DNA of 64,000 bases from an uncultured Gammaproteobacteria bacterium (GTDB taxonomy: Bacteria > Pseudomonadota > Gammaproteobacteria > Arenicellales > JAANXG01), in assembly GCA_947258975.1 (NCBI GenBank), contig CAMYKK010000001.1, positions 1-64,000 on the forward strand, in the 5' to 3' direction. A program made the position numbers and the translations under genes. Of this stretch, positions 1-64,000 are shown in pieces. The notes under the pieces were generated by a model. The model ran no database searches and had not been told where the DNA came from. It was given only the letters and a program-made list of their open reading frames with translations. Position 1 is the first letter of the stretch. The number at the start of each line of letters is the position of its first letter.

Positions 1-372
1 GTCGGAGAGCTGCACATAGAAGATGAAGATGTATGCCGCGCAGAAAGCGCCGACCAGCGCCATCACCCAGTCCTGAATGGGGATGTAATGGCGTGGTGAG
101 GACCCGAAGGTCGGATAGGCGGTGTAGGCGAGGAAGATGGCGAATGCCAGATGGATTGCGCGTGCCTCGGTGTCGTTCAATACGCCGATGCCGAACATGA
201 AGGGAAGCGGCGACGCGTACCACAATTGGAACAACGACCACACCAAAGGGATGATGATCAGAAGTTTGCCGGGGATGCCGGCCGGTGTGCGTGCGCCGGT
301 ATCCGCCTCGGCGATCATCTCCTGAACGTCGCTGTTGTCGGCGCTTTGCTTCATCTTTGGTTGCTCGCTCAT
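1..372 (-). CDS. TRAP transporter fused permease subunit, 5' part only (runs off left edge)
   Basis: Reverse-strand reading from ATG at 372: MSEQPKMKQSADNSDVQEMIAEADTGARTPAGIPGKLLIIIPLVWSLFQLWYASPLPFMFGIGVLNDTEARAIHLAFAIFLAYTAYPTFG..., typical TRAP fused permease N-terminus; downstream of TAXI SBP genes. Confidence 0.8.
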   Translation of the reverse strand, partial: MSEQPKMKQSADNSDVQEMIAEADTGARTPAGIPGKLLIIIPLVWSLFQLWYASPLPFMFGIGVLNDTEARAIHLAFAIFLAYTAYPTFGSSPRHYIPIQDWVMALVGAFCAAYIFIFYVQLSD

Positions 373-399
373 TACCAATTATCCCTCAATATTGAACAC

Positions 400-454
400 G
401 GGGTCAGAACACGGGGTCTGACCCCAATTTCCACCCCAATTTCCACCAATTTCC
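400..454. repeat. Palindrome GGGGTCAGA-N8-TCTGACCCC followed by imperfect tandem ACCCCAATTTCC units
   Basis: Direct reading: ggggtcaga (400-408), tctgacccc (417-425), then accccaatttcc x2 and accaatttcc. Confidence 0.8.
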
Positions 455-460
455 AATTTC

Positions 461-1429
461 TTATTTCAATCCCCATTTTTCGCGGAAATAATTCTTTGCG
501 CCTTCGTGCAGCGGCGCCGTTATCCCGTCGCGGATCATCGTCTCCGGTTTCAGAGCACCCAAGGCGGGATGCAATTTGCGGAATGTATCCAGGTTGTCGA
601 ACACCGCCGCGACTATCTTGTAAATCGTCTCCGCGGGAATGTCGGACGAGCTAACCACTATTGCCTTTACGCCGAACGTGCGCACCGCTTCGGATATGCC
701 GGGATACATGCCGCCGGGAATGGTGGTGTAGGCGTAATAGGGATTTTCGGCGATCAAATTGTCGATCACCGGGCCGTTGACGGCGGCGATGGTGGCGTCG
801 CACAGTCCGGCGGCCTTGGCGACGGAGGCATTGGGATGACCGACGGTATAGACCATGGCCTCGATCCGATCCAGGCACAGGGCCAGGGATTGTTCCGCGG
901 CGTTGAGTTCAGTCGCCAATTGAAAATCTTTCTTGCTCCAATTCAGGGCCTTCATCAGTACCTCCATGGTGGCTCGTTGGCCGGAACCGGGATTACCGAT
1001 GTTGACGCGGTGGCCTTTGAGATCTTCCAGGCGGCGGATACCCGAGTCGCGTCCCACGACCAGGGTGAACGGTTCGCCGTGCAGCGAAAACAATGCGCGC
1101 AGGTTGGCAAAGGATCCATCCATGAATTTGACCGGGCCGGTGCCCTTGACCGCGTGATACTGCCAGTCCGACTGCGCGATACCGACGTCGAGGGCACCGT
1201 TGCGCACGTTATTGAGATTGTGCAGCGAACCCGGCGTGGCGACCGCCTTGCAGGAGATGCCTACTACCTTGGTGTTGATCAGGCGGCAGATCGCCCGTCC
1301 GGCATGATAGTAAACGCCGGCCGTACTCCCGGTGCCGATGACGATCTGTTGCTCCGCCGCAGCGCTGAACGAAGCGAGCAGCAGGAGCGTCAGCAGCGCC
1401 GGCGTCCATGGTGTGGGGGCGTGTCTCAT
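461..1429 (-). CDS. TAXI family TRAP transporter solute-binding subunit
   Basis: IVIGTGSTAGVYYHAGRAICRLIN... TAXI signature, signal peptide at MRHAPTPWTPALLTLLLLASFSAAAEQ; ORF track extends to 1483. Confidence 0.9.
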   Translation of the reverse strand: MRHAPTPWTPALLTLLLLASFSAAAEQQIVIGTGSTAGVYYHAGRAICRLINTKVVGISCKAVATPGSLHNLNNVRNGALDVGIAQSDWQYHAVKGTGPVKFMDGSFANLRALFSLHGEPFTLVVGRDSGIRRLEDLKGHRVNIGNPGSGQRATMEVLMKALNWSKKDFQLATELNAAEQSLALCLDRIEAMVYTVGHPNASVAKAAGLCDATIAAVNGPVIDNLIAENPYYAYTTIPGGMYPGISEAVRTFGVKAIVVSSSDIPAETIYKIVAAVFDNLDTFRKLHPALGALKPETMIRDGITAPLHEGAKNYFREKWGLK

Positions 1430-1546
1430 TGGCTCTCCTCTCGCGGCGCGACCGACGCTCTGTGCGTCCCTCATTGGGTGCACCTGCGAAACGCTGACAA
1501 TGGACCGGAGGACGACGTGGTCGCATCCCCCGGTCCGGGTTGTCGG

Positions 1547-2527
1547 TTAGAGCAGACCGGCTTCCTGATAATACTTCTTAGCGCCGTCATGCAGCGGCGC
1601 CGATAGCCCGTCCTTCACCATTGCTTTCTCATCGAGCACGCCAAACGCCGGATGCAGTTTCTTGAACTGCTTGAAGTTCTCAAACACCGACTTGACCACT
1701 TGGTAGACCACGTCAGCGGAGGTGTTGGTGGACGACACGAAGGTCGCACCCACGCCGAACGTCTTGACGTCATTATCGCTACCGCGGTACATGCCGCCGG
1801 GAATGGTGGCGTGGCGGTAGTAGGAGTTGTCGTTCACCAATTTGTCGATGGCGCTTCCCGAAACCTCTACCATGACCGCGTCGCAAGTTGTTGTCGCTTC
1901 CTTGATAGAGCCACTGGGATGACCGACGGTGAACACCATGGCGTCGATCTTGTTGTCGCACAGGGCCTTTGACTGCTCCGCGGATTTCAACTCCGAGGCG
2001 AGTTTGAAATCACTCATCTTCCAGCCCAGTGTCCCCATGACCACTTCCATGGTGCCGCGTTGACCGGAACCCGGATTCCCCACGTTTACCCGTTTACCTT
2101 TGAGGTCGGTAAATGTCTTGATGCCGGAATCGGCTCGTGCGACCACGGTGAACGGCTCCGGATGCACGGAAAACACCGCACGCAGATCTTTATTCGCACC
2201 TTGGTCCTTGAACTTGCTGGTGCCGTTATAGGCGTGATACTGCCAGTCCGACTGGGCGACGCCCATGTCCAGCTCGCCGGCGCGGATGGTGTTCAGGTTG
2301 TAGACCGAGCCGCCGGTACTCTCCACCGAGCAGCGAATGCCATGGTTTTTACGCCCTTTGTTTACCAGCCGGCAGATCGCCCCCCCGGTGGGGTAATACA
2401 CGCCGGTCACACCACCGGTGCCGATAGTGATGAAGGTGTCTGCCCTTATCATCGGCGCGGCGAAGAACGACAGAGCGGTTGCCAGTGCGGCTACGAGTGT
2501 GACGGGGAACTTGTTTTTGTACGACAT
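1547..2527 (-). CDS. TAXI family TRAP transporter solute-binding subunit (paralog of previous)
   Basis: [69 protein letters not shown]; signal peptide from [14 protein letters not shown] track extends to 2590. Confidence 0.9.
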
Positions 2528-2913
2528 AACACTTCTCCAAGTGATGCGTTGAAAAAAACGACGAATTTGCTCGTCAAACTTACCACTCACGAGGTCACGG
2601 GTCCATGGCCTGCGCGCATTTCACGACCAGTGTGGGCATGGAAAAGGGGGTCAGGGTCGAATGGCGCTCTCTTGGAGAATCCGCTTCGTTCGGAAACGAG
2701 TAAAGAAATGCGTGTCGTGCCCGTGTCGCAAACCTGTGCGTTCATGGACGGCGCCGATGCTGGCGACGGTCCCGAGAATTCCCTCCGGAGAAAGATTTAT
2801 GAATGAATCCGTGGCGGTATCAAATTATTAGGGGTTATTCGGGCAACAGTTCTTGACTGCGGCCCCAATTATGCAGAATCTGCTGCGTTGGTAATCAATC
2901 TGACAAACTGAAC

Positions 2914-4128
2914 GTGGAAAACTGTGATCAACCCGGCAAGCCAGGCACATCGCCAGCGCTCAAAAATCAGGCGACGCGGCTGCGAGACATCAAGCCATTT
3001 TACGTCATGGAGATCCTGGAACGCGCGTTTGCGTTGGAGCGAAGCGGGCGTTCGGTGATTCATCTGGAAGTGGGTGAGCCCGATTTCCCGACCCCCGCAC
3101 CGGTGGTGGAGGCGGGAATGCGGGCGTTGCGTGAGGGCAAGACGCGTTACGTGCAGGCATTGGGCATTGATGAGTTGCGCGCGCGCATCGCGGCGCGTTA
3201 TCCGCCGCCGTGCCGGCCCCCGTCCGAGCGGGTGGCGGTGACACCCGGGTCGTCGGGAGCGTTTCAGTTGATCTTCGGCTCCTTGATTAACGCCGGAGAT
3301 GAGGTGTTGTTGACCGATCCGGGTTATCCCTGCAACGCCAATTTCGTGCGGCTCTACGAGGGCAAACCCAAGCTGGTCGCGTGCGATGCCACCGCCGGCT
3401 ATCAATTCACCGCGGACGCGATCAAGACGGCATGGACTGAGCGGACCAAAGCGGTCTTGATCGGTACGCCGTCGAATCCCACCGGAACTTCGGTGCCGCC
3501 TGATGAAATGACCCGGATCGTGGAGACCGTGGACCGATTGGGGGGAACTTTGATTGTCGATGAGATTTATCACGGACTCACCTACGACTCCGATGTGCGC
3601 ACCGCCTTGTATGACAGTGACCGTGCGTTCATCGTGAACAGCTTCTCCAAGTACTTCGGGATGACGGGTTGGCGCGTGGGCTGGTTGGTGATGCCGTCGG
3701 CCTTCATTGATGGCATCACCAAGTTGGCGCAAAATCTTTTTATTTCCACCAGCACGCCGGTGCAATTTGCGGCTCTGCGCGCCCTTGAAGAAGATGTAAT
3801 TGCCGAGCTGGAACGACGCAGGAATGTGTTTCGCCAACGGCGCGACTTTCTGGTGCCGGCATTACGCGAACTGGGCTTCAAGGTGCCGGTGATGCCCCAA
3901 GGGGCGTTTTACGTCTACGCCGACTGCAGCGCATTTACCGGTGATAGTTACAGCTTTGCGCTGGATGTGTTGGCGTCGACCGGGGTTGCGATCGCGCCGG
4001 GCAAGGATTTTGGCCGCCATCGCCAGCATGAGCACGTGCGGTTTTCCTATGCCAATACCCAGGACATGCTGCAGCAGGCAGTGGAGCGCCTGGCGGAGTA
4101 CTTACGCGATAAACAGTCGGCGTCGTAA
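2914..4128 (+). CDS. PLP-dependent class I/II aminotransferase
   Basis: VGEPDFPTP, NPTGTSVPPDE, SFSKYFGMTGWRVGW (PLP lysine motif). Confidence 0.9.
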   Translation: MENCDQPGKPGTSPALKNQATRLRDIKPFYVMEILERAFALERSGRSVIHLEVGEPDFPTPAPVVEAGMRALREGKTRYVQALGIDELRARIAARYPPPCRPPSERVAVTPGSSGAFQLIFGSLINAGDEVLLTDPGYPCNANFVRLYEGKPKLVACDATAGYQFTADAIKTAWTERTKAVLIGTPSNPTGTSVPPDEMTRIVETVDRLGGTLIVDEIYHGLTYDSDVRTALYDSDRAFIVNSFSKYFGMTGWRVGWLVMPSAFIDGITKLAQNLFISTSTPVQFAALRALEEDVIAELERRRNVFRQRRDFLVPALRELGFKVPVMPQGAFYVYADCSAFTGDSYSFALDVLASTGVAIAPGKDFGRHRQHEHVRFSYANTQDMLQQAVERLAEYLRDKQSAS

Positions 4129-4178
4129 TCCTCGGTCCGATTTGCGGTGCATCGTTGTTGGATGTGAAAAAGGCAATC

Positions 4179-4202
4179 GCGGCTGGAAAGCCGCTCCCAC
4201 AG
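4179..4202. repeat. REP-like hairpin GCGGCT-GGAA-AGCCGC followed by TCCCACAG
   Basis: Direct reading of gcggctggaaagccgctcccacag in intergenic DNA; the CTCCCACAG tail recurs elsewhere in the window. Confidence 0.6.
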
Positions 4203-4254
4203 CAACATTTGAATTGTGGTGGCTGTGCCTGACTTGAAGCGTGAGTAAATTAAA

Positions 4255-4836
4255 TTAGAACAGTTTCTTCGCCAGTCCCAATACGTCGTCGGCAATGGAG
4301 CCATCGCCATCCATATCCAGGAACGACGCCAAGCCGCCGAGTTGTGAACCGCTGCCACCCAGTTGACTCATTAAGTCGCCAATGCCGCTACTACCCTGCA
4401 CCTGGTTCAGGATGCCCGATGATGATGCCTGCTTACTCACTGAGCCCATCGCCAACCCGGCGACCATGGGCAGCATCTTCTTCAAGATTCCGAGATCCAA
4501 TCCGGTCGACTGAGCAGCCTGCGCCGCGACCTGACGGCTTTGCTCTCTACCGCCGAGAATGTGACCCAGAATACTGTTACCGTCGTCGATACTGGATTGA
4601 TCGCCGAGGCACTCGGGCTCTTCAACGTAGCGCTGGTGATTACCGCGATTCAGAGCTGACAGCAGCGAGCCGAGGCCCTCTTCACTGGACATATTGTTTT
4701 TGATTCCACCGGTCAATGCCGGTAACAGGCTGCCAAGGGCGGTCTGGGTTTGCTGACGGTCGAGTCCTACTTGTCCGCCCAGCCGGTCGAGAACTTGCCC
4801 GTTTCCGGCGCCGAGAATTTGATTCAAGATATTCAT
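4255..4836 (-). CDS. DUF937 domain-containing protein
   Basis: MNILNQILGAGNGQVLDRLGGQVGLDRQQTQTALGSLLPALTGGIKNN...; start at 4836 preferred over 4977. Confidence 0.8.
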   Translation of the reverse strand: MNILNQILGAGNGQVLDRLGGQVGLDRQQTQTALGSLLPALTGGIKNNMSSEEGLGSLLSALNRGNHQRYVEEPECLGDQSSIDDGNSILGHILGGREQSRQVAAQAAQSTGLDLGILKKMLPMVAGLAMGSVSKQASSSGILNQVQGSSGIGDLMSQLGGSGSQLGGLASFLDMDGDGSIADDVLGLAKKLF

Positions 4837-4986
4837 CTGTTTACTCCTGCTTATACTTTTGGTTAGCAACTGGCCGTCATTGTTAACGAATATGGCGCCC
4901 GCACCAAGTAAAAAATCGTAAATAGCACCAGCGTGGCGGCGGGGTGCCTTGAATGTGACGCGTGGTCCAGCATTCACGATGGCGCA

Positions 4987-5394
4987 TTAATAGCTGACGA
5001 CGGGTTTGAGCATCTTTACGTGCGCCACCCAAGCCGCGACCATCTTCTCATGAGGCACTTGGCGGACCAGCTTTTTCTTTTCGTTGATTTCAGCCATCGC
5101 TTGTGTGAGTCGCTTGGCATTGCGGTTCTTGAGTTCTCTTACCGTGTCGACTCCGGCTGCTTCGAGCAATTCGGCGTACTGTGATGCTACGCCCTTGATG
5201 CGGAACAGGTCGGCCATGTTTATGCAGCGCAGAATGACTGCCTCGCTGATACCGGTCTTAACGGCGATTTCTCGCCTGCCTTTGCGGCTGGCACCGTCCC
5301 GGAGCAGATTATCAGGTGAACTGCAGCCAACCGCGCGTAGTGTCGCGCCGTATTGGGGGCCGATGCCTTCCAGCGCCTCAATGGATTTGCCCAT
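4987..5394 (-). CDS. DUF4332 / helix-hairpin-helix-like protein
   Basis: IEALEGIGPQYGATLRAVG... LFRIKGVASQYAELLEAAGVDTVRELKNRN repeats typical of DUF4332. Confidence 0.8.
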   Translation of the reverse strand: MGKSIEALEGIGPQYGATLRAVGCSSPDNLLRDGASRKGRREIAVKTGISEAVILRCINMADLFRIKGVASQYAELLEAAGVDTVRELKNRNAKRLTQAMAEINEKKKLVRQVPHEKMVAAWVAHVKMLKPVVSY

Positions 5395-5969
5395 TACACT
5401 GAACTCACTTTGGAGTGACTAGTTGTTGCTTGCGTCCAGTGCTGATGCCATCCCGTTCGCATCGTCGTTTGGAGTGTGTCGCATGGTGGGCGGGACGATT
5501 TTGAGCTTGAGTTTACAAAACTTTGCAATGCAACACCGCGATTGGTGTGCGCCGGTATTTATGGTGAGTGATCGAAACTGGTAAAGTAACGAGCATGGAT
5601 GTGTTGTGACTTTCGATCGGCGCGTTGCTGGGTCGGATCGTCGCCTGGATATTGGGTGTCATGAGTCGCGCGCATGATCAGCGTAGGATTGCTCCCGCTT
5701 TGGGCTCGACGCGCAGATTCGATGTACGCAGGCGTTTGCGTCACCACGCGTTCCGCGCGGTCGTGATCCTGGTGTCGGTTGGGGTCATTTGACCGTTTGG
5801 TCTATGCGTGCGGACGCATCACCCTATTTCAGGAGACCGAATAAAACATTGTGATGGATGTGTTTTCTTTTTCGGTTGTGAACCATTAAAGTACTCGCGT
5901 CAAATAGCACGCGGTGCTGGCGCTTGTGCGCGGAGCATAAGCGTTAACCAATACCATAAGGAGGTAATC

Positions 5970-6176
5970 ATGGCAGTAGCACGGATAACCGAGATCATCG
6001 CATCTTCCGCCAAGGGTTTTGACGACGCAGTGCGGGTCGGCATGCGCCGGGCGAATAAGACCTTAAAGAAAGTGAAGGGCGCGTGGATCAAAGATCAGAG
6101 CGTTGTTGTAGACGCCAAAGGAAAGATAACCGAGTATCGCGTCAAGCTCAAAGTGACCTTTGTATTGAACGACTGA
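5970..6176 (+). CDS. Dodecin family flavin-binding protein
   Basis: MAVARITEIIASSAKGFDDAVRVGMRRANKTLKKVKGAWIKDQSVVVDAKGKITEYRVKLKVTFVLND; AAGGAGG Shine-Dalgarno just upstream. Confidence 0.9.
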   Translation: MAVARITEIIASSAKGFDDAVRVGMRRANKTLKKVKGAWIKDQSVVVDAKGKITEYRVKLKVTFVLND

Positions 6177-6193
6177 TTTTGTCGACAGGCAGC

Positions 6194-6224
6194 GGCACCT
6201 GTTTATCAGGTGCCGGATGCTTTT
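6194..6224 (+). terminator. Possible intrinsic terminator between dodecin and folE
   Basis: Perfect 8-bp stem GGCACCTG/CAGGTGCC (6194-6201, 6207-6214), short T run TTTT a few bases later. Confidence 0.4.
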
Positions 6225-6245
6225 CGATGTCCGCCAGAGTCATCA

Positions 6246-6803
6246 ATGAATTCCGATAAACTCGCACATTATTATGCCCGGATCATCGATGAGATCGGTG
6301 AAGATCTGAGCCGCGACGGGTTGCAGAATACGCCGGTGCGTGCCGCATCTACAATCAAGTATTTGACCCGTGGTTACCACCAGTCGCTGGATGACGTCGT
6401 CAACAACGCGGTGTTCGAGTCCGACAACGACGAGATGGTGGTCGTCAAGGACATCGAACTTTATTCTTTGTGTGAGCACCATCTGCTTCCGTTTATCGGT
6501 AAATGCCATGTGGCCTACGTGCCCACCGGCAAGGTGATCGGCCTGTCAAAGATTGCGCGCATCGTTGATATGTTTGCGCGCCGGCTCCAGATCCAAGAAT
6601 CCTTGACGCAGCAGATCGCGGATACAGTGTTGACCACAACGGATGCGGCAGGGGTGGGCGTCGTGATCGAGGCGAAACACCTGTGTATGATGATGCGCGG
6701 CGTAGAGAAACAGAACTCGGTGATGAAGACGTCGATGATGCTGGGATCGTTTCGCGACAACGTGCGTACCCGCGCTGAGTTCCTGGAATTAATTTCCGAC
6801 TGA
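6246..6803 (+). CDS. folE: GTP cyclohydrolase I
   Basis: [59 protein letters not shown]. Confidence 0.95.
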
Positions 6804-6956
6804 TACGGTCGGTATAATGACAGGCAGATTGCGGTTGCGTAACTTGTTATATACTAGCGGGTAGCTCGCACCAAGGCGTTTTTTCAACGCTGAGGTATTC
6901 TCTGATCGAGGGCTGAGTATCGCGGGCGTGAAGACATTGAACTGAGAGGGTGGGTT

Positions 6957-7667
6957 ATGCGTATTGCACTGCTGGAAGATGACGCCGACCAGGCTGTATT
7001 GTTGGAACATTGGCTTACGGAGGCGGGTCACAAGTGTACGCACTTCAACGAAAGCAAACCATTCATTCGCGCCCTAGGCCGCGAGAGCTTTGACCTGTTG
7101 ATTCTCGATTGGATGATTCCGGAGATGAGTGGGTTGGAGGTGTTGAAGTGGGTGCGTTCTAATCTCGATTGGCCGGTGATGGTCTTATTCATTACTCAAA
7201 AGGAAGATGAGAAGCATATCGTGTCAGCGCTCGAAGCGGGTGCGGATGACTATATGACCAAACCGGTCAAGCGATTGGAAATGGCGGCGCGTGTGCACGC
7301 TTTGGGACGGCGGGCTGGAATGTCAAATGATGAACAGGAAATCATAGAGTTCGAGCCGTACAGGATCGATGTGAGTAACCACGCGGTGACCGTGACCGGT
7401 GAGCCGATAAAACTCACTCAAAAGGAATATGAACTGATTGTTTTTTTATTTAAGAACATCGGACGAGTCGTATCCCGCAGCCATCTGTTGGAGAGCGTGT
7501 GGGGTACCAACCCCGATATCAATACCCGCACAATTGATACCCACATGAGCCGGATACGCGGAAAGCTGAAGATTGCTCCGGAGAATGGATGGCGATTGAA
7601 CTCCATATATCAGCACGGTTATCGACTGGAGAAGTTGGCCCAGGCCGCAACGGCGATAGATGGATAG
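6957..7667 (+). CDS. OmpR/PhoB-type response regulator
   Basis: Receiver (LLEDDADQ, LILDWMIPEMSG, K in TKPVKRLEM) plus winged-helix C-terminus (TRTIDTHMSRIRGKL). Confidence 0.9.
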   Translation: MRIALLEDDADQAVLLEHWLTEAGHKCTHFNESKPFIRALGRESFDLLILDWMIPEMSGLEVLKWVRSNLDWPVMVLFITQKEDEKHIVSALEAGADDYMTKPVKRLEMAARVHALGRRAGMSNDEQEIIEFEPYRIDVSNHAVTVTGEPIKLTQKEYELIVFLFKNIGRVVSRSHLLESVWGTNPDINTRTIDTHMSRIRGKLKIAPENGWRLNSIYQHGYRLEKLAQAATAIDG

Positions 7668-7983
7668 CACCGACCGTCTCGCACAGTTGAAGAAGCGCTA
7701 CCACTGTTCACTGTCAGCCAAGGCGACGGAGCTCGAAGCTCGATGGTCTACTGTTACTACCAGTGGTTTTTCCTCGCCCGCATTAACCGAGCTCACGCGA
7801 TACGTCCACCGGCTGGCAGGTTCGACCGGCATGTACGGTTATGAGGTGCCGGCGCAATTGGCGCGCAATCTCGAACGGTGTCTGCGGCAGCCCGATCCGG
7901 CGGAGAACGTGTGGCAAGAGCAGATCTCAGCGTGCGTGCATTCGCTGGCACAGGCGTTGGCGAATTCGCAGCGGACGACTTAA
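7660..7983 (+). CDS. Hpt (histidine phosphotransfer) domain protein
   Basis: YVHRLAGSTGMYGYEVPAQLARNLE, Hpt HxLxGS motif; overlaps the response-regulator ORF by 8 nt. Confidence 0.7.
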   Translation: MDSTDRLAQLKKRYHCSLSAKATELEARWSTVTTSGFSSPALTELTRYVHRLAGSTGMYGYEVPAQLARNLERCLRQPDPAENVWQEQISACVHSLAQALANSQRTT

Positions 7984-8041
7984 AATTATCTGTGCGTGCG
8001 GCATGAGAGCGAAAAACCCGCGGCAACGTCTTGCGCCTTGT

Positions 8042-8110
8042 TGTGCGGGGACAAGCCCCCTGCTGTGCGGGGACAAGCAGCCGCGACTGTCACGACACTT
8101 GTCCCCTGTC
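8042..8110. repeat. Two direct copies of TGTGCGGGGACAAGC plus inverted ACTTGTCCCC
   Basis: tgtgcggggacaagc at 8042-8056 and 8064-8078; cacttgtcccctgtc at 8096-8110. Confidence 0.75.
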
Positions 8111-8128
8111 TTTAATGCTATGCTGAGC

Positions 8129-8767
8129 CTACTGCCGTTCCTTCGCCGCTTTCGTGACCAGAAAGTTGACCAAGTCCATCAGTTTCTCATGCCCCCCGGC
8201 GCTCGTGGCAGTGGCGCGATATTTCCCGTCGACAATCATGGTCGGCACGCCGGTGGTCGCGTATTTGCCCGACATTAGTTGCGAGTGCCGCACTTTGCTG
8301 TCGACGGCAAACGAATCGTAGGTGTCGAAAAATCGATCCTTTGGAACGCCATTAGCCTCGAGGAAGGGGATCAACTGCTCTTTGTTGCGGATACGGTTTT
8401 TCCGCTTGTGCAGCTCGTCAAAAAAACTTGCATGCAGTTTGTCTTCCATATCCATGGCCTCGAACGTGAAGTAGACGCGGGCGTGAAACGCCCATGTGTC
8501 CCGCAATATTGCCGGCATGCGAACGTAGGCCGCGTTCTTGGGTTTGTTAGTCAGCCATTTTTCGATCGTCGGTTCGAGCTCGTAGCAATGTGGACATCCA
8601 TACCAGAAAAGCTCCAGCACCTCGATCTGGTCCCCGGTTTGCACCGGCTGGGGGGTAGGCAGCTTGAAATAATGAATATCGGCAGTGTAGTTGGCGGCAT
8701 GGGACGAGTTTCCCATTACCGCCAACAAGAACAGCGCGGCACAGGTCAAATTAATGGACTTTGGCAT
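8129..8767 (-). CDS. dsbA: Thiol:disulfide interchange protein DsbA
   Basis: ELFWYGCPHCYELEP (CPHC), TTGVPTMIVDGKY (cis-Pro), signal peptide; start MPKSINLT at 8767 preferred over 8782. Confidence 0.9.
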   Translation of the reverse strand: MPKSINLTCAALFLLAVMGNSSHAANYTADIHYFKLPTPQPVQTGDQIEVLELFWYGCPHCYELEPTIEKWLTNKPKNAAYVRMPAILRDTWAFHARVYFTFEAMDMEDKLHASFFDELHKRKNRIRNKEQLIPFLEANGVPKDRFFDTYDSFAVDSKVRHSQLMSGKYATTGVPTMIVDGKYRATATSAGGHEKLMDLVNFLVTKAAKERQ

Positions 8768-8851
8768 GCGGTGTGACTCCAAACTTGTTCCGGAGCCAGA
8801 CTATTTAAACCGTCTCTGGAAAGCAAGCCTTGTAGGGATTATTAAGGTATT

Positions 8852-10243
8852 TTAATGAATCGATGTGGGCGTCATCTCGACCCGCTTCAGCAAGCGCGCT
8901 GCCATGTTATCGAAACCCCCGTTGCTCATGATCACAATATGATCGCCGTTAGCCATTTCGTTGGCCACGCGCTCAATGATCGCTGGCACCGAAGGAAGCA
9001 CCTCGACGCCGTCCGCGGCCAGCGAGTTGACGTCCCAGTCGATGTGGGGCGGTTGATAAAGCAGCGTCAAGTTGGCGCTGGATAATGCTCCAGGTAGCGT
9101 ATGCCGGTGCCGGCCCATGCGCATGGTGTTTGATCGCGGCTCGACGATGGCTATGATCCGCTGGTTACCCACATGCTGACGTAACGCTGTGAGCGTCTCT
9201 TGAATTTCCGTTGGGTGATGCGCGAAGTCGTCGTACACGCGTATACCGTTGCGGTCGCCGATTACCTCCAGACGCCGTTTCACTGATCGAAACGAAGCCA
9301 GGCAGTCGCAGGCGTCAGCGGGCGGCACGCCGCAATGGCTGGCTGCGGCGATCGCCGCGAGTGCGTTGGACATGTTGTGTCGGCCGATCAACTGCCATGC
9401 TACTTTGCCGGCGGGTTCCCCCCGATACGCAACTTCAAAGGCGGTGTGGTCTTCGCTCAACGGTCGCCCGGACCACACTCCTTGCGCGGCCGCGCCATGG
9501 TTATCGGACGGCAGTGAATTGAAGCTCTCGAGCGTCGACCAACAGCCGCGATCCAGAACATCTCGTAAATTCTCGTCGGCGCCGTTGACGATCAACAGTC
9601 CGTTGGCGGGCACGATACGGATTAAGTGATGAAATTGCCGCTTGATGTCGTTCAAATCATGGAAAATATCCGCGTGATCGAACTCCAGGTTGTTCAAAAC
9701 CACGGTTCGCGGGTGGTAATGGACGAATTTCGCGCGCTTGTCGAAGAATGCGGTATCGTATTCATCGGCCTCAATTACAAATAATGGGGCGTCGCCGAGC
9801 CGGGCGGATACCGCGAAATTTGTGGGGATACCCCCGATGAGAAAACCCGGGCGAAGTTTCGCTTGGTCAAGAATCCAGGCGAGCATGCTGCTAACCGTGG
9901 TCTTGCCGTGGGTGCCCGCTACTGCCACGACGTGGCGCTGTGCGAGGACGTGCTCGGCAAGCCATTGCGGACCCGAGATATACGGCAAACCGCGATTCAA
10001 GAGTGCCTCCACCGCTGGATTACCGCGCGACAGGGCGTTTCCAACAATCGTAATGTCGGGAGCCGGGTCGAATTGCGCCGGGTCGAACCCGGGGATGATT
10101 TCGACACCAAGATCAGCAAGTTGGTCGCTCATCGGTGGGTACACGTCGTTGTCCGACCCCGTTACGTAATGTCCCAGCTCCCGCGCCAACCGTGCGATCC
10201 CACCCATAAAGGTGCCGCATATACCGAGGATATGGACGTGCAT
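8852..10243 (-). CDS. mpl: UDP-N-acetylmuramate:L-alanyl-gamma-D-glutamyl-meso-diaminopimelate ligase
   Basis: MHVHILGICGTFMGGIARLARELGHYVTGSD, AGTHGKTTVSSMLAWIL, Mpl family features. Confidence 0.92.
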   Translation of the reverse strand: MHVHILGICGTFMGGIARLARELGHYVTGSDNDVYPPMSDQLADLGVEIIPGFDPAQFDPAPDITIVGNALSRGNPAVEALLNRGLPYISGPQWLAEHVLAQRHVVAVAGTHGKTTVSSMLAWILDQAKLRPGFLIGGIPTNFAVSARLGDAPLFVIEADEYDTAFFDKRAKFVHYHPRTVVLNNLEFDHADIFHDLNDIKRQFHHLIRIVPANGLLIVNGADENLRDVLDRGCWSTLESFNSLPSDNHGAAAQGVWSGRPLSEDHTAFEVAYRGEPAGKVAWQLIGRHNMSNALAAIAAASHCGVPPADACDCLASFRSVKRRLEVIGDRNGIRVYDDFAHHPTEIQETLTALRQHVGNQRIIAIVEPRSNTMRMGRHRHTLPGALSSANLTLLYQPPHIDWDVNSLAADGVEVLPSVPAIIERVANEMANGDHIVIMSNGGFDNMAARLLKRVEMTPTSIH

Positions 10244-10244
10244 G

Positions 10245-10754
10245 TCAGCCGATTTGACCGAATGCCATAAAAACCACGATCAATGTAAACACCTGGCAAG
10301 CCACTGTAATTAGAAAACTCACGCCGGCACCGAAATCCAACGCGTGCTTCATTACATAGACCGCAATTGCCAGTACCCAGATGCTGAGCGCGAACAGCAA
10401 GGTCATCGGCATAGACGCGTCCGGAGACTCCTGCACCTGATACAGCCAGCCAACGACCGGCCACGCGACGAGTTGTAATAGCGCGCTGGTGCCGAAGATT
10501 GCGGTTATAGTCTGTCGGAAGCGCTCGACTCTTGATTTCCAACGAAGCACGATCCAGATCGCAAATCCAAACACAACCACTTGCGCCGTTGACATCGCTA
10601 CAACGAGAGGAATCTGGCCTTCGGCGCGGTGAGTCAGAATGTTGGTCACGATTGCGGCGATGGTGGTTGCCGCAACGAGTGTACTATTGGCCGGCAGGTC
10701 TTGTGGTTTTGCCTGGAACAGGCAAAGATCGAGCAGAAGTTTCAGAACATTCAT
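10245..10754 (-). CDS. Hypothetical multi-pass membrane protein
   Basis: 169 aa with several hydrophobic segments; abuts mpl start. Confidence 0.6.
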   Translation of the reverse strand: MNVLKLLLDLCLFQAKPQDLPANSTLVAATTIAAIVTNILTHRAEGQIPLVVAMSTAQVVVFGFAIWIVLRWKSRVERFRQTITAIFGTSALLQLVAWPVVGWLYQVQESPDASMPMTLLFALSIWVLAIAVYVMKHALDFGAGVSFLITVACQVFTLIVVFMAFGQIG

Positions 10755-10786
10755 TCGGTCATACTAATATAGTTGCGCACTCAACG

Positions 10787-11896
10787 GTGAGCTTACTCGT
10801 CATACAAGACGCCCGACTACTCAACGAGCGGTGCCGGGAGTTGGCATCCTGCTCCTGGATTGGTATCGATACCGAGTTCCTGCGCGAGCGAACCTACTAC
10901 CCGCGCTTGTGTCTGGTTCAGGTTTCCAGCTCTAACGGGGTGATAGGCATCGATCCTCTGAAGTGCGACACCCTAGAGCCCTTGATTCACGTGCTTGGTG
11001 ACAGCGCGCAGTCGAAGGTGATCCACGCGGCGCGTCAGGATTTGGAGGTCTTATACCATATCTGTGGTTGGGTGCCGCAACCGGTTTTCGATACTCAGAT
11101 CGCCGCGGCCTTGCTTGGTTTTGGAGATCAAGTCAGTTATGCATCGCTGGTAGCACAGATCGCAGGCAAAACGCTGTCCAAGCATGAGACACGGACCGAT
11201 TGGTGCTCGCGGCCGTTAACCGCTGGCCAACTTGAATATGCATACCAGGATGTCAGCCACTTGGGCGAGTTACATCAATATCTAAAAGCGGAACTAGAAC
11301 GCCGGAATCGTCTGGCGTGGCTGGAGGAAGAGTGCCGCCCGTTGGCGAACCCGGCACTTTACGCCATGGAGCCAAAACACGCCTACAAACGACTACGAAG
11401 CGGTCATTCCTTGGACTTACAGTCCCAACATCTACTCAAGCACCTCGCGATATGGCGGGAGCGAACCGCACAACGCAAAGACCTGCCCAGGAACTGGGTC
11501 ATAAACGATAACCAGCTCGTGGACATCGCCGCCGCCAAGCCCCAACGACAGGATCAGTTGTCTGCGATCGAAGGTGTCCCGTCTCGATTCGTGCACCGCT
11601 ACGGCAACGCGGTACTGTCGGTGATCGGCCGTTACTACCGCGGGAACGACGGAAAAACCGTGTGGGAACCGCCCGCGCGGCTCAACGATCGCGAGAAGCA
11701 ATTGGCGGACCGTCTGATTGAAATCATTAGAGTACGGGCTCAGCTGGAGCATGTTTCCCCTACTTTGGTTGCTTCGCGCAAGGAAGTGAACCGCTTCGTG
11801 CGGCAACAGCAGCATCATCCACTGGCAACCGGGTGGCGTTTTGAACTGGTTGGCCGCAGGTTGTTGCAAGAGCTGGAGGCCGGCCAAGACGGTTAA
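10787..11896 (+). CDS. rnd: Ribonuclease D
   Basis: WIGIDTEFLRERTYYPRLCLVQVSS (DxE), VIHAARQDLEVLYHICG, HRDC-like C-terminus; GTG start at 10787 likely (ORF track 10532 start lacks family similarity). Confidence 0.88.
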   Translation: MSLLVIQDARLLNERCRELASCSWIGIDTEFLRERTYYPRLCLVQVSSSNGVIGIDPLKCDTLEPLIHVLGDSAQSKVIHAARQDLEVLYHICGWVPQPVFDTQIAAALLGFGDQVSYASLVAQIAGKTLSKHETRTDWCSRPLTAGQLEYAYQDVSHLGELHQYLKAELERRNRLAWLEEECRPLANPALYAMEPKHAYKRLRSGHSLDLQSQHLLKHLAIWRERTAQRKDLPRNWVINDNQLVDIAAAKPQRQDQLSAIEGVPSRFVHRYGNAVLSVIGRYYRGNDGKTVWEPPARLNDREKQLADRLIEIIRVRAQLEHVSPTLVASRKEVNRFVRQQQHHPLATGWRFELVGRRLLQELEAGQDG

Positions 11897-11958
11897 TGGT
11901 TAGTGATGCTTAGTAGTCCGGTCCCGTCACAGAGGGGCCAGATCCATTAAAGCTAATG

Positions 11959-12036
11959 TGTGGGAGCGCCTTTTCCCCTGCTATGCGGGGACAAGCAGGC
12001 GTGATAATTTTTTTGCGGCAGAATACCGCTCCCACA
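11959..12036. repeat. REP-like element bounded by perfect 10-bp inverted repeat TGTGGGAGCG/CGCTCCCACA
   Basis: Arms at 11959-11968 and 12027-12036; interior ccttttcccctgctatgcggggacaagcagg. Confidence 0.8.
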
Positions 12037-12073
12037 GATCTTCTCTTTTTAGAAAAAAATAAATCCCCTTAAT

Positions 12074-12471
12074 TTATGTCACTTTATTTACTACGTTACC
12101 CCACGCTAGAGCAAAACCGTATCGCCCCGGGTACGGCGGAGCACAGATACATAACAAGGTGAGCGGCTCGACGCCGGTGTTGGTAATTCGATGCGGTGTT
12201 CCGGGTAAGATCAATATCTTGTTCCCCGTTTGAACCGGACACACTTCGTCGCCCAAAGTCATTCGTCCGGTACCGGGGGTAATGTGATAGAGTTCTTCGG
12301 CGTCGTGGTGTTTGTGCAACGACGTGGTTCCCTTCGCCTCGATGATCGCTTGCCCCGGACTTTTCGCGGCAACGCCACGCAGGCGGGGATGCGGGAGTTT
12401 GCGGGTAATCGCCGGTGTTTGGCGATATAGGATTTAATGTTGGTTTTCCCTGTATTGTCACCCCTGCGCAA
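12074..12471 (-). pseudogene. Cupin domain protein, apparently frameshifted near its N-terminus
   Basis: C-terminal frame reads ...SPGQAIIEAKGTTSLHKHHDAEELYHITPGTGRMTLGDEVCPVQTGNKILILPGTPHRITNTG...; N-terminal NIKSYIAK is in another frame, with the switch at an AAA run. Confidence 0.6.
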
Positions 12472-12536
12472 CTGTCAGGTCAGGAAAATACCCCCGTTTA
12501 TTGTTTCTGCTACATACGTTTGTTGGAGATTCGAAA

Positions 12537-13517
12537 GTGATCACTCTCGTCACAGGTGGAAGCGGCTTTGTAGGCAGTCATCTCGTTGACGGGTTCTTAC
12601 AGGCAGGGCATGACGTGCGATGTTTGGTGCGTTTACAGTCGCGCCCGGGATGGCTGGAGGACAAGCAGGTCGAGTTGGTGGAAGGTGATTGCACGCGGCC
12701 TGATACTCTGATCTCTGCGGTGCAGGGGGTGGATATCGTTGTACACGCTGCCGGCGTAACGTGGACCGCGAAGCGTTCCAAATACTTCCATGTCAACGCG
12801 GTCGGGACGCATAATCTCCTGCTGGCGTGTGCCGAGCATGCGCCCGCGCTTAGACGTTTCCTGTTTATTTCCAGCCAGGCAGCGGCGGGTCCAGCGCACA
12901 ATGGGCGGGCGTTGACCGAGCGCGACGCGCCACGGCCGATCTCGCCTTACGGCGCGAGCAAATTGCTCGCCGAGAGCCATGTCTCCGCCTTTGCGGGGCG
13001 ATTTCCTTGCATTATCCTGCGGCCGAGTGCGGTTTATGGGCCCCGTGACCGGAATTTTTTACCCTATGTTCGCATGGTTAAGCACGGTTTCCTGGTAGAA
13101 TTGGGGACCGGGCAGCGTGTGGCGAGTCTCTGCCACGTTCAGGATGTGGTAGCTTGTGCGTTGAACGCGGCCGATAGCCAGGTTCCTTCGGGGTCGGTAT
13201 ATTTCGTCGCTGACGCAGAACCATATGCTTGGCGGGACGTGGAAAAGGGCGTTTGCGCAGCATTGGAGGTCAATCCGCGGCGGCTGACGGTTCCCGGTTG
13301 GTGTGTGCGGGTGTTCGGTGGGCTGGGTCAATTATATGGACTTATAACAGATCGACCGGTTAGGATTAATACCGCACGGGCGGCGGAGCTGCTGGAGAAA
13401 CGCTGGATCTGTGACGTTACTAAAATGACTAATGAACTCGGGTTCACATCCAGCATGGAATTGACCCGAGGATTACAACAGCTGGTTCGCTGGTACCAAG
13501 AACAATATTGGTTATGA
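12537..13517 (+). CDS. NAD-dependent epimerase/dehydratase (extended SDR; CerR-like candidate by context)
   Basis: VITLVTGGSGFVGSHLVDGFLQAGHDVRCLVR; YGASK active-site motif; ORF track starts at 12501, GTG at 12537 preferred. Confidence 0.85.
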   Translation: MITLVTGGSGFVGSHLVDGFLQAGHDVRCLVRLQSRPGWLEDKQVELVEGDCTRPDTLISAVQGVDIVVHAAGVTWTAKRSKYFHVNAVGTHNLLLACAEHAPALRRFLFISSQAAAGPAHNGRALTERDAPRPISPYGASKLLAESHVSAFAGRFPCIILRPSAVYGPRDRNFLPYVRMVKHGFLVELGTGQRVASLCHVQDVVACALNAADSQVPSGSVYFVADAEPYAWRDVEKGVCAALEVNPRRLTVPGWCVRVFGGLGQLYGLITDRPVRINTARAAELLEKRWICDVTKMTNELGFTSSMELTRGLQQLVRWYQEQYWL

Positions 13518-14743
13518 CAAACCGAATCCTCGCCAAACAACATGCTCTAAGCCGCCTGCGCGCAGGCATCTTCGATAAATGCCAAAAGTTTACCCGCGCC
13601 CAAGAGCTCATCGAGGCCGGTATCTATCCCTACTTCCACACGGTGGAGTCTGCCCAGGAGCCTGAAGTCGTCTGCGACGGGCGGCCGATGATAATGATGA
13701 GTTCCAACAATTATCTCGGACTGACCAGCCATCCTAAGGTGAAGGAAGCGGCGATCGACGCGGTGCGCCGCTATGGCACCGGGTGCGCCGGCTCGCGGTT
13801 TCTGAATGGCACCCTGGCTATTCACGAGGAACTCGAGTCCCGGCTGGCAAAGTTCCTCCGCAAAGACGCCGCGCTCGTATTCCCCACTGGTTTTCAAGCG
13901 AACCTCGGCGCGATCTCGGCCCTGGTAGGCAAGCATGACCTGATCGTGATCGACAAAATGAATCACGCCAGCATCTTTGACGGGTGCCGGTTGTCATTCG
14001 GGCAAATCCGCAAGTTCAAACACAACGACATGGAAGATCTGGAACGAATCCTCCGCGACAATTCAGGAAAAGCCGCGTTGGTGGTTGTGGACGGCGTGTT
14101 CAGCATGGAGGGCGATATCGCTGAATTGCCGGGTATAGTAGAACTGTGTCAGCAATATAACGCCGGATTGATGGTAGACGATGCGCACGGCATCGGCGTT
14201 CTTGGAGACCATGGCCGCGGCACTGCGGAACATTTCGGTCTTGAAGCAGACGTGGATCTCATCATGGGTACGTATAGCAAATCCCTTGCGACCATCGGAG
14301 GATGTCTGGCCGCGGATGCGGATGTGATTGACTACCTCAAGCATCACGCCCGCTCTCTGATCTTTTCGGCTAGTCTGCCGCCGGCGCCGGTGGCCGCGGC
14401 CTTGGCGTCATTACAAATCATCGAAGACGAACCAGAGCGCCGCGATCGGCTGTGGCGCAATGCGTCATACTTGCGCGAGGGGTTCGTGAATCTCGGCTTC
14501 GACATCGGAGTGAGCGAGACGCCGATTGTGCCGGTGGTTGTGGGCGATGAAGAACAGGTGTTGGTGACTTGGCGGCGCTTGTTTGACCATGGAGTTTTCG
14601 CGAGCCCGGTGCTTTACCCGGCGGTGCCGCCGGACATGGCCCTCATTCGCACCAGTTGCATGGCGACGCATACCATCGAACAACTCGACATGGTGCTGGA
14701 TGTGTTCGGGCGCGTCGGCCGTGAGATGGCACTTATCGACTAA
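13514..14743 (+). CDS. Alpha-oxoamine synthase, serine palmitoyltransferase-like
   Basis: SSNNYLGLTSHPKVKEAA, TGFQANLGAISAL, DDAHGIGVLG, GTYSKSLATIGGCLAAD (PLP Lys); ATGA overlap with upstream ORF. Confidence 0.85.
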   Translation: MTNRILAKQHALSRLRAGIFDKCQKFTRAQELIEAGIYPYFHTVESAQEPEVVCDGRPMIMMSSNNYLGLTSHPKVKEAAIDAVRRYGTGCAGSRFLNGTLAIHEELESRLAKFLRKDAALVFPTGFQANLGAISALVGKHDLIVIDKMNHASIFDGCRLSFGQIRKFKHNDMEDLERILRDNSGKAALVVVDGVFSMEGDIAELPGIVELCQQYNAGLMVDDAHGIGVLGDHGRGTAEHFGLEADVDLIMGTYSKSLATIGGCLAADADVIDYLKHHARSLIFSASLPPAPVAAALASLQIIEDEPERRDRLWRNASYLREGFVNLGFDIGVSETPIVPVVVGDEEQVLVTWRRLFDHGVFASPVLYPAVPPDMALIRTSCMATHTIEQLDMVLDVFGRVGREMALID

Positions 14744-14749
14744 CTCCGC

Positions 14750-15841
14750 ATGTGCCGTTGGCTAGGCCTATTATTGGCTGCGTCGGTAGTTGGCCTTGGA
14801 GCCGCTCAGGCTTCCGAGAGTGAGGTCAAAGATCACCGCCCCGTGCTTCTCGGCGCAGAATCATATACCGAGGGCTGGGATCAATATTTCTATTTCGAGG
14901 ACGGCACCTTCCTCGCCGTTCAGTTCTTTATCAGCAATTATGGGCCGACTGATCATCGCGCGATGGTGATCGGTTCGCTGTCGTCTTCCCAAAGTAACGA
15001 GCCCATGGTAATCAAGAACGGCCGCGGCCGTAAAGATTGGAGTTTCGAGGACAGCAAGTTGGATCTCAAGGTCGCAAACCACCGGTTCAGTGGGACCCAT
15101 CCTCATTATCGATTGTATCTGCGCAATAGCCGGGGCGAAGTCGATCTGAACGTGGAAGCAAGCGTTGATCCCTGGCGGCTCGGACACATTCCAGACGCCG
15201 CATCGGAGATCTTTCAGTACGTCTCCTACATCATGCCCATGGCCCGTGCCCAGGGCCGATTCCGGCGCGGCTCCGAGAGTACGGGTAGCGCGGGACCATG
15301 GAAAACGCTGCGCGACGGCCGAGGCTTCGCGATCCGCTATTTGAACAACAGCGCTCTGTCCAAGGTCGCGCGCAGTTGGGTACGAGTCGCGACCATTGAC
15401 ACCCAGGACCCGTCGTCGCCGGTCTTTTACCTCGTGCAGCGGCCGGGACAGAAGCAGTCGAGCTTTCTCGCGATCACAGTTGGTGGAGAAATTCGTCAGC
15501 AATGGACGGGATTCCCGGTCACGCTAGTCATCCCCGAACAGGACGCCCCGAATGAAGCCGAACATGACGCCGAGGATTACCGGCTGCCGCCGGATGCTAT
15601 CCAGTTCCAGATTACGGGTGCCGACGGGACGGTAACGGGTAATATTACGATGACGCGTCTGCTGCAGCGATTCGATTTCGTGCGCGAGCTCAAGCGCATC
15701 GAGCGGTTTTTTGTGCGGTTTTTGAATACACCGGTGCATTATCGGTACCTCGCACAATACGACTTGAGTTATCAGGGCAAGGAGGGTGGACAACGGTTGA
15801 CTGGGACCGCCTTGGCCGAGATCATGACTCTGAAGCGTTGA
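14750..15841 (+). CDS. Exported lipocalin-like (Svf1/CrtC/AttH-like) protein, tentative
   Basis: N-terminal signal peptide MCRWLGLLLAASVVGLGAAQASE; GWDQYFYFEDGTFLAVQFFISNYG...; fold assignment is inference. Confidence 0.55.
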   Translation: MCRWLGLLLAASVVGLGAAQASESEVKDHRPVLLGAESYTEGWDQYFYFEDGTFLAVQFFISNYGPTDHRAMVIGSLSSSQSNEPMVIKNGRGRKDWSFEDSKLDLKVANHRFSGTHPHYRLYLRNSRGEVDLNVEASVDPWRLGHIPDAASEIFQYVSYIMPMARAQGRFRRGSESTGSAGPWKTLRDGRGFAIRYLNNSALSKVARSWVRVATIDTQDPSSPVFYLVQRPGQKQSSFLAITVGGEIRQQWTGFPVTLVIPEQDAPNEAEHDAEDYRLPPDAIQFQITGADGTVTGNITMTRLLQRFDFVRELKRIERFFVRFLNTPVHYRYLAQYDLSYQGKEGGQRLTGTALAEIMTLKR

Positions 15842-15908
15842 CTTGTCTCGCGCAGCCGGGCGCCGGAAGCTCGGGCTGGATGTGATGTCCGTAGAAATGG
15901 GTTCAGAC

Positions 15909-16087
15909 CCGAATGGCACTTAACTTAAGCCTTACAGAGGCTAAAAAGCGCTGAATTGAGGGAGAGTTTCCGGGACCGTCGCCAGCAAGGATGCTGGCGT
16001 CGAGCCTACATGGAGGTATTGACGGCGTGTCCCGGGAATTGTCTCTCGGTTCAGCGTGTCGTGATCCCTTAAGTAAGTGCCATTCGG
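15909..16087. mobile_element. MITE-like/large REP element, about 179 bp, bounded by inverted repeats
   Basis: CCGAATGGCACTTAACTTAAG (15909-15929) vs CTTAAGTAAGTGCCATTCGG (16068-16087); inner arms gctgaattgagggagagtttccgggac / gtcccgggaattgtctctcggttcagc also pair. Confidence 0.65.
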
Positions 16088-16147
16088 TTCAGACCCCGGA
16101 AATAGGGGATCTGTCCTCTGTTTTCGATGCATGTGTTTTAAGTTGGT

Positions 16148-18613
16148 ATGGTAGAAAATCAAGACAACTTGACACCAAGGCCGATTCGCTGGGTCGTCGC
16201 CATCCTCGCGCGTTTGTACTGGTTGGTTCTAATCGCAGCGGTTATATCCGCATATTACTGCTTCTTGCTCGCCAAAGAGTTGAAGCTCGACGCGAATATC
16301 ATTTCTTTGATGCCCGAAGGGGTGCAAAGTGTTGAAAACCTGCGGACAGTAATCGAGAAAACCGGCGGATACAGCAATGCAATGATTCTGGTCGAATCGC
16401 CGGATCGTGATGCGGCAATACGGTTCCTGGCAGATCTAAAATCCGAAGTCCGGCAATTCGACTGGGTTAGCAGTGCGGAATACAGCGAAGACACCGCCAT
16501 CTTCCAAAGGAACAAGTTGCTGTTTGTGGAAACCAACGACTTGTTGGACATCGATCGCAGGCTGGCGGCACGACTCGACTACGAAAAGAAGCACCTGAAA
16601 TTCAAGGTGCAGGATACGACGGTTGAAATCAGTATTCGAGGAACGAAACGGCGGCCTCCTTCCCTCGATTTTGACGATATTGAGCAGAAATATGAAGGTA
16701 AGAAAGAGAAGACGGAAAAACAAAAACTGTTTCAAAATGACGCGGGAGATCTGATCATCCTGGTGGTCATGCCCAAGGGGGGCACGACCAATGTGGCCTA
16801 CTCAAAACGCATAATTTCGCAACTCCAAGAGAAGATCAGCCGCGTCGATCCCGCTAAATATCATCCCCAAATGAGCGTTAAACTCGGCGGCAGGGTAGCC
16901 AATCTTGTCGCCAAGTTCGACGCGATCATGCATGACATCAAAAGCAGCGCGATCTGGTCGCTTTCAGCGATATTATTGGTGGTGGCGCTGTTTTACCGTC
17001 GCTTGTCGGCGTTGTTTTACATCGGCTTGCCTTTGATCGTTGGTTTTTTATGGACGTTTGCGGTTACCCAAGTCGTTCTTGGTGGGTTGAATCTGATCAC
17101 GATTTTCCTGGTGTTGATTCTATTTGGCCTGGGGATCGACTTCGGAATCCACAATCTTTCACGCTACAACGAAGTGCGGCAACACGGAGGCACATTAGAG
17201 CAGGGCTTGAGCACGGTGTATCGAAGAACAGGACAGGCCTCTTTGTTGGCTGCGGTTACTACGATGGCCGGATTCTTTTCGCTTATGGCCACTGATTTCC
17301 GGGCGTTTTACGAATTCGGATTTATTGCCGGCAGCGGCGTTGCGTTTACCTTGTTGTCGATGTATCTGGTATTTCCAGCGTTGATCGTTCTCGCCGAACG
17401 GATCAAAGTCTACCGTGCGCCGCCGGAAAGGACGGAGACGGTCCAACAGGGTGGGGTGTTTCCATTTACAAATACGATATTGGTGATTGGAGCCATGTTG
17501 TGCGTCTTCAGTCTCACGGCATTGAATCAACTCGAGTTTGAAGACGACTTCGGCAGGCTAAAAACAAAAGTCTCAAGTTTGGATGAAGTTAATCGTAAGA
17601 TCACAGAAGTATTTCCACTGCGCTCGGACAAGGCGGTGGTGTTCGTAGAAAGCCTGGAGGACGTAAAAGCGTTGGTAGACACTGTTGAATCGATCAAGGA
17701 TCTGGGTGACGCCGCCGGAGACCCGACCATCGATAAAGTTAAGTCCATCTACAACTTGGTACCGGAATCCGAGGATCAAAAGCAGCGCATTGAAATCATA
17801 GACCGCATACAAGTCCAGCTCGCTGAAGCCACGAAGTTGCTGGAGGATTTCGGGGAAGATGATGAGCGAAATTCCGAGCTGCAGAGGTTTATGACATACA
17901 TGGGTGTGTCCGAGATGAAACCCACTGATTTACCGTTACCGTTGCAGCGCATTTACACCGGAGTACCCGGTTCCGGCGGCTACCTGGTATACATCTATAA
18001 CCGAAAGGGCACTTCGAAGTTGGAGGAAGCACAGGCGTTTGTTGACGATATTCGCGAAATAACCATCAACGATAAGACCTACTATCCCGCCACCGAGGCG
18101 ATGGTGTTCGTCGATATGCTGAATTTGATGAAAAAAGATGCCGCGCTTGCCGTTTCCGCTGTGTTGGCGACTGTCGTGATTATTCTTTTGTTCGCATTGC
18201 GCAGCGTGACGCAAACGATCGTAGTCTTGATACCGGTCGCCGTGGGTATGCTATGGATGCTCGGTCTGATGGCAGCGTTGGAGGTCCGGCTAAACGTATT
18301 CAATATGGTGGTTCTGCCGACGGTACTCGGAATTGGGCTGGACAATGGAATCCACATCTATCACCGATACCGTGAGCGCGGGGCCGGCGGGCTGAGGCAT
18401 GTGGTGAAAACCACCGGCGCGGCGGCGTTCCTGACGACATTGACTACCATGCTGGGATTTGCCGGGACCTTGACCGCGTCGAACCTCGGATTGCAGTCGC
18501 TTGGCCTGGTGGCGTGTATTGGACTTGGTGCTTGTATGATCAGTTCATTGACGGTGTTCCCCGCGATTTTACAATGGCACGCCAACTTGGGGGCGCGGCG
18601 GTTGGTGACGTAG
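16148..18613 (+). CDS. MMPL/RND superfamily transporter (HpnN-like)
   Basis: 821 aa, duplicated TM blocks with GLGIDFGIHNLSRYNE and GIGLDNGIHIYHRYRE motifs. Confidence 0.88.
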   Translation: MVENQDNLTPRPIRWVVAILARLYWLVLIAAVISAYYCFLLAKELKLDANIISLMPEGVQSVENLRTVIEKTGGYSNAMILVESPDRDAAIRFLADLKSEVRQFDWVSSAEYSEDTAIFQRNKLLFVETNDLLDIDRRLAARLDYEKKHLKFKVQDTTVEISIRGTKRRPPSLDFDDIEQKYEGKKEKTEKQKLFQNDAGDLIILVVMPKGGTTNVAYSKRIISQLQEKISRVDPAKYHPQMSVKLGGRVANLVAKFDAIMHDIKSSAIWSLSAILLVVALFYRRLSALFYIGLPLIVGFLWTFAVTQVVLGGLNLITIFLVLILFGLGIDFGIHNLSRYNEVRQHGGTLEQGLSTVYRRTGQASLLAAVTTMAGFFSLMATDFRAFYEFGFIAGSGVAFTLLSMYLVFPALIVLAERIKVYRAPPERTETVQQGGVFPFTNTILVIGAMLCVFSLTALNQLEFEDDFGRLKTKVSSLDEVNRKITEVFPLRSDKAVVFVESLEDVKALVDTVESIKDLGDAAGDPTIDKVKSIYNLVPESEDQKQRIEIIDRIQVQLAEATKLLEDFGEDDERNSELQRFMTYMGVSEMKPTDLPLPLQRIYTGVPGSGGYLVYIYNRKGTSKLEEAQAFVDDIREITINDKTYYPATEAMVFVDMLNLMKKDAALAVSAVLATVVIILLFALRSVTQTIVVLIPVAVGMLWMLGLMAALEVRLNVFNMVVLPTVLGIGLDNGIHIYHRYRERGAGGLRHVVKTTGAAAFLTTLTTMLGFAGTLTASNLGLQSLGLVACIGLGACMISSLTVFPAILQWHANLGARRLVT

Positions 18614-18830
18614 CTCAAACTGCCGCCGGCGGCCAGGTCCGCTGGGATTGCGCGATTGGACTCAGGGCACGGACGTCCGGGCCCCGGTTGCGTCAATGCG
18701 TATCCCATATTAGGATGCACAGCCATTTTGGCGGCAGACGGTGTCAGGACGTTCGCACACAGTGTAATTTTGCGCCCGTATATATACTGCCCAAGGATCC
18801 TGCAAGTCGGCCAGGGGATCGGGCGGCTGG

Positions 18831-18855
18831 TTCCCCTGCCGTGCGGGGGACAAGC
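18831..18855. repeat. Copy of CCCCTGC-n-GTGCGGGGGACAAGC repeat
   Basis: ttcccctgccgtgcgggggacaagc in the non-coding gap. Confidence 0.6.
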
Positions 18856-19072
18856 GCCGCGCTGGCGCGACAAAAGAAGGGGCTAGAATCTGTGACTCCG
18901 ACCGCGCTTTTGCTGTTGAGTGAAGCGCAATTGCAGGCGTTCGAGACCAAGTCAGCGCCTTCACGGGCGCCTTCACAGATACCAATCGTCACACCGGGCA
19001 TTGACCGAATTCTTTGATTGCAGAAAATGTTAGCCCTTCTTTTCGCCGCCTTGGTGCAATATACGGGTCCGC

Positions 19073-20380
19073 TTGACTGATCCCGTCAAACCGCTCCATC
19101 GGTGCGGGCCCGATTATGAGGCGGTGATTACTGTCCGCGTGCGGGAACATGGCCCCCTCGAGCAGTGGCCGGAATTCAAGCCGCTCCTGGGCCGCTCGCC
19201 ATTCCAACGCCACCTTCACCACTTGGTCACACAGGGCATCACGCGTGTCGCTATTGTGCCAATGAACACGGGCGGGGTGAATGCGAATAACAATGACCTG
19301 GCTGGTGTGATCGATGCGCAGCGGCAAGGGCTGAGCGCCTCCCCGCCGGTGCTTGAGGTGATCGACGCGTCGCAAATGGATCGGTGGGTGGGGCAGGTCC
19401 TGATGATGCCTGCGTCGGCAGTCTATGACGCGCGTCTTTATCAGGTGGTTCACGCGTCGCCGACGATGGTGAGATTGGTCGACGGCGCCGATGATACCGG
19501 TTTGGCGCGCCTGGACCGGGATGCGCTGCTGACCGCGGTCAGCAACGGATCTTCCGGCGTCGCGAGCACCGCCAATCAGCGGATTTCCGCGCTCGATGTG
19601 GCCACGTTACCCCGGTATCTCCCGGCGCTGCGGCGGCATCTGCGTCCGTGGTGGTGTCATGCGGCCAGCGACGCGGATCGCGATCGTGCCGCTCACCGGC
19701 TCATCGATGCGGCACAGAAAGGGGTGCTCGACTTTCCGGCGCGTTATCTTCATCCGTGGCCCGAGAACCTGTTGGCCAGGGCGGCGGCCGCGACCGACAT
19801 CACGCCTAATCAGATCACCGTGTATTCCGCGGTGATTGCATTTTTCGGCACCTACCTGTTCGCAATCCAGTATTTTCTGTTGGGATTAATCATCGCGGTG
19901 ATTGCGGGCATCTTGGACGGTGTGGACGGTAAGTTGGCGCGGATAAAGCTCTTGAGCAGTCCGTTTGGTGATCGCTTGGATCATAGCTTGGACGTGAGTT
20001 TCGAGTTTAGTTGGTATATCGGCTTGGGTTGGGGGTTGAGTCAGGCCACCGGCGATGGCGATGCATTGTGGGCGGGATGCGCCATCTTGATTGTGATGAT
20101 CATCGCCCGTGCCCTATGCGGCGTATATCGCCTCATCACCGGACACCAGATTCACGACCATACGGCCTTTGATAGAGGCGTCAGGCTGGTGGCCGGGCGG
20201 CGCAACATCTATGTGCTGGTGTGGCTCGCCGGTGCCTTGACGGGAAATCTTCTGGCTGCCTTCTATATGACGTTGTCGTGGGCGCTTGCCACGGTGGCTA
20301 TTTACGCGGCACGGATTTTGTTTGCGCTCATCATGAAAAGGCGACGCCACAACCGCGCCTCCGCTTTGACTCCGGAGTGA
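19073..20380 (+). CDS. CDP-alcohol phosphatidyltransferase with N-terminal nucleotidyltransferase-like extension
   Basis: Full CDP-OH-P motif DGKLARIKLLSSPFGDRLDHSLD, multiple TMs. Confidence 0.85.
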   Translation: MTDPVKPLHRCGPDYEAVITVRVREHGPLEQWPEFKPLLGRSPFQRHLHHLVTQGITRVAIVPMNTGGVNANNNDLAGVIDAQRQGLSASPPVLEVIDASQMDRWVGQVLMMPASAVYDARLYQVVHASPTMVRLVDGADDTGLARLDRDALLTAVSNGSSGVASTANQRISALDVATLPRYLPALRRHLRPWWCHAASDADRDRAAHRLIDAAQKGVLDFPARYLHPWPENLLARAAAATDITPNQITVYSAVIAFFGTYLFAIQYFLLGLIIAVIAGILDGVDGKLARIKLLSSPFGDRLDHSLDVSFEFSWYIGLGWGLSQATGDGDALWAGCAILIVMIIARALCGVYRLITGHQIHDHTAFDRGVRLVAGRRNIYVLVWLAGALTGNLLAAFYMTLSWALATVAIYAARILFALIMKRRRHNRASALTPE

Positions 20381-20383
20381 GTG

Positions 20384-21931
20384 ATGGCGGCTGGCTCCCC
20401 ACAATCACAGCGAATTGATCCGGTAAGCGGTACCGAGCTGGCTTCCAAGGCAAGCATTATGGTGGCGAGCAAGATTGTCGGTGCGTTAAGCAAGATCGCG
20501 GCGATTATTATTCTCGTGCGTGTCCTCGATAAGCAAGATTTCGGGCTGCTGAGCTTCGCATTAGTGACCTACCTCACGGTCACGAAGATGTCTGAATTGG
20601 GCCTATCCGACAGCATTTTTTATTTTTTCGGTAAGTATTCCACTGCGCGCAGATGTTATGCCCTGATGGTCGCGCGCACGCTGTTCTTGTTGGCTATTGC
20701 GGGGGGGCTGTTGCTGTTGATCATCGGTTTGGTAACTGATGCCAACGGCTACTCGGTGCTGGGATTATTCGTACCACTGATGATCCTTGCGCTGATCGAA
20801 TTGCCGACCTTGCCGATTCAAAACGCTTTGATTGCTATCGATCGCACCAAGCACGCGGCGCTGGCGAACATTTTGTTCAGCTTCGTGTTTTTTGTTGCCG
20901 TGACTATTCCCGCAGTTGGCGGTCAATCCATTCAGGTGATCACCTATTGCCTGGTGGGCTACGGATTGTTCCGGCTCGTGGTCAGCACATTTCTCTTTAC
21001 TCGTCACTTTCCGTCAGATAGTGAGGCCTTGCCGCAGGGCTTGATGCGTGAGGTGTTCGCTTATTCGATTCCATTGAGCATCGCGCAGATCATGTGGAAG
21101 CTCAATGAATTCGTTGACAAGTATGTAGTGATGTTTTTTCTTCCCGTTGTGGCGTTCGCCGAATATACGGTGGGGTCCTGGGAGATCCCGATGGTGCCCA
21201 CGATCGCATTCACGGTCGCCTCGGTGATGATGCCCCAGTTGGTTTCTCTGCATATGAGCCAGGACTCCGAATCGCTGTTGGAATTATGGAACGAGTCGAT
21301 CAAGAAGGTCTCATTGATCGTGTTGCCACTGATGGTGCTGCTGGTGACCATCGCTCAAGACCTTATTGTAGTCCTGTTCTCAAAGGACTATTTGAATGCG
21401 GCGTGGGTATTCATGGTCTACTCGCTGGTGTTGTTTCACCGTGTCGGTGCTTACGCCGCGGTGTTGAAGGCAGTCAATCAGACTCAAGTGGTGACGCGTT
21501 GGTCCGTGTATACCGTGTTGCTCAACTTGTGTCTGAGTGTACCCTTAGTGCTGTGGTTGGGCATGATTGGTGCGGCCATCGCTACGTTGGTGGCGGTTGG
21601 CGTCACTTGGGTCTATGTATTGCGCAAAATCGGCCATGTTCTGCACGTGTCCATCAAGCGGGTTTTTCCATTCGTTTTTTACGCGCGGGTACTCGCGGTC
21701 GCATTTGCGGCCGCGATACCGGTGGTTGTGTTGACGCTGTACGTGGAATCGTCCCACGGGCTCGGATTGATATGGAAAACCGTCACCTACTGCGTCAGTT
21801 TCAGCACGCTCTCTGCCGTCACGGGAATTTTGCAGCGCTCCGATGCGCTGTTTTTGGCGCGACTCATCGGCTGGCGTCCTCGGCGTGCGCCCCCGGTAGC
21901 CACGGTTGGCAATGCACCATTCCGGCGCTAA
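20384..21931 (+). CDS. Wzx/MATE-like flippase (polysaccharide biosynthesis family)
   Basis: about 12 TM segments; ASKASIMVASKIVGALSKIAAIIILVRVLDKQDFGLLSFALVTYLT; starts next to stop of previous gene. Confidence 0.82.
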   Translation: MAAGSPQSQRIDPVSGTELASKASIMVASKIVGALSKIAAIIILVRVLDKQDFGLLSFALVTYLTVTKMSELGLSDSIFYFFGKYSTARRCYALMVARTLFLLAIAGGLLLLIIGLVTDANGYSVLGLFVPLMILALIELPTLPIQNALIAIDRTKHAALANILFSFVFFVAVTIPAVGGQSIQVITYCLVGYGLFRLVVSTFLFTRHFPSDSEALPQGLMREVFAYSIPLSIAQIMWKLNEFVDKYVVMFFLPVVAFAEYTVGSWEIPMVPTIAFTVASVMMPQLVSLHMSQDSESLLELWNESIKKVSLIVLPLMVLLVTIAQDLIVVLFSKDYLNAAWVFMVYSLVLFHRVGAYAAVLKAVNQTQVVTRWSVYTVLLNLCLSVPLVLWLGMIGAAIATLVAVGVTWVYVLRKIGHVLHVSIKRVFPFVFYARVLAVAFAAAIPVVVLTLYVESSHGLGLIWKTVTYCVSFSTLSAVTGILQRSDALFLARLIGWRPRRAPPVATVGNAPFRR

Positions 21932-21965
21932 ACTGCGCGCGCACTTTCAATATCAAGTTGTAGCC

Positions 21966-22964
21966 ATGACCACCGCCGCCGCCCAATGGGCAAACATCAA
22001 GCACCAGCTCAGCTACAAGGTGAGCAAGGTGGTGATGCCCAACTCGCCCTCGGCCTCGTCGATCCCCTTTGTGGAATACCTCAAGTGGTTCCGGTACACA
22101 CGTTTCACGCCGGATCACCCCTATTCAATCGACATCCAAACCCGCAGCGGTTGTAACGCCCGTTGTACCTTTTGTGGAGTGGGACGTGAACAAAATCGGA
22201 TAACCGGCCGCATGAGCGACGGCTTGTACCAACAGATCATAGACGAGGCGCTGACGTTTCCAAACCTGGTGCAAATCAATCCTTATCTGCTCAATGATCC
22301 GCTGGTGGATAAATCCATAGAAGAACGCATCGAGTATATTGTGCGCAAACGTAATGCCCGCCGGCGTCCCGCGGTGCGCATTATCACCAACGCGGCGCTG
22401 CTGGCTGAGGAACGGGCCTATCGATTGCTGCATTCGGGGCTCGATGAAATCAATGTCAGCTTCAATTCAATCATTCCCGCGGTCTATGAGAAGGCGATGC
22501 CACCGTTGAAGTACGATCAGGTCATGGAAAATATTCTCGGACTGGTGCGGCTGAAAAAGCAAATGCGCCTTCGTTTTCCCAAGATCAATATCTGGACCGT
22601 GCTCACGAAAGAGGTGGAGTCGAATCTCCGCCATGAAAAGGCATATTGGAAAAGCGTGGGCGTCACGTTGAAAGCCAGGAAACTCGACAACCGCGCCAGT
22701 CCCGATATCGAAGCGGCCGAGCTTGGCAACCGTCCTATGGATTTGGTGCAGATCTGCCCGATCCCGTTCTGGCGCGCGTGGATCATGTGGAACGGCGACA
22801 TGATCATGTGTTGCGTGGACCAGGAGCGATCGAATATTTTGGGTAACTGCCGGGACCGGCCGATCAAAGAGATCTGGAACGATTCCAATTATCAGGACCT
22901 GCGCCGGCGCTGGCGTACGAAGGAACTGGATGGTCTGTTGTGTAATGAGTGTAAGGGTTCTTGA
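21966..22964 (+). CDS. Radical SAM protein with SPASM-like C-terminus
   Basis: SGCNARCTFCGVG (CX3CX2C); C-terminal CPIPFWRAWIMWNGDMIMCCVDQERSNILGNC...CNECKGS; start at 21966 preferred over 21906. Confidence 0.88.
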   Translation: MTTAAAQWANIKHQLSYKVSKVVMPNSPSASSIPFVEYLKWFRYTRFTPDHPYSIDIQTRSGCNARCTFCGVGREQNRITGRMSDGLYQQIIDEALTFPNLVQINPYLLNDPLVDKSIEERIEYIVRKRNARRRPAVRIITNAALLAEERAYRLLHSGLDEINVSFNSIIPAVYEKAMPPLKYDQVMENILGLVRLKKQMRLRFPKINIWTVLTKEVESNLRHEKAYWKSVGVTLKARKLDNRASPDIEAAELGNRPMDLVQICPIPFWRAWIMWNGDMIMCCVDQERSNILGNCRDRPIKEIWNDSNYQDLRRRWRTKELDGLLCNECKGS

Positions 22965-23133
22965 TCTCGTGGCCGCTATGCGGCAACCGGGCGGCTACGC
23001 GCATAACGAAAGGGAAGTACCGGCGTTTCCTTGATACTTCCTTGCCGATGATTGATCTTGGCCGGACGAACCGTTACCCTCGGTCGCCGATCTGGCCGGA
23101 CAATATAGATAACCCTCCCTGGTTTTCCTCACA

Positions 23134-23889
23134 ATGGACGATTTGGTACCCGACTGGCAACGAAATCCGCTGATGCGGGCCGGTCATCGTGTCATCAAAA
23201 AGCTAGAACGCTCGATCGTCAAGGCGGATCCGCATGCGAACCAGCCGTTCCATGACACTGACGAGTATCCATGGATAGGACGGATCGAGAGTAACTGGCG
23301 CATTATCCTTGACGAATTGCAGCTCATCATGACGTATCAAGACCGGTTACCCAACTTCCAGGACATATCCCAAGACCAGGTGAGCATTACCCAAGATCAG
23401 CGATGGAAGACATTCTTTTTATATGGTTACGGCTACAAGGCGGAAGACAACTGCCGTAGCTGTCCGCAGACCACCAAGTTGGTGGAGGCGGTGCCAAACT
23501 TGCTAACTGCTTTTTTTTCGATTCTCGCACCGGGAAAACATATCCCCCCGCACCGCGGGCCCTATAAGGGCATTCTCCGTTACCACTTGGGTTTGATTGT
23601 CCCAGAACCGGTTGAGCAGTGCCGGATACGGGTCGGTGACGAAGTTCGCTCTTGGGAACGAGGTAAAAGCTTATTGTTCGACGATACCTTCGAACATGAG
23701 GTCTGGAACGATACCCCGGGCACCCGGGTGGTGCTGTTCGTGGATGTCATCCGTGAGCTACCGTTTCCGGCTTCCCTGGTGAATAAACTGGTGATCAATC
23801 TGATTCGATGGTCGCCTTTTGTGCAAAATGCACGCAAAAACGTAGCTGACTATACGATAGGCTTGGATCGCCCGCCGCAGCGCCACTAG
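23134..23889 (+). CDS. Aspartyl/asparaginyl beta-hydroxylase family (LpxO/OlsC-like) protein
   Basis: PPHRGPYKGILRYHLGLIVP and FDDTFEHEVWNDTPGTRVVLFVDV. Confidence 0.85.
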   Translation: MDDLVPDWQRNPLMRAGHRVIKKLERSIVKADPHANQPFHDTDEYPWIGRIESNWRIILDELQLIMTYQDRLPNFQDISQDQVSITQDQRWKTFFLYGYGYKAEDNCRSCPQTTKLVEAVPNLLTAFFSILAPGKHIPPHRGPYKGILRYHLGLIVPEPVEQCRIRVGDEVRSWERGKSLLFDDTFEHEVWNDTPGTRVVLFVDVIRELPFPASLVNKLVINLIRWSPFVQNARKNVADYTIGLDRPPQRH

Positions 23890-23932
23890 CCGCATCACAA
23901 CAATATTCGTTTTTTCCAAGACCGGTACAACG

Positions 23933-25237
23933 TTGATGAAAGCGATCATAATTGCCATGACCCCCCAGGGTTCCACTGCTCCGGAACCCATCGCATTTAC
24001 CAAGGTGTGTGGGGTCACGTTGCTGGAACGGCACCTGCGCACACTGAAGAGCTGCGGTGTGGATAGTGTCGATGTGGTGATAAGAGACGACGACGTTGTG
24101 CCCAAGGATTATCGCAAAGATTTGACTTCGCGAGGCGCGTCGTTTCGTTTGCGCACACTCGAAGCACTGCGCAGTCATTCGATTATGGCTGACACGGATT
24201 CCGCATTGATCATATTCGGTGACTATGTCATCGAAAAGGCACTCATAGAGACAGTATTGCAGGCCGAGGGTGATTGCATGCTGGTGGACTCACATCCGCT
24301 GGTTAACGCCGCACAAGGCCCGCAAATGAGACACGGCCCGGTGTTTGCTGGTGCGGGGGTGGTGAGCGGTGCAGACATTGCTGCCCTCGTCCCGCGCGAC
24401 GGGTCATTCACCTCTAGATTGGATATCCTGGGGGATGTCAGGCAAATTGATGTGAATACGCTGCCGAGCTTCGACTCTGAGCTGCGCCGCGACCGGCGGC
24501 GCCTGTGGATGAAGGTGGCGAACGCGGGCGATTTGCGCACCGCCGAGGTGCGTTTGATCCAGGCGGTTCAAAAAGGTTCTTTAGACTGGCCCGCCCAGGT
24601 GCTGCACGCACCCATCGAGAATTGGGCCATTACCCGGCTCTGCCGTACGTCGATCACACCGAACCAGCTTACTTTAATCACCAATATCGCCGCCTGGGGC
24701 GTGACGGCGCTAATCCTGGCGGGGCACTTCATGAGTGCGATGTGGTTGGCCGCCGTCGTTGGGGTCATGGACGGTGTTGATGGGAAACTCGCCCGATTGA
24801 AGCTGATGACGTCAAAAATCGGGAAGCTCGAGCACGTGTTCGACATGATTTTTGAATATTCGTGGTGGTTTGCGCTGGGCTGGGCCCTGTCCCAGGGCGA
24901 CCTAAGCGCACCGATTTTTGCGGCCGGCATAGCGTTGATAGTGTGTAACTTTTTGGATACCGCGGCCACCGGCATATTCTGGTTTTTCAAGGGTCGGGAG
25001 CACGGGCGACGATTGGACAACTACACACCCTTTGACCTGATGGTGCGAAAAATATCCGGGCGGCGCAATATTTACGTGTGGATCATCTTGCTGACCGCAA
25101 TGCTGAGCACCGTCGAGGCCGGATTGTGGGTGGCGCTAATATGGGGTGTGGCGACGGTCCTGGTGAGAGGCGGACGGACCTTGATGCATTTACTCGACCG
25201 CCGCAGGCCGGTGGAATTCGAATTCGTAGTCCGTTAA
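23933..25237 (+). CDS. Nucleotidyltransferase-like/CDP-alcohol phosphatidyltransferase fusion (paralog of 19073-20380)
   Basis: MMKAIIIAMTPQGS...FTKVCGVTLLERHLRTLKSCGVDSVDVV; DGKLARLKLMTSKIGKLEHVFD (variant CDP-OH-P motif). Confidence 0.8.
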   Translation: MMKAIIIAMTPQGSTAPEPIAFTKVCGVTLLERHLRTLKSCGVDSVDVVIRDDDVVPKDYRKDLTSRGASFRLRTLEALRSHSIMADTDSALIIFGDYVIEKALIETVLQAEGDCMLVDSHPLVNAAQGPQMRHGPVFAGAGVVSGADIAALVPRDGSFTSRLDILGDVRQIDVNTLPSFDSELRRDRRRLWMKVANAGDLRTAEVRLIQAVQKGSLDWPAQVLHAPIENWAITRLCRTSITPNQLTLITNIAAWGVTALILAGHFMSAMWLAAVVGVMDGVDGKLARLKLMTSKIGKLEHVFDMIFEYSWWFALGWALSQGDLSAPIFAAGIALIVCNFLDTAATGIFWFFKGREHGRRLDNYTPFDLMVRKISGRRNIYVWIILLTAMLSTVEAGLWVALIWGVATVLVRGGRTLMHLLDRRRPVEFEFVVR

Positions 25238-26343
25238 TCTTCTTCGGGGTCGGGCAGACGTTGTGGTCGGCGCCATTCGTCGAAGGCGCTCATCTGATGC
25301 ACGCAGCTCAAGGTGCAAGCCGGGCTGCAGTCTTTGCGGGTGTGAAATTCTCGGCGGATGTCTTCTCGCGCGTAATCGGCAATCGGTTTGTTCGGATAAC
25401 CGCGCCTTTGTGAACACCAATGCACGTTGCCGTCCTCACAGATGTATAAGTATCGGGCGCCGGCGCGGCATTTCCAATCGTTGGGCTCACCGAAGACCAG
25501 ATTCTTTTGAAACAGATGGTAATTCAACTTGTGGGTCAGTGAGCCGGAGCGTCCTCCAATCTGCTGATAGACCGCAAACTGTTTGCGGCTAAGCGGCTGC
25601 AAGGTGCCGGCTTCATCATGCAGCACGCCGACGGAGTGATAAAAACCATAGTGTTTGGCGCGTTCTGCCACTAACAAGGCGTCTTGCGTTCGTTCATCGC
25701 TGATCCCGAGCACTGAATTGATATTGACCTTGAAACGCGCGTATTGGGCCAGCAGGGCTAATTTGCTCTCTACGGATTTGAGGCTTTTCATGGACACCTC
25801 GTCAGGCTCCAGATTATCGATGCTGATTTGCATCTCCTGTAAGCCGCAATCGTTCAGCGTCTCGATTCGCTCCCGGTTGAGGCGGAAACCATTGGTGATC
25901 ATGGTGGCAATCATGCCATGTTCCCGGATTGCGCTAAAAACATGTTCCAGCTGCGGATGCATCAGGGGTTCGCCGCCGGTGCAGGTCACCGCGGCGGTGG
26001 ACAATCGGGCCAGTGCCGCGACCCGCTCGCGCAGCCGGTCCAGCGGCACCGGCGGGGAGAAATCGTCGTATTCGTTGCAGTAGCCGCAACTCAGATTGCA
26101 GCGTCGCGTGACCACCAACTGGGCGAGCAGGGGGTTATACCGCGAGGACACCGCCTTCCACAGGAATTTGGATACCGACCATCGGTACGCGGCCTTGCGG
26201 TGCATCCCGCTCGGTTCCCGCGATAGTATTGTAACTGCTTGTTTTGTTGACATTAAATTTCGCACTCGTGATACGGCCCAGGCGCCCGCGATGCGGCGCG
26301 TCCCCTTCAGCGACGGATTATTGATGACCGGGCTGGCCGCCAT
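25234..26343 (-). CDS. Radical SAM protein with extra C-terminal cysteines
   Basis: VTRRCNLSCGYCNEYDD, TGGEPLMHP, C-terminal CRAGARYLYICEDGNVHWC...CSPACTLSCVH; ORF track start 26382. Confidence 0.88.
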   Translation of the reverse strand: MAASPVINNPSLKGTRRIAGAWAVSRVRNLMSTKQAVTILSREPSGMHRKAAYRWSVSKFLWKAVSSRYNPLLAQLVVTRRCNLSCGYCNEYDDFSPPVPLDRLRERVAALARLSTAAVTCTGGEPLMHPQLEHVFSAIREHGMIATMITNGFRLNRERIETLNDCGLQEMQISIDNLEPDEVSMKSLKSVESKLALLAQYARFKVNINSVLGISDERTQDALLVAERAKHYGFYHSVGVLHDEAGTLQPLSRKQFAVYQQIGGRSGSLTHKLNYHLFQKNLVFGEPNDWKCRAGARYLYICEDGNVHWCSQRRGYPNKPIADYAREDIRREFHTRKDCSPACTLSCVHQMSAFDEWRRPQRLPDPEED

Positions 26344-26547
26344 CAAGCACTGACTGCGAATAAAAGCAGCTCCGGCGCACAAAAAAACTTGGGAGTCAGG
26401 GTTTTTTCAGTTATAAGTAACTCTTGACACCAACGTCACGTCTACCCTGTCTGCCACCTAAAGATCGCATCAGATCGCTAGTCTTTAGCTTCCAACGTTT
26501 TTTGGAGTGCTCGTCACACCGGGCGAGGCCGCGCTTGTGCGGCATAC

Positions 26548-27243
26548 TTGACCATTGAAATGCCACCGAACCCTAATAAGCTCGCTGTAATATATGCCGT
26601 CCTAGCGCTGAGCGCGCCGGCCTTGGCTTACGCGCAGAATAATTGTGCGGTGATCTCCCAAGGCCCCAAGCCCGTCGATCAGTCGCAGAAAAACGATAAG
26701 AATCAAATTCCGATCGATGCGCCGGTAAAGATCCAGGCGGACACGATCGACTTTCCACGTCGTAATGTCGTCCACCTGCGAGGATACACCCAATTGATCC
26801 GCGGTGGTCATCGTGTCTATGCGGATGAATTGATCTTCGACAAAGAAAAGCAAGAAATCGAAGCCCGTGGTTTGGTGACCCTCGAGACGCCACGGGGCGA
26901 TGTGGTCAAAACTTCTGTGCTTCACTATGACGTCAACCGCAATCTCATGGAGTCCGGACCCGCGGAAATTGTTCTGGCGAGCCGCGAGGCGAAGGTCGTG
27001 GGCGCAACCGGCGGTTCGGTTACCGCGCACGGCACTGCCGACCAGGTGGTGTTTGAGGGTGCCGACGTGATGCACTTGAAGGAAGTGCAGTTGACGACTT
27101 GCTTGGACGGAAAAGACGACCTCGTATTTGCTGCCGATGACCTGACGGTCGACCTCGAAACAGGCTTGCGGGTGGCCAAACGTGCGAAGGTGCGGTTGCT
27201 CACGCCCCACCGGCATCCGCAGATCACCGATTTGATCAATTAG
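26548..27243 (+). CDS. OstA/LptD N-terminal-like periplasmic protein lacking a beta-barrel
   Basis: VKIQADTIDFPRRNVVHLRGYTQLIRGGHRVYADELIFDKEKQEIEARG; LTTCLDGKDDLVFAADDLTVDLETGLRVAKRAKVRL then stop. Confidence 0.7.
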   Translation: MTIEMPPNPNKLAVIYAVLALSAPALAYAQNNCAVISQGPKPVDQSQKNDKNQIPIDAPVKIQADTIDFPRRNVVHLRGYTQLIRGGHRVYADELIFDKEKQEIEARGLVTLETPRGDVVKTSVLHYDVNRNLMESGPAEIVLASREAKVVGATGGSVTAHGTADQVVFEGADVMHLKEVQLTTCLDGKDDLVFAADDLTVDLETGLRVAKRAKVRLLTPHRHPQITDLIN

Positions 27244-27303
27244 CCCACGAGCCGCACCGATGCGCACGGCCGGCAGTGAGTGCGGAGGCCGGATAAATCG
27301 ATC

Positions 27304-28446
27304 TCAACGACGTTTTTTGGGCAGCAGCACAAACAAACGGCCGGGTTGTTTCATCAGGCCCGCCATGCGTTCGGCGGTGACGCCGCGGCCCCAAAACAGA
27401 TCAGCACGCACCGGGCCTTTGATGGCACCACCGGTGTCTTGGGCCAGCACCAGGCGCCGGTAGGGCTCTGAGTCTGTGCCCGGCCGGGTGGTATCGAGCC
27501 ACACCGGAACCCCGAGAGGAATTACTCTGCGATCCACTGCCAGACTGCGCTGGGCGGTGAGCGGCACGTTCAAAGAACCAACCGGACCCTCCGGTCGCGT
27601 CGGTCGCAGGGCGAAAAACACGTAGCTGGGATTACGATGAAATAATTCCTCGGCGCGGTGCGAGTGATTGCGCAACCAATCGCGTATGGAAAACATATCG
27701 ACATCCGCGCTCGCGAGCTCTCCCATCGCGATCAACTCGCGGCCGATGGAGCGGTAAGGATGTCCGTTCTGATCCGCGTATCCCACGGCGACGACACGGC
27801 CGTCGGGAAGCGCCACCCGCCCCGATCCTTGGATGTGCAGGAAAAACAGTGCCGCCGGATCATCCACCCACAGCAATTCTTGTCCCGCCAGCAGGTCCTG
27901 CTCAGTGTCGATCTGCTGACGGTTGTAGTACGGAACGACCCTATTCCCAATAAGCTTGCCACGGACGCGCTTGTCCTTGAGTTCCGGAAACAACTCCGCC
28001 AGGTCTACGATCAGCAGATCCTTGGGACGAGCGTAGATCGGATAGCGAAATTGTTTCGAGGGCTTGAAGCGGCCTCGTAGCAGGGGTTCGTAGTACCCGG
28101 TGATCAGTCCCTGGCTGCGCCAACCGGCGCCGCGCACCTTGTGAGGAGTAAACCAGTTTTCAAAAAATTCGCGTACCTGGGCGTCGTCCGGATCGGACAG
28201 ATCCTTTGCCGCGCTGCATATTTGTTCCCAGGATCGCTCTTGGCGCGCCAATTTCTCGCAGCTGCGGAGCAGTGCCGGCCAGCTTTCAGCGTGGCGGTCT
28301 TGATCCCATGCAGGCAAGTTGCGCCACGCCACCGTGCCGGTGATGCCGGGAGGCGGCGCCAACCATGCGCAACCGTTCAACACCATGGTTGCAATCATGA
28401 GGCTGCATAGGGTGGTCCTGGGTGGCCGTAAGGGCACGATGGGCAT
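27304..28446 (-). CDS. mltA: Membrane-bound lytic murein transglycosylase A
   Basis: GLITGYYEPLLRG, LAQDTGGAIKGPVRADLFWGRG (3D domain), lipobox-like LNGC; ORF track start 28530. Confidence 0.9.
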   Translation of the reverse strand: MPIVPLRPPRTTLCSLMIATMVLNGCAWLAPPPGITGTVAWRNLPAWDQDRHAESWPALLRSCEKLARQERSWEQICSAAKDLSDPDDAQVREFFENWFTPHKVRGAGWRSQGLITGYYEPLLRGRFKPSKQFRYPIYARPKDLLIVDLAELFPELKDKRVRGKLIGNRVVPYYNRQQIDTEQDLLAGQELLWVDDPAALFFLHIQGSGRVALPDGRVVAVGYADQNGHPYRSIGRELIAMGELASADVDMFSIRDWLRNHSHRAEELFHRNPSYVFFALRPTRPEGPVGSLNVPLTAQRSLAVDRRVIPLGVPVWLDTTRPGTDSEPYRRLVLAQDTGGAIKGPVRADLFWGRGVTAERMAGLMKQPGRLFVLLPKKRR

Positions 28447-28517
28447 GTTCGGCACGTCGTTGTTTGCGAAACGCCGAATTGTATACGAAGATTGGCCCCA
28501 CGAGCAGGTAAGGAGAG

Positions 28518-28730
28518 ATGATGGAGACACGAGTTGCAGGCACCGACACTTACGTTGCCACTGAAGATCTGATGATGGCAGTCAATGCCGCCGTCAATTT
28601 AACCCGGCCGCTGCCGGTCAAAGGCGAGCCGGTTATTAGCGGCTTATCCTTATGCGGTATGGCTGAATCCCGCCGCCGCATCCAACTGGCCCTTCACCCA
28701 ATCGATACAGATGATTCGAGCGTTGCTTAA
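28518..28730 (+). pseudogene. N-terminal fragment of MoxR-family AAA ATPase
   Basis: GTDTYVATEDLMMAVNAAVNLTRPLPVKGEP, resembling the MoxR sequence just before Walker A, then unrelated sequence and stop. Confidence 0.6.
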
Positions 28731-28795
28731 AGACCGTATGTTTCCGCTAACGTTGAAGGGACTCGAAGAGGGGATTGGGGTGTTGAAACGAGGCA

Positions 28796-29962
28796 TCAAT
28801 TGAATAACACGTCGACCTTTGCGACGTGGTCGTCTTGACTCAGTCGGTGACGGATCTCAGCCGCTACCTGTTCCGCCTGATCGAGGCTTTCGAACGATAG
28901 CAGCGGTAACCAGAACTCTGCATGGATCCGGCCATTCAAATAATGAAAAATGATGCGCCTGATTTCATGGGCTTGAGGGATATCCGCCAGCTGATCGAGG
29001 AATTTTTCCTTGAGTTCGTTGCGCAGAGGCAACTTATCCGACAGTTGGTACGACTCATCGTCTTCCGAATCTATATGAATGGTGATATCGCTAATGCCAT
29101 CGAATTCTTGTTTCAATCTGTGTCTCACCGCCTCGCCGATACGATGACCCTCGGAGACACTGACTTTCGGGTCAACGAGCACGTGTCCATCTAGATAAAT
29201 GTTGGCACCCATGAGGCGCGTGCGCACATCATGGGCATCTATGACTCCTTCGGTATTGCGAATAACTGTATTCATGGTCTGAAGACGTTCAGGTTCCACA
29301 CCGGTGTCGATCAACTCTAGTATCCCATTGCGCACCATTCCAATCGCGATGTAGAGAATCATGATCGCCACGGCAACGGCTGCGATCGCGTCCAGATAAA
29401 CCCAACCGATCATGGCGCCGGCGACCCCGATGATCACGATCACCGAGGAAATGGCATCGGTGCGGCTATGCCAGGCGTTGCTGCGCAGCATCTCGGACTG
29501 CAAGCGCTCGGCGACACGTATCGTGTAGTGGTACACCCACTCTTTGCTGATCACTGACAGCACTGCGACGACCAGGGCCCAAGCGCCAGGAACCGATATC
29601 CTCTCGTGGCGCCACAGGTCCTCCAGTGCGTCATAAGCGATGCCGATCGCCACCGCTGACAGCATCAGGCCGAGAACGATTGTGGCAACGGTCTCGATGC
29701 GTTGATGACCGTACGGATGATGCTCATCGGGTCCACGACTGGCATGTTTGGCGGCCCAGATCACCATAAAGTCGGTGGCCAGATCAGACAGTGAATGCAC
29801 CCCATCAGCCACTAATGCCTGGGAGAAGGCCAACTTGCCGACAGTGATCTTGATAACACCTAGCAGCAGATCGATGATCCCGCCAATCACAGTGACGCGG
29901 CGGATATCTTCATAGCGCTCACGGGAGCGCAGAACCTGTTGGGGAGATTGCGATTTGGTCAT
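28796..29962 (-). CDS. Cation diffusion facilitator (CDF) family transporter
   Basis: LVADGVHSLSDLATDFMVIWAAKHASRGPDEHHPYGHQRIET. Confidence 0.93.
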   Translation of the reverse strand: MTKSQSPQQVLRSRERYEDIRRVTVIGGIIDLLLGVIKITVGKLAFSQALVADGVHSLSDLATDFMVIWAAKHASRGPDEHHPYGHQRIETVATIVLGLMLSAVAIGIAYDALEDLWRHERISVPGAWALVVAVLSVISKEWVYHYTIRVAERLQSEMLRSNAWHSRTDAISSVIVIIGVAGAMIGWVYLDAIAAVAVAIMILYIAIGMVRNGILELIDTGVEPERLQTMNTVIRNTEGVIDAHDVRTRLMGANIYLDGHVLVDPKVSVSEGHRIGEAVRHRLKQEFDGISDITIHIDSEDDESYQLSDKLPLRNELKEKFLDQLADIPQAHEIRRIIFHYLNGRIHAEFWLPLLSFESLDQAEQVAAEIRHRLSQDDHVAKVDVLFN

Positions 29963-29977
29963 GCCGCCACGCTTTGC

Positions 29978-30577
29978 TCAGGGTCCCCGATTCTTCAGGG
30001 CATGATAATGGATCGCCAGCCATTGTAGCGCGATGAGTGTGATAGCGTTCTTGATCGCGCCGTGATCAGCCATGTTTAGGGCCTTGTCGACAGGTACAAC
30101 ATGTACCTTGATGTCTTCGCCTTCGTGTTCCACGCCATGTACACCGTTGATGCCGTAGCTGTCGGTAAGACCGCAGAACAACTGTACGTTTTCGGTAAGC
30201 GCACCGGGAGTGGTGAAAAACCGTTGCATCGGGATCAACACGTCCATCCGGCACCCGGCCTCCTCCCATGCCTCGCGGCGGGCGACTTGTTCTGCGGTCT
30301 CATTTGGCTCGATAATTCCCGCGACGCATTCCACCAACCATGGATTTTCATGAGCGGCGAATGCACCGGGCCGGAATTGTTCGATCAATACCACTTTGTC
30401 ACGCGGAAAATCAACCGGCAGCACCGCCGCGACATGACCGCGCTCCACGACTTCCCGATCGAGAACATCACTCATGCCGCCCCGGTGAAGACGGTGACGC
30501 AGCCGGTATCGATCAACAGCGACATAGCCTTTGAAGACGGTCTTTTTCTCTACGACTTCGACGTCGTCTTTGTCCAT
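29978..30577 (-). CDS. nudF: NUDIX hydrolase, ADP-ribose pyrophosphatase-like
   Basis: VAGIIEPNETAEQVARREAWEEAGCRM (Nudix box); start 30577 (MDKDDVEV). Confidence 0.88.
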   Translation of the reverse strand: MDKDDVEVVEKKTVFKGYVAVDRYRLRHRLHRGGMSDVLDREVVERGHVAAVLPVDFPRDKVVLIEQFRPGAFAAHENPWLVECVAGIIEPNETAEQVARREAWEEAGCRMDVLIPMQRFFTTPGALTENVQLFCGLTDSYGINGVHGVEHEGEDIKVHVVPVDKALNMADHGAIKNAITLIALQWLAIHYHALKNRGP

Positions 30578-31326
30578 TTTGTCATGCCCGATTGAGTTAA
30601 CGTGGTGGAACTGGGCCAAACACATCGGCGACTGTGGTGCCTGCCGCGGGTTAGACTTTTTCGTTCCATGCGCCGCTGGCCAGGGGCGGGTGCGGTGTCC
30701 GCGACGCCGATGTCCAGCGGACGCATGCGCGAGTCATTTTGTTCGCGCAGCGATGGATACATCCGTTCCGCTGTAACTCCGACGACATCCAGGGTGGCAA
30801 CGTGGTCAGCTGCGACCAGGGAGAACAAGGCGGTTTGCTGCCTAGGTCCTAATCTTCAGTCGCGTGCCGGGCGACAGCCGCGCGGCGCACGTTCTCGGCT
30901 TCGGCCTTTTTCCGGCAACCGAATAGTGGCCAAAGACCGGTCTATGAAATCACTCGACACTCTATCGGCGCCAAGTCGGATGTGCCGCCGGGCGATCCAG
31001 CCGATTCACTTTGGGTATTGTAATAGCTTTGCGGACCTGACTCCAAAGAATTGTCGGCATCCACGAGTCAAGCGTGTCTTCAGCGACGAAACGGCGCCTG
31101 CTCGTCCGGTGGGGATTCGTGCTCGCACAACTGCGTGGCGATCACGGGGACCGCTGCCCGCTGTTCCCGCTCGCCGTGCCGGCCACAGACATATTGATTG
31201 GGGAAATCGGACGGACAGGTGGGACCAGAGCCGGTTGCCGTGGATCTCAGTTTTGTCGATCGGGTTTTTCAGGCCGCGCATCTAAAGGCGGGTATAATCC
31301 CCAGTCACCGAAAGCGGATACAGTAC

Positions 31327-32154
31327 ATGGGTCAAGCCAAATTCGATTATCGCTGCTATCGTGTTCCCGCGACAGGCGCATTCAGTTTAGCGTCTATATA
31401 TCCAGGCGATGACCAAGGTGTGGATGAAGACTATGCCCGAAAGCGTCTCGAGAAAAACTTGGATGACCTGCAAGATTTTCAAGAACGCTTGTATGCCGAG
31501 GGCAAACAATCGCTGTTGCTGGTCCTGCAGGCCATGGACACCGGTGGTAAAGACAGCACGATTCGTAAGATCGCCAACGACCTGAATCCCCAGGGATGTC
31601 AAGTAACCGGATTCAAAGCGCCCAGTCATGAAGAGTTATCCCACGATTTCTTGTGGCGCGTGCATGATCATGCCCCGCCTGCTGGGCACATCGGAATTTT
31701 CAATCGTTCCCATTATGAAGACGTGTTGATCGTTCGCGTCCACGAGTTGGTTTCCACGGCGTTGATCGAAAAGCGTTACCGGCACATCAACAACTTTGAA
31801 CAAATGCTTCACGATCACGGGACACGCGTAATAAAGATTATGTTGCATATCTCGAAGGACTATCAGTTATCAAGATTACGCCGGCGCTTGGAGCGGTCCG
31901 ACAAACATTGGAAATTCAACCCCAGTGATCTGCAGGAAAGAAGCCGCTGGGATAAGTACATGGATGCCTATGAGCTGATGTTGAACCAATGTGCCACCAA
32001 ACATGCGCCTTGGTATGTGATACCCGCCGAGAAGCGGTGGTTCCGCAATGTGGTAATCAGCGAGATATTGATCGATGCTTTGGAGGAAATGAACCCTCAG
32101 TACCCGCCCCCCAAGTTCGATATCAACGAATATCCTCCGGACTCTTTGGTTTAA
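31327..32154 (+). CDS. Polyphosphate kinase 2 family protein
   Basis: LLVLQAMDTGGKDSTIRKI (Walker A), GIFNRSHYEDVLIVRVH; start at MGQAKFDY preferred over 31198. Confidence 0.92.
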   Translation: MGQAKFDYRCYRVPATGAFSLASIYPGDDQGVDEDYARKRLEKNLDDLQDFQERLYAEGKQSLLLVLQAMDTGGKDSTIRKIANDLNPQGCQVTGFKAPSHEELSHDFLWRVHDHAPPAGHIGIFNRSHYEDVLIVRVHELVSTALIEKRYRHINNFEQMLHDHGTRVIKIMLHISKDYQLSRLRRRLERSDKHWKFNPSDLQERSRWDKYMDAYELMLNQCATKHAPWYVIPAEKRWFRNVVISEILIDALEEMNPQYPPPKFDINEYPPDSLV

Positions 32155-32402
32155 TGGACTCGGTGTGGATAAGAAACGCCTGCAAAGGCGGCGCCGCGAC
32201 ACGATGATATATATCTCCGTATACTAAATGGCGGTTATGAGATCATGTGTGCCCGCGAACTAGGGGATCCATTTCGGCGCGATGATTGTCAATATCCTCT
32301 CGATACCTGGATAAGCATAAAGCGTGCGTAGGGACGCGCATTATGTGCCTGATTTATGGCGGGGGTGCGATCAATGCCGACAACGCAACAGTGGACTGAA
32401 GC

Positions 32403-33548
32403 ATGACCGAAACAAAGCAGAAAGCGGAAATCAAACGAGGCCTTAAGGGCGTATATTTTGAGCGCTCGGCTACAAGTTTTATTGATGGCCGGGCCGGTGA
32501 GCTTCGATATCGAGGTTATTCAATTCACGATCTCGCCGAGCATTCGACGTTCGAGGAGACCGCGTATCTGTTGCTATACGGCGAATTGCCGACGCGCGGT
32601 GCTCTCGATGCCTTTGATCAAGAATTGAGAGATGCGAGGCGGTTGCCTGACCCAGTGTTAGAGATCATTCACTTGGTCCGCGATGCTCATCCAATGGATG
32701 TATTGCGCACCGCAGTGTCCGCGTTGTCGGCGTATGATCCCGAGGTGGCGGACAATTCCAAGGAAGCGACCCTGCGCAAGGGAATACGTCTTACCTCCCA
32801 GGTGCCGATAATTGTGTGCGCGCATAATCGAATTCGCAACGACTTACAGCCGGTGGCACCCAGTCCCTCGTTGGGGCATGCCGCGAATTTTGTATATATG
32901 TTAAAAGGGGAGCCCCCCAGCGTTGATGCGGCACAATTGATGGATACCGACATGATCCTGCATGCGGAACACGGATCCAATGCATCATCGTTTACCGCGC
33001 GAGTGGTGACGGGGACGGAAGCTAATTTGCACGCGGCCGTTACTGCTGCGGTGGCCGCGCTGTCCGGGCCGGCTCATGGTGGCGCCGCGGAAAACGTGAT
33101 GAAGATGGCCCTGGAGGTCGGTGATCCGTCCCGTGCCGCTGATTATGTAAAGCGTAAGCGGCAAAACCGCGAACCAGTTATGGGTTTCGGCCATCGAGTG
33201 TACCGCGCGGAAGATCCCCGGGCACGACATATGCGCGACGGAGTCCAAAAGTTGTCCGCAGAAATGGGGCAGCCGCAGTGGTACGAAATCTTACAGGCGT
33301 TGGTGGATGCGATGCGGCCGTATGCGCGTCACGGGGTGAATGTAAACGTGGATTTCTACGCGGGGGTGGTCTACTACCTGCACGGTATACCGGAAGATCT
33401 TTTCGTACCGATCTTTGCGGTGGGCCGGGTGCCGGGTTGGACGGTGCAAGTCATGGAACAACGGGAGAACAACATCTTGATTCGACCGCTGACCTATTAC
33501 AGCGGGCCCGAACCGCGCGACTATGTCCCACTGGAAGAGAGGGATTAG
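32403..33548 (+). CDS. Citrate synthase family protein (citrate or 2-methylcitrate synthase)
   Basis: LKGVYFERSATSFIDGRAGELRYRGYSIHDLAE, HGGAAENVMKM, MGFGHRVYRAEDPRA. Confidence 0.9.
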   Translation: MTETKQKAEIKRGLKGVYFERSATSFIDGRAGELRYRGYSIHDLAEHSTFEETAYLLLYGELPTRGALDAFDQELRDARRLPDPVLEIIHLVRDAHPMDVLRTAVSALSAYDPEVADNSKEATLRKGIRLTSQVPIIVCAHNRIRNDLQPVAPSPSLGHAANFVYMLKGEPPSVDAAQLMDTDMILHAEHGSNASSFTARVVTGTEANLHAAVTAAVAALSGPAHGGAAENVMKMALEVGDPSRAADYVKRKRQNREPVMGFGHRVYRAEDPRARHMRDGVQKLSAEMGQPQWYEILQALVDAMRPYARHGVNVNVDFYAGVVYYLHGIPEDLFVPIFAVGRVPGWTVQVMEQRENNILIRPLTYYSGPEPRDYVPLEERD

Positions 33549-33638
33549 TTTGCTTTGGATTGCGGTTCAGTGAATTTAATTTAGCCAGCATATTGCACGG
33601 GAGGTGCCCCGCCCCTATTCACTGCTGTACACGGGGGA

Positions 33639-33682
33639 GAATATAGGGGGGGTCGGAGTCACGGACTCCGACCCCTATATTC
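33639..33682. terminator. Strong 19-bp palindrome GAATATAGGGG(GGG)TCGGAGTC-ACG-GACTCCGACCCCTATATTC; dispersed repeat or bidirectional terminator
   Basis: Direct reading; lies between convergent citrate synthase and pta. Confidence 0.6.
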
Positions 33683-33840
33683 ATTCAGCCACCCGACACT
33701 GCGACTACGCGCAGCATAAGTCCCTTCGCCAGCATCCGGGATCCTATTGACACTTGTTCCCCGCACAGCACGGACGCGTCACTCCCACGGCTATTAAATT
33801 GTCCCGCACGCGCTCCTACCAGTGGCGGTCCGTTAAATTT

Positions 33841-34845
33841 CTACTCGATTCGAGGCGGGGTGGCCAAGGCCAGTATCACTGCCGTGGTTGCGACGATGTC
33901 GTCGGTACTGGCGCCGCGAGAAAGATCACCCAGCGGTTTCGCGAATCCTTGCAGCACGGGACCAATGGCCCGGGCTTTGGCGAGATATTGTGTCAGCTTG
34001 TAGGCGATATTCCCGGAGTTCAGGTCCGGGAATATCAATACGTTCGCGCGCCCGGCGACCCGGCTCTCCGAGCGAAGCTTCTTGGCGGCGACATCGGGAA
34101 TCAACGCGCTGTCCGCCTGAAATTCACCGTCAACAGCCACGTGGGGCGCTCTACGCCTGGCGATGTCGACGGCCCGCCGCACTTTGTTCACCACGGCATG
34201 CTGCGCGCTGCCTTGGGTGGAGAAGGACAAAAACGCTACCCGAGGCGGTTCATCGAGAAGCTTTTCGGCGTTCACCGCTGAGGCGATAGCCACATCGGCG
34301 AGTTGCTCCGCCGTCGGTTCGATATTCACGGCGCAATCGGCGAAGATCAAAGGTTTATTCGGTTGGCCGCGAAATTCCGGTATGACCATCAAGAAGAAAC
34401 TCGAAGGTGTGCGTATATCCGCTGTCAATCCTATACTGAGCATGCCGGCCTCGATGACCCGTGAGGTGGGGTGATTGACACCCGCCACCGCCGTCGCGGC
34501 TTCTCCGCTGCGCACCATCATCGCGGCAAAAAACAAGGGTTTTCGCATCAAGCGTTGAGCGATTTTCAGGCTGGTATTCGAACGTTGCTCGACATAGCGC
34601 TGCGCATATAAATACATACGGTCGTCGTGCCGGGGATCGACGAGTATCATGCCGTCTAAAGATACCTGGTTGCTGTGCGCACACCTTTCAATGCTGCCGG
34701 CATCTCCCAATAGAATTGGTGTGGTGATCTGCCGGTCTAGCAGGCGGCGCGCGGCAGTCAGAATCCGCGGTTCTTCCCCCTCCGGGAATACAACCGCTTG
34801 GTCGTGCGCCGCGGCTTGCCGGATCAGACGCTCAACTAGGTCCAT
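33841..34845 (-). CDS. pta: Phosphate acetyltransferase
   Basis: [76 protein letters not shown]. Confidence 0.92.
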
Positions 34846-34895
34846 TTACAGTCGCGCGGATTCGGCGGCTAGCAGATCATCGCTGCGATAAACGG

Positions 34896-36389
34896 TTATT
34901 GATCGATGCCTCCCAGGCACAGGTACTTGATCTCGAGGTATTCTTCGATACCGTACTTGGAACCTTCGCGGCCGACGCCGGATTCTTTTACGCCGCCAAA
35001 GGGCGCAACTTCAGTGGAGATGATGCCTTCATTAATTCCCACTATGCCATATTCCAACGCCTCCGCCACCCGCCAGATGCGACCGATATCGCGGCTGTAG
35101 AAGTAGGCCGCAAGCCCGAACTCGGTATCGTTGGCAATCCGGATCGCGTCGGCCTCATCTTGAAATTTGATCAGCGGGGCCACCGGACCAAAAGTCTCTT
35201 CGTAGTTGATCACCATGTCGTGCGATATGTCGGTCAATACGGTCGGTTCGAAGAACGTGCCACCTATGTCATGACGTTTTCCTCCCACCAGTACGTTTGC
35301 ACCTTTAGCAATCGCATCAGCAATATGGGATTCGACTTTTTCCACTGCGTGCAAGTCTATCAGCGGGCCTTGTTGGACGCCTTCTTGCATACCGTTGCCA
35401 ACCTTGAGCGATGTAACCGCTGCGACCAGCCGGCTGGCGAATTCGTCGTATACCTTGTCCTGTACCAGAATCCGGTTGGCGCAGACACAGGTTTGGCCGG
35501 TGTTTCGATACTTGGAGGCCATCGCGCCTTCCACTGCGGCGTCAAGGTCTGCGTCAGCGAACACAATGAACGGTGCGTTACCACCGAGTTCCATCGAGAT
35601 CTTCTTCACGTTCTCCGCACATTGCGCCATGAGCAGCTTCCCGATCTCCGTGGATCCGGTGAAACTCAATTTTCTGACTTTGGCGTTGCTGGTGAGTTCG
35701 CCGCCGATGTCCCGCGCCGGTCCAGTGAGTATGTTGAACACCCCTGCCGGGATGCCGGCACGATCGGCGAGTTTAGCCAGAGCGAGGGCCGTGAACGGGG
35801 TTTGGCTGGCAGGTTTGACCACCACCGGGCAACCCGCTGCCAGCGCCGGCGCACATTTACGGGTAATCATCGCCGCTGGAAAATTCCATGGAGTGATCGC
35901 GGCGGCAACGCCGACTGATTGCTTGAGAACCAGGATGCGCCGCCCTGGCAGCGGGTGATCGATGGTATCGCCGTATACTCGCTTGGCCTCTTCTGCAAAC
36001 CATTCTACGAATGACGCCGCATAGGCCACTTCGCCCCGCGATTCAGTCAAAGGTTTGCCCTGTTCCAAAGTCATCAACACCGCGAGATCTTCTTGGTTTG
36101 CCATGATCAGATCGAACCATGACCGTAACAAACCGGCACGGTGTTTCCCGGTTTGTATGCGCCACTCACCCCAGGCGGCGTCGGCGGTCTCGATTGCCAG
36201 GCGTGTGTCCTCCCTGCTCATGGACGGGACCGTGCCTATGGGCTTACCGGTGGCGGGATTGGATATGGTGATCGAATCGCCGGTCGACGCGCCAATCCAT
36301 TCGCCGCCAACCAAGCAACGATTTTCGAGTAGTGCAGGATCGGCGAGTTGTACCGGTTGTATGGATGCTGTTTGTGTGACGGTGTTCAT
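34896..36389 (-). CDS. gabD: NAD(P)-dependent succinate-semialdehyde dehydrogenase
   Basis: ITPWNFPAAMITRKCAPALAAGCPVVVKPA, FTGSTEIGK, ELGGNAPFIVF, NTGQTCVCANR. Confidence 0.92.
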   Translation of the reverse strand: MNTVTQTASIQPVQLADPALLENRCLVGGEWIGASTGDSITISNPATGKPIGTVPSMSREDTRLAIETADAAWGEWRIQTGKHRAGLLRSWFDLIMANQEDLAVLMTLEQGKPLTESRGEVAYAASFVEWFAEEAKRVYGDTIDHPLPGRRILVLKQSVGVAAAITPWNFPAAMITRKCAPALAAGCPVVVKPASQTPFTALALAKLADRAGIPAGVFNILTGPARDIGGELTSNAKVRKLSFTGSTEIGKLLMAQCAENVKKISMELGGNAPFIVFADADLDAAVEGAMASKYRNTGQTCVCANRILVQDKVYDEFASRLVAAVTSLKVGNGMQEGVQQGPLIDLHAVEKVESHIADAIAKGANVLVGGKRHDIGGTFFEPTVLTDISHDMVINYEETFGPVAPLIKFQDEADAIRIANDTEFGLAAYFYSRDIGRIWRVAEALEYGIVGINEGIISTEVAPFGGVKESGVGREGSKYGIEEYLEIKYLCLGGIDQ

Positions 36390-36391
36390 GA

Positions 36392-38920
36392 TTATCTTGC
36401 TCCCAAGGTGGCAAGGTTTTCCACGGCGATTTTGTCGCCCTGAGCGGCCGCGCGCTGCAACCAACGGATTGCTTCATCAATGTCCTGTTCGACGCCGGTG
36501 CCGTTGGCGTACATGACGCCCAAATTGGTCTGTGCTCCCGCATATCCTTGCTGCGCCGCCAGGCGGTACCAGCGTACCGCTTCAACGTCGTTCTTGGCAA
36601 CAACAAGGCCGTCTTCATAGAGGGACCCAAGGTCCGCTTGCGCCCATGCCACACCGGATGTGGCTGCACTTTGTACCGCCGGCAGTGCCTTGCGAATCAA
36701 CTGCTGTGCTAATTCCGCATCACGCGTGACCCCGCGTCCCAAGCTATACATCACGCCTACCCGGAACTGGGCTCGCGGATACCCCGTGTCAGCCAGGGGA
36801 TTCAGTGTCCGAAAGGCTTCATTATACTCGCCTTGGTAGTAGGCCTTGATGCCGGAGTCGAGTATGGTCCGTTCTCGCTGCTCTTTGATGCGTTGCGCCA
36901 GTTTGCGCTGCTCTATTTCCTGCGCGTCACGATTCACGCGTTTAGCTTCTTGTTCAAGGGCATCGCGGCGCGTCTGCAGTTGCGTGCGTAACAGACTCAC
37001 GGTGTCCGCATCCGCTTGAACGGTGATCGCTGCGTTCAAATATTCCTCGCTGCGTTTCAAATCGCCATCGACGATCGCTTGGCTCGCCTTACTGAGGTAG
37101 CGCCGGCCTATTTCTTTGACGCCCGCCAGCGCGGTAATGTTGTGTTCATCCAGCTGTAACACGCCACGATAGTGCGATATGGCGCTGTTGTATGAGGGTG
37201 TGATCAAGCGTTCTTCCCGCATTGCTCTTTCGGCCCGGGCTAGCAGATTCTCGACTCTACGGTTGCGAGCCGCTATTTCACGTTGCCGTTGTAATTCAGC
37301 AAGTTGTTTCTGTTGTTCGAGGCGTTGCTTGTAATTCTGGATCTGTTGTCTGAGTTTATTAACGTCCTCACGGCCGGACTGAATACTTTCTATTTTTTCC
37401 AACTGCGTTTCTGCTTGTTCTATTTCTCTCCTGGTAAACGAGTCGCTGGCCTCATCCACGAGCGCGGACGCAATCTCTTTGATTCCAGCACGTGCATTCA
37501 CGTGCTCAGGATCGATATTGAGAACGGCGTGAAATTGCGCGAGAGCATTGTTCACTGGTGGAGAGGTAAGTTGCCCGGCATCCACAAACACACGCGCTGT
37601 TTCCATTAGTTTTTCTATTTGCTGCTGATGTTTCTCCAGTTCTCGAAAGGCCTCCGCGCGAAGATCATCGTCTTCGCGGCCAATATTTACGGGTTCGTCC
37701 CGTGCTGGAGTCGTGGTTGATGCGGCGTCCTTGTGCGGTAAGGATGCTTGATCGACCGTCGCAATATCGGAAACGGCGCTAGCTGAACGATCGAGGTCGC
37801 GATTGGTTTGCCATAATGCAAATCCGATCAATCCAGCGAGCATCATCACTGCCACGACCCACCCGTTCGGTTTCCGTACCCGCGCGTGTAGCGGTGACAT
37901 CACTCGCGTGCTTTTATCGGATTGACGCAGCGAGTGATAGGGTAAGCGATAAGGGGACACCGAGTCGCGCTGCGAAGGCAAATTCAAACTTTGCTGATGC
38001 GGCGTTGGCTTGTCTGTTGCCGCACCCGTACTCAGCTGGTGTTCAGACAAAAGTCCCAACACGGCACCGGCGGACTCGGGTCGCTCGGCGATCACCGGTT
38101 GTAACATCCAATCAACATTACCCAGCAGTCGTGTAGAGTAATCGCCGATGCCGATTTCCATTGCCGGTACCAGTGGATCTTCGTCCCCCTGTGCAATGGC
38201 TGCCACGCGCTTGGTGGCATCCGCCGGAATCACGCCTGCGATGCAGCGATACATGGTAGCACCCAAGGCATACAGGTCTGTCCACGGGCCTAGATTTCCT
38301 CCGTCATGATATTGCTCGATGGGGCTGTATCCGGGAGTGACCTGAGTGTCCAAACTCACATGTTCATCGACCACGGTGCGGACCGCACTGCCGAATCCTA
38401 TCAGTACTGGGGGGCCGTCCTCCCGTAGAAAAATGCTGCTTGGTCTGATGTCACGATGAAGCAGGCCTTGGGAATGAACCACACGTAGACCCTTGAGCAT
38501 CGGAATTAGGATCTTCTGCAGCCTTTCTTCGTTGAGCTTGGGGTGACTTTGTAGATAACTGCGCAAGGTTTGCCCTGCTTCGTGTTCGATTACCAGATAC
38601 GCGGTACCATTGGTTTCGGTATACTCAATCACCCGTGCGATGTATGGATCGTGGATTTGCGCCAGGATCCTGGCTTCCTGCAGAAACCGTGTGAGTCCGT
38701 TCTCGTATGCGGTCTTTTTGTCGTCGACCGGCCCCACGCTAACGCCATCGCTACTCCGTTGGGCGAACGCTGCCGGGAGATATTCCTGGATTGACACGTC
38801 CCGCCCACGCTCCGCGTCCCACGCGCGGTATGCCACGCCATGATTGCTGAGGCCCAAGGTTTCTTTGATCTCGAACAAACCAATCAAAGTGCCGGGAACG
38901 AGTGGTTCAATCGTAGACAT
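36392..38920 (-). CDS. Protein kinase-like (predicted pseudokinase) with TM segment, coiled coil and Sel1-like repeats
   Basis: Kinase fold with VSIQEYLP, LLHRDIRPSSI and PVLIGFGSAV; C-terminal YPRAQFRVGVMYSLGRGVTRDAELAQQLIRKAL... Sel1-like repeats. Confidence 0.88.
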   Translation of the reverse strand: MSTIEPLVPGTLIGLFEIKETLGLSNHGVAYRAWDAERGRDVSIQEYLPAAFAQRSSDGVSVGPVDDKKTAYENGLTRFLQEARILAQIHDPYIARVIEYTETNGTAYLVIEHEAGQTLRSYLQSHPKLNEERLQKILIPMLKGLRVVHSQGLLHRDIRPSSIFLREDGPPVLIGFGSAVRTVVDEHVSLDTQVTPGYSPIEQYHDGGNLGPWTDLYALGATMYRCIAGVIPADATKRVAAIAQGDEDPLVPAMEIGIGDYSTRLLGNVDWMLQPVIAERPESAGAVLGLLSEHQLSTGAATDKPTPHQQSLNLPSQRDSVSPYRLPYHSLRQSDKSTRVMSPLHARVRKPNGWVVAVMMLAGLIGFALWQTNRDLDRSASAVSDIATVDQASLPHKDAASTTTPARDEPVNIGREDDDLRAEAFRELEKHQQQIEKLMETARVFVDAGQLTSPPVNNALAQFHAVLNIDPEHVNARAGIKEIASALVDEASDSFTRREIEQAETQLEKIESIQSGREDVNKLRQQIQNYKQRLEQQKQLAELQRQREIAARNRRVENLLARAERAMREERLITPSYNSAISHYRGVLQLDEHNITALAGVKEIGRRYLSKASQAIVDGDLKRSEEYLNAAITVQADADTVSLLRTQLQTRRDALEQEAKRVNRDAQEIEQRKLAQRIKEQRERTILDSGIKAYYQGEYNEAFRTLNPLADTGYPRAQFRVGVMYSLGRGVTRDAELAQQLIRKALPAVQSAATSGVAWAQADLGSLYEDGLVVAKNDVEAVRWYRLAAQQGYAGAQTNLGVMYANGTGVEQDIDEAIRWLQRAAAQGDKIAVENLATLGAR

Positions 38921-39291
38921 CTTGCGCGCCGATATACGAAAGGGATTAGCCCGTAGATTGCACCACGGCGATCAAAAAAAGCGTCAATATATTGTTTGGC
39001 ATAAGCAATCGATTAATACACGGTATTCTGCTCAGCGCCCGAGAAAACGCCTATTCCGGCGCTCACTCGGACGCGAAAGCCCAAACTGGCGCTGTACGCA
39101 ACATATAGTTACGGTTTTGCATTGCTCTCCAGACCGGCGGCGGGCCGCCTGGTCTCACCGGGATCCTGGTGCAATATATGGTTTGATATTCTGCTACGTT
39201 GCGGACCGAGGGTCTAGGAGATTTAGCACGCAGGCATGACGCTCCACGCGCAATGCCGTTTGGTCCTGTCACCGGTACAGGGCCCGATTGT

Positions 39292-40542
39292 TCACGCTGT
39301 TCTTATTAGGTCAACGATACGTTTACCGCTTCCGGGGCCCAACGTCCAACCTAATGTTCCGTGTCCGGTGTTGAGCCACAGGTTGCCATACGTTGTCCCT
39401 TGGACATATGGTACGTTTGTCGGTGTCGCCGGACGCAACCCCGACCAATACTGAACTTCTTCGAAACGGCCAGCGTGAGGGAACAACGCGCGAACATTAT
39501 CAACGATCGTGCGGCAGCGCCGATGATCCAAATGGATACTGTACCCGCTCAATTCAGCGGTGCCGGCAACCCGCAGGCGGTCGCCGAGGTGACTGTACAC
39601 CAGTTTGAATTCATCGTCAGTCAGACTTTTCTGGGGGCACGTGTCGCATGACGGATCGGTGGGTATGGTGATCGAGTAGCCCTTGGCCGGATAAATATTG
39701 AGACGGATCCCGTATCGCTGCAAAAACGGCGCCGAATAGCTACCCAGGCACACTACGACGTCACGTGCATGCAGGGTCTTGAAACCCTGCGGCGTCCGAA
39801 TTTCCACGCCTGAAATGCACTTGCCGTTCTTATTCTTTTGCAGGGCGGTGACCTCTGACGCGAACAAAAATTCAACGCCCCTGGACGCGCAGATTCGTCC
39901 CAGCGCCTGAGTGAACTTGAAGGCATCACCACTTTCATCCTGGGTTGAGTAGGTCGCACCGATGATTTGGGACTTGCTGGCCGCAAAGGCCGGTTCCAAA
40001 TCCACGACACCATCAGGTTGGACGATATCTATCTCACACCCATGTTGTCGCATCACATCCACCGCGTGCAGCGCAGCTTCGAAGGATCGATGACTGCGAT
40101 AGAAATGCAGTATGCCTTCGGCGCGATGGTCGTAATCGATGTGTTCCTGGTCGCGAATTTCTCGCAGCCGGTCACGGCTTTCCATGGCCAGACGTACAAT
40201 TGATGCGGTATTGAGGTCGGCTTTCGTTGCGGTACAGTTGGCGAGAAACGCTGCGATCCAGCGCCATTGTGACCAGTCCATGCGGGGCCTGAATAACAGG
40301 GGTGCACTGCTGTCAAACAGCCATTTGAGCACCTGCAGGGGTGCCTTGGGATTGGCCCACGGTTCGGCATGACTGACTGCGATCTGACCACCATTAGCGA
40401 AGCTCGTCTCAAGACCGGTTTCGGGCTGTCGGTCTATCACTGCGACCGACAATCCCGCCCGCTGAGCCCAGTACGCGGTGTTGACACCCACCACGCCGGC
40501 ACCTAATACTGCCAAATCGAAGTCGTTGGCGTACTCGCCCAT
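39292..40542 (-). CDS. dadA: D-amino-acid dehydrogenase small subunit
   Basis: LAVLGAGVVGVNTAYWAQRAGLSVAVIDRQPETGLETSFANGGQIAVSHAEPWANP. Confidence 0.92.
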   Translation of the reverse strand: MGEYANDFDLAVLGAGVVGVNTAYWAQRAGLSVAVIDRQPETGLETSFANGGQIAVSHAEPWANPKAPLQVLKWLFDSSAPLLFRPRMDWSQWRWIAAFLANCTATKADLNTASIVRLAMESRDRLREIRDQEHIDYDHRAEGILHFYRSHRSFEAALHAVDVMRQHGCEIDIVQPDGVVDLEPAFAASKSQIIGATYSTQDESGDAFKFTQALGRICASRGVEFLFASEVTALQKNKNGKCISGVEIRTPQGFKTLHARDVVVCLGSYSAPFLQRYGIRLNIYPAKGYSITIPTDPSCDTCPQKSLTDDEFKLVYSHLGDRLRVAGTAELSGYSIHLDHRRCRTIVDNVRALFPHAGRFEEVQYWSGLRPATPTNVPYVQGTTYGNLWLNTGHGTLGWTLGPGSGKRIVDLIRTA

Positions 40543-40766
40543 CGGTGACAGTTTACACAGTGTCTATCTATGTTTTCAAAGTGAAATATACAGGACCGCT
40601 GTGGCTTAGGCACCGCACCGTGCGTCGTCGCGCGCGCCCGGGGCTCCTGGACGAGACGGGCCCACCCACGGGTCGCGGAAAACTCTTTTTCATTTTTGTG
40701 GTCGAATCTAGGTGGCACCAGTCACGGCGCGACGGTGCGGCTGAAATCCATATCCACTAAAACACC

Positions 40767-41378
40767 ATGCGGCAAGTTTCCAGATTCCGAGAATTCATCG
40801 AGTCGTTCAGTCGACTCGTGAGCGAGTTTGCGGATGATGAAGCCAATATTCTCGAAAACGGTAGGCGGCTCGTCGCCGATCTCATCGTCCATCAAGATTG
40901 GTTACCGCAAGAATTTGCGAAGCCCGATCCGGAGTGGTATCAACAATACCTCCTGTATTTGGATCCATGGGAGCGCTTTTCGGTGGTGAGTGTGGTTTGG
41001 GCGGAAGGTCAGAGCACGCCAATATATGATCTCACTATTTGGGGCATCATTGGCGTCATGGATGGCGCCTTGAGTCTCCAAGCATTCGATCGGGATCCGG
41101 ACGGGTATCAGTTAATGTCACGGGAGCCCCAGCAGTTGGTGCCCGGAGACATCTATTTGGCGTCTCCGAGGATTGGGCATATTCATCAAATATCAAACGC
41201 CGCAAGTGGTCACGGTTCCGTCAGTCTCCACATTTATGGCGCCAATATCGCCACCGTCAAACGTTACATCTACGATTCCCAAACCGGTCACAGGAGGAAA
41301 TTCCTGAGTGCTTATTCCAATCCGGTGGTGCCGCACGTCACCCAATCGCGTTTGAAGGTCCTGTTGGAGCGAATCTAG
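40767..41378 (+). CDS. Cysteine/3-mercaptopropionate dioxygenase-like cupin with substituted metal ligands
   Basis: GQSTPIYDLTIWGIIGVMDGAL, PRIGHIHQISNA, VSLHIYGANIATVKRYIYD. Confidence 0.75.
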   Translation: MRQVSRFREFIESFSRLVSEFADDEANILENGRRLVADLIVHQDWLPQEFAKPDPEWYQQYLLYLDPWERFSVVSVVWAEGQSTPIYDLTIWGIIGVMDGALSLQAFDRDPDGYQLMSREPQQLVPGDIYLASPRIGHIHQISNAASGHGSVSLHIYGANIATVKRYIYDSQTGHRRKFLSAYSNPVVPHVTQSRLKVLLERI

Positions 41379-41508
41379 CCCGCATTTCTCACCAGGATCC
41401 CCGATGCTGGCGCATACTCGGGGACAAACGGTGATATTGGGCGTTGATCGAACGCTTCATTCCACACAACATCGGTCATTGCTCTGCCGTTTTGGTACGA
41501 CGTACGGA

Positions 41509-43347
41509 TCAGCCGGCGGTGTGGCTATATAACTTGTGGTAGAGACCCTCGGCATCCATCAGCTCCGCATGAGACCCTTGTTCAATAATGTGTCCGTCCT
41601 CGAACACATAGACGCGGTCGGCTTGCCTTATCGCACTCAACCTGTGGGCGATGATCAATGTCGTGCGCCCCTTTAAGTATTCTCCCAGGGCGTCCTGTAG
41701 ATGTGCTTCGGTTTCGTTGTCCAGGGCGGACGTCGCCTCATCGAGAATGACGACTTTGGGGTCCGACAAGATCATTCGCGCAATGGCCAGTCGTTGCTGC
41801 TGACCACCAGACAAACGCACGCCGTCACGGCCAATCATCGTGTCTAACACATCGGGCATCGATTCCACCACATGTTTCAGCTGCGCAATGGTAAGGACCT
41901 CCCACAGCTTCTCGTCAGAGGTATCGCGCCCCAGGGTCAAGTTTGCACGCACTGTGTCGTTCAACATTGCCGGTTGTTGCAGCACGGTCGCGATGTTATC
42001 GCGCACTATGTCGAGGCCGATCTCGGTGATTGGCACGCCGTCGAAATATAGGTGTCCGTTTTGTAGCGGATACATACCGAGGATCACCTGAACCAGAGTG
42101 GACTTTCCCCCGCCGGAGGCGCCGACCAGGGCGATCTTTTCGCCGCGTCCAATCTCGAGATTTACGTGCTTGAGAACCGGTTCGCCTGGGACGTAGGCGA
42201 AGCTCACGTCTTCAATCCGGATTGCCACCGTGTTCGTACCCAAAAACGGATTCTGGGTGTGCGGATAATGCGGCTCCTGATGCAACGATAACAACTCATT
42301 GATTCTGTCGAGCGCGGCTTTGGCGCCGAAGTAAGCGTATTGAATGTTCAGTATTTCCTGCACCGGCGCCATCATGAACCATAGATAGGAGAATACAGCG
42401 AGCATCTGTCCGATCGAGAGGTCCGAAAACACCACCATGAGCATACTGATTGCGCGAAAGACATCGAAGCCGATCAAAAACACGCCGAATGAAAATCGAT
42501 TGGCCGCGTCCGATTTCCACGAAAACGTTGCAGAATGAGTTTTAATTGCCCGTGCTTTGCCGGCAACCGTGCGGAGGTAGTGATGTTCACGGTTGCTCGC
42601 ACGGATCTGCTGTATGGCATTGAGCGTCTCGGTCAGGCTCTGTTGAAACAATTCGAAAGCGGTGTTCTCTTTTTCTTTCAGCACCTTGACTTTGTGACCC
42701 AGCGTCACAGTGAAGAACACTACCAACGGGTTCATGAAAAGAATGAATAGCGCCAGCGGCCAGTGCATCCACAGCAGGATGATGGTCACGCCTATCAAGC
42801 TCAGGATAGCCACGAGCAGCTTGCTCACCGACTGCCCGACGAAGTCGTCGATGGAGTTAATGTCGGTTACGAAACGCGAAGACACCGCGCCGCTGCCCAA
42901 TGTTTCATACTCCGCCATTGATACTCGTTCCAGATGCGCGAGCAAATTGCGGCGTATCCGGTACGTCACGTCCTTGGAAATCAGCGTGAATTCCCGGGTC
43001 TGCAGCACATTGAGCCAGATCGACGTGAATCGAAGAAGTACCGTGGCCAACAGTATGAGGCCGATGTAGAGCATCGGGCCCTGCCAGCTCGCCGGCATGA
43101 TCGTATTCATGAGACCGACCAGGAATCCGGGCTGATCGAGCAGCACTTCATCGACCATTAGCGGCATCAGCAGCGGTGTCGGCACAGCCGCAACTACCGC
43201 AATCACAGCAATGATGTTGGCGACGGTGAGGTTGCGCTTGCGTTCACGCGTCATGTTGACGATGTGTGACCAGTCGTAACCCGATTCAGGAGCCCCATCT
43301 GATTCCAGGGTTGTTCTAAATCCTGTTCGGTGGTCGGTGTTTCCCAT
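41509..43347 (-). CDS. ABC transporter, fused permease/ATP-binding protein
   Basis: Exporter TM domain, VGASGGGKSTLVQ, LSGGQQQRLAIARMIL; ORF track start 43416. Confidence 0.93.
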   Translation of the reverse strand: MGNTDHRTGFRTTLESDGAPESGYDWSHIVNMTRERKRNLTVANIIAVIAVVAAVPTPLLMPLMVDEVLLDQPGFLVGLMNTIMPASWQGPMLYIGLILLATVLLRFTSIWLNVLQTREFTLISKDVTYRIRRNLLAHLERVSMAEYETLGSGAVSSRFVTDINSIDDFVGQSVSKLLVAILSLIGVTIILLWMHWPLALFILFMNPLVVFFTVTLGHKVKVLKEKENTAFELFQQSLTETLNAIQQIRASNREHHYLRTVAGKARAIKTHSATFSWKSDAANRFSFGVFLIGFDVFRAISMLMVVFSDLSIGQMLAVFSYLWFMMAPVQEILNIQYAYFGAKAALDRINELLSLHQEPHYPHTQNPFLGTNTVAIRIEDVSFAYVPGEPVLKHVNLEIGRGEKIALVGASGGGKSTLVQVILGMYPLQNGHLYFDGVPITEIGLDIVRDNIATVLQQPAMLNDTVRANLTLGRDTSDEKLWEVLTIAQLKHVVESMPDVLDTMIGRDGVRLSGGQQQRLAIARMILSDPKVVILDEATSALDNETEAHLQDALGEYLKGRTTLIIAHRLSAIRQADRVYVFEDGHIIEQGSHAELMDAEGLYHKLYSHTAG

Positions 43348-43473
43348 CTCTACATTGTAAAACGAAACCGTCAACGATTGGGCGATCGGGTTCTTGAGGG
43401 ACGCGCGATCTTGCAACAGAGGCCGCGCAGCCCCATTATCGGATGTGTGGGCATCAACCTAGCTGCATAGATC

Positions 43474-43998
43474 ATGATTTATGACTTTGAAGATCGAAGC
43501 GTGGAGCTTCGCGGTACGGAGCACTTCATTGCAGACACCGCAACCGTGATCGGCTCGGTGATCTTGGAACATCGGAGCAGTATTTGGTTCAACGCCGTGC
43601 TGCGTGGTGATAATGACCTCATACATATCGGCGCGGGGAGCAATGTCCAGGATGGTTCCGTGCTGCATGTCGATCCTGGGTTCCCATTGACGGTGGGTGC
43701 GGGGGTTACCATTGGTCATATGGTGATGCTTCATGGATGCACGGTTGGAGATAACAGCCTGATCGGCATCAAATCGGTGATTCTCAACAGTGCAAGAATC
43801 GGAAAAAACTGTCTTATCGGCGCCAACGCCCTCATTACCGAGGGAAAAAAGATCCCGGATAACTCGTTGGTGATGGGTAGTCCCGGGCGGGTTGTGCGGG
43901 AGCTAAGCGCGGAGGAGATCAACCGGCTGCATTGGGCCGCCGAGCTGTACGTAAAAAAAATAACTCGTTACTCGCAGGCGTTTGCGCCGCAGAGATAG
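43474..43998 (+). CDS. Gamma-carbonic anhydrase family hexapeptide-repeat protein
   Basis: [57 protein letters not shown]. Confidence 0.93.
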
Positions 43999-44096
43999 GT
44001 GGGCGGAAGATAGCTAAATGAATGGTGGTTTTGCCATGGGCCAAATCAATGAATCGCTTCCCATACGGTTACACGCTCGCCGATCGCAGCTTCGGT

Positions 44097-44342
44097 TTAT
44101 CGTTGCCGATGACTGAGGAAATCGTACAGCTCATCTTTCAACGTAACCCTGACTTTCTTTAGATCTTCCATATAAGTATCCGCTACGGGTTGCGCTTGCT
44201 CTTCGAGATTGCGGATCTTCGCATCCAATTCGTCGTACTCGATCATGAGGCGGGCGAACTTCCCATTCGTGTACCGTAGTTTTGTGATCTTATCTTCGTG
44301 TTCGGGAAATTCATGGAGAAGATCGTGTGGTTCGCCTAGCAT
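44097..44342 (-). CDS. DUF465 (YdcH-like) small protein
   Basis: HDLLHEFPEHEDKITKLRYTNGKFARLMIEYDELDAKIRNLE...LKKVRVTLKDELYDFL; start 44342 preferred over 44498. Confidence 0.82.
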   Translation of the reverse strand: MLGEPHDLLHEFPEHEDKITKLRYTNGKFARLMIEYDELDAKIRNLEEQAQPVADTYMEDLKKVRVTLKDELYDFLSHRQR

Positions 44343-44494
44343 ACTATATAACTCCTCGCTTTTCGTTGTGCCGACGGGTGTGACCGAAAAGCAGCGCATA
44401 TCCTGGCATGACAATTCGCAGCGTGAGACAACGTTCTCTGGGCCTGGTGTAGTGGTTGACGCGTCGTGGAAGAATGGGAAACGTATATCAATAG

Positions 44495-44938
44495 TCAACG
44501 CGCTACGTGCGCCTGCAGATCCGCGGCTTCGACTCCGGCGATTGCGCAGACCTCATCGTCCTCGGACACGGCCCCTGACACACCCACGGCGCCGCACACG
44601 TCGCCATTGGTGTTGTAAATCAGCACGCCGCCTGGCAACGGAATGACGCCTCCCCCGGTCATCGCGTTCAACGCGTTGATAAATCCTTCTTCACGCACGC
44701 CGCTTTCGTAGCGCTTGGAGATATCCCGTGAATTCACGCCTAGGCCGATGGCGCCCCATGCCTTCGCTAAGCTGATATTCGGGCGCATAAAGGTGGCGCC
44801 ATCGTCGCGCTGCAACGCGATGAGATAACCGCCACGGTCGACCACGGCGACGGTGAGTTTAGGCAGCTTTAACTCATGCCCCTTTCTAAGTGTCGCTTCA
44901 ATAATGAGATTTGCTTGTTTCAGTGTAATATCTGGCAT
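44495..44938 (-). CDS. GlcG/HbpS family heme-binding-like protein
   Basis: LTVAVVDRGGYLIALQRDDGATFMRPNISLAKAWGAIGLG, GGVIPLPGGVLIYNTNGDVCGAVGVSG. Confidence 0.88.
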   Translation of the reverse strand: MPDITLKQANLIIEATLRKGHELKLPKLTVAVVDRGGYLIALQRDDGATFMRPNISLAKAWGAIGLGVNSRDISKRYESGVREEGFINALNAMTGGGVIPLPGGVLIYNTNGDVCGAVGVSGAVSEDDEVCAIAGVEAADLQAHVAR

Positions 44939-45357
44939 ATTTGGCGCTCATTCTTGATTTGCAGGGCGTATGGCGACACGAAGCCGAAATGCGTTCGTGG
45001 CTTCGATCCATATTAGCAATATCGGCTGTTACTATAAAGAGTTATGCCTGTGCGTCAACCAGTCTGCCCGAAAACAGCGCTCATGGTCGTCGCCGCATAA
45101 TCCACGGTTTTGCTGGGGCCTTCAGGGTGTTGGCTTCTTTACGTATTTGGCCAGCTGATTTCTTCCACCTATGAGTTGACGGGTTCTTGTATAATCTATA
45201 CAACAAGACCCAAACCAGTTTTCAAAAATCCATATGCGGGTGGGGTTATATGCCGGAAGGCCCGCGCTGCGATAGCGCGCTGCCGCCAAAGTCTATGCCT
45301 GCGACGCTGGTATCATGACCAAAACCAACTGTTGAATTTGATCTGAAAAATTGCTTT

Positions 45358-47907
45358 ATGACTGGCACTACTTTCTCGCTCGAGGTACGTCCTACTATTC
45401 CCAAGCCGCTATCTCGGTTGACCGATCTCGCCAGCAACTTGCTTTACAGCTGGGACCGCGGAATTCGCCACCTTTTTTCCACGCTGGATCCGCAGCTTTG
45501 GGAAGCTACCGGTCATAACCCGCGCTTGTTCTTGCGCAGGGTAGATCAGAATCGACTCAATCAAGCCGCCACAGACCCTTTGTACCTGCGGCATTACGTG
45601 AGTTGCGTGTCGTCTTTTGATATCTATCTTGAACACCGGCATTCCAAAACGGTGACTAAGAACCTGGACAAGGATAATGATCTTGTCGCCTATTTCTGCG
45701 CCGAATACGGTGTGCACGAGAGTCTGCCAATTTACTCCGGGGGCCTGGGTATCCTCGCCGGGGATCACTGCAAGGAAGCCAGCGATCTTGGATTGCCGTT
45801 TGTCGGAGTGGGTTTACTTTACCGACACGGGTACTTTCAACAACAGATCGACGGCAACGGCCGGCAACATGCACAATATGCAGACTTGAATGTTGACGAG
45901 TTGCCGATATTCCCGGTGACTAACAAATCGGGTCTCGACCTGACGCTTACGTTGCGCCTCGAAGATCGTGACGTTGCCTTCAAGGTCTGGGAAGCCAAAG
46001 TCGGCATTATATCGATCTACCTGTTAGATACCGATTTAGAGCAAAACAGTGAGCACGATCAGTTTATAACCCATCAACTTTATGGGGGCGGTACGGATAC
46101 GCGCATCCAACAAGAAATCTTGCTGGGCATAGGCGGGGTGAAGGCGTTGCGTGCAATGGGCCTGCAACCCACGGCTTGGCATATCAACGAGGGCCATGCC
46201 GCGCTCCTTGTTCTGGAGCGATGCCGCGAGTTGGTGTCACAAAATGTTCCGTTCGACGCCGCGTTTGAGATGGTTGCGGCGTCCACTGTGTTCACCACCC
46301 ACACCCCGGTCCCGGCGGGCCACGATATATTTCCTCGGGACTTGATCGACCGCTATTTAGGTGATTTCTTGGATGAGCTCAACGTGGATGCCGATGTATT
46401 GTTGGAGTTGGGGGACAGCCCGGGACACGAGGGCAGTTTCAATTTGACCGCGTTGGCGTTGCGTGGCTCACGCTTCCGGAACGGCGTCAGCCGTCTTCAT
46501 GGAGAGGTGTCTTCCAAATTGAGCAGTTTTGTGTGGCCACAAATCGAGCCCGACGAGAATCCGATCGGTCACGTCACGAACGGCGTGCATGTGCTGTCGT
46601 TTATCCACCACGAATGGGTGCGCATCTTTGATCAACACCTGTCTGGGGAGTGGCGGGACCGGTTGGTGGATCGGGATTTCTGGACGGCAATCAAGAACAT
46701 TCCCGACCGTGCTTTCTGGGCCACCCACCAGACCATCAAGGCGTTGTTGATGGAGGAGGCAAAACAATGCATCACACAGCAGGGGCGTAGGAACGGGCTT
46801 AGCCAATCACAGATCAGGCGACTGACTCGCTGCCTCAACCCCGAAACGCTGGTCATTGGTTTTGCCCGCCGTTTCGCAACGTACAAAAGAGCGACGCTGC
46901 TGGCCAAGGACATGGACAGATTGACTCGCTTGATGCAGGACAGCCAGCATCCGGTGGTATTCATATATGCCGGTAAAGCGCATCCTCAGGACGGACCGGG
47001 TCAGGAATACCTCCACGCAATTTACCAGCTATCGCGCCGTCCGGAATTCGAAGGAAGAATCGTGTTGCTCGAGGCCTATGACATCGAGTTGGCGCGTTTT
47101 TTGGTTACCGGTGTGGACGTCTGGTTGAATACGCCGGAATACCCAATGGAAGCCAGCGGTACTTCCGGACAAAAGGCCGCCATCAATGGTGTTCCGCATT
47201 TCAGCGTGTTGGATGGCTGGTGGGAAGAGGGATACGAGGGTGACAACGGCTGGGCGATCAGCCCCTATCTCGCTGCCGCGGATCACAATGAGCGCGATTA
47301 CATCGAGGCGTCCGGCGCATTCGATCTTCTGGAAGGGGAGATTCTACCACTCTATTACAAGCGCAATGGTCAAGGTTATTCCTCGGATTGGGTGCAGGTC
47401 GCGAAACAAGCGATGATATCGGCGCTTTCCCGCTTTAGTGCGCAGCGGATGTTGACTGACTATATAACGCAGTATTATGCGCCGGCGGCAAAGCTGGGAC
47501 GAAAGTTCAGAGCCGACGATGCAGCGTGGGCCAAAGCGCTGGTGGCTTGGAAGAAGCAGATACATAAGTCGTGGCACGGCGTGAAGATTCGACGAGCACA
47601 AATCCCGGCGGAAGGTATACACGTGGGTGACGAGGCGAAGCTGGTTGTGGAGGTCATGCTCAATGAGCTGACACCCGCTGATCTGCGTGTCGAATGCCTG
47701 ATAAGCGATAAGTTGGAGAAGGATCGTTTGCTGGCGCCACGGCAATATCCACTGTCGGCAACCGGCATGTCAACGGATGGTTGGCAGATTTATGAAGGTG
47801 AGATCGGTCTCGCCGATTGCGGCCGCTACTCCTACAAGCTGCGGGCTTATCCACTGCATCATAGCCTTGCTCACCGCTTAGAGATGGGGCATATGCTCTG
47901 GTTGTAA
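45358..47907 (+). CDS. glgP: Alpha-glucan (glycogen) phosphorylase
   Basis: YFCAEYGVHESLPIYSGGLGILAGDHCKEASDLGLP, WHINEGHAALL, GTSGQKAAINGVPHFSVLDGWW. Confidence 0.93.
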   Translation: MTGTTFSLEVRPTIPKPLSRLTDLASNLLYSWDRGIRHLFSTLDPQLWEATGHNPRLFLRRVDQNRLNQAATDPLYLRHYVSCVSSFDIYLEHRHSKTVTKNLDKDNDLVAYFCAEYGVHESLPIYSGGLGILAGDHCKEASDLGLPFVGVGLLYRHGYFQQQIDGNGRQHAQYADLNVDELPIFPVTNKSGLDLTLTLRLEDRDVAFKVWEAKVGIISIYLLDTDLEQNSEHDQFITHQLYGGGTDTRIQQEILLGIGGVKALRAMGLQPTAWHINEGHAALLVLERCRELVSQNVPFDAAFEMVAASTVFTTHTPVPAGHDIFPRDLIDRYLGDFLDELNVDADVLLELGDSPGHEGSFNLTALALRGSRFRNGVSRLHGEVSSKLSSFVWPQIEPDENPIGHVTNGVHVLSFIHHEWVRIFDQHLSGEWRDRLVDRDFWTAIKNIPDRAFWATHQTIKALLMEEAKQCITQQGRRNGLSQSQIRRLTRCLNPETLVIGFARRFATYKRATLLAKDMDRLTRLMQDSQHPVVFIYAGKAHPQDGPGQEYLHAIYQLSRRPEFEGRIVLLEAYDIELARFLVTGVDVWLNTPEYPMEASGTSGQKAAINGVPHFSVLDGWWEEGYEGDNGWAISPYLAAADHNERDYIEASGAFDLLEGEILPLYYKRNGQGYSSDWVQVAKQAMISALSRFSAQRMLTDYITQYYAPAAKLGRKFRADDAAWAKALVAWKKQIHKSWHGVKIRRAQIPAEGIHVGDEAKLVVEVMLNELTPADLRVECLISDKLEKDRLLAPRQYPLSATGMSTDGWQIYEGEIGLADCGRYSYKLRAYPLHHSLAHRLEMGHMLWL

Positions 47908-47913
47908 CGGCGG

Positions 47914-49407
47914 TCACCGCCCATACACCGATGCAAGATGGGCCAGCCTATCGGCAGTGCCGAAGGGGAGACTGGACCAGTCGAACTGCCATGACCAGTT
48001 CCCGTTTGCGGTTCCGGGCATGTTCATGCGATGCGTGTCATCCAGTTCCATGATGTCCTGTAACGGCAATATTACCAATCTCGCCACCGACGCCATGGCG
48101 GCGCGAATCAGCGCCCATGGCATGGTCGTTTGAGGGTCGCCCAGGTATTCGTACACTCGCTGCTGTTGTGCGGGCGCGAGTTGGTGAAACCAGCCGAGAG
48201 TCGTATTATTGTCGTGGGTGCCGGTGTACACGACACTGCACTCGGCATGGTTGTGCGGCAGGTGAAGATTTTCGGCGCCACCGTCGAAGGCAAACTGCAG
48301 TACCTGCATTCCCGGGAATCCAAGGCGCTGGCGCAGCTCGTGAACCGCGGCCGTGATTTCGCCCAGGTCCTCGGCAATCAAGGGCAGCGGATCCATTGCC
48401 TGTGAGAGCGTTGCGAACAGGGCGTCGCCGGGGCTCTTGCACCAACGACCTTGTGTTGCATCCTCGCATCGTGCAGGAATCGACCAGTACGATTCGTACC
48501 CGCGGAAATGATCAATACGCAAAATATCAAATAACTTGAGCTGTGACCGAAACCGATTGATCCACCAGGTAAAATCGTCTTGTTGCATGCGCCGCCATTC
48601 ATATAAAGGATTCCCCCAGCGCTGCCCGCTGCTGGAGAAATAATCCGGCGGCACGCCGGCAACACGAACGGCATTGCCGGTGTCATCTAGTTGAAAGTAG
48701 TCCGGAAAGGCCCACACTTCGGCGCTGTCGTGGGCGACAAACATCGGCATATCGCCCATGATGCGAATACCGTGCTGATTCGCATACGCCTTCAACGTAT
48801 GCCACTGCATCCAGAACAGATACTGCGCAAACACGCCAAATTGAATTTCGTTACGACATCCTGTACGCGCGGCGGCGAGTGCCTGGGCATCTCGGTCCCG
48901 CAACGGCGCCGGCCACGCGAACCACGGTGCGTTGTTATGCCGTTGTTTGATCGCGCGGTACAAGGTGTAATCGGGCAACCAATATTCGTTGTCGCTTGCG
49001 AACTCAGCGATATCCTCGCGCAGATCTGTGTTGCCTTTTTGATAGCGGGAAAACGCATGCATCAGGAGCTGGTGATGTGCGGATCGGTAGTCGCGCCCGG
49101 GCTTCGCACCATGAATGAATTCGTCGAGTTCATCGTTGGTCACCAAGTCATCATCGCGCAGCCGTTGGGGGCTGACAAGTAAGGGATGTCCTGCATGGGC
49201 GGATTCCCCGAGATAAGGGGAGTCGCCCTGGTGAGTAGGCACCAGGGGTAATACCTGCCATACCCGAGCGCCGCTCGACGTTAAAAAATCCACGAATCGG
49301 TACGCATCCGGTCCAAGATCGCCACGTGCGCCCACACCTGGTAAGGAGGTAACGTGAAGCAGGATGCCGAATTCGCGACTAGTTAGGCAGCCGCAACCGG
49401 AACTCAT
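47914..49407 (-). CDS. malQ: 4-alpha-glucanotransferase
   Basis: GILLHVTSLPGVGARGDLGPDAYRFVDFL, LRIDHFRGYESYWSIPA, IAEDLGEIT, YTGTHDNNTTLGW. Confidence 0.93.
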   Translation of the reverse strand: MSSGCGCLTSREFGILLHVTSLPGVGARGDLGPDAYRFVDFLTSSGARVWQVLPLVPTHQGDSPYLGESAHAGHPLLVSPQRLRDDDLVTNDELDEFIHGAKPGRDYRSAHHQLLMHAFSRYQKGNTDLREDIAEFASDNEYWLPDYTLYRAIKQRHNNAPWFAWPAPLRDRDAQALAAARTGCRNEIQFGVFAQYLFWMQWHTLKAYANQHGIRIMGDMPMFVAHDSAEVWAFPDYFQLDDTGNAVRVAGVPPDYFSSSGQRWGNPLYEWRRMQQDDFTWWINRFRSQLKLFDILRIDHFRGYESYWSIPARCEDATQGRWCKSPGDALFATLSQAMDPLPLIAEDLGEITAAVHELRQRLGFPGMQVLQFAFDGGAENLHLPHNHAECSVVYTGTHDNNTTLGWFHQLAPAQQQRVYEYLGDPQTTMPWALIRAAMASVARLVILPLQDIMELDDTHRMNMPGTANGNWSWQFDWSSLPFGTADRLAHLASVYGR

Positions 49408-51104
49408 TAGTCGTCTCCGCGACGCATGACGCCACCGTGCTCAGCGATGCCGCCACGGCCGAAGGCTGACGCAAGATCTTCGGGAACCGGTTCGCCCAGC
49501 ATTTGATGCAGGTTTTTGATGTGGCGACGGAATAGTTCACTGAAATCTTCGATCGAATCGATGGGATTATAGTCGCCGAACCACCAAAACCAGTCTGATC
49601 CTTCGCATATGGCGAGTTGTCGGTTTAGCTGCATGCGTTCTTGTTCGCCAAGATTCCCGCGCGCCATCACCTTGTCGAAGGTTCGTTTTGTTTGGGTCAA
49701 AATCTCCCATGCGTGATTTTTGTCCACGTCGCCGATCCAGGTGCTAAACGTTCCATAGACCCAACTTCCCGCGCACACACTGGGCAGCTTGTCGGCAGGC
49801 CCCCGGTTGTCGTTGAGAAAGTCCCGATAGGTTGTCACATGAATCGCCGGATGTTGCGACAAAGATTCGTATAAACTTTCCAGGAAGTAATAGCCGTTTT
49901 CGGGGTAGTGTTCCCAGGCGTTTTCTCCGTCCATAATGATTGACACAATATGCTGTTCCGGTGCTTCCAGTTGCGCCGCTATGTGTTTCAGCCGCTCAAT
50001 CAAATCGGCGACGGCGTCATCAGCCTGCCAGTCCGAATAGTTAAAACCGATGGCGTCGGAGAGTTCGTCGTCGCGGAAAAATCCGTGGAGCGGCAATTCG
50101 CGCAAGCGGTACGGACGATAGGGCCATGTGCCGATATCCGTCGGAAGGTGCGCGCGTTCCAGGCTTTTTCGCAACACCGACTGACCGCTGGCTATCCAGT
50201 GAAAACCGTATTCGGCAAGAATCGGCAGGATGTCGTCGCTGATGCCGCCTTCTGAGGGCCAACAACCGACCGGTTTCATCCCAAAGCTCTCTTCAAACGA
50301 TCGCAGGCCGGTCTCGATATGCCAGCGTACCCGCGCCATTCCGCCTGGATACGGCGATGGCGGCAGGTGGACATCGGGCATGGATTCGCGGGCAACTTTA
50401 AAGTTAACCAACAGCGGCAACATCGGGTGTGCGTACGGGGTCATCGACAATTCGATCTGACCACTAGCGGCCAATTTGCGATAGCGCTCGAGGACCGCGC
50501 CGATTATTTCGCCAAGTACCCGCAGTAGCAGGATTCCGTCCTCATATGTATAGTGACGCGACTTGTCCATCAACCGGCGCACCCGCGCATCGGTGCGGCG
50601 AATCGTCTCGCCCAGCCACGCCAGGTGATACCAGACCACCAGATCGCGGAAGAACTGGTCGTTGAGATAGTCGAGGCAATGCACACTGGTTTGTTGGGAG
50701 TTGATGATTTCAACCAGGTCCGCATAGGGTTGGAAGCGCTCTATCATCCGTTGCTCGTTGGCACGGCAGCACAGCCGCGCCAGCTCTGCACGGCCCTCAG
50801 CAGAGATCGGAAGCGAATCATCGGCAAGTGCGGCGAGCAACGGATCGCGGATGAGCGTCCCGCCGTTCAGGAAGGCAGTGATTTGGGCGCGATAGTCGGC
50901 GATCTGCTCGAGGACGACGGGCGTAAAATTTACCACCGCGCGCGCAGCGGGACACGATTCCAGATGGCTGGCCATATCCGTGTAGTCCTTGATGGCGTGC
51001 AGGTACGTCCACGGCTGCAGATATTGCCCGCTCAAAAGATCCCGGTACTCAGGTTGGTGCATATGCCAGCACAGCACCACATTCAGACGCGGCTTAACGG
51101 ACAT
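49407..51104 (-). CDS. Glycoside hydrolase family 57 protein
   Basis: LNVVLCWHMHQPEYRD, LSMTPYAHPMLPLL, GCWPSEGGISDDILPIL, SIIMDGENAWEHYPENG. Confidence 0.92.
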   Translation of the reverse strand: MSVKPRLNVVLCWHMHQPEYRDLLSGQYLQPWTYLHAIKDYTDMASHLESCPAARAVVNFTPVVLEQIADYRAQITAFLNGGTLIRDPLLAALADDSLPISAEGRAELARLCCRANEQRMIERFQPYADLVEIINSQQTSVHCLDYLNDQFFRDLVVWYHLAWLGETIRRTDARVRRLMDKSRHYTYEDGILLLRVLGEIIGAVLERYRKLAASGQIELSMTPYAHPMLPLLVNFKVARESMPDVHLPPSPYPGGMARVRWHIETGLRSFEESFGMKPVGCWPSEGGISDDILPILAEYGFHWIASGQSVLRKSLERAHLPTDIGTWPYRPYRLRELPLHGFFRDDELSDAIGFNYSDWQADDAVADLIERLKHIAAQLEAPEQHIVSIIMDGENAWEHYPENGYYFLESLYESLSQHPAIHVTTYRDFLNDNRGPADKLPSVCAGSWVYGTFSTWIGDVDKNHAWEILTQTKRTFDKVMARGNLGEQERMQLNRQLAICEGSDWFWWFGDYNPIDSIEDFSELFRRHIKNLHQMLGEPVPEDLASAFGRGGIAEHGGVMRRGDD

Positions 51105-52395
51105 AGTGCAGGGTTTGGCCCAGCATATCCGGGGTCACCAGCACCACACCTTCGGGGGAGATATAAAAACGCTCGGCATCCGACTCCTCATCCCAGCCGA
51201 TACTCGTGTTGTCGTCAATGCGGCACCCTTTATCTAAAATGGCACGTCTGATCTTACAGTTCTGGCCGATGTTCACGTCGGGCAGGACCACCGAGTCGAT
51301 AATCTGCGAGGCGTTGCGCACGACAACCTGGGAAAACAACAAGGAATGGCGGATCAATGCGCCCTGTATGATGCAACCGCCCGACACCATCGAGTTGATG
51401 GCAATGCCCTGGCGGTCCTCATCGTCAAATATGAACTTGGCCGGAGGCAATTGTTCCTGGTGGGTCCAAATCGGCCAATTCTTGTCGTAAAGGTTCAGTT
51501 CCGGCACCGGGTCGATGAGTTCCAGGTTTGCATTCCAGTATGCGTCCACGGTGCCGACATCACGCCAGTAGGATTGCGTGCGGCTCTGTACGTCGCGGAA
51601 CGGGTAGGCGTATACACGATAGTCGCCGATCACGCTGGGGATGATGTCAGCGCCGAAATCGTGCCGGGATGTGGTCGTATCCGCGTCTTTGATGATCTGC
51701 TCATACAGAAAATCTGCATTGAACACGTAAATGCCCATTGACGCCAGGGCCAGCGAGTCGTTTCCGGGAAGCGGTTTGGGGTGTTCGGGTTTTTCATTGA
51801 ACTCGAGGATGCGGTGGTTTGCGTCCACCGACATCACCCCCATCGAGTTGGCCTCATGGACCGGCATTTCGATGCATCCCACGGTCAGATCCGCCTGTTC
51901 CTCTACATGAAACGCCAACATGTGGCCATAATCCATTTTATAGATATGATCGCCGGCCAGGATCAGCATATAGTTCTTGTCGTAGGTGCGGATGATGTCG
52001 AGATTCTGATAGACAGCATCGGCGGTGCCGGTGTACCAGGAATCTTCGCTCAGGCGTTGCGATGCGGGCCACAACTCGACCGCCTCCCCGAGCTGTCCTC
52101 CTAGAAAACCCCATCCTTTTTGTATGTGTTTAATGAGCGAGTGGGCCTTATACTGGGTCAAGACGCCGATCTGACGAATTCCCGAGTTGACGCAGTTGGA
52201 CAAAGTAAAGTCTATGATTCGAAACTTTCCCGCGAACGGAACCGCAGGTTTGGCCCGCCATTGGGTCAAGTTATGCAATCTCGACCCACGGCCGCCGGCT
52301 AACACCAGGCCGAGCGTGTCTTTAGTGAGAAGGCTGACGAAGCGTTCCGGAGTGGTTTGGTTGGACTTCCCGTTTTTATGTATTTTTTTAACCAT
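51094..52395 (-). CDS. glgC: Glucose-1-phosphate adenylyltransferase
   Basis: [45 protein letters not shown]. Confidence 0.95.
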
Positions 52396-52407
52396 TTCTC
52401 TATCTCA

Positions 52408-54606
52408 ATGATAACATCACGAAATAAGCTCTCGAACGAATCGAAAATGCTCGTTTCCGACCGCGAACGCATCGAAAACGCGGAACATCACGATCCATAT
52501 GCGTACTTGGGCCGCCACCAGACCGGCGACCAGGTTATTGTGCGTGTATTTGCCCCAGGCACGCAACGCATCGAGATCATGGAATCGGGTAATTCTCTCG
52601 AAAGATTACCCGGCTCGGATTTTTTCGAGTGGTCCGGGCCGGCGCATCGCGTACCCATGCGGTACCGGCTTCGCCGCGTGGACAAGGCGGGTGCGGCAAG
52701 CATTTTCTATGATCCGTACTGTTTCCCACCGCAATTGTCGGATTATGACCTGCACCTGTTCGCGCAGGGCAAGCATTGGCATATCTACCGGATATTGGGC
52801 GCCCGCCAGCACACCAGCGACGGTGTCGACGGTGTGTTCTTTGCGGCCTGGGCGCCAAACGCGGCCAGGGTCAGTGTTGTGGGCAATTTCAATGAGTGGG
52901 ACGGACGTCAACATCCGATGCGCGTGCGTGGCGGAAATGGCGTGTGGGAATTGTTTATACCCGGATTGGAGGCAGGCGCGTTATACAAATACGAGGTCCG
53001 GAATCGAGATACCGGTCAGGTATTTCTCAAGGCCGATCCTTACGGGCGGCAATTCGAAATTGCGCCGGATACGGCGAATTTGGTCCCTACCGAGAAGGGT
53101 TATCAATGGCGCGACCAAGACTGGATGGAGCGCCGCGAGCAATGGGATTGGTTACACGCGCCCATAACAATATACGAGGTACACGCCGGATCTTGGCGAC
53201 GCGGTGAAAACGGCCAGCCGCTCACTTATCGCGACCTCGCAGATCAACTGGTGCCGTACGTAGCGGGTCTGGGTTATACGCATATCGAACTGCTGCCGAT
53301 CACCGAACATCCTTTCGAGGGTTCCTGGGGCTATCAGACGGTCGGCTACTTTGCCTCCTCGTCCCGCTATGGTCCGCAAGAAGATCTGCGTTATTTCATC
53401 GAGCGGTGCCACCAGAACAACATCGGCGTGTTGCTCGATTGGCCGCCCGCCCACTTCCCCAAAGACCGTTTCGCGTTGGCCCAATACGACGGGACCGCAC
53501 TCTATGAGCATAGCGATCCGCGGCGCGGTGAGCACCGCGATTGGGGTACCTTGATCTTCAACTATGGCCGTAATGAGGTGGCAAATTTCCTCTTGTCAAG
53601 CGCCGTCTACTGGCTGGAGGAGTTTCATTTTGACGGCCTGCGGGTGGATGCGGTGGCGTCGATGTTATACCTTGACTACTCGCGCGACGAAGGCGATTGG
53701 GTGCCCAACAAATACGGCGGCCGCGAAAACCTCGAAGCCATTGATTTCCTGCGTCAACTCAACGAAGTCGTACACGAGCAGTTTCCCGGGGTAATTGTGA
53801 CCGCAGAGGAGTCCACTGCCTGGCCGATGGTGTCGCGGCCGGTGTATGTGGGCGGCTTGGGGTTCAGCATGAAGTGGAACATGGGGTGGATGAACGATAC
53901 CTTGTCTTATTTCGCACTCGAATCCGTGTACCGAAAATTTCATCATGATCTGCTCACCTTCAGTCAGCTTTACTGTTTTACCGAAAACTTCGTGCTTCCC
54001 TTGTCCCACGATGAGGTCGTTCACGGCAAACGGTCGTTGCAGTACAAGATGCCTGGGGATGAGTGGCAGCGTCTGGCGAATGTGCGTCTCCTGTATACGT
54101 TCCAATACACACATCCCGGTAAGAAGCTGCTGTTCATGGGCTCCGAGTTCGCACAGGGGTCTGAGTGGTCTCAAGAAAACGGCCTGGACTGGTATGTAGA
54201 GCAGTTCGATGGTCATGCGGGTGTGCAGCAGTTGGTGCGCGACCTCAATAATCTCTACCGTGAGTCACGGCCGCTGCATTATTTCGATTTTGACCCCAAC
54301 GGCTTCGAGTGGCTCGATTGTCATGATACCGAGCAATCCGTCCTTTCCTTTCTAAGAAAGGATGACGGCGCATTCGTGGTCGTTGTCCTCAACTTCACCC
54401 CGGTGGTACGGCGTCAATATCGCGTGGGTGTCCCTGAACCAGGACCATACCGCGAGATCTTCAACTCAGACTCGGAACACTACGGGGGTTCTAACGTGGG
54501 CAACAGTGGACAGGTCGACGCGGAACCGATTCCGTGGATGGGCCAGCGTCATTCCATTTCATTAACGTTGCCGCCCCTCGCCGGGATCATATTGAACCCA
54601 GTTTGA
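52408..54606 (+). CDS. glgB: 1,4-alpha-glucan branching enzyme
   Basis: [57 protein letters not shown]; start could be 52408 or 52447. Confidence 0.95.
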
Positions 54607-54607
54607 C

Positions 54608-56044
54608 ATGAGAATACTTCACGTCGCCAGCGAGGCCTATCCCTTCATGAAGACCGGTGGCCTGGCAGACGTTTGTGCGAGTCTGCCCCGGGCGCAAGCA
54701 CGGCTCGGCCACGACGTACGCGTATTGATCCCCGCGTATCGGGCGGCGACCGCCAAGCTTCGGGCACCCAAAACCATTGCTGACGTCCAATTGTCCGGGC
54801 TTCCAGGGGATGTCCGAGTCCTCGAAACAGGCATGCAAGATTCCACGTCGAAAGTTTGGTTGGTCGACTATGGACCCGCCTTCGACCGTGACGGAAATCC
54901 ATATTTGGACGATACCGGGATCGCCTGGCGTGACAACGCTGAGCGATTTTTACTATTGTGCCGGACCGCTGTCAGCATCGTTCATGAACCGGCTCTGTTT
55001 GGTTGGCGGCCGGATGTCGTCCACTGTCATGACTGGCAGGCGGGGATGGTGGCGCCTCTCATCGATGACGATCAAGATATCGTGAAGATTTTCACAGTCC
55101 ATAATTTGTCGTATCAGGGAATATTCCCGCGCGCCACGTTTACGAGTTTGGGATTGAACGAGGAACTGTGGGCAATGGATGGCATCGAGTATCTGGATCA
55201 GATGTCTTTCATTAAGGGTGGGATCGTGTTCAGCGACTGGATCACCACGGTCAGCCCAACCTATGCACGTGAAATTCAGACCAGTGAATTGGGGTGTGGG
55301 CTGGAAGGCCTGCTGCAACACCGATCCGACCGCTTGATGGGGATCCTCAATGGGATCGACTACGACGAATGGGATCCAAACACCGATCCGCATATCGATT
55401 ATCATTACACTGCGGATACCCTCCACGGCAAGCTGCGAAACAAGGTGGCGTGCATGGAGCGATGGTCACTGCACAGGAGCGATAACGCTCCACTTTTCGG
55501 ATTTGTTGGGCGCTTGGTCGAGCAAAAAGGCATTGATTTGCTGATCGCGGCGCTCCCGGAATTGTTGGCGCATGGATTTCCGTTTGTGGTTTTGGGGACG
55601 GGAGACCCGGAACTGGAGCGCAAATTGCAGGCCATCGGACGCGCACATCCCGAACGGATACATGTTCGCATCGGTTACGACGAAAAAATGTCGCACCAGA
55701 TCGAAGCCGCTGCCGATATATTTGTCATGCCGTCGCGCTTTGAGCCCTGTGGATTGAATCAAATGTACAGCATGCATTACGGGACGGTGCCTGTCGTGTC
55801 CCAAACCGGTGGGTTGACCGATACGGTTGTTCCGGCGGCACCTCAGACCCTGGCCGATAAAACTGCGACGGGTTTTAGTTTCACCGAACTTACAGCGGAA
55901 GGGTTGGGCGCGGCCATACGTCAAAGTGTCGAGTTGTTTGATAATAAAGAGCGCTGGGGCGCTATTATGCGTACCGGAATGACGCGGGATTTCAGCTGGC
56001 GCCGAAGTGCGCTCGCGTATTTGGATCTGTACCAGGCAGATTAG
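54608..56044 (+). CDS. glgA: Glycogen synthase
   Basis: MRILHVASEAYPFMKTGGLADVCASLPRAQARLGHDVRVLIPAY; FEPCGLNQMYSMHYGTVPVVSQTGGLTDTV. Confidence 0.95.
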   Translation: MRILHVASEAYPFMKTGGLADVCASLPRAQARLGHDVRVLIPAYRAATAKLRAPKTIADVQLSGLPGDVRVLETGMQDSTSKVWLVDYGPAFDRDGNPYLDDTGIAWRDNAERFLLLCRTAVSIVHEPALFGWRPDVVHCHDWQAGMVAPLIDDDQDIVKIFTVHNLSYQGIFPRATFTSLGLNEELWAMDGIEYLDQMSFIKGGIVFSDWITTVSPTYAREIQTSELGCGLEGLLQHRSDRLMGILNGIDYDEWDPNTDPHIDYHYTADTLHGKLRNKVACMERWSLHRSDNAPLFGFVGRLVEQKGIDLLIAALPELLAHGFPFVVLGTGDPELERKLQAIGRAHPERIHVRIGYDEKMSHQIEAAADIFVMPSRFEPCGLNQMYSMHYGTVPVVSQTGGLTDTVVPAAPQTLADKTATGFSFTELTAEGLGAAIRQSVELFDNKERWGAIMRTGMTRDFSWRRSALAYLDLYQAD

Positions 56045-56481
56045 AAACAGTTTGTCACTGCGGTTGGTGAAAATAAGACATTGAGTAATAATCATCAGTG
56101 CGTCGCAGGTCACGCTGCTGTACTGGAGTCTGTGAACAAAGATGCCGATTGATGGCGCATCAAGAGTTTTCGCGCCGAATATTACATAATCGTAACCTTT
56201 CAGTGCCGAATCCACCCCCACGGAGAACCGTACCACCGGATACATGATCGGCGCGTCCTACCGTCTGGTATATCCGCCCATGGGGGCGGCGACGGGAGCG
56301 AGTTATGGGAGTCGAGCAAACCGCCAGCGGGAGGTGCCTGAAATAGGGTTGCCGGGCCGGGGCGGTAGTCGTCGGAGCGGACAATTGCTAATTCGGGGTT
56401 TGAGTTGAAGCGTCCGGCGGCACTAGAATTGGGGACCTTCGAATTAGCGTCTCTGACATCAAGACCATTGAGGAGAATTCT

Positions 56482-57717
56482 ATGCATCGCATGTTATGTT
56501 TGCTCGCATTGATCATCGCGGTCGCGATCGCGCCCCAGGTGCAGGCAAGTACCTCTAAAGCCAAAGCCGCCGCCAAGCTCAAGGAGCCGGTGGCCTCGAT
56601 TTTTGCGTCGCCGGTGGAGGTGAAAGCGGGCAGAGCGATCGCCGAACAGACATGCGCCCGGTGTCATGGCCTGGATGGTCTCAGCGTTGAGGCTGACGTA
56701 CCCCATTTGGCAAGCCAACACGCGGATTATCTCTACGCACAATTAATCGCATACAAGGATGGCGCAAGGAAACACACGCGCATGCGCCAATCCATAAAAA
56801 TGTTGAACGATGATGCGTTGCGGAATGTGGCCGCCTACTACTTCAGCCTGGACTTGCCGCATACCGCGGGTCCTCAGCAGGGCGCGGGTGCCGACGCCCG
56901 ACCTGCGAGCGCCTACGACGTCAATCCCGAGGAAGCGGGGAAGGAGGCGTCAACCGGATGCGCATCCTGCCACGGCAAAGATGGAAACAGCGCTCTGCCG
57001 GGAATGCCGAGCTTGGCCGGTCAGAATCTCCAGTACTTGTTGAACGCCATCAAAGCTTATCAAACAGCGAGTCGCAAGGATGCCATGATGCGCCCGGCAG
57101 TGGCATTACTGAATGATGACACGATCGAGAATCTTGCCTTGTATTACGCGCTGCAAACGCCCAAGGCCAGTCCCATGAATGCCGAGGGCGATGCCGCCGC
57201 GGGCGAACCCGTGGCCACGGCATGCGCCGAATGCCACGGCGCTGACGGGAACAGCACGAAACCGGATACTCCCAGCTTGGCGGGCCAGGACCCCAGGTAC
57301 CTCGCAACTGCAACCCATGCGTACAAGGACGGTGCACGGGATCACAGCGCGATGCAGTCCATCGTCGCCTCGCTCAATGACGAAGACATCAAAAATGTCG
57401 CCGCGTACTACTCGGCTTCACCGCCCCAGGGTGGTGCTGCGCGAAAACCCCTCACCACCGCTCAATGGTCCGAACGTTGTGACCGCTGCCACGGAATCGA
57501 TGGCAACAGCACCGATCCTCAGATTCCCTCTATATCGAGCCAGGGCGAGGAATACCTGACCAAGGCCCTGACCGCCTATCGGGAACAGGATCGCGGCAAT
57601 AAGGTCATGCGCGCGATGTTGAACCCGATCAAGGATGTGGAAATCGAAAATCTGGCAAGGCATTACGCCGGGAAAAGGCGCAAGTCGGTGGTGTTCGTTA
57701 GAGTTCCCTGCAAGTAG
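56482..57717 (+). CDS. Exported tetraheme c-type cytochrome with four tandem cytochrome c domains
   Basis: Four CXXCH sites: CARCH, CASCH, CAECH, CDRCH, each followed by similar SLAGQ/AYKDG/NDD..NLAxYY blocks; signal peptide. Confidence 0.92.
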   Translation: MHRMLCLLALIIAVAIAPQVQASTSKAKAAAKLKEPVASIFASPVEVKAGRAIAEQTCARCHGLDGLSVEADVPHLASQHADYLYAQLIAYKDGARKHTRMRQSIKMLNDDALRNVAAYYFSLDLPHTAGPQQGAGADARPASAYDVNPEEAGKEASTGCASCHGKDGNSALPGMPSLAGQNLQYLLNAIKAYQTASRKDAMMRPAVALLNDDTIENLALYYALQTPKASPMNAEGDAAAGEPVATACAECHGADGNSTKPDTPSLAGQDPRYLATATHAYKDGARDHSAMQSIVASLNDEDIKNVAAYYSASPPQGGAARKPLTTAQWSERCDRCHGIDGNSTDPQIPSISSQGEEYLTKALTAYREQDRGNKVMRAMLNPIKDVEIENLARHYAGKRRKSVVFVRVPCK

Positions 57718-57943
57718 TTGCGCTGCTTACATTGGCGGTGCGTGACAGACGCGGGTGATTCGGCTTGACCGTCAGTAGGTGATCCGTGAGTAGCGCAACA
57801 CGGCATCATATACCGGTGCCATCCCGCGGTGTGTCCCATTTGGCGAAAACAAAGGTCGGAGCCCGGGTTACGAACCCTGGTATAAACGTTCCAATGCGCT
57901 ATCCCGCCGCTCGGTCCCGTCGCCGGCGTCCGGGATCGTTGGG

Positions 57944-58723
57944 CTAACCAACGACTTGCCGCTCCGCGGTGCGGGCGGCAAAACGTTCTGACGGTTTATA
58001 CAGCCACATCTGATACATGGACACCACCCACATAATCGCGAAACAGGCCCCCATCAGTGCGCCGGCCAACACGATCAGGTAGGCGAAGGGCTCGAAGATT
58101 TTCGTCAGATACCAGGAAAAAATATCCAAAATGATCTGCACGAACGGAAATGCCACGATCACGCATTTAAACCACACCGGGCGCACATAGGCATGACTGA
58201 AGATCAAGCTGGTGATGAAGAAAATAAACGTGAGGCCGAACAGATGGATGTGGGAGACCCTCACCAGGGTAAAAATGTCGACCCCCTCGTCCAACTGCGC
58301 TATTTCCCGTACATTGTCATAACCGCCCAGGTGCGGGATGTGCGGGTTGCTGCCATCGTGGCACGCCAGGCAGCGCTTCTCGAAGATCGGGTCGATGTTC
58401 TTTTCGAACACCGCCTTGTCAAGTCCGCCATGAATCCAACCGAAGATCTCGTCGGCTTCGCTGGTCGGCAGCATACTCGCCATGGGGCCCCGCAATGCGG
58501 ATTCCAGACGCGTCGAATCCTTATCGCCGCTATAGGCAATAACCACATCCCTGACCGATAGTCCCGGCTCGCCATCTCGTCCTGCGTGGGATCCGTACAG
58601 ATGGAGCAGGGCAAATAGATATCCGGTCGCCATCACCAGGAGGGTAGCCGTGTAGAGCGTGCGCATACTCCACGGTAGCTCCTGAAAGTGCAGGTAGTGG
58701 CGGTGAAGTGCTTGTTCACTCAT
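57944..58723 (-). CDS. Membrane protein with one c-type heme motif (CLACH)
   Basis: IDPIFEKRCLACHDGSNPHIPHLGGYDN flanked by TM segments; start MSEQALHRHY at 58723. Confidence 0.8.
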   Translation of the reverse strand: MSEQALHRHYLHFQELPWSMRTLYTATLLVMATGYLFALLHLYGSHAGRDGEPGLSVRDVVIAYSGDKDSTRLESALRGPMASMLPTSEADEIFGWIHGGLDKAVFEKNIDPIFEKRCLACHDGSNPHIPHLGGYDNVREIAQLDEGVDIFTLVRVSHIHLFGLTFIFFITSLIFSHAYVRPVWFKCVIVAFPFVQIILDIFSWYLTKIFEPFAYLIVLAGALMGACFAIMWVVSMYQMWLYKPSERFAARTAERQVVG

Positions 58724-59389
58724 AGTTGATTTCTCCGCGACCAATAAGCAGTTGAGGACAGCAAAGTTCTGGTCTTCCGAATCCCGGCCCGCCACCGCGC
58801 CCCATTCCAGCGCGGAGTAAGTCGCGGGACCAACGCCAACCCCGGCGCTTCCAACACCCTAGATGGGTTCCGCTTGGGAAGTCAATGCTATCGTAAAGGA
58901 GTGGTGAAGTGGGGCGTCATCAAAATCACCACCTTCCACTGTACAGTCCGAAACTTACCATTCCCGCGCAGGAACGTACATCATCTGTTTGCCCCGTGGC
59001 AGGTGCCTGGGCAGTCTTTCCGTGGTAAACCGTGGCTGATGAAGACACAGCGGAAAATTGTGCATCGCAACATATCACGGAGTGCCGACGCAAATCAATG
59101 TCGTTCACTGGCCTGAAGCAAGCGGTGCGGGCGCGATCCGTAAGAGGAACGTCGTATTCGTCTTTACGTAGAACAGGGCGATGGGCGGTGAATAAAGCGC
59201 CCTAGCAACCGATGGCGGCGCTAGCGTATGCATTGATGGACATCGCCGACGATCATTGTAATCTTTCGCGAATACCGCCTCACGGATTCGTCTCCATTAT
59301 GATTATGGAGACCGCACCTATTGTGGCGCGGTGGGCCTTTTGCGACAATGACGGCAGACGGTTTTAGGTTATGTAAGGAACGTACAAAG

Positions 59390-59764
59390 ATGCATGCAAG
59401 AATAATAAAGCTGTCGGCGTCGGTGCTGGCGCTATTGATAGTAGCCGGTTGCGCTGAGCCGGATGTGAGTTTCAAAAAAGATGTGATGCCGATACTGCAG
59501 GAGAGATGTGTAAGTTGTCACAAACCAGGTGGCGCGGGATACGTTTCCAGCGGACTCAGCATGGAAAGCTACGACAATCTCATGAAGGGCACTAAATTCG
59601 GTCCGGTAATCATCCCTGGATACAGTTTTTCGAGCACTTTGCAGATCCTGGTTGAGCACAAAGCGGATTCCTCGATAAACATGCCAAAACAGCAGCCGCG
59701 GCTGCCCCAGGATCAGGTAGAGTTAATCGGCAAATGGATTAACCAAGGCGCCAAGAATAACTGA
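59390..59764 (+). CDS. c-type cytochrome lipoprotein, monoheme
   Basis: Lipobox LIVAGC; VMPILQERCVSCHKPGGAGY. Confidence 0.85.
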   Translation: MHARIIKLSASVLALLIVAGCAEPDVSFKKDVMPILQERCVSCHKPGGAGYVSSGLSMESYDNLMKGTKFGPVIIPGYSFSSTLQILVEHKADSSINMPKQQPRLPQDQVELIGKWINQGAKNN

Positions 59765-60020
59765 TACGCTCGGTAATTGGCCGTACGAAAATTGGCTGGT
59801 TTGATGGTCGGAACCACAAACGCCTGTATCGCTCCGGTGTTGTGTCCAGCCTCCCGGTCCCGGCGTCGTGATGCGGAAGTTACGGTCCATTTACGGCTTA
59901 TAAGACGGCGTCTATCGCTGGAGACGTCTCCTTATTGCCGGAAACAACGGCGGGGAAAATTTACTTAATAACGCTGATGCTGCTCGACACGGGTCGTCGT
60001 GATGCGCAAAACGTGATGCC

Positions 60021-61235
60021 GTGAGTCAATACGATATTATCATCATTGGATCGGGTATAAGCGGACTTAGTCTGGCCCATTATGCCGCGGATGCGGGGCT
60101 CAGGACCTTGGTCGTCGAAAAGTCCGAACGGTTCGGCGGTGCGGTGCATACACATCGATTCGAAACCGGCACACCGCACTTTTGGATCGAATTGGGGGCG
60201 CACACGTGCTACAACTCGTACGCCAAGTTCCTCGATATCATCGACGATCTCAACATGATCGACCAGCTCATCGCGCGGGAGAAGGCGCCGTTTAGAATGC
60301 TGGTTGCAGACCATCTGCGGTCGATCCCCTCGCGGTTGAATTATTTCGAGCTGTTTGTGTCAGCGCCGCGTCTGTTGTTCTTGAAAAAACATGGGCAAAG
60401 CGTCAAATCTTATTATTCGAGGATTGTCGGAAAGGGAAACTTCAATAAGGTTTTCACGCATTTGTTTTCCGCGGTGCCTTCACAGAGCGCGGATGAATTT
60501 CCAGCGGATGCGCTATTCAAACGGCGCCAGCGGCGAAAGGACATCATTCGGAGCTTCACACTTCCGCATGGACTGCAGTCGGTGATCGATGCCATTGCCG
60601 CGGTAACAGACATTGACGCGGTAACAGGCAGCGAAGCGTTGGAGATTGAGCGGCTGGCGCAATCCTTTGCGATCAAAACCGCAGATGGCGAGCGCTATAC
60701 AGCCGATTATGTTGCGTTGGCTACTGCGCCCGTAGATGGCGTGCGGCTTCTGCGCTCCGCTTATCCAGACCTTGCTGATGAGTTGGCTCAGATCCGCGTT
60801 GCGACGGTGGAAACCGTGGGTGTCGCGCTCGCGAGGTCTTTGCTCACTTTAGAAAAGATCGCCGGTATTGTTCCTGCCGGAGACAGTTTTTATTCGGTGG
60901 TGTCCAGAGACACGGTTGCCGATGACGAGTATCGGGGGTTTACCTTCCACTTCAAGGGCGATCAGCTCGATCTGGACGCCAAGCTTCGTCGTGTTGCGCA
61001 GGTGCTGCAAATTTCGCCACGTCACTTAGAGCTGGTTACGACGAAACAGAATATCGTGCCGTCCTTCAGGGTCGGACACGAGGACCGCGTGACAAAAATC
61101 GATCGCCTGCTTGCCGGCAGGCCGCTTCTATTAACTGGTAATTACCTGCACGGTATGTCCATCGAAGACTGCGTACTCAGGTCGGCGAGCGAGTTTCGCC
61201 GGCTGAAAAGACAAACCGGGTCCCTCGCTGAGTAA
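60021..61235 (+). CDS. FAD-dependent oxidoreductase (protoporphyrinogen oxidase/amine oxidase-like)
   Basis: YDIIIIGSGISGLSLAHYAADAGLRTLVVEKSERFGGAVHTHRFETG; C-terminal LLLTGNYLHGMSIEDCVLRSASEF. Confidence 0.85.
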   Translation: MSQYDIIIIGSGISGLSLAHYAADAGLRTLVVEKSERFGGAVHTHRFETGTPHFWIELGAHTCYNSYAKFLDIIDDLNMIDQLIAREKAPFRMLVADHLRSIPSRLNYFELFVSAPRLLFLKKHGQSVKSYYSRIVGKGNFNKVFTHLFSAVPSQSADEFPADALFKRRQRRKDIIRSFTLPHGLQSVIDAIAAVTDIDAVTGSEALEIERLAQSFAIKTADGERYTADYVALATAPVDGVRLLRSAYPDLADELAQIRVATVETVGVALARSLLTLEKIAGIVPAGDSFYSVVSRDTVADDEYRGFTFHFKGDQLDLDAKLRRVAQVLQISPRHLELVTTKQNIVPSFRVGHEDRVTKIDRLLAGRPLLLTGNYLHGMSIEDCVLRSASEFRRLKRQTGSLAE

Positions 61236-61261
61236 GGCGACGTCAATTCAAAAGTTGTTGG

Positions 61262-61355
61262 AGAGCCTTTCCCTCTGCTTTGCGAGGACCAGCAGGCTCG
61301 AATAAAGAATCGTGGCTCTTGTCCCCGCGCAGCAGGGGAAAAGCCACTCCCACAG
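61262..61355. repeat. REP-like element: CTTGTCCCCGCGCAGCAGGGGAAAAGCCACTCCCACAG plus degenerate partner
   Basis: Reverse-orientation equivalent of the 11959-12000 element. Confidence 0.7.
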
Positions 61356-61419
61356 TACTAAAGTTGCTCCTGCCAGAGCCATGGTCACAAAGTCTTTCCC
61401 ACAGGAAGGAAGAGACCGT

Positions 61420-61492
61420 ATGGATGCCGGCGTCGAGCCTACATGGACGTGTCCCGGAAATTTTCTTCCGGCTCAGCACCGCGTCCAGCCGC
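61420..61492. repeat. Truncated copy of the 15909-16087 element
   Basis: gatgccggcgtcgagcctacatggacgtgtcccggaaattttcttccggctcagca vs gatgctggcgtcgagcctacatggaggtattgacggcgtgtcccgggaattgtctctcggttcagc. Confidence 0.75.
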
Positions 61493-61537
61493 CGGATCCG
61501 GACGTGGTCATTCAGAGTGCTTGGTGCAATATACCGG

Positions 61538-63160
61538 TCAGATCTCCTCGGGGGTCATCTTGATCGCCCCGCACGGGCACTCGGAAACGCACAATCCGCA
61601 ACCTTTACAATAATCGTACTTGAACTCAAAGCGCATGCCTGGTCCGAGTTTTGTGATCGCGTTATCCGGGCACACTCCGTAGCAGTTGTCACACTCGAAA
61701 CAGTTGCCGCAGGACATGCAGCGACGGGCCTCGAACGTCGCGTTATCCTGGTCGATATTACCCACGATCTCCGCGAAACCCGATTGCCGCCGCATCACGC
61801 TCAACATCGGGCGCACCGTTCGCGGCGCATCGGAATAGTACCAGGTATTCAACAGGTCGAAGGTGGCCACCTCGGGCTTGCTTGCTAAGTCAAAGGCAAT
61901 ACCATGAAGATAGGCATCAATATTGCGGGCCGCTTTTTTGCCGTGACCGATTGATGTCGTCACCGTACGCTCAGAGGGGATCATGTCACCGCCGGCAAAT
62001 ACGCCCGGGGAACCGGTTTGCATGTCTATTCCGACTTGGACGGCGCCTTCGGCAACCTTGATGCCGGACATCGTGTCCATGAGGCCGGTATCCACGTTTT
62101 GTCCGAGTGCCTGCACCACGACGTCCGCGGTCATGACGTCGAACTGGCCAGTGGGCTGGGGCCACCGGCCCTCGCTGGGCACCATCTTTTCCATCGTTAC
62201 CTCGTTGCCGTTCACTTCACGCAGCGCGCGCAGGCAGAGCAGTTCTACACCTTCTTCGCGGGCCTCTCTGACTTCAAATTCATGGGCGGGCATATGCTCT
62301 TGGGCCTCGAACACGACCACAGTAACGCTCTTGGCGCCGAGCCGGACCGCCGAGCGCGCGACGTCCATGGCGGTGTTGCCGCCACCGTATACCACGACGC
62401 GTCCGCGCAATCCGGTCGGTTCCTCGAGTTCCGTGTTGCGCAGCACCGTCACCGCATCGAGCACCGGCAGGTCCCCCTTGGTCGTGATGTCCACCCGCTT
62501 GGGCAGTTGGGCGCCGATCGCCAGGAACACAGCGTCAAATTTGCCCTCATCCCGTGCGGCAATCACATCGTCAATGCGGGTGTTGAGCTGCAGGTCGGCC
62601 CCCATTTGTTCAATACGCGCGACCTCGGCGCGCAGCTTCTCTCTTGGCATGCGGTATTTGGGTATGCCGTAACGCACCATACCGCCGGCTTGCGGCGCGG
62701 CATCGTACACGGTCACCTCATGACCCATGCGCCGCAAATGGTAGGCGGCCGCCAATCCGCCGGGACCGGCGCCGACCACCATCACCCGTTTTCCGGTCGG
62801 TGCGCCTGCCTCCATTTGCCACTCATTGATCAAGGCCTGGTCGCCGAGGAACCGCTCCACGGCATTGATGCCCACCGCCTCATCCACCTGACCGCGGTTG
62901 CAGCTCACCTCGCATGGGTGATAACAAACCCGTCCCATTACCGCCGGGAACGGATTGTCATTCATGATCTGCCGCCACGCCTGTTCATAACGTCCCTCTT
63001 CGGTCAGGTACAGCCATTGCTGGATGTTTTCCCCTGCGGGGCATGCGTGGTTGCAGGGCGGCAACCGGTCCAAGTACACCGGGCGTTCGGTTCGCCAAGA
63101 GCCGGTCTTGTTCAACAGGCTGCTGCCGGCGTCCAGGGTAATCGCAAACGGCGTTTTCAT
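61538..63160 (-). CDS. NAD(P)-binding FeS oxidoreductase (GltD-like with C-terminal 4Fe-4S ferredoxin domain)
   Basis: CNHACPAGENIQQW, VMVVGAGPGGLAAAYHLRRMGHEVTVYDA, CMSCGNCFECDNCYGVCPDNAI, CKGCGLCVSECPCGAI. Confidence 0.92.
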   Translation of the reverse strand: MKTPFAITLDAGSSLLNKTGSWRTERPVYLDRLPPCNHACPAGENIQQWLYLTEEGRYEQAWRQIMNDNPFPAVMGRVCYHPCEVSCNRGQVDEAVGINAVERFLGDQALINEWQMEAGAPTGKRVMVVGAGPGGLAAAYHLRRMGHEVTVYDAAPQAGGMVRYGIPKYRMPREKLRAEVARIEQMGADLQLNTRIDDVIAARDEGKFDAVFLAIGAQLPKRVDITTKGDLPVLDAVTVLRNTELEEPTGLRGRVVVYGGGNTAMDVARSAVRLGAKSVTVVVFEAQEHMPAHEFEVREAREEGVELLCLRALREVNGNEVTMEKMVPSEGRWPQPTGQFDVMTADVVVQALGQNVDTGLMDTMSGIKVAEGAVQVGIDMQTGSPGVFAGGDMIPSERTVTTSIGHGKKAARNIDAYLHGIAFDLASKPEVATFDLLNTWYYSDAPRTVRPMLSVMRRQSGFAEIVGNIDQDNATFEARRCMSCGNCFECDNCYGVCPDNAITKLGPGMRFEFKYDYCKGCGLCVSECPCGAIKMTPEEI

Positions 63161-64000
63161 TCTTGGCCTCCTTGTTCATCGATGAGGCTGAACTTCTTGA
63201 TGTTGCGGTCGGCAATCGCCTGTAACTGTTCGAGCTGATGAGCATTGGCGGGTTTCAGCACGTGGGCGAAACGCCGCTGTAGCTTGAGATAGTCCCCTAC
63301 CGGAACCTGCCGGCGGATCTTGGTCACGCCAGTGAGTTCACCGTCCTGTGCCTCGATCATCGGATACAAACCACACTCCACAGCCAACCGCGCGATCTTC
63401 ACCGTATCGCTCGGCTTGGACCCCCAGCCCAGCGGACAGGGCACAAAAAGTTCAATGTATCGTGCCCCACGAATACCCATGGCCTTGGTGACTTTGTGTT
63501 CCAGGTCGTGCAGATCGTGAACGGAGGCGGTGGCGACATAGGGGATCAGATGGGCCATGGCAATTAGTGGTACGCTCTTGCCGGTGTTGAACGCGTTACC
63601 GGGATCTTTGCCCACCGGCATGGTCGTGGCGGTGCGCGCCGCACCCGGGGTGGCGCTGGAACGTTGCACGCCGGTGTTCATGTAGGCCTCGTTGTTGTAG
63701 CAGATGTAGAGCACATCGTCGTTGCGATCGAACATGCCGGACAAGCAACCGAACCCGATGTCGGTAGTGCCGCCGTCCCCTCCCTGGGCGATCACACGCA
63801 CGTCCTCGCGGCCCTTGGCCTTCAACGCCGCGGCGATGCCGGCACCCACCGCGGCGGCATTACCAAACAGCGAATGTACCCACGGTATGGACCACGCGGT
63901 CTCGGGGTAGGGCGTGGTGAACACTTCCAGGCAACCGGTGGCGTTGGCCGCGATGAGTTGATTGTTGGTCGCGCGCATCGCCGCATCGATGGCGAACCGG
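63157..64000 (-). CDS. 2-oxoacid (pyruvate):ferredoxin oxidoreductase beta subunit, N-terminus cut by right edge
   Basis: VIAQGGDGGTTDIGFGCLSGMFDRNDDVLYICYNNEAYMNTGVQRSSATPGAA (TPP-binding); frame stays open to 64000 (RFAIDAAMRATNNQ). Confidence 0.9.
   Translation of the reverse strand, partial: RFAIDAAMRATNNQLIAANATGCLEVFTTPYPETAWSIPWVHSLFGNAAAVGAGIAAALKAKGREDVRVIAQGGDGGTTDIGFGCLSGMFDRNDDVLYICYNNEAYMNTGVQRSSATPGAARTATTMPVGKDPGNAFNTGKSVPLIAMAHLIPYVATASVHDLHDLEHKVTKAMGIRGARYIELFVPCPLGWGSKPSDTVKIARLAVECGLYPMIEAQDGELTGVTKIRRQVPVGDYLKLQRRFAHVLKPANAHQLEQLQAIADRNIKKFSLIDEQGGQE

Follow-up and report, generated by a model that had tools for sequence, protein, structure and literature searches.

A stand-alone paralog of the LptD N-terminal domain next to a sphingolipid-type lipid cluster in a gammaproteobacterial clade

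What is the role of a gene whose product resembles the N-terminal domain of the lipopolysaccharide (LPS) transport protein LptD but ends before the outer-membrane barrel? Such a gene lies in the 64,000-nucleotide stretch of DNA analysed here, referred to as the window, from an uncultured gammaproteobacterium. An earlier note, made from the window alone, read it as a free-standing LptD N-domain that stops where the barrel would begin and that might form a periplasmic bridge for a novel lipid.

Identity of the short LptD-like protein

26560-27243, + strand: stand-alone LptD N-domain protein, 227 aa counted from the ATG
26548-26559, + strand: upstream TTG extension, probably untranslated; the ATG at 26560 is preferred

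In the ORF listing of the window, 26548-27243 (+) is a genuine open reading frame, as the earlier note had it, but its TTG is probably not the start. In a related genome (G004) a stop codon lies immediately before the position equivalent to 26560, ahead of that genome's own ATG, and the ATG at 26560 is therefore taken as the start rather than the TTG at 26548. The protein begins with a hydrophobic, signal-peptide-like stretch (MPPNPNKLAVIYAVLALSAPALAYA) to about residue 25, followed by Cys29 and a low-confidence linker to about residue 54, and it is predicted to be exported to the periplasm. In a template-free structure prediction (mean pLDDT 76, about 90 across most strands), residues of about 57-213 form beta-jellyroll strands, with Cys181 among them, and a short helix closes the C-terminus. 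Promoter and terminator scans of the regions flanking the gene gave no matches.

Sequence and predicted structure both point to LptD. Residues 16-205 match positions 6-192 of the 783 in the NCBIfam LptD model PRK03761 (E 3.4e-8), and the LptA model TIGR03002 stays far below its cut-off (E 0.07, 12.9 bits versus 71.7). The Pfam LptD_N model, which is shared with LptA, is sub-threshold (14.8 versus 20.4 bits). The mature protein reaches a Smith-Waterman score of 253 against the LptD N-domain of its own genome (shuffles 33 +/- 5, z about 41), compared with 62 (z about 6) against the LptA of that genome. In Foldseek, LptD chains of LptDE complexes take the first eight places among the PDB matches of the predicted model (E about 1e-8), and LptA, LptH and LptC come next. 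A PDB sequence search with a profile gave weak LptD and LptH matches only, and one with the single protein was uninformative. The alignment to LptD runs into the pre-barrel linker ('RFKNVPIFYFPQVTFPIN' versus 'RLLTPHRHPQITDLIN*') and ends before the barrel. The C-terminal barrel family PF04453 is absent from the protein and its orthologs, and a search of all frames of the window with full-length LptD as query found no barrel-like sequence. The first reading of the protein as an LptD N-domain that ends at the barrel is thus borne out, also by the structure prediction that it had called for.

The window's genome (5.49 Mb, 214 contigs, 96% complete) encodes one intact full-length LptD (contig C55, frame of 823 aa) with barrel, CC pair and all four cysteines, one kdsC-lptC-lptA-lptB operon (contig C7) and a single LptF/LptG pair. 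No orphan LptD-like barrel was found in it, PF04453 and PF19838 each matching the full-length LptD only, and no second LptFGC set as in Caulobacter was found. The missing barrel is the one feature expected of a truncated LptD, be it a pseudogene, an assembly artefact or a frameshift that separates the barrel. This explanation was rejected, and its probability is practically nil, given orthologs in 15 genomes that form one clade and nearly all share the same ending, strong purifying selection, the intact LptD elsewhere in the genome and the lack of barrel sequence downstream. The orthologs are equally short and nearly all end at the same place; neither outcome that would have undone the earlier reading, full-length LptDs throughout or a frameshifted barrel ORF downstream, was encountered.

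The short protein occurs in all 13 genomes of the family and in two genomes of genus g25 of family f10, always accompanied by a full-length LptD in the same genome; in the 12 other family genomes and the two g25 genomes its frame spans 191-346 aa. In a midpoint-rooted tree of 47 rows, 16 stand-alone domains lie on one side of a branch (support 100/99), apart from 31 LptD N-domains that include those from the same genomes. The tree shows the stand-alone domains as a paralog of single origin, distinct from LptD and LptA, and dN/dS values of about 0.04-0.13 in the jellyroll of congeneric pairs indicate strong purifying selection. The proteins of g25 and of the family share about 35-40% identity. 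A scan of contigs from 85k species found the stand-alone domain in this clade only, plus one extra paralog in G011. A sample of 369 genomes of the class at E<=1e-20, a threshold that very divergent stand-alone copies could escape, yielded only full-length LptD outside the window's genome. The extra paralog (L047, 2-574, +) is diverged, with about 41% identity, and lies at a contig end. In G009 the stand-alone copy (L046, 11278-11973, -) looks as though it were decaying, its first cysteine lost and its C-terminus aberrant; its neighbourhood appears phosphate-uptake-like by eye. All carrier organisms are known only as metagenome-assembled genomes.

Numbered from the ATG, Cys29 and Cys181 align with the two conserved cysteines in the N-domains of 31 LptDs and are equivalent to C31 and C173 of E. 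coli LptD; in one of the 31, which a contig end interrupts, the first cysteine is missing. Cys29 and Cys181 are the sole cysteines outside signal peptides or upstream frame in typical stand-alone members, the exceptions being the second copy of G011, cut by the contig end, and the G009 copy without the first cysteine. In E. coli LptD, C31-C173 and C724-C725 are formed first and are then rearranged to C31-C724 and C173-C725 (PMC8423444). Given this intermediate, an intramolecular Cys29-Cys181 disulfide is the natural expectation. Since barrel cysteines are missing, the stand-alone protein would be expected to remain in the C31-C173-like state and may thus retain a bond that is only transient in LptD. 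The earlier statement that these cysteines could only pair with each other or with a partner is correct and is sharpened here to an expected intramolecular pairing. The same cysteines could instead serve a helper in LptD biogenesis, in which the free N-domain swaps disulfides with LptD or with the barrel of another outer-membrane protein, and it is exactly these disulfides that are shuffled during maturation of E. coli LptD. However, the genome holds no orphan barrel, its LptD already has four cysteines and the link to lipid genes would be left unexplained, which makes this role very unlikely.

Taken together, the protein has the N-terminal LptD_N/OstA beta-jellyroll of LptD, as seen with PRK03761 and Foldseek despite the sub-threshold Pfam score, but it has no outer-membrane barrel and only the two N-domain cysteines of the four that form the two interdomain disulfides. 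It shares with LptA the build of a secreted single jellyroll without a barrel, seen in the signal-peptide-like N-terminus and the model, but it does not reach the TIGR03002 cut-off, and the jellyroll protein of the lptCAB operon is a separate LptA. Hence, it is neither LptD nor LptA, and it is best regarded as a stand-alone paralog of the LptD N-domain, new and separate from both. Lacking the barrel, it would not be expected to form a complex with LptE or to insert LPS into the outer membrane.

Neighbourhood and distribution of the gene

The LptD-domain gene lies at the end of a sphingolipid-type lipid cluster, which extends upstream of it; the last two entries below are its direct neighbours on either side:

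12501-13517, +: NAD-dependent epimerase/3-beta-HSD-type reductase in a CerR-like position; closest equivalog HpnA, below cut-off
13508-14743, +: serine-palmitoyltransferase-like (SPT-like) alpha-oxoamine synthase; best NCBIfam match SPT
14750-15841, +: secreted two-lipocalin protein, AttH fold, 363 aa; no Pfam assignment
16148-18613, +: MMPL/RND lipid transporter; below cut-off for HpnN (281 bits) and for BstA (182 bits)
19073-20380, +: CDP-alcohol phosphatidyltransferase-type protein with a long N-terminal part; C-terminal part DIPP synthase-like
20381-21931, +: polysaccharide-type flippase (MOP superfamily)
21906-22964, +: Radical SAM/SPASM protein (rSAM1)
23134-23889, +: Asp/Asn beta-hydroxylase-type lipid hydroxylase; OlsC-like 265 bits, LpxO-like 124 bits, below cut-off
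23933-25237, +: second bifunctional nucleotidyltransferase/CDP-alcohol phosphatidyltransferase
25234-26382, -: radical-SAM protein rSAM2, adjoining the LptD-domain gene
27304-28530, -: MltA-like murein transglycosylase (by eye), a conserved convergent neighbour

The SPT-like protein matches the NCBIfam SPT model NF047600 with E 3e-166 and 553 bits, below the cut-off of 640. No ceramide synthase (bCerS) or dedicated acyl carrier was seen among the cluster genes scanned with Pfam and NCBIfam. The cluster lipid is probably ceramide-based, and sphingolipid-type would be a more fitting description of it than wholly novel. The top PDB match of the model of the 363-aa protein is 2ich (AttH of Nitrosomonas europaea), followed by other double lipocalins, and one ortholog has a marginal Svf1_C match (E 0.088). 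In yeast, the double lipocalin Svf1 carries ceramide (PMC10583516), and the secreted protein is a candidate periplasmic ceramide carrier. The proteins encoded at 19073-20380 and 23933-25237 are paralogous, being about 38% identical in their shared part, and their C-terminal parts resemble bifunctional DIPP synthases; one possibility is that they produce a phospho-polyol head group of the cluster lipid. A second SPT-like gene, 69% identical, is present in the window's own genome (G000, contig C30, L132, 10197-11381, +), with the other genes of the window's cluster not nearby. Elsewhere in the window, at 45358-56044, a glycogen metabolism cluster is recognized by eye in the ORF list (phosphorylase, 4-alpha-glucanotransferase, GH57, GlgC, GlgB and GlgA).

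The gene for rSAM2, a protein with about 70% identity even across families, adjoins the LptD-domain gene in 12 of the 12 loci whose contig reaches that far, and together rSAM2 and mltA flank the LptD-domain gene in every family locus with sufficient contig except that of G009. As a strict partner of the LptD-domain gene, rSAM2 was rejected: family f161 has it without the LptD-domain gene. There, it is found near carbohydrate deacetylase-like frames. In the more distant relative G054, of genus g25, the core of epimerase, SPT, lipocalin and MMPL genes is located about 15 kb from the LptD-domain gene.

Among 109 genomes of the order, 15 encode the LptD-domain protein. The SPT-like gene (E<=1e-150) is present in 14 of these 15 and in 0 of the 94 others, and rSAM2 in 13 of 15 versus 0 of 94. 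The only LptD-domain carrier without the SPT-like gene is G009, a 77% complete genome in which rSAM2 was also not found. SPT-positive genomes form two clades, the family and genus g25 within f10, and the sister genera of g25, g14 and g26, have neither the SPT-like gene nor the LptD-domain protein. Fisher's p for the co-occurrence with SPT, calculated without correction for phylogeny, is 9e-17 and overstates the association because only two clades are involved. By neighbourhood and by phyletic pattern, the LptD-domain protein is tied to the sphingolipid-type cluster.

Putative role in the periplasm

To our knowledge, all characterised members of the fold (LptA, LptC and the LptD N-domain) handle lipid. 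The reading that we favour, though tentatively, is that the LptD-domain protein works in the periplasm like LptA, as a soluble carrier or bridge for the cluster lipid, together with the HpnN/BstA-like RND exporter and the secreted two-lipocalin protein. The RND protein would pull the finished lipid out of the inner membrane; on the way through the periplasm to the outer membrane, the lipid's acyl chains would be shielded by the LptD-type jellyroll together with the two-lipocalin protein. The jellyroll would act as a lipid-binding slide or bridge unit, and delivery could be either direct or with the jellyroll docked end-to-end on the single canonical Lpt bridge. Having a jellyroll but no barrel, the protein is unable to place lipid in the outer leaflet on its own. 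The cargo, the docking partner and the direction of transport are those that we infer. Counted against a lipid carrier, the gene is transcribed separately from the main cluster and also adjoins mltA. The first suggestion of a periplasmic bridge for a novel lipid is therefore plausible as to the bridge, which the phyletic pattern and the neighbourhood support, and needs amending as to the lipid. A more elaborate proposal, a dedicated Gram-negative export line that carries sphingolipid to the outer membrane independently of LptB2FGC and in which a recycled LptD N-domain is combined with an RND pump of HpnN/BstA type and a secreted double lipocalin of Svf1/AttH type, seems to us doubtful.

Alternatively, though this seems somewhat unlikely, the protein might serve canonical LPS transport as an accessory: its jellyroll would bind LptA at the C-terminal edge, where LptD also docks, and would extend, cap or regulate the LPS bridge in cells with the extra lipid in their outer membrane. 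In LptD, the domain with this fold and sequence is the one that accepts LptA, and with a single Lpt system in the genome, a docking partner of this kind could only be the canonical LptA or LptD. However, LPS export is found throughout the order, whereas the protein keeps to genomes with the SPT-like cluster (14 of 15, versus 0 of the 94 genomes without the protein). The protein might also have some other envelope role, for example in peptidoglycan or through divergent regulation with rSAM2 or MltA, the link to the lipid cluster then reflecting inheritance of the neighbourhood in two clades. Here, rSAM2 and MltA are the nearest constant neighbours, the association is based on two clades and rSAM2 is also present elsewhere without the LptD-domain gene. 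The lipid handling common to the fold speaks against such a role, as does the retention of the MMPL-lipocalin-SPT core nearby in g25 despite the low identity of its LptD-domain proteins, and we regard it as quite unlikely.

Comparison with known transport systems

The route by which bacterial sphingolipids reach the outer membrane from the inner one has been stated to be unknown (PMC11324152). For the periplasmic step, the LptD-domain protein offers a concrete candidate that is encoded by a single gene and can be tested. The existence of an LptD N-domain as an independent module also bears on the evolution of bridge-type lipid transporters and on new cargo for them. No stand-alone LptD N-domain in a sphingolipid context was found in the open-access full-text literature.

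The closest known relative is the N-domain of E. coli LptD (PDB 4q35, 4n4r, 5iv9), with which the protein shares the beta-jellyroll, the best sequence and structure match, the two equivalent cysteines and an end in the linker between N-domain and barrel. In contrast to LptD, it has neither barrel nor CC pair, is encoded by its own gene in a clade of its own and coexists with full-length LptD. LptA/LptH (YhbN) has the same architecture, a signal peptide and one jellyroll in a soluble, barrel-less protein, but the stand-alone protein is far closer to LptD by sequence, has two conserved cysteines and comes from a gene that lies apart from kdsC-lptC-lptA-lptB, an operon with an LptA of its own.

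The sphingolipid region of Caulobacter encodes the extra proteins LptC2, LptF2 and LptG2 (CC_1168, CC_1156 and CC_1155), which have been proposed to function in lipid transport to the outer membrane (PMC11324152). Both cases thus have additional Lpt-type paralogs encoded with sphingolipid genes. However, the extra genes of Caulobacter correspond to the inner-membrane extractor, whereas in this clade it is the N-domain of the outer-membrane receiver, with no LptFGC duplicate and with an RND transporter nearby. In Methylococcus, the RND protein BstA together with BstB and BstC binds sterols, forming a three-part lipid transport set (PMC10942540). As in the present cluster, an RND/MMPL inner-membrane protein and periplasmic lipid binders are encoded with lipid synthesis genes, lipid binding by the LptD-domain protein being presumed. 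The periplasmic folds are unrelated, however: in place of BstB and BstC, an LptD jellyroll and an AttH-type double lipocalin are present here.
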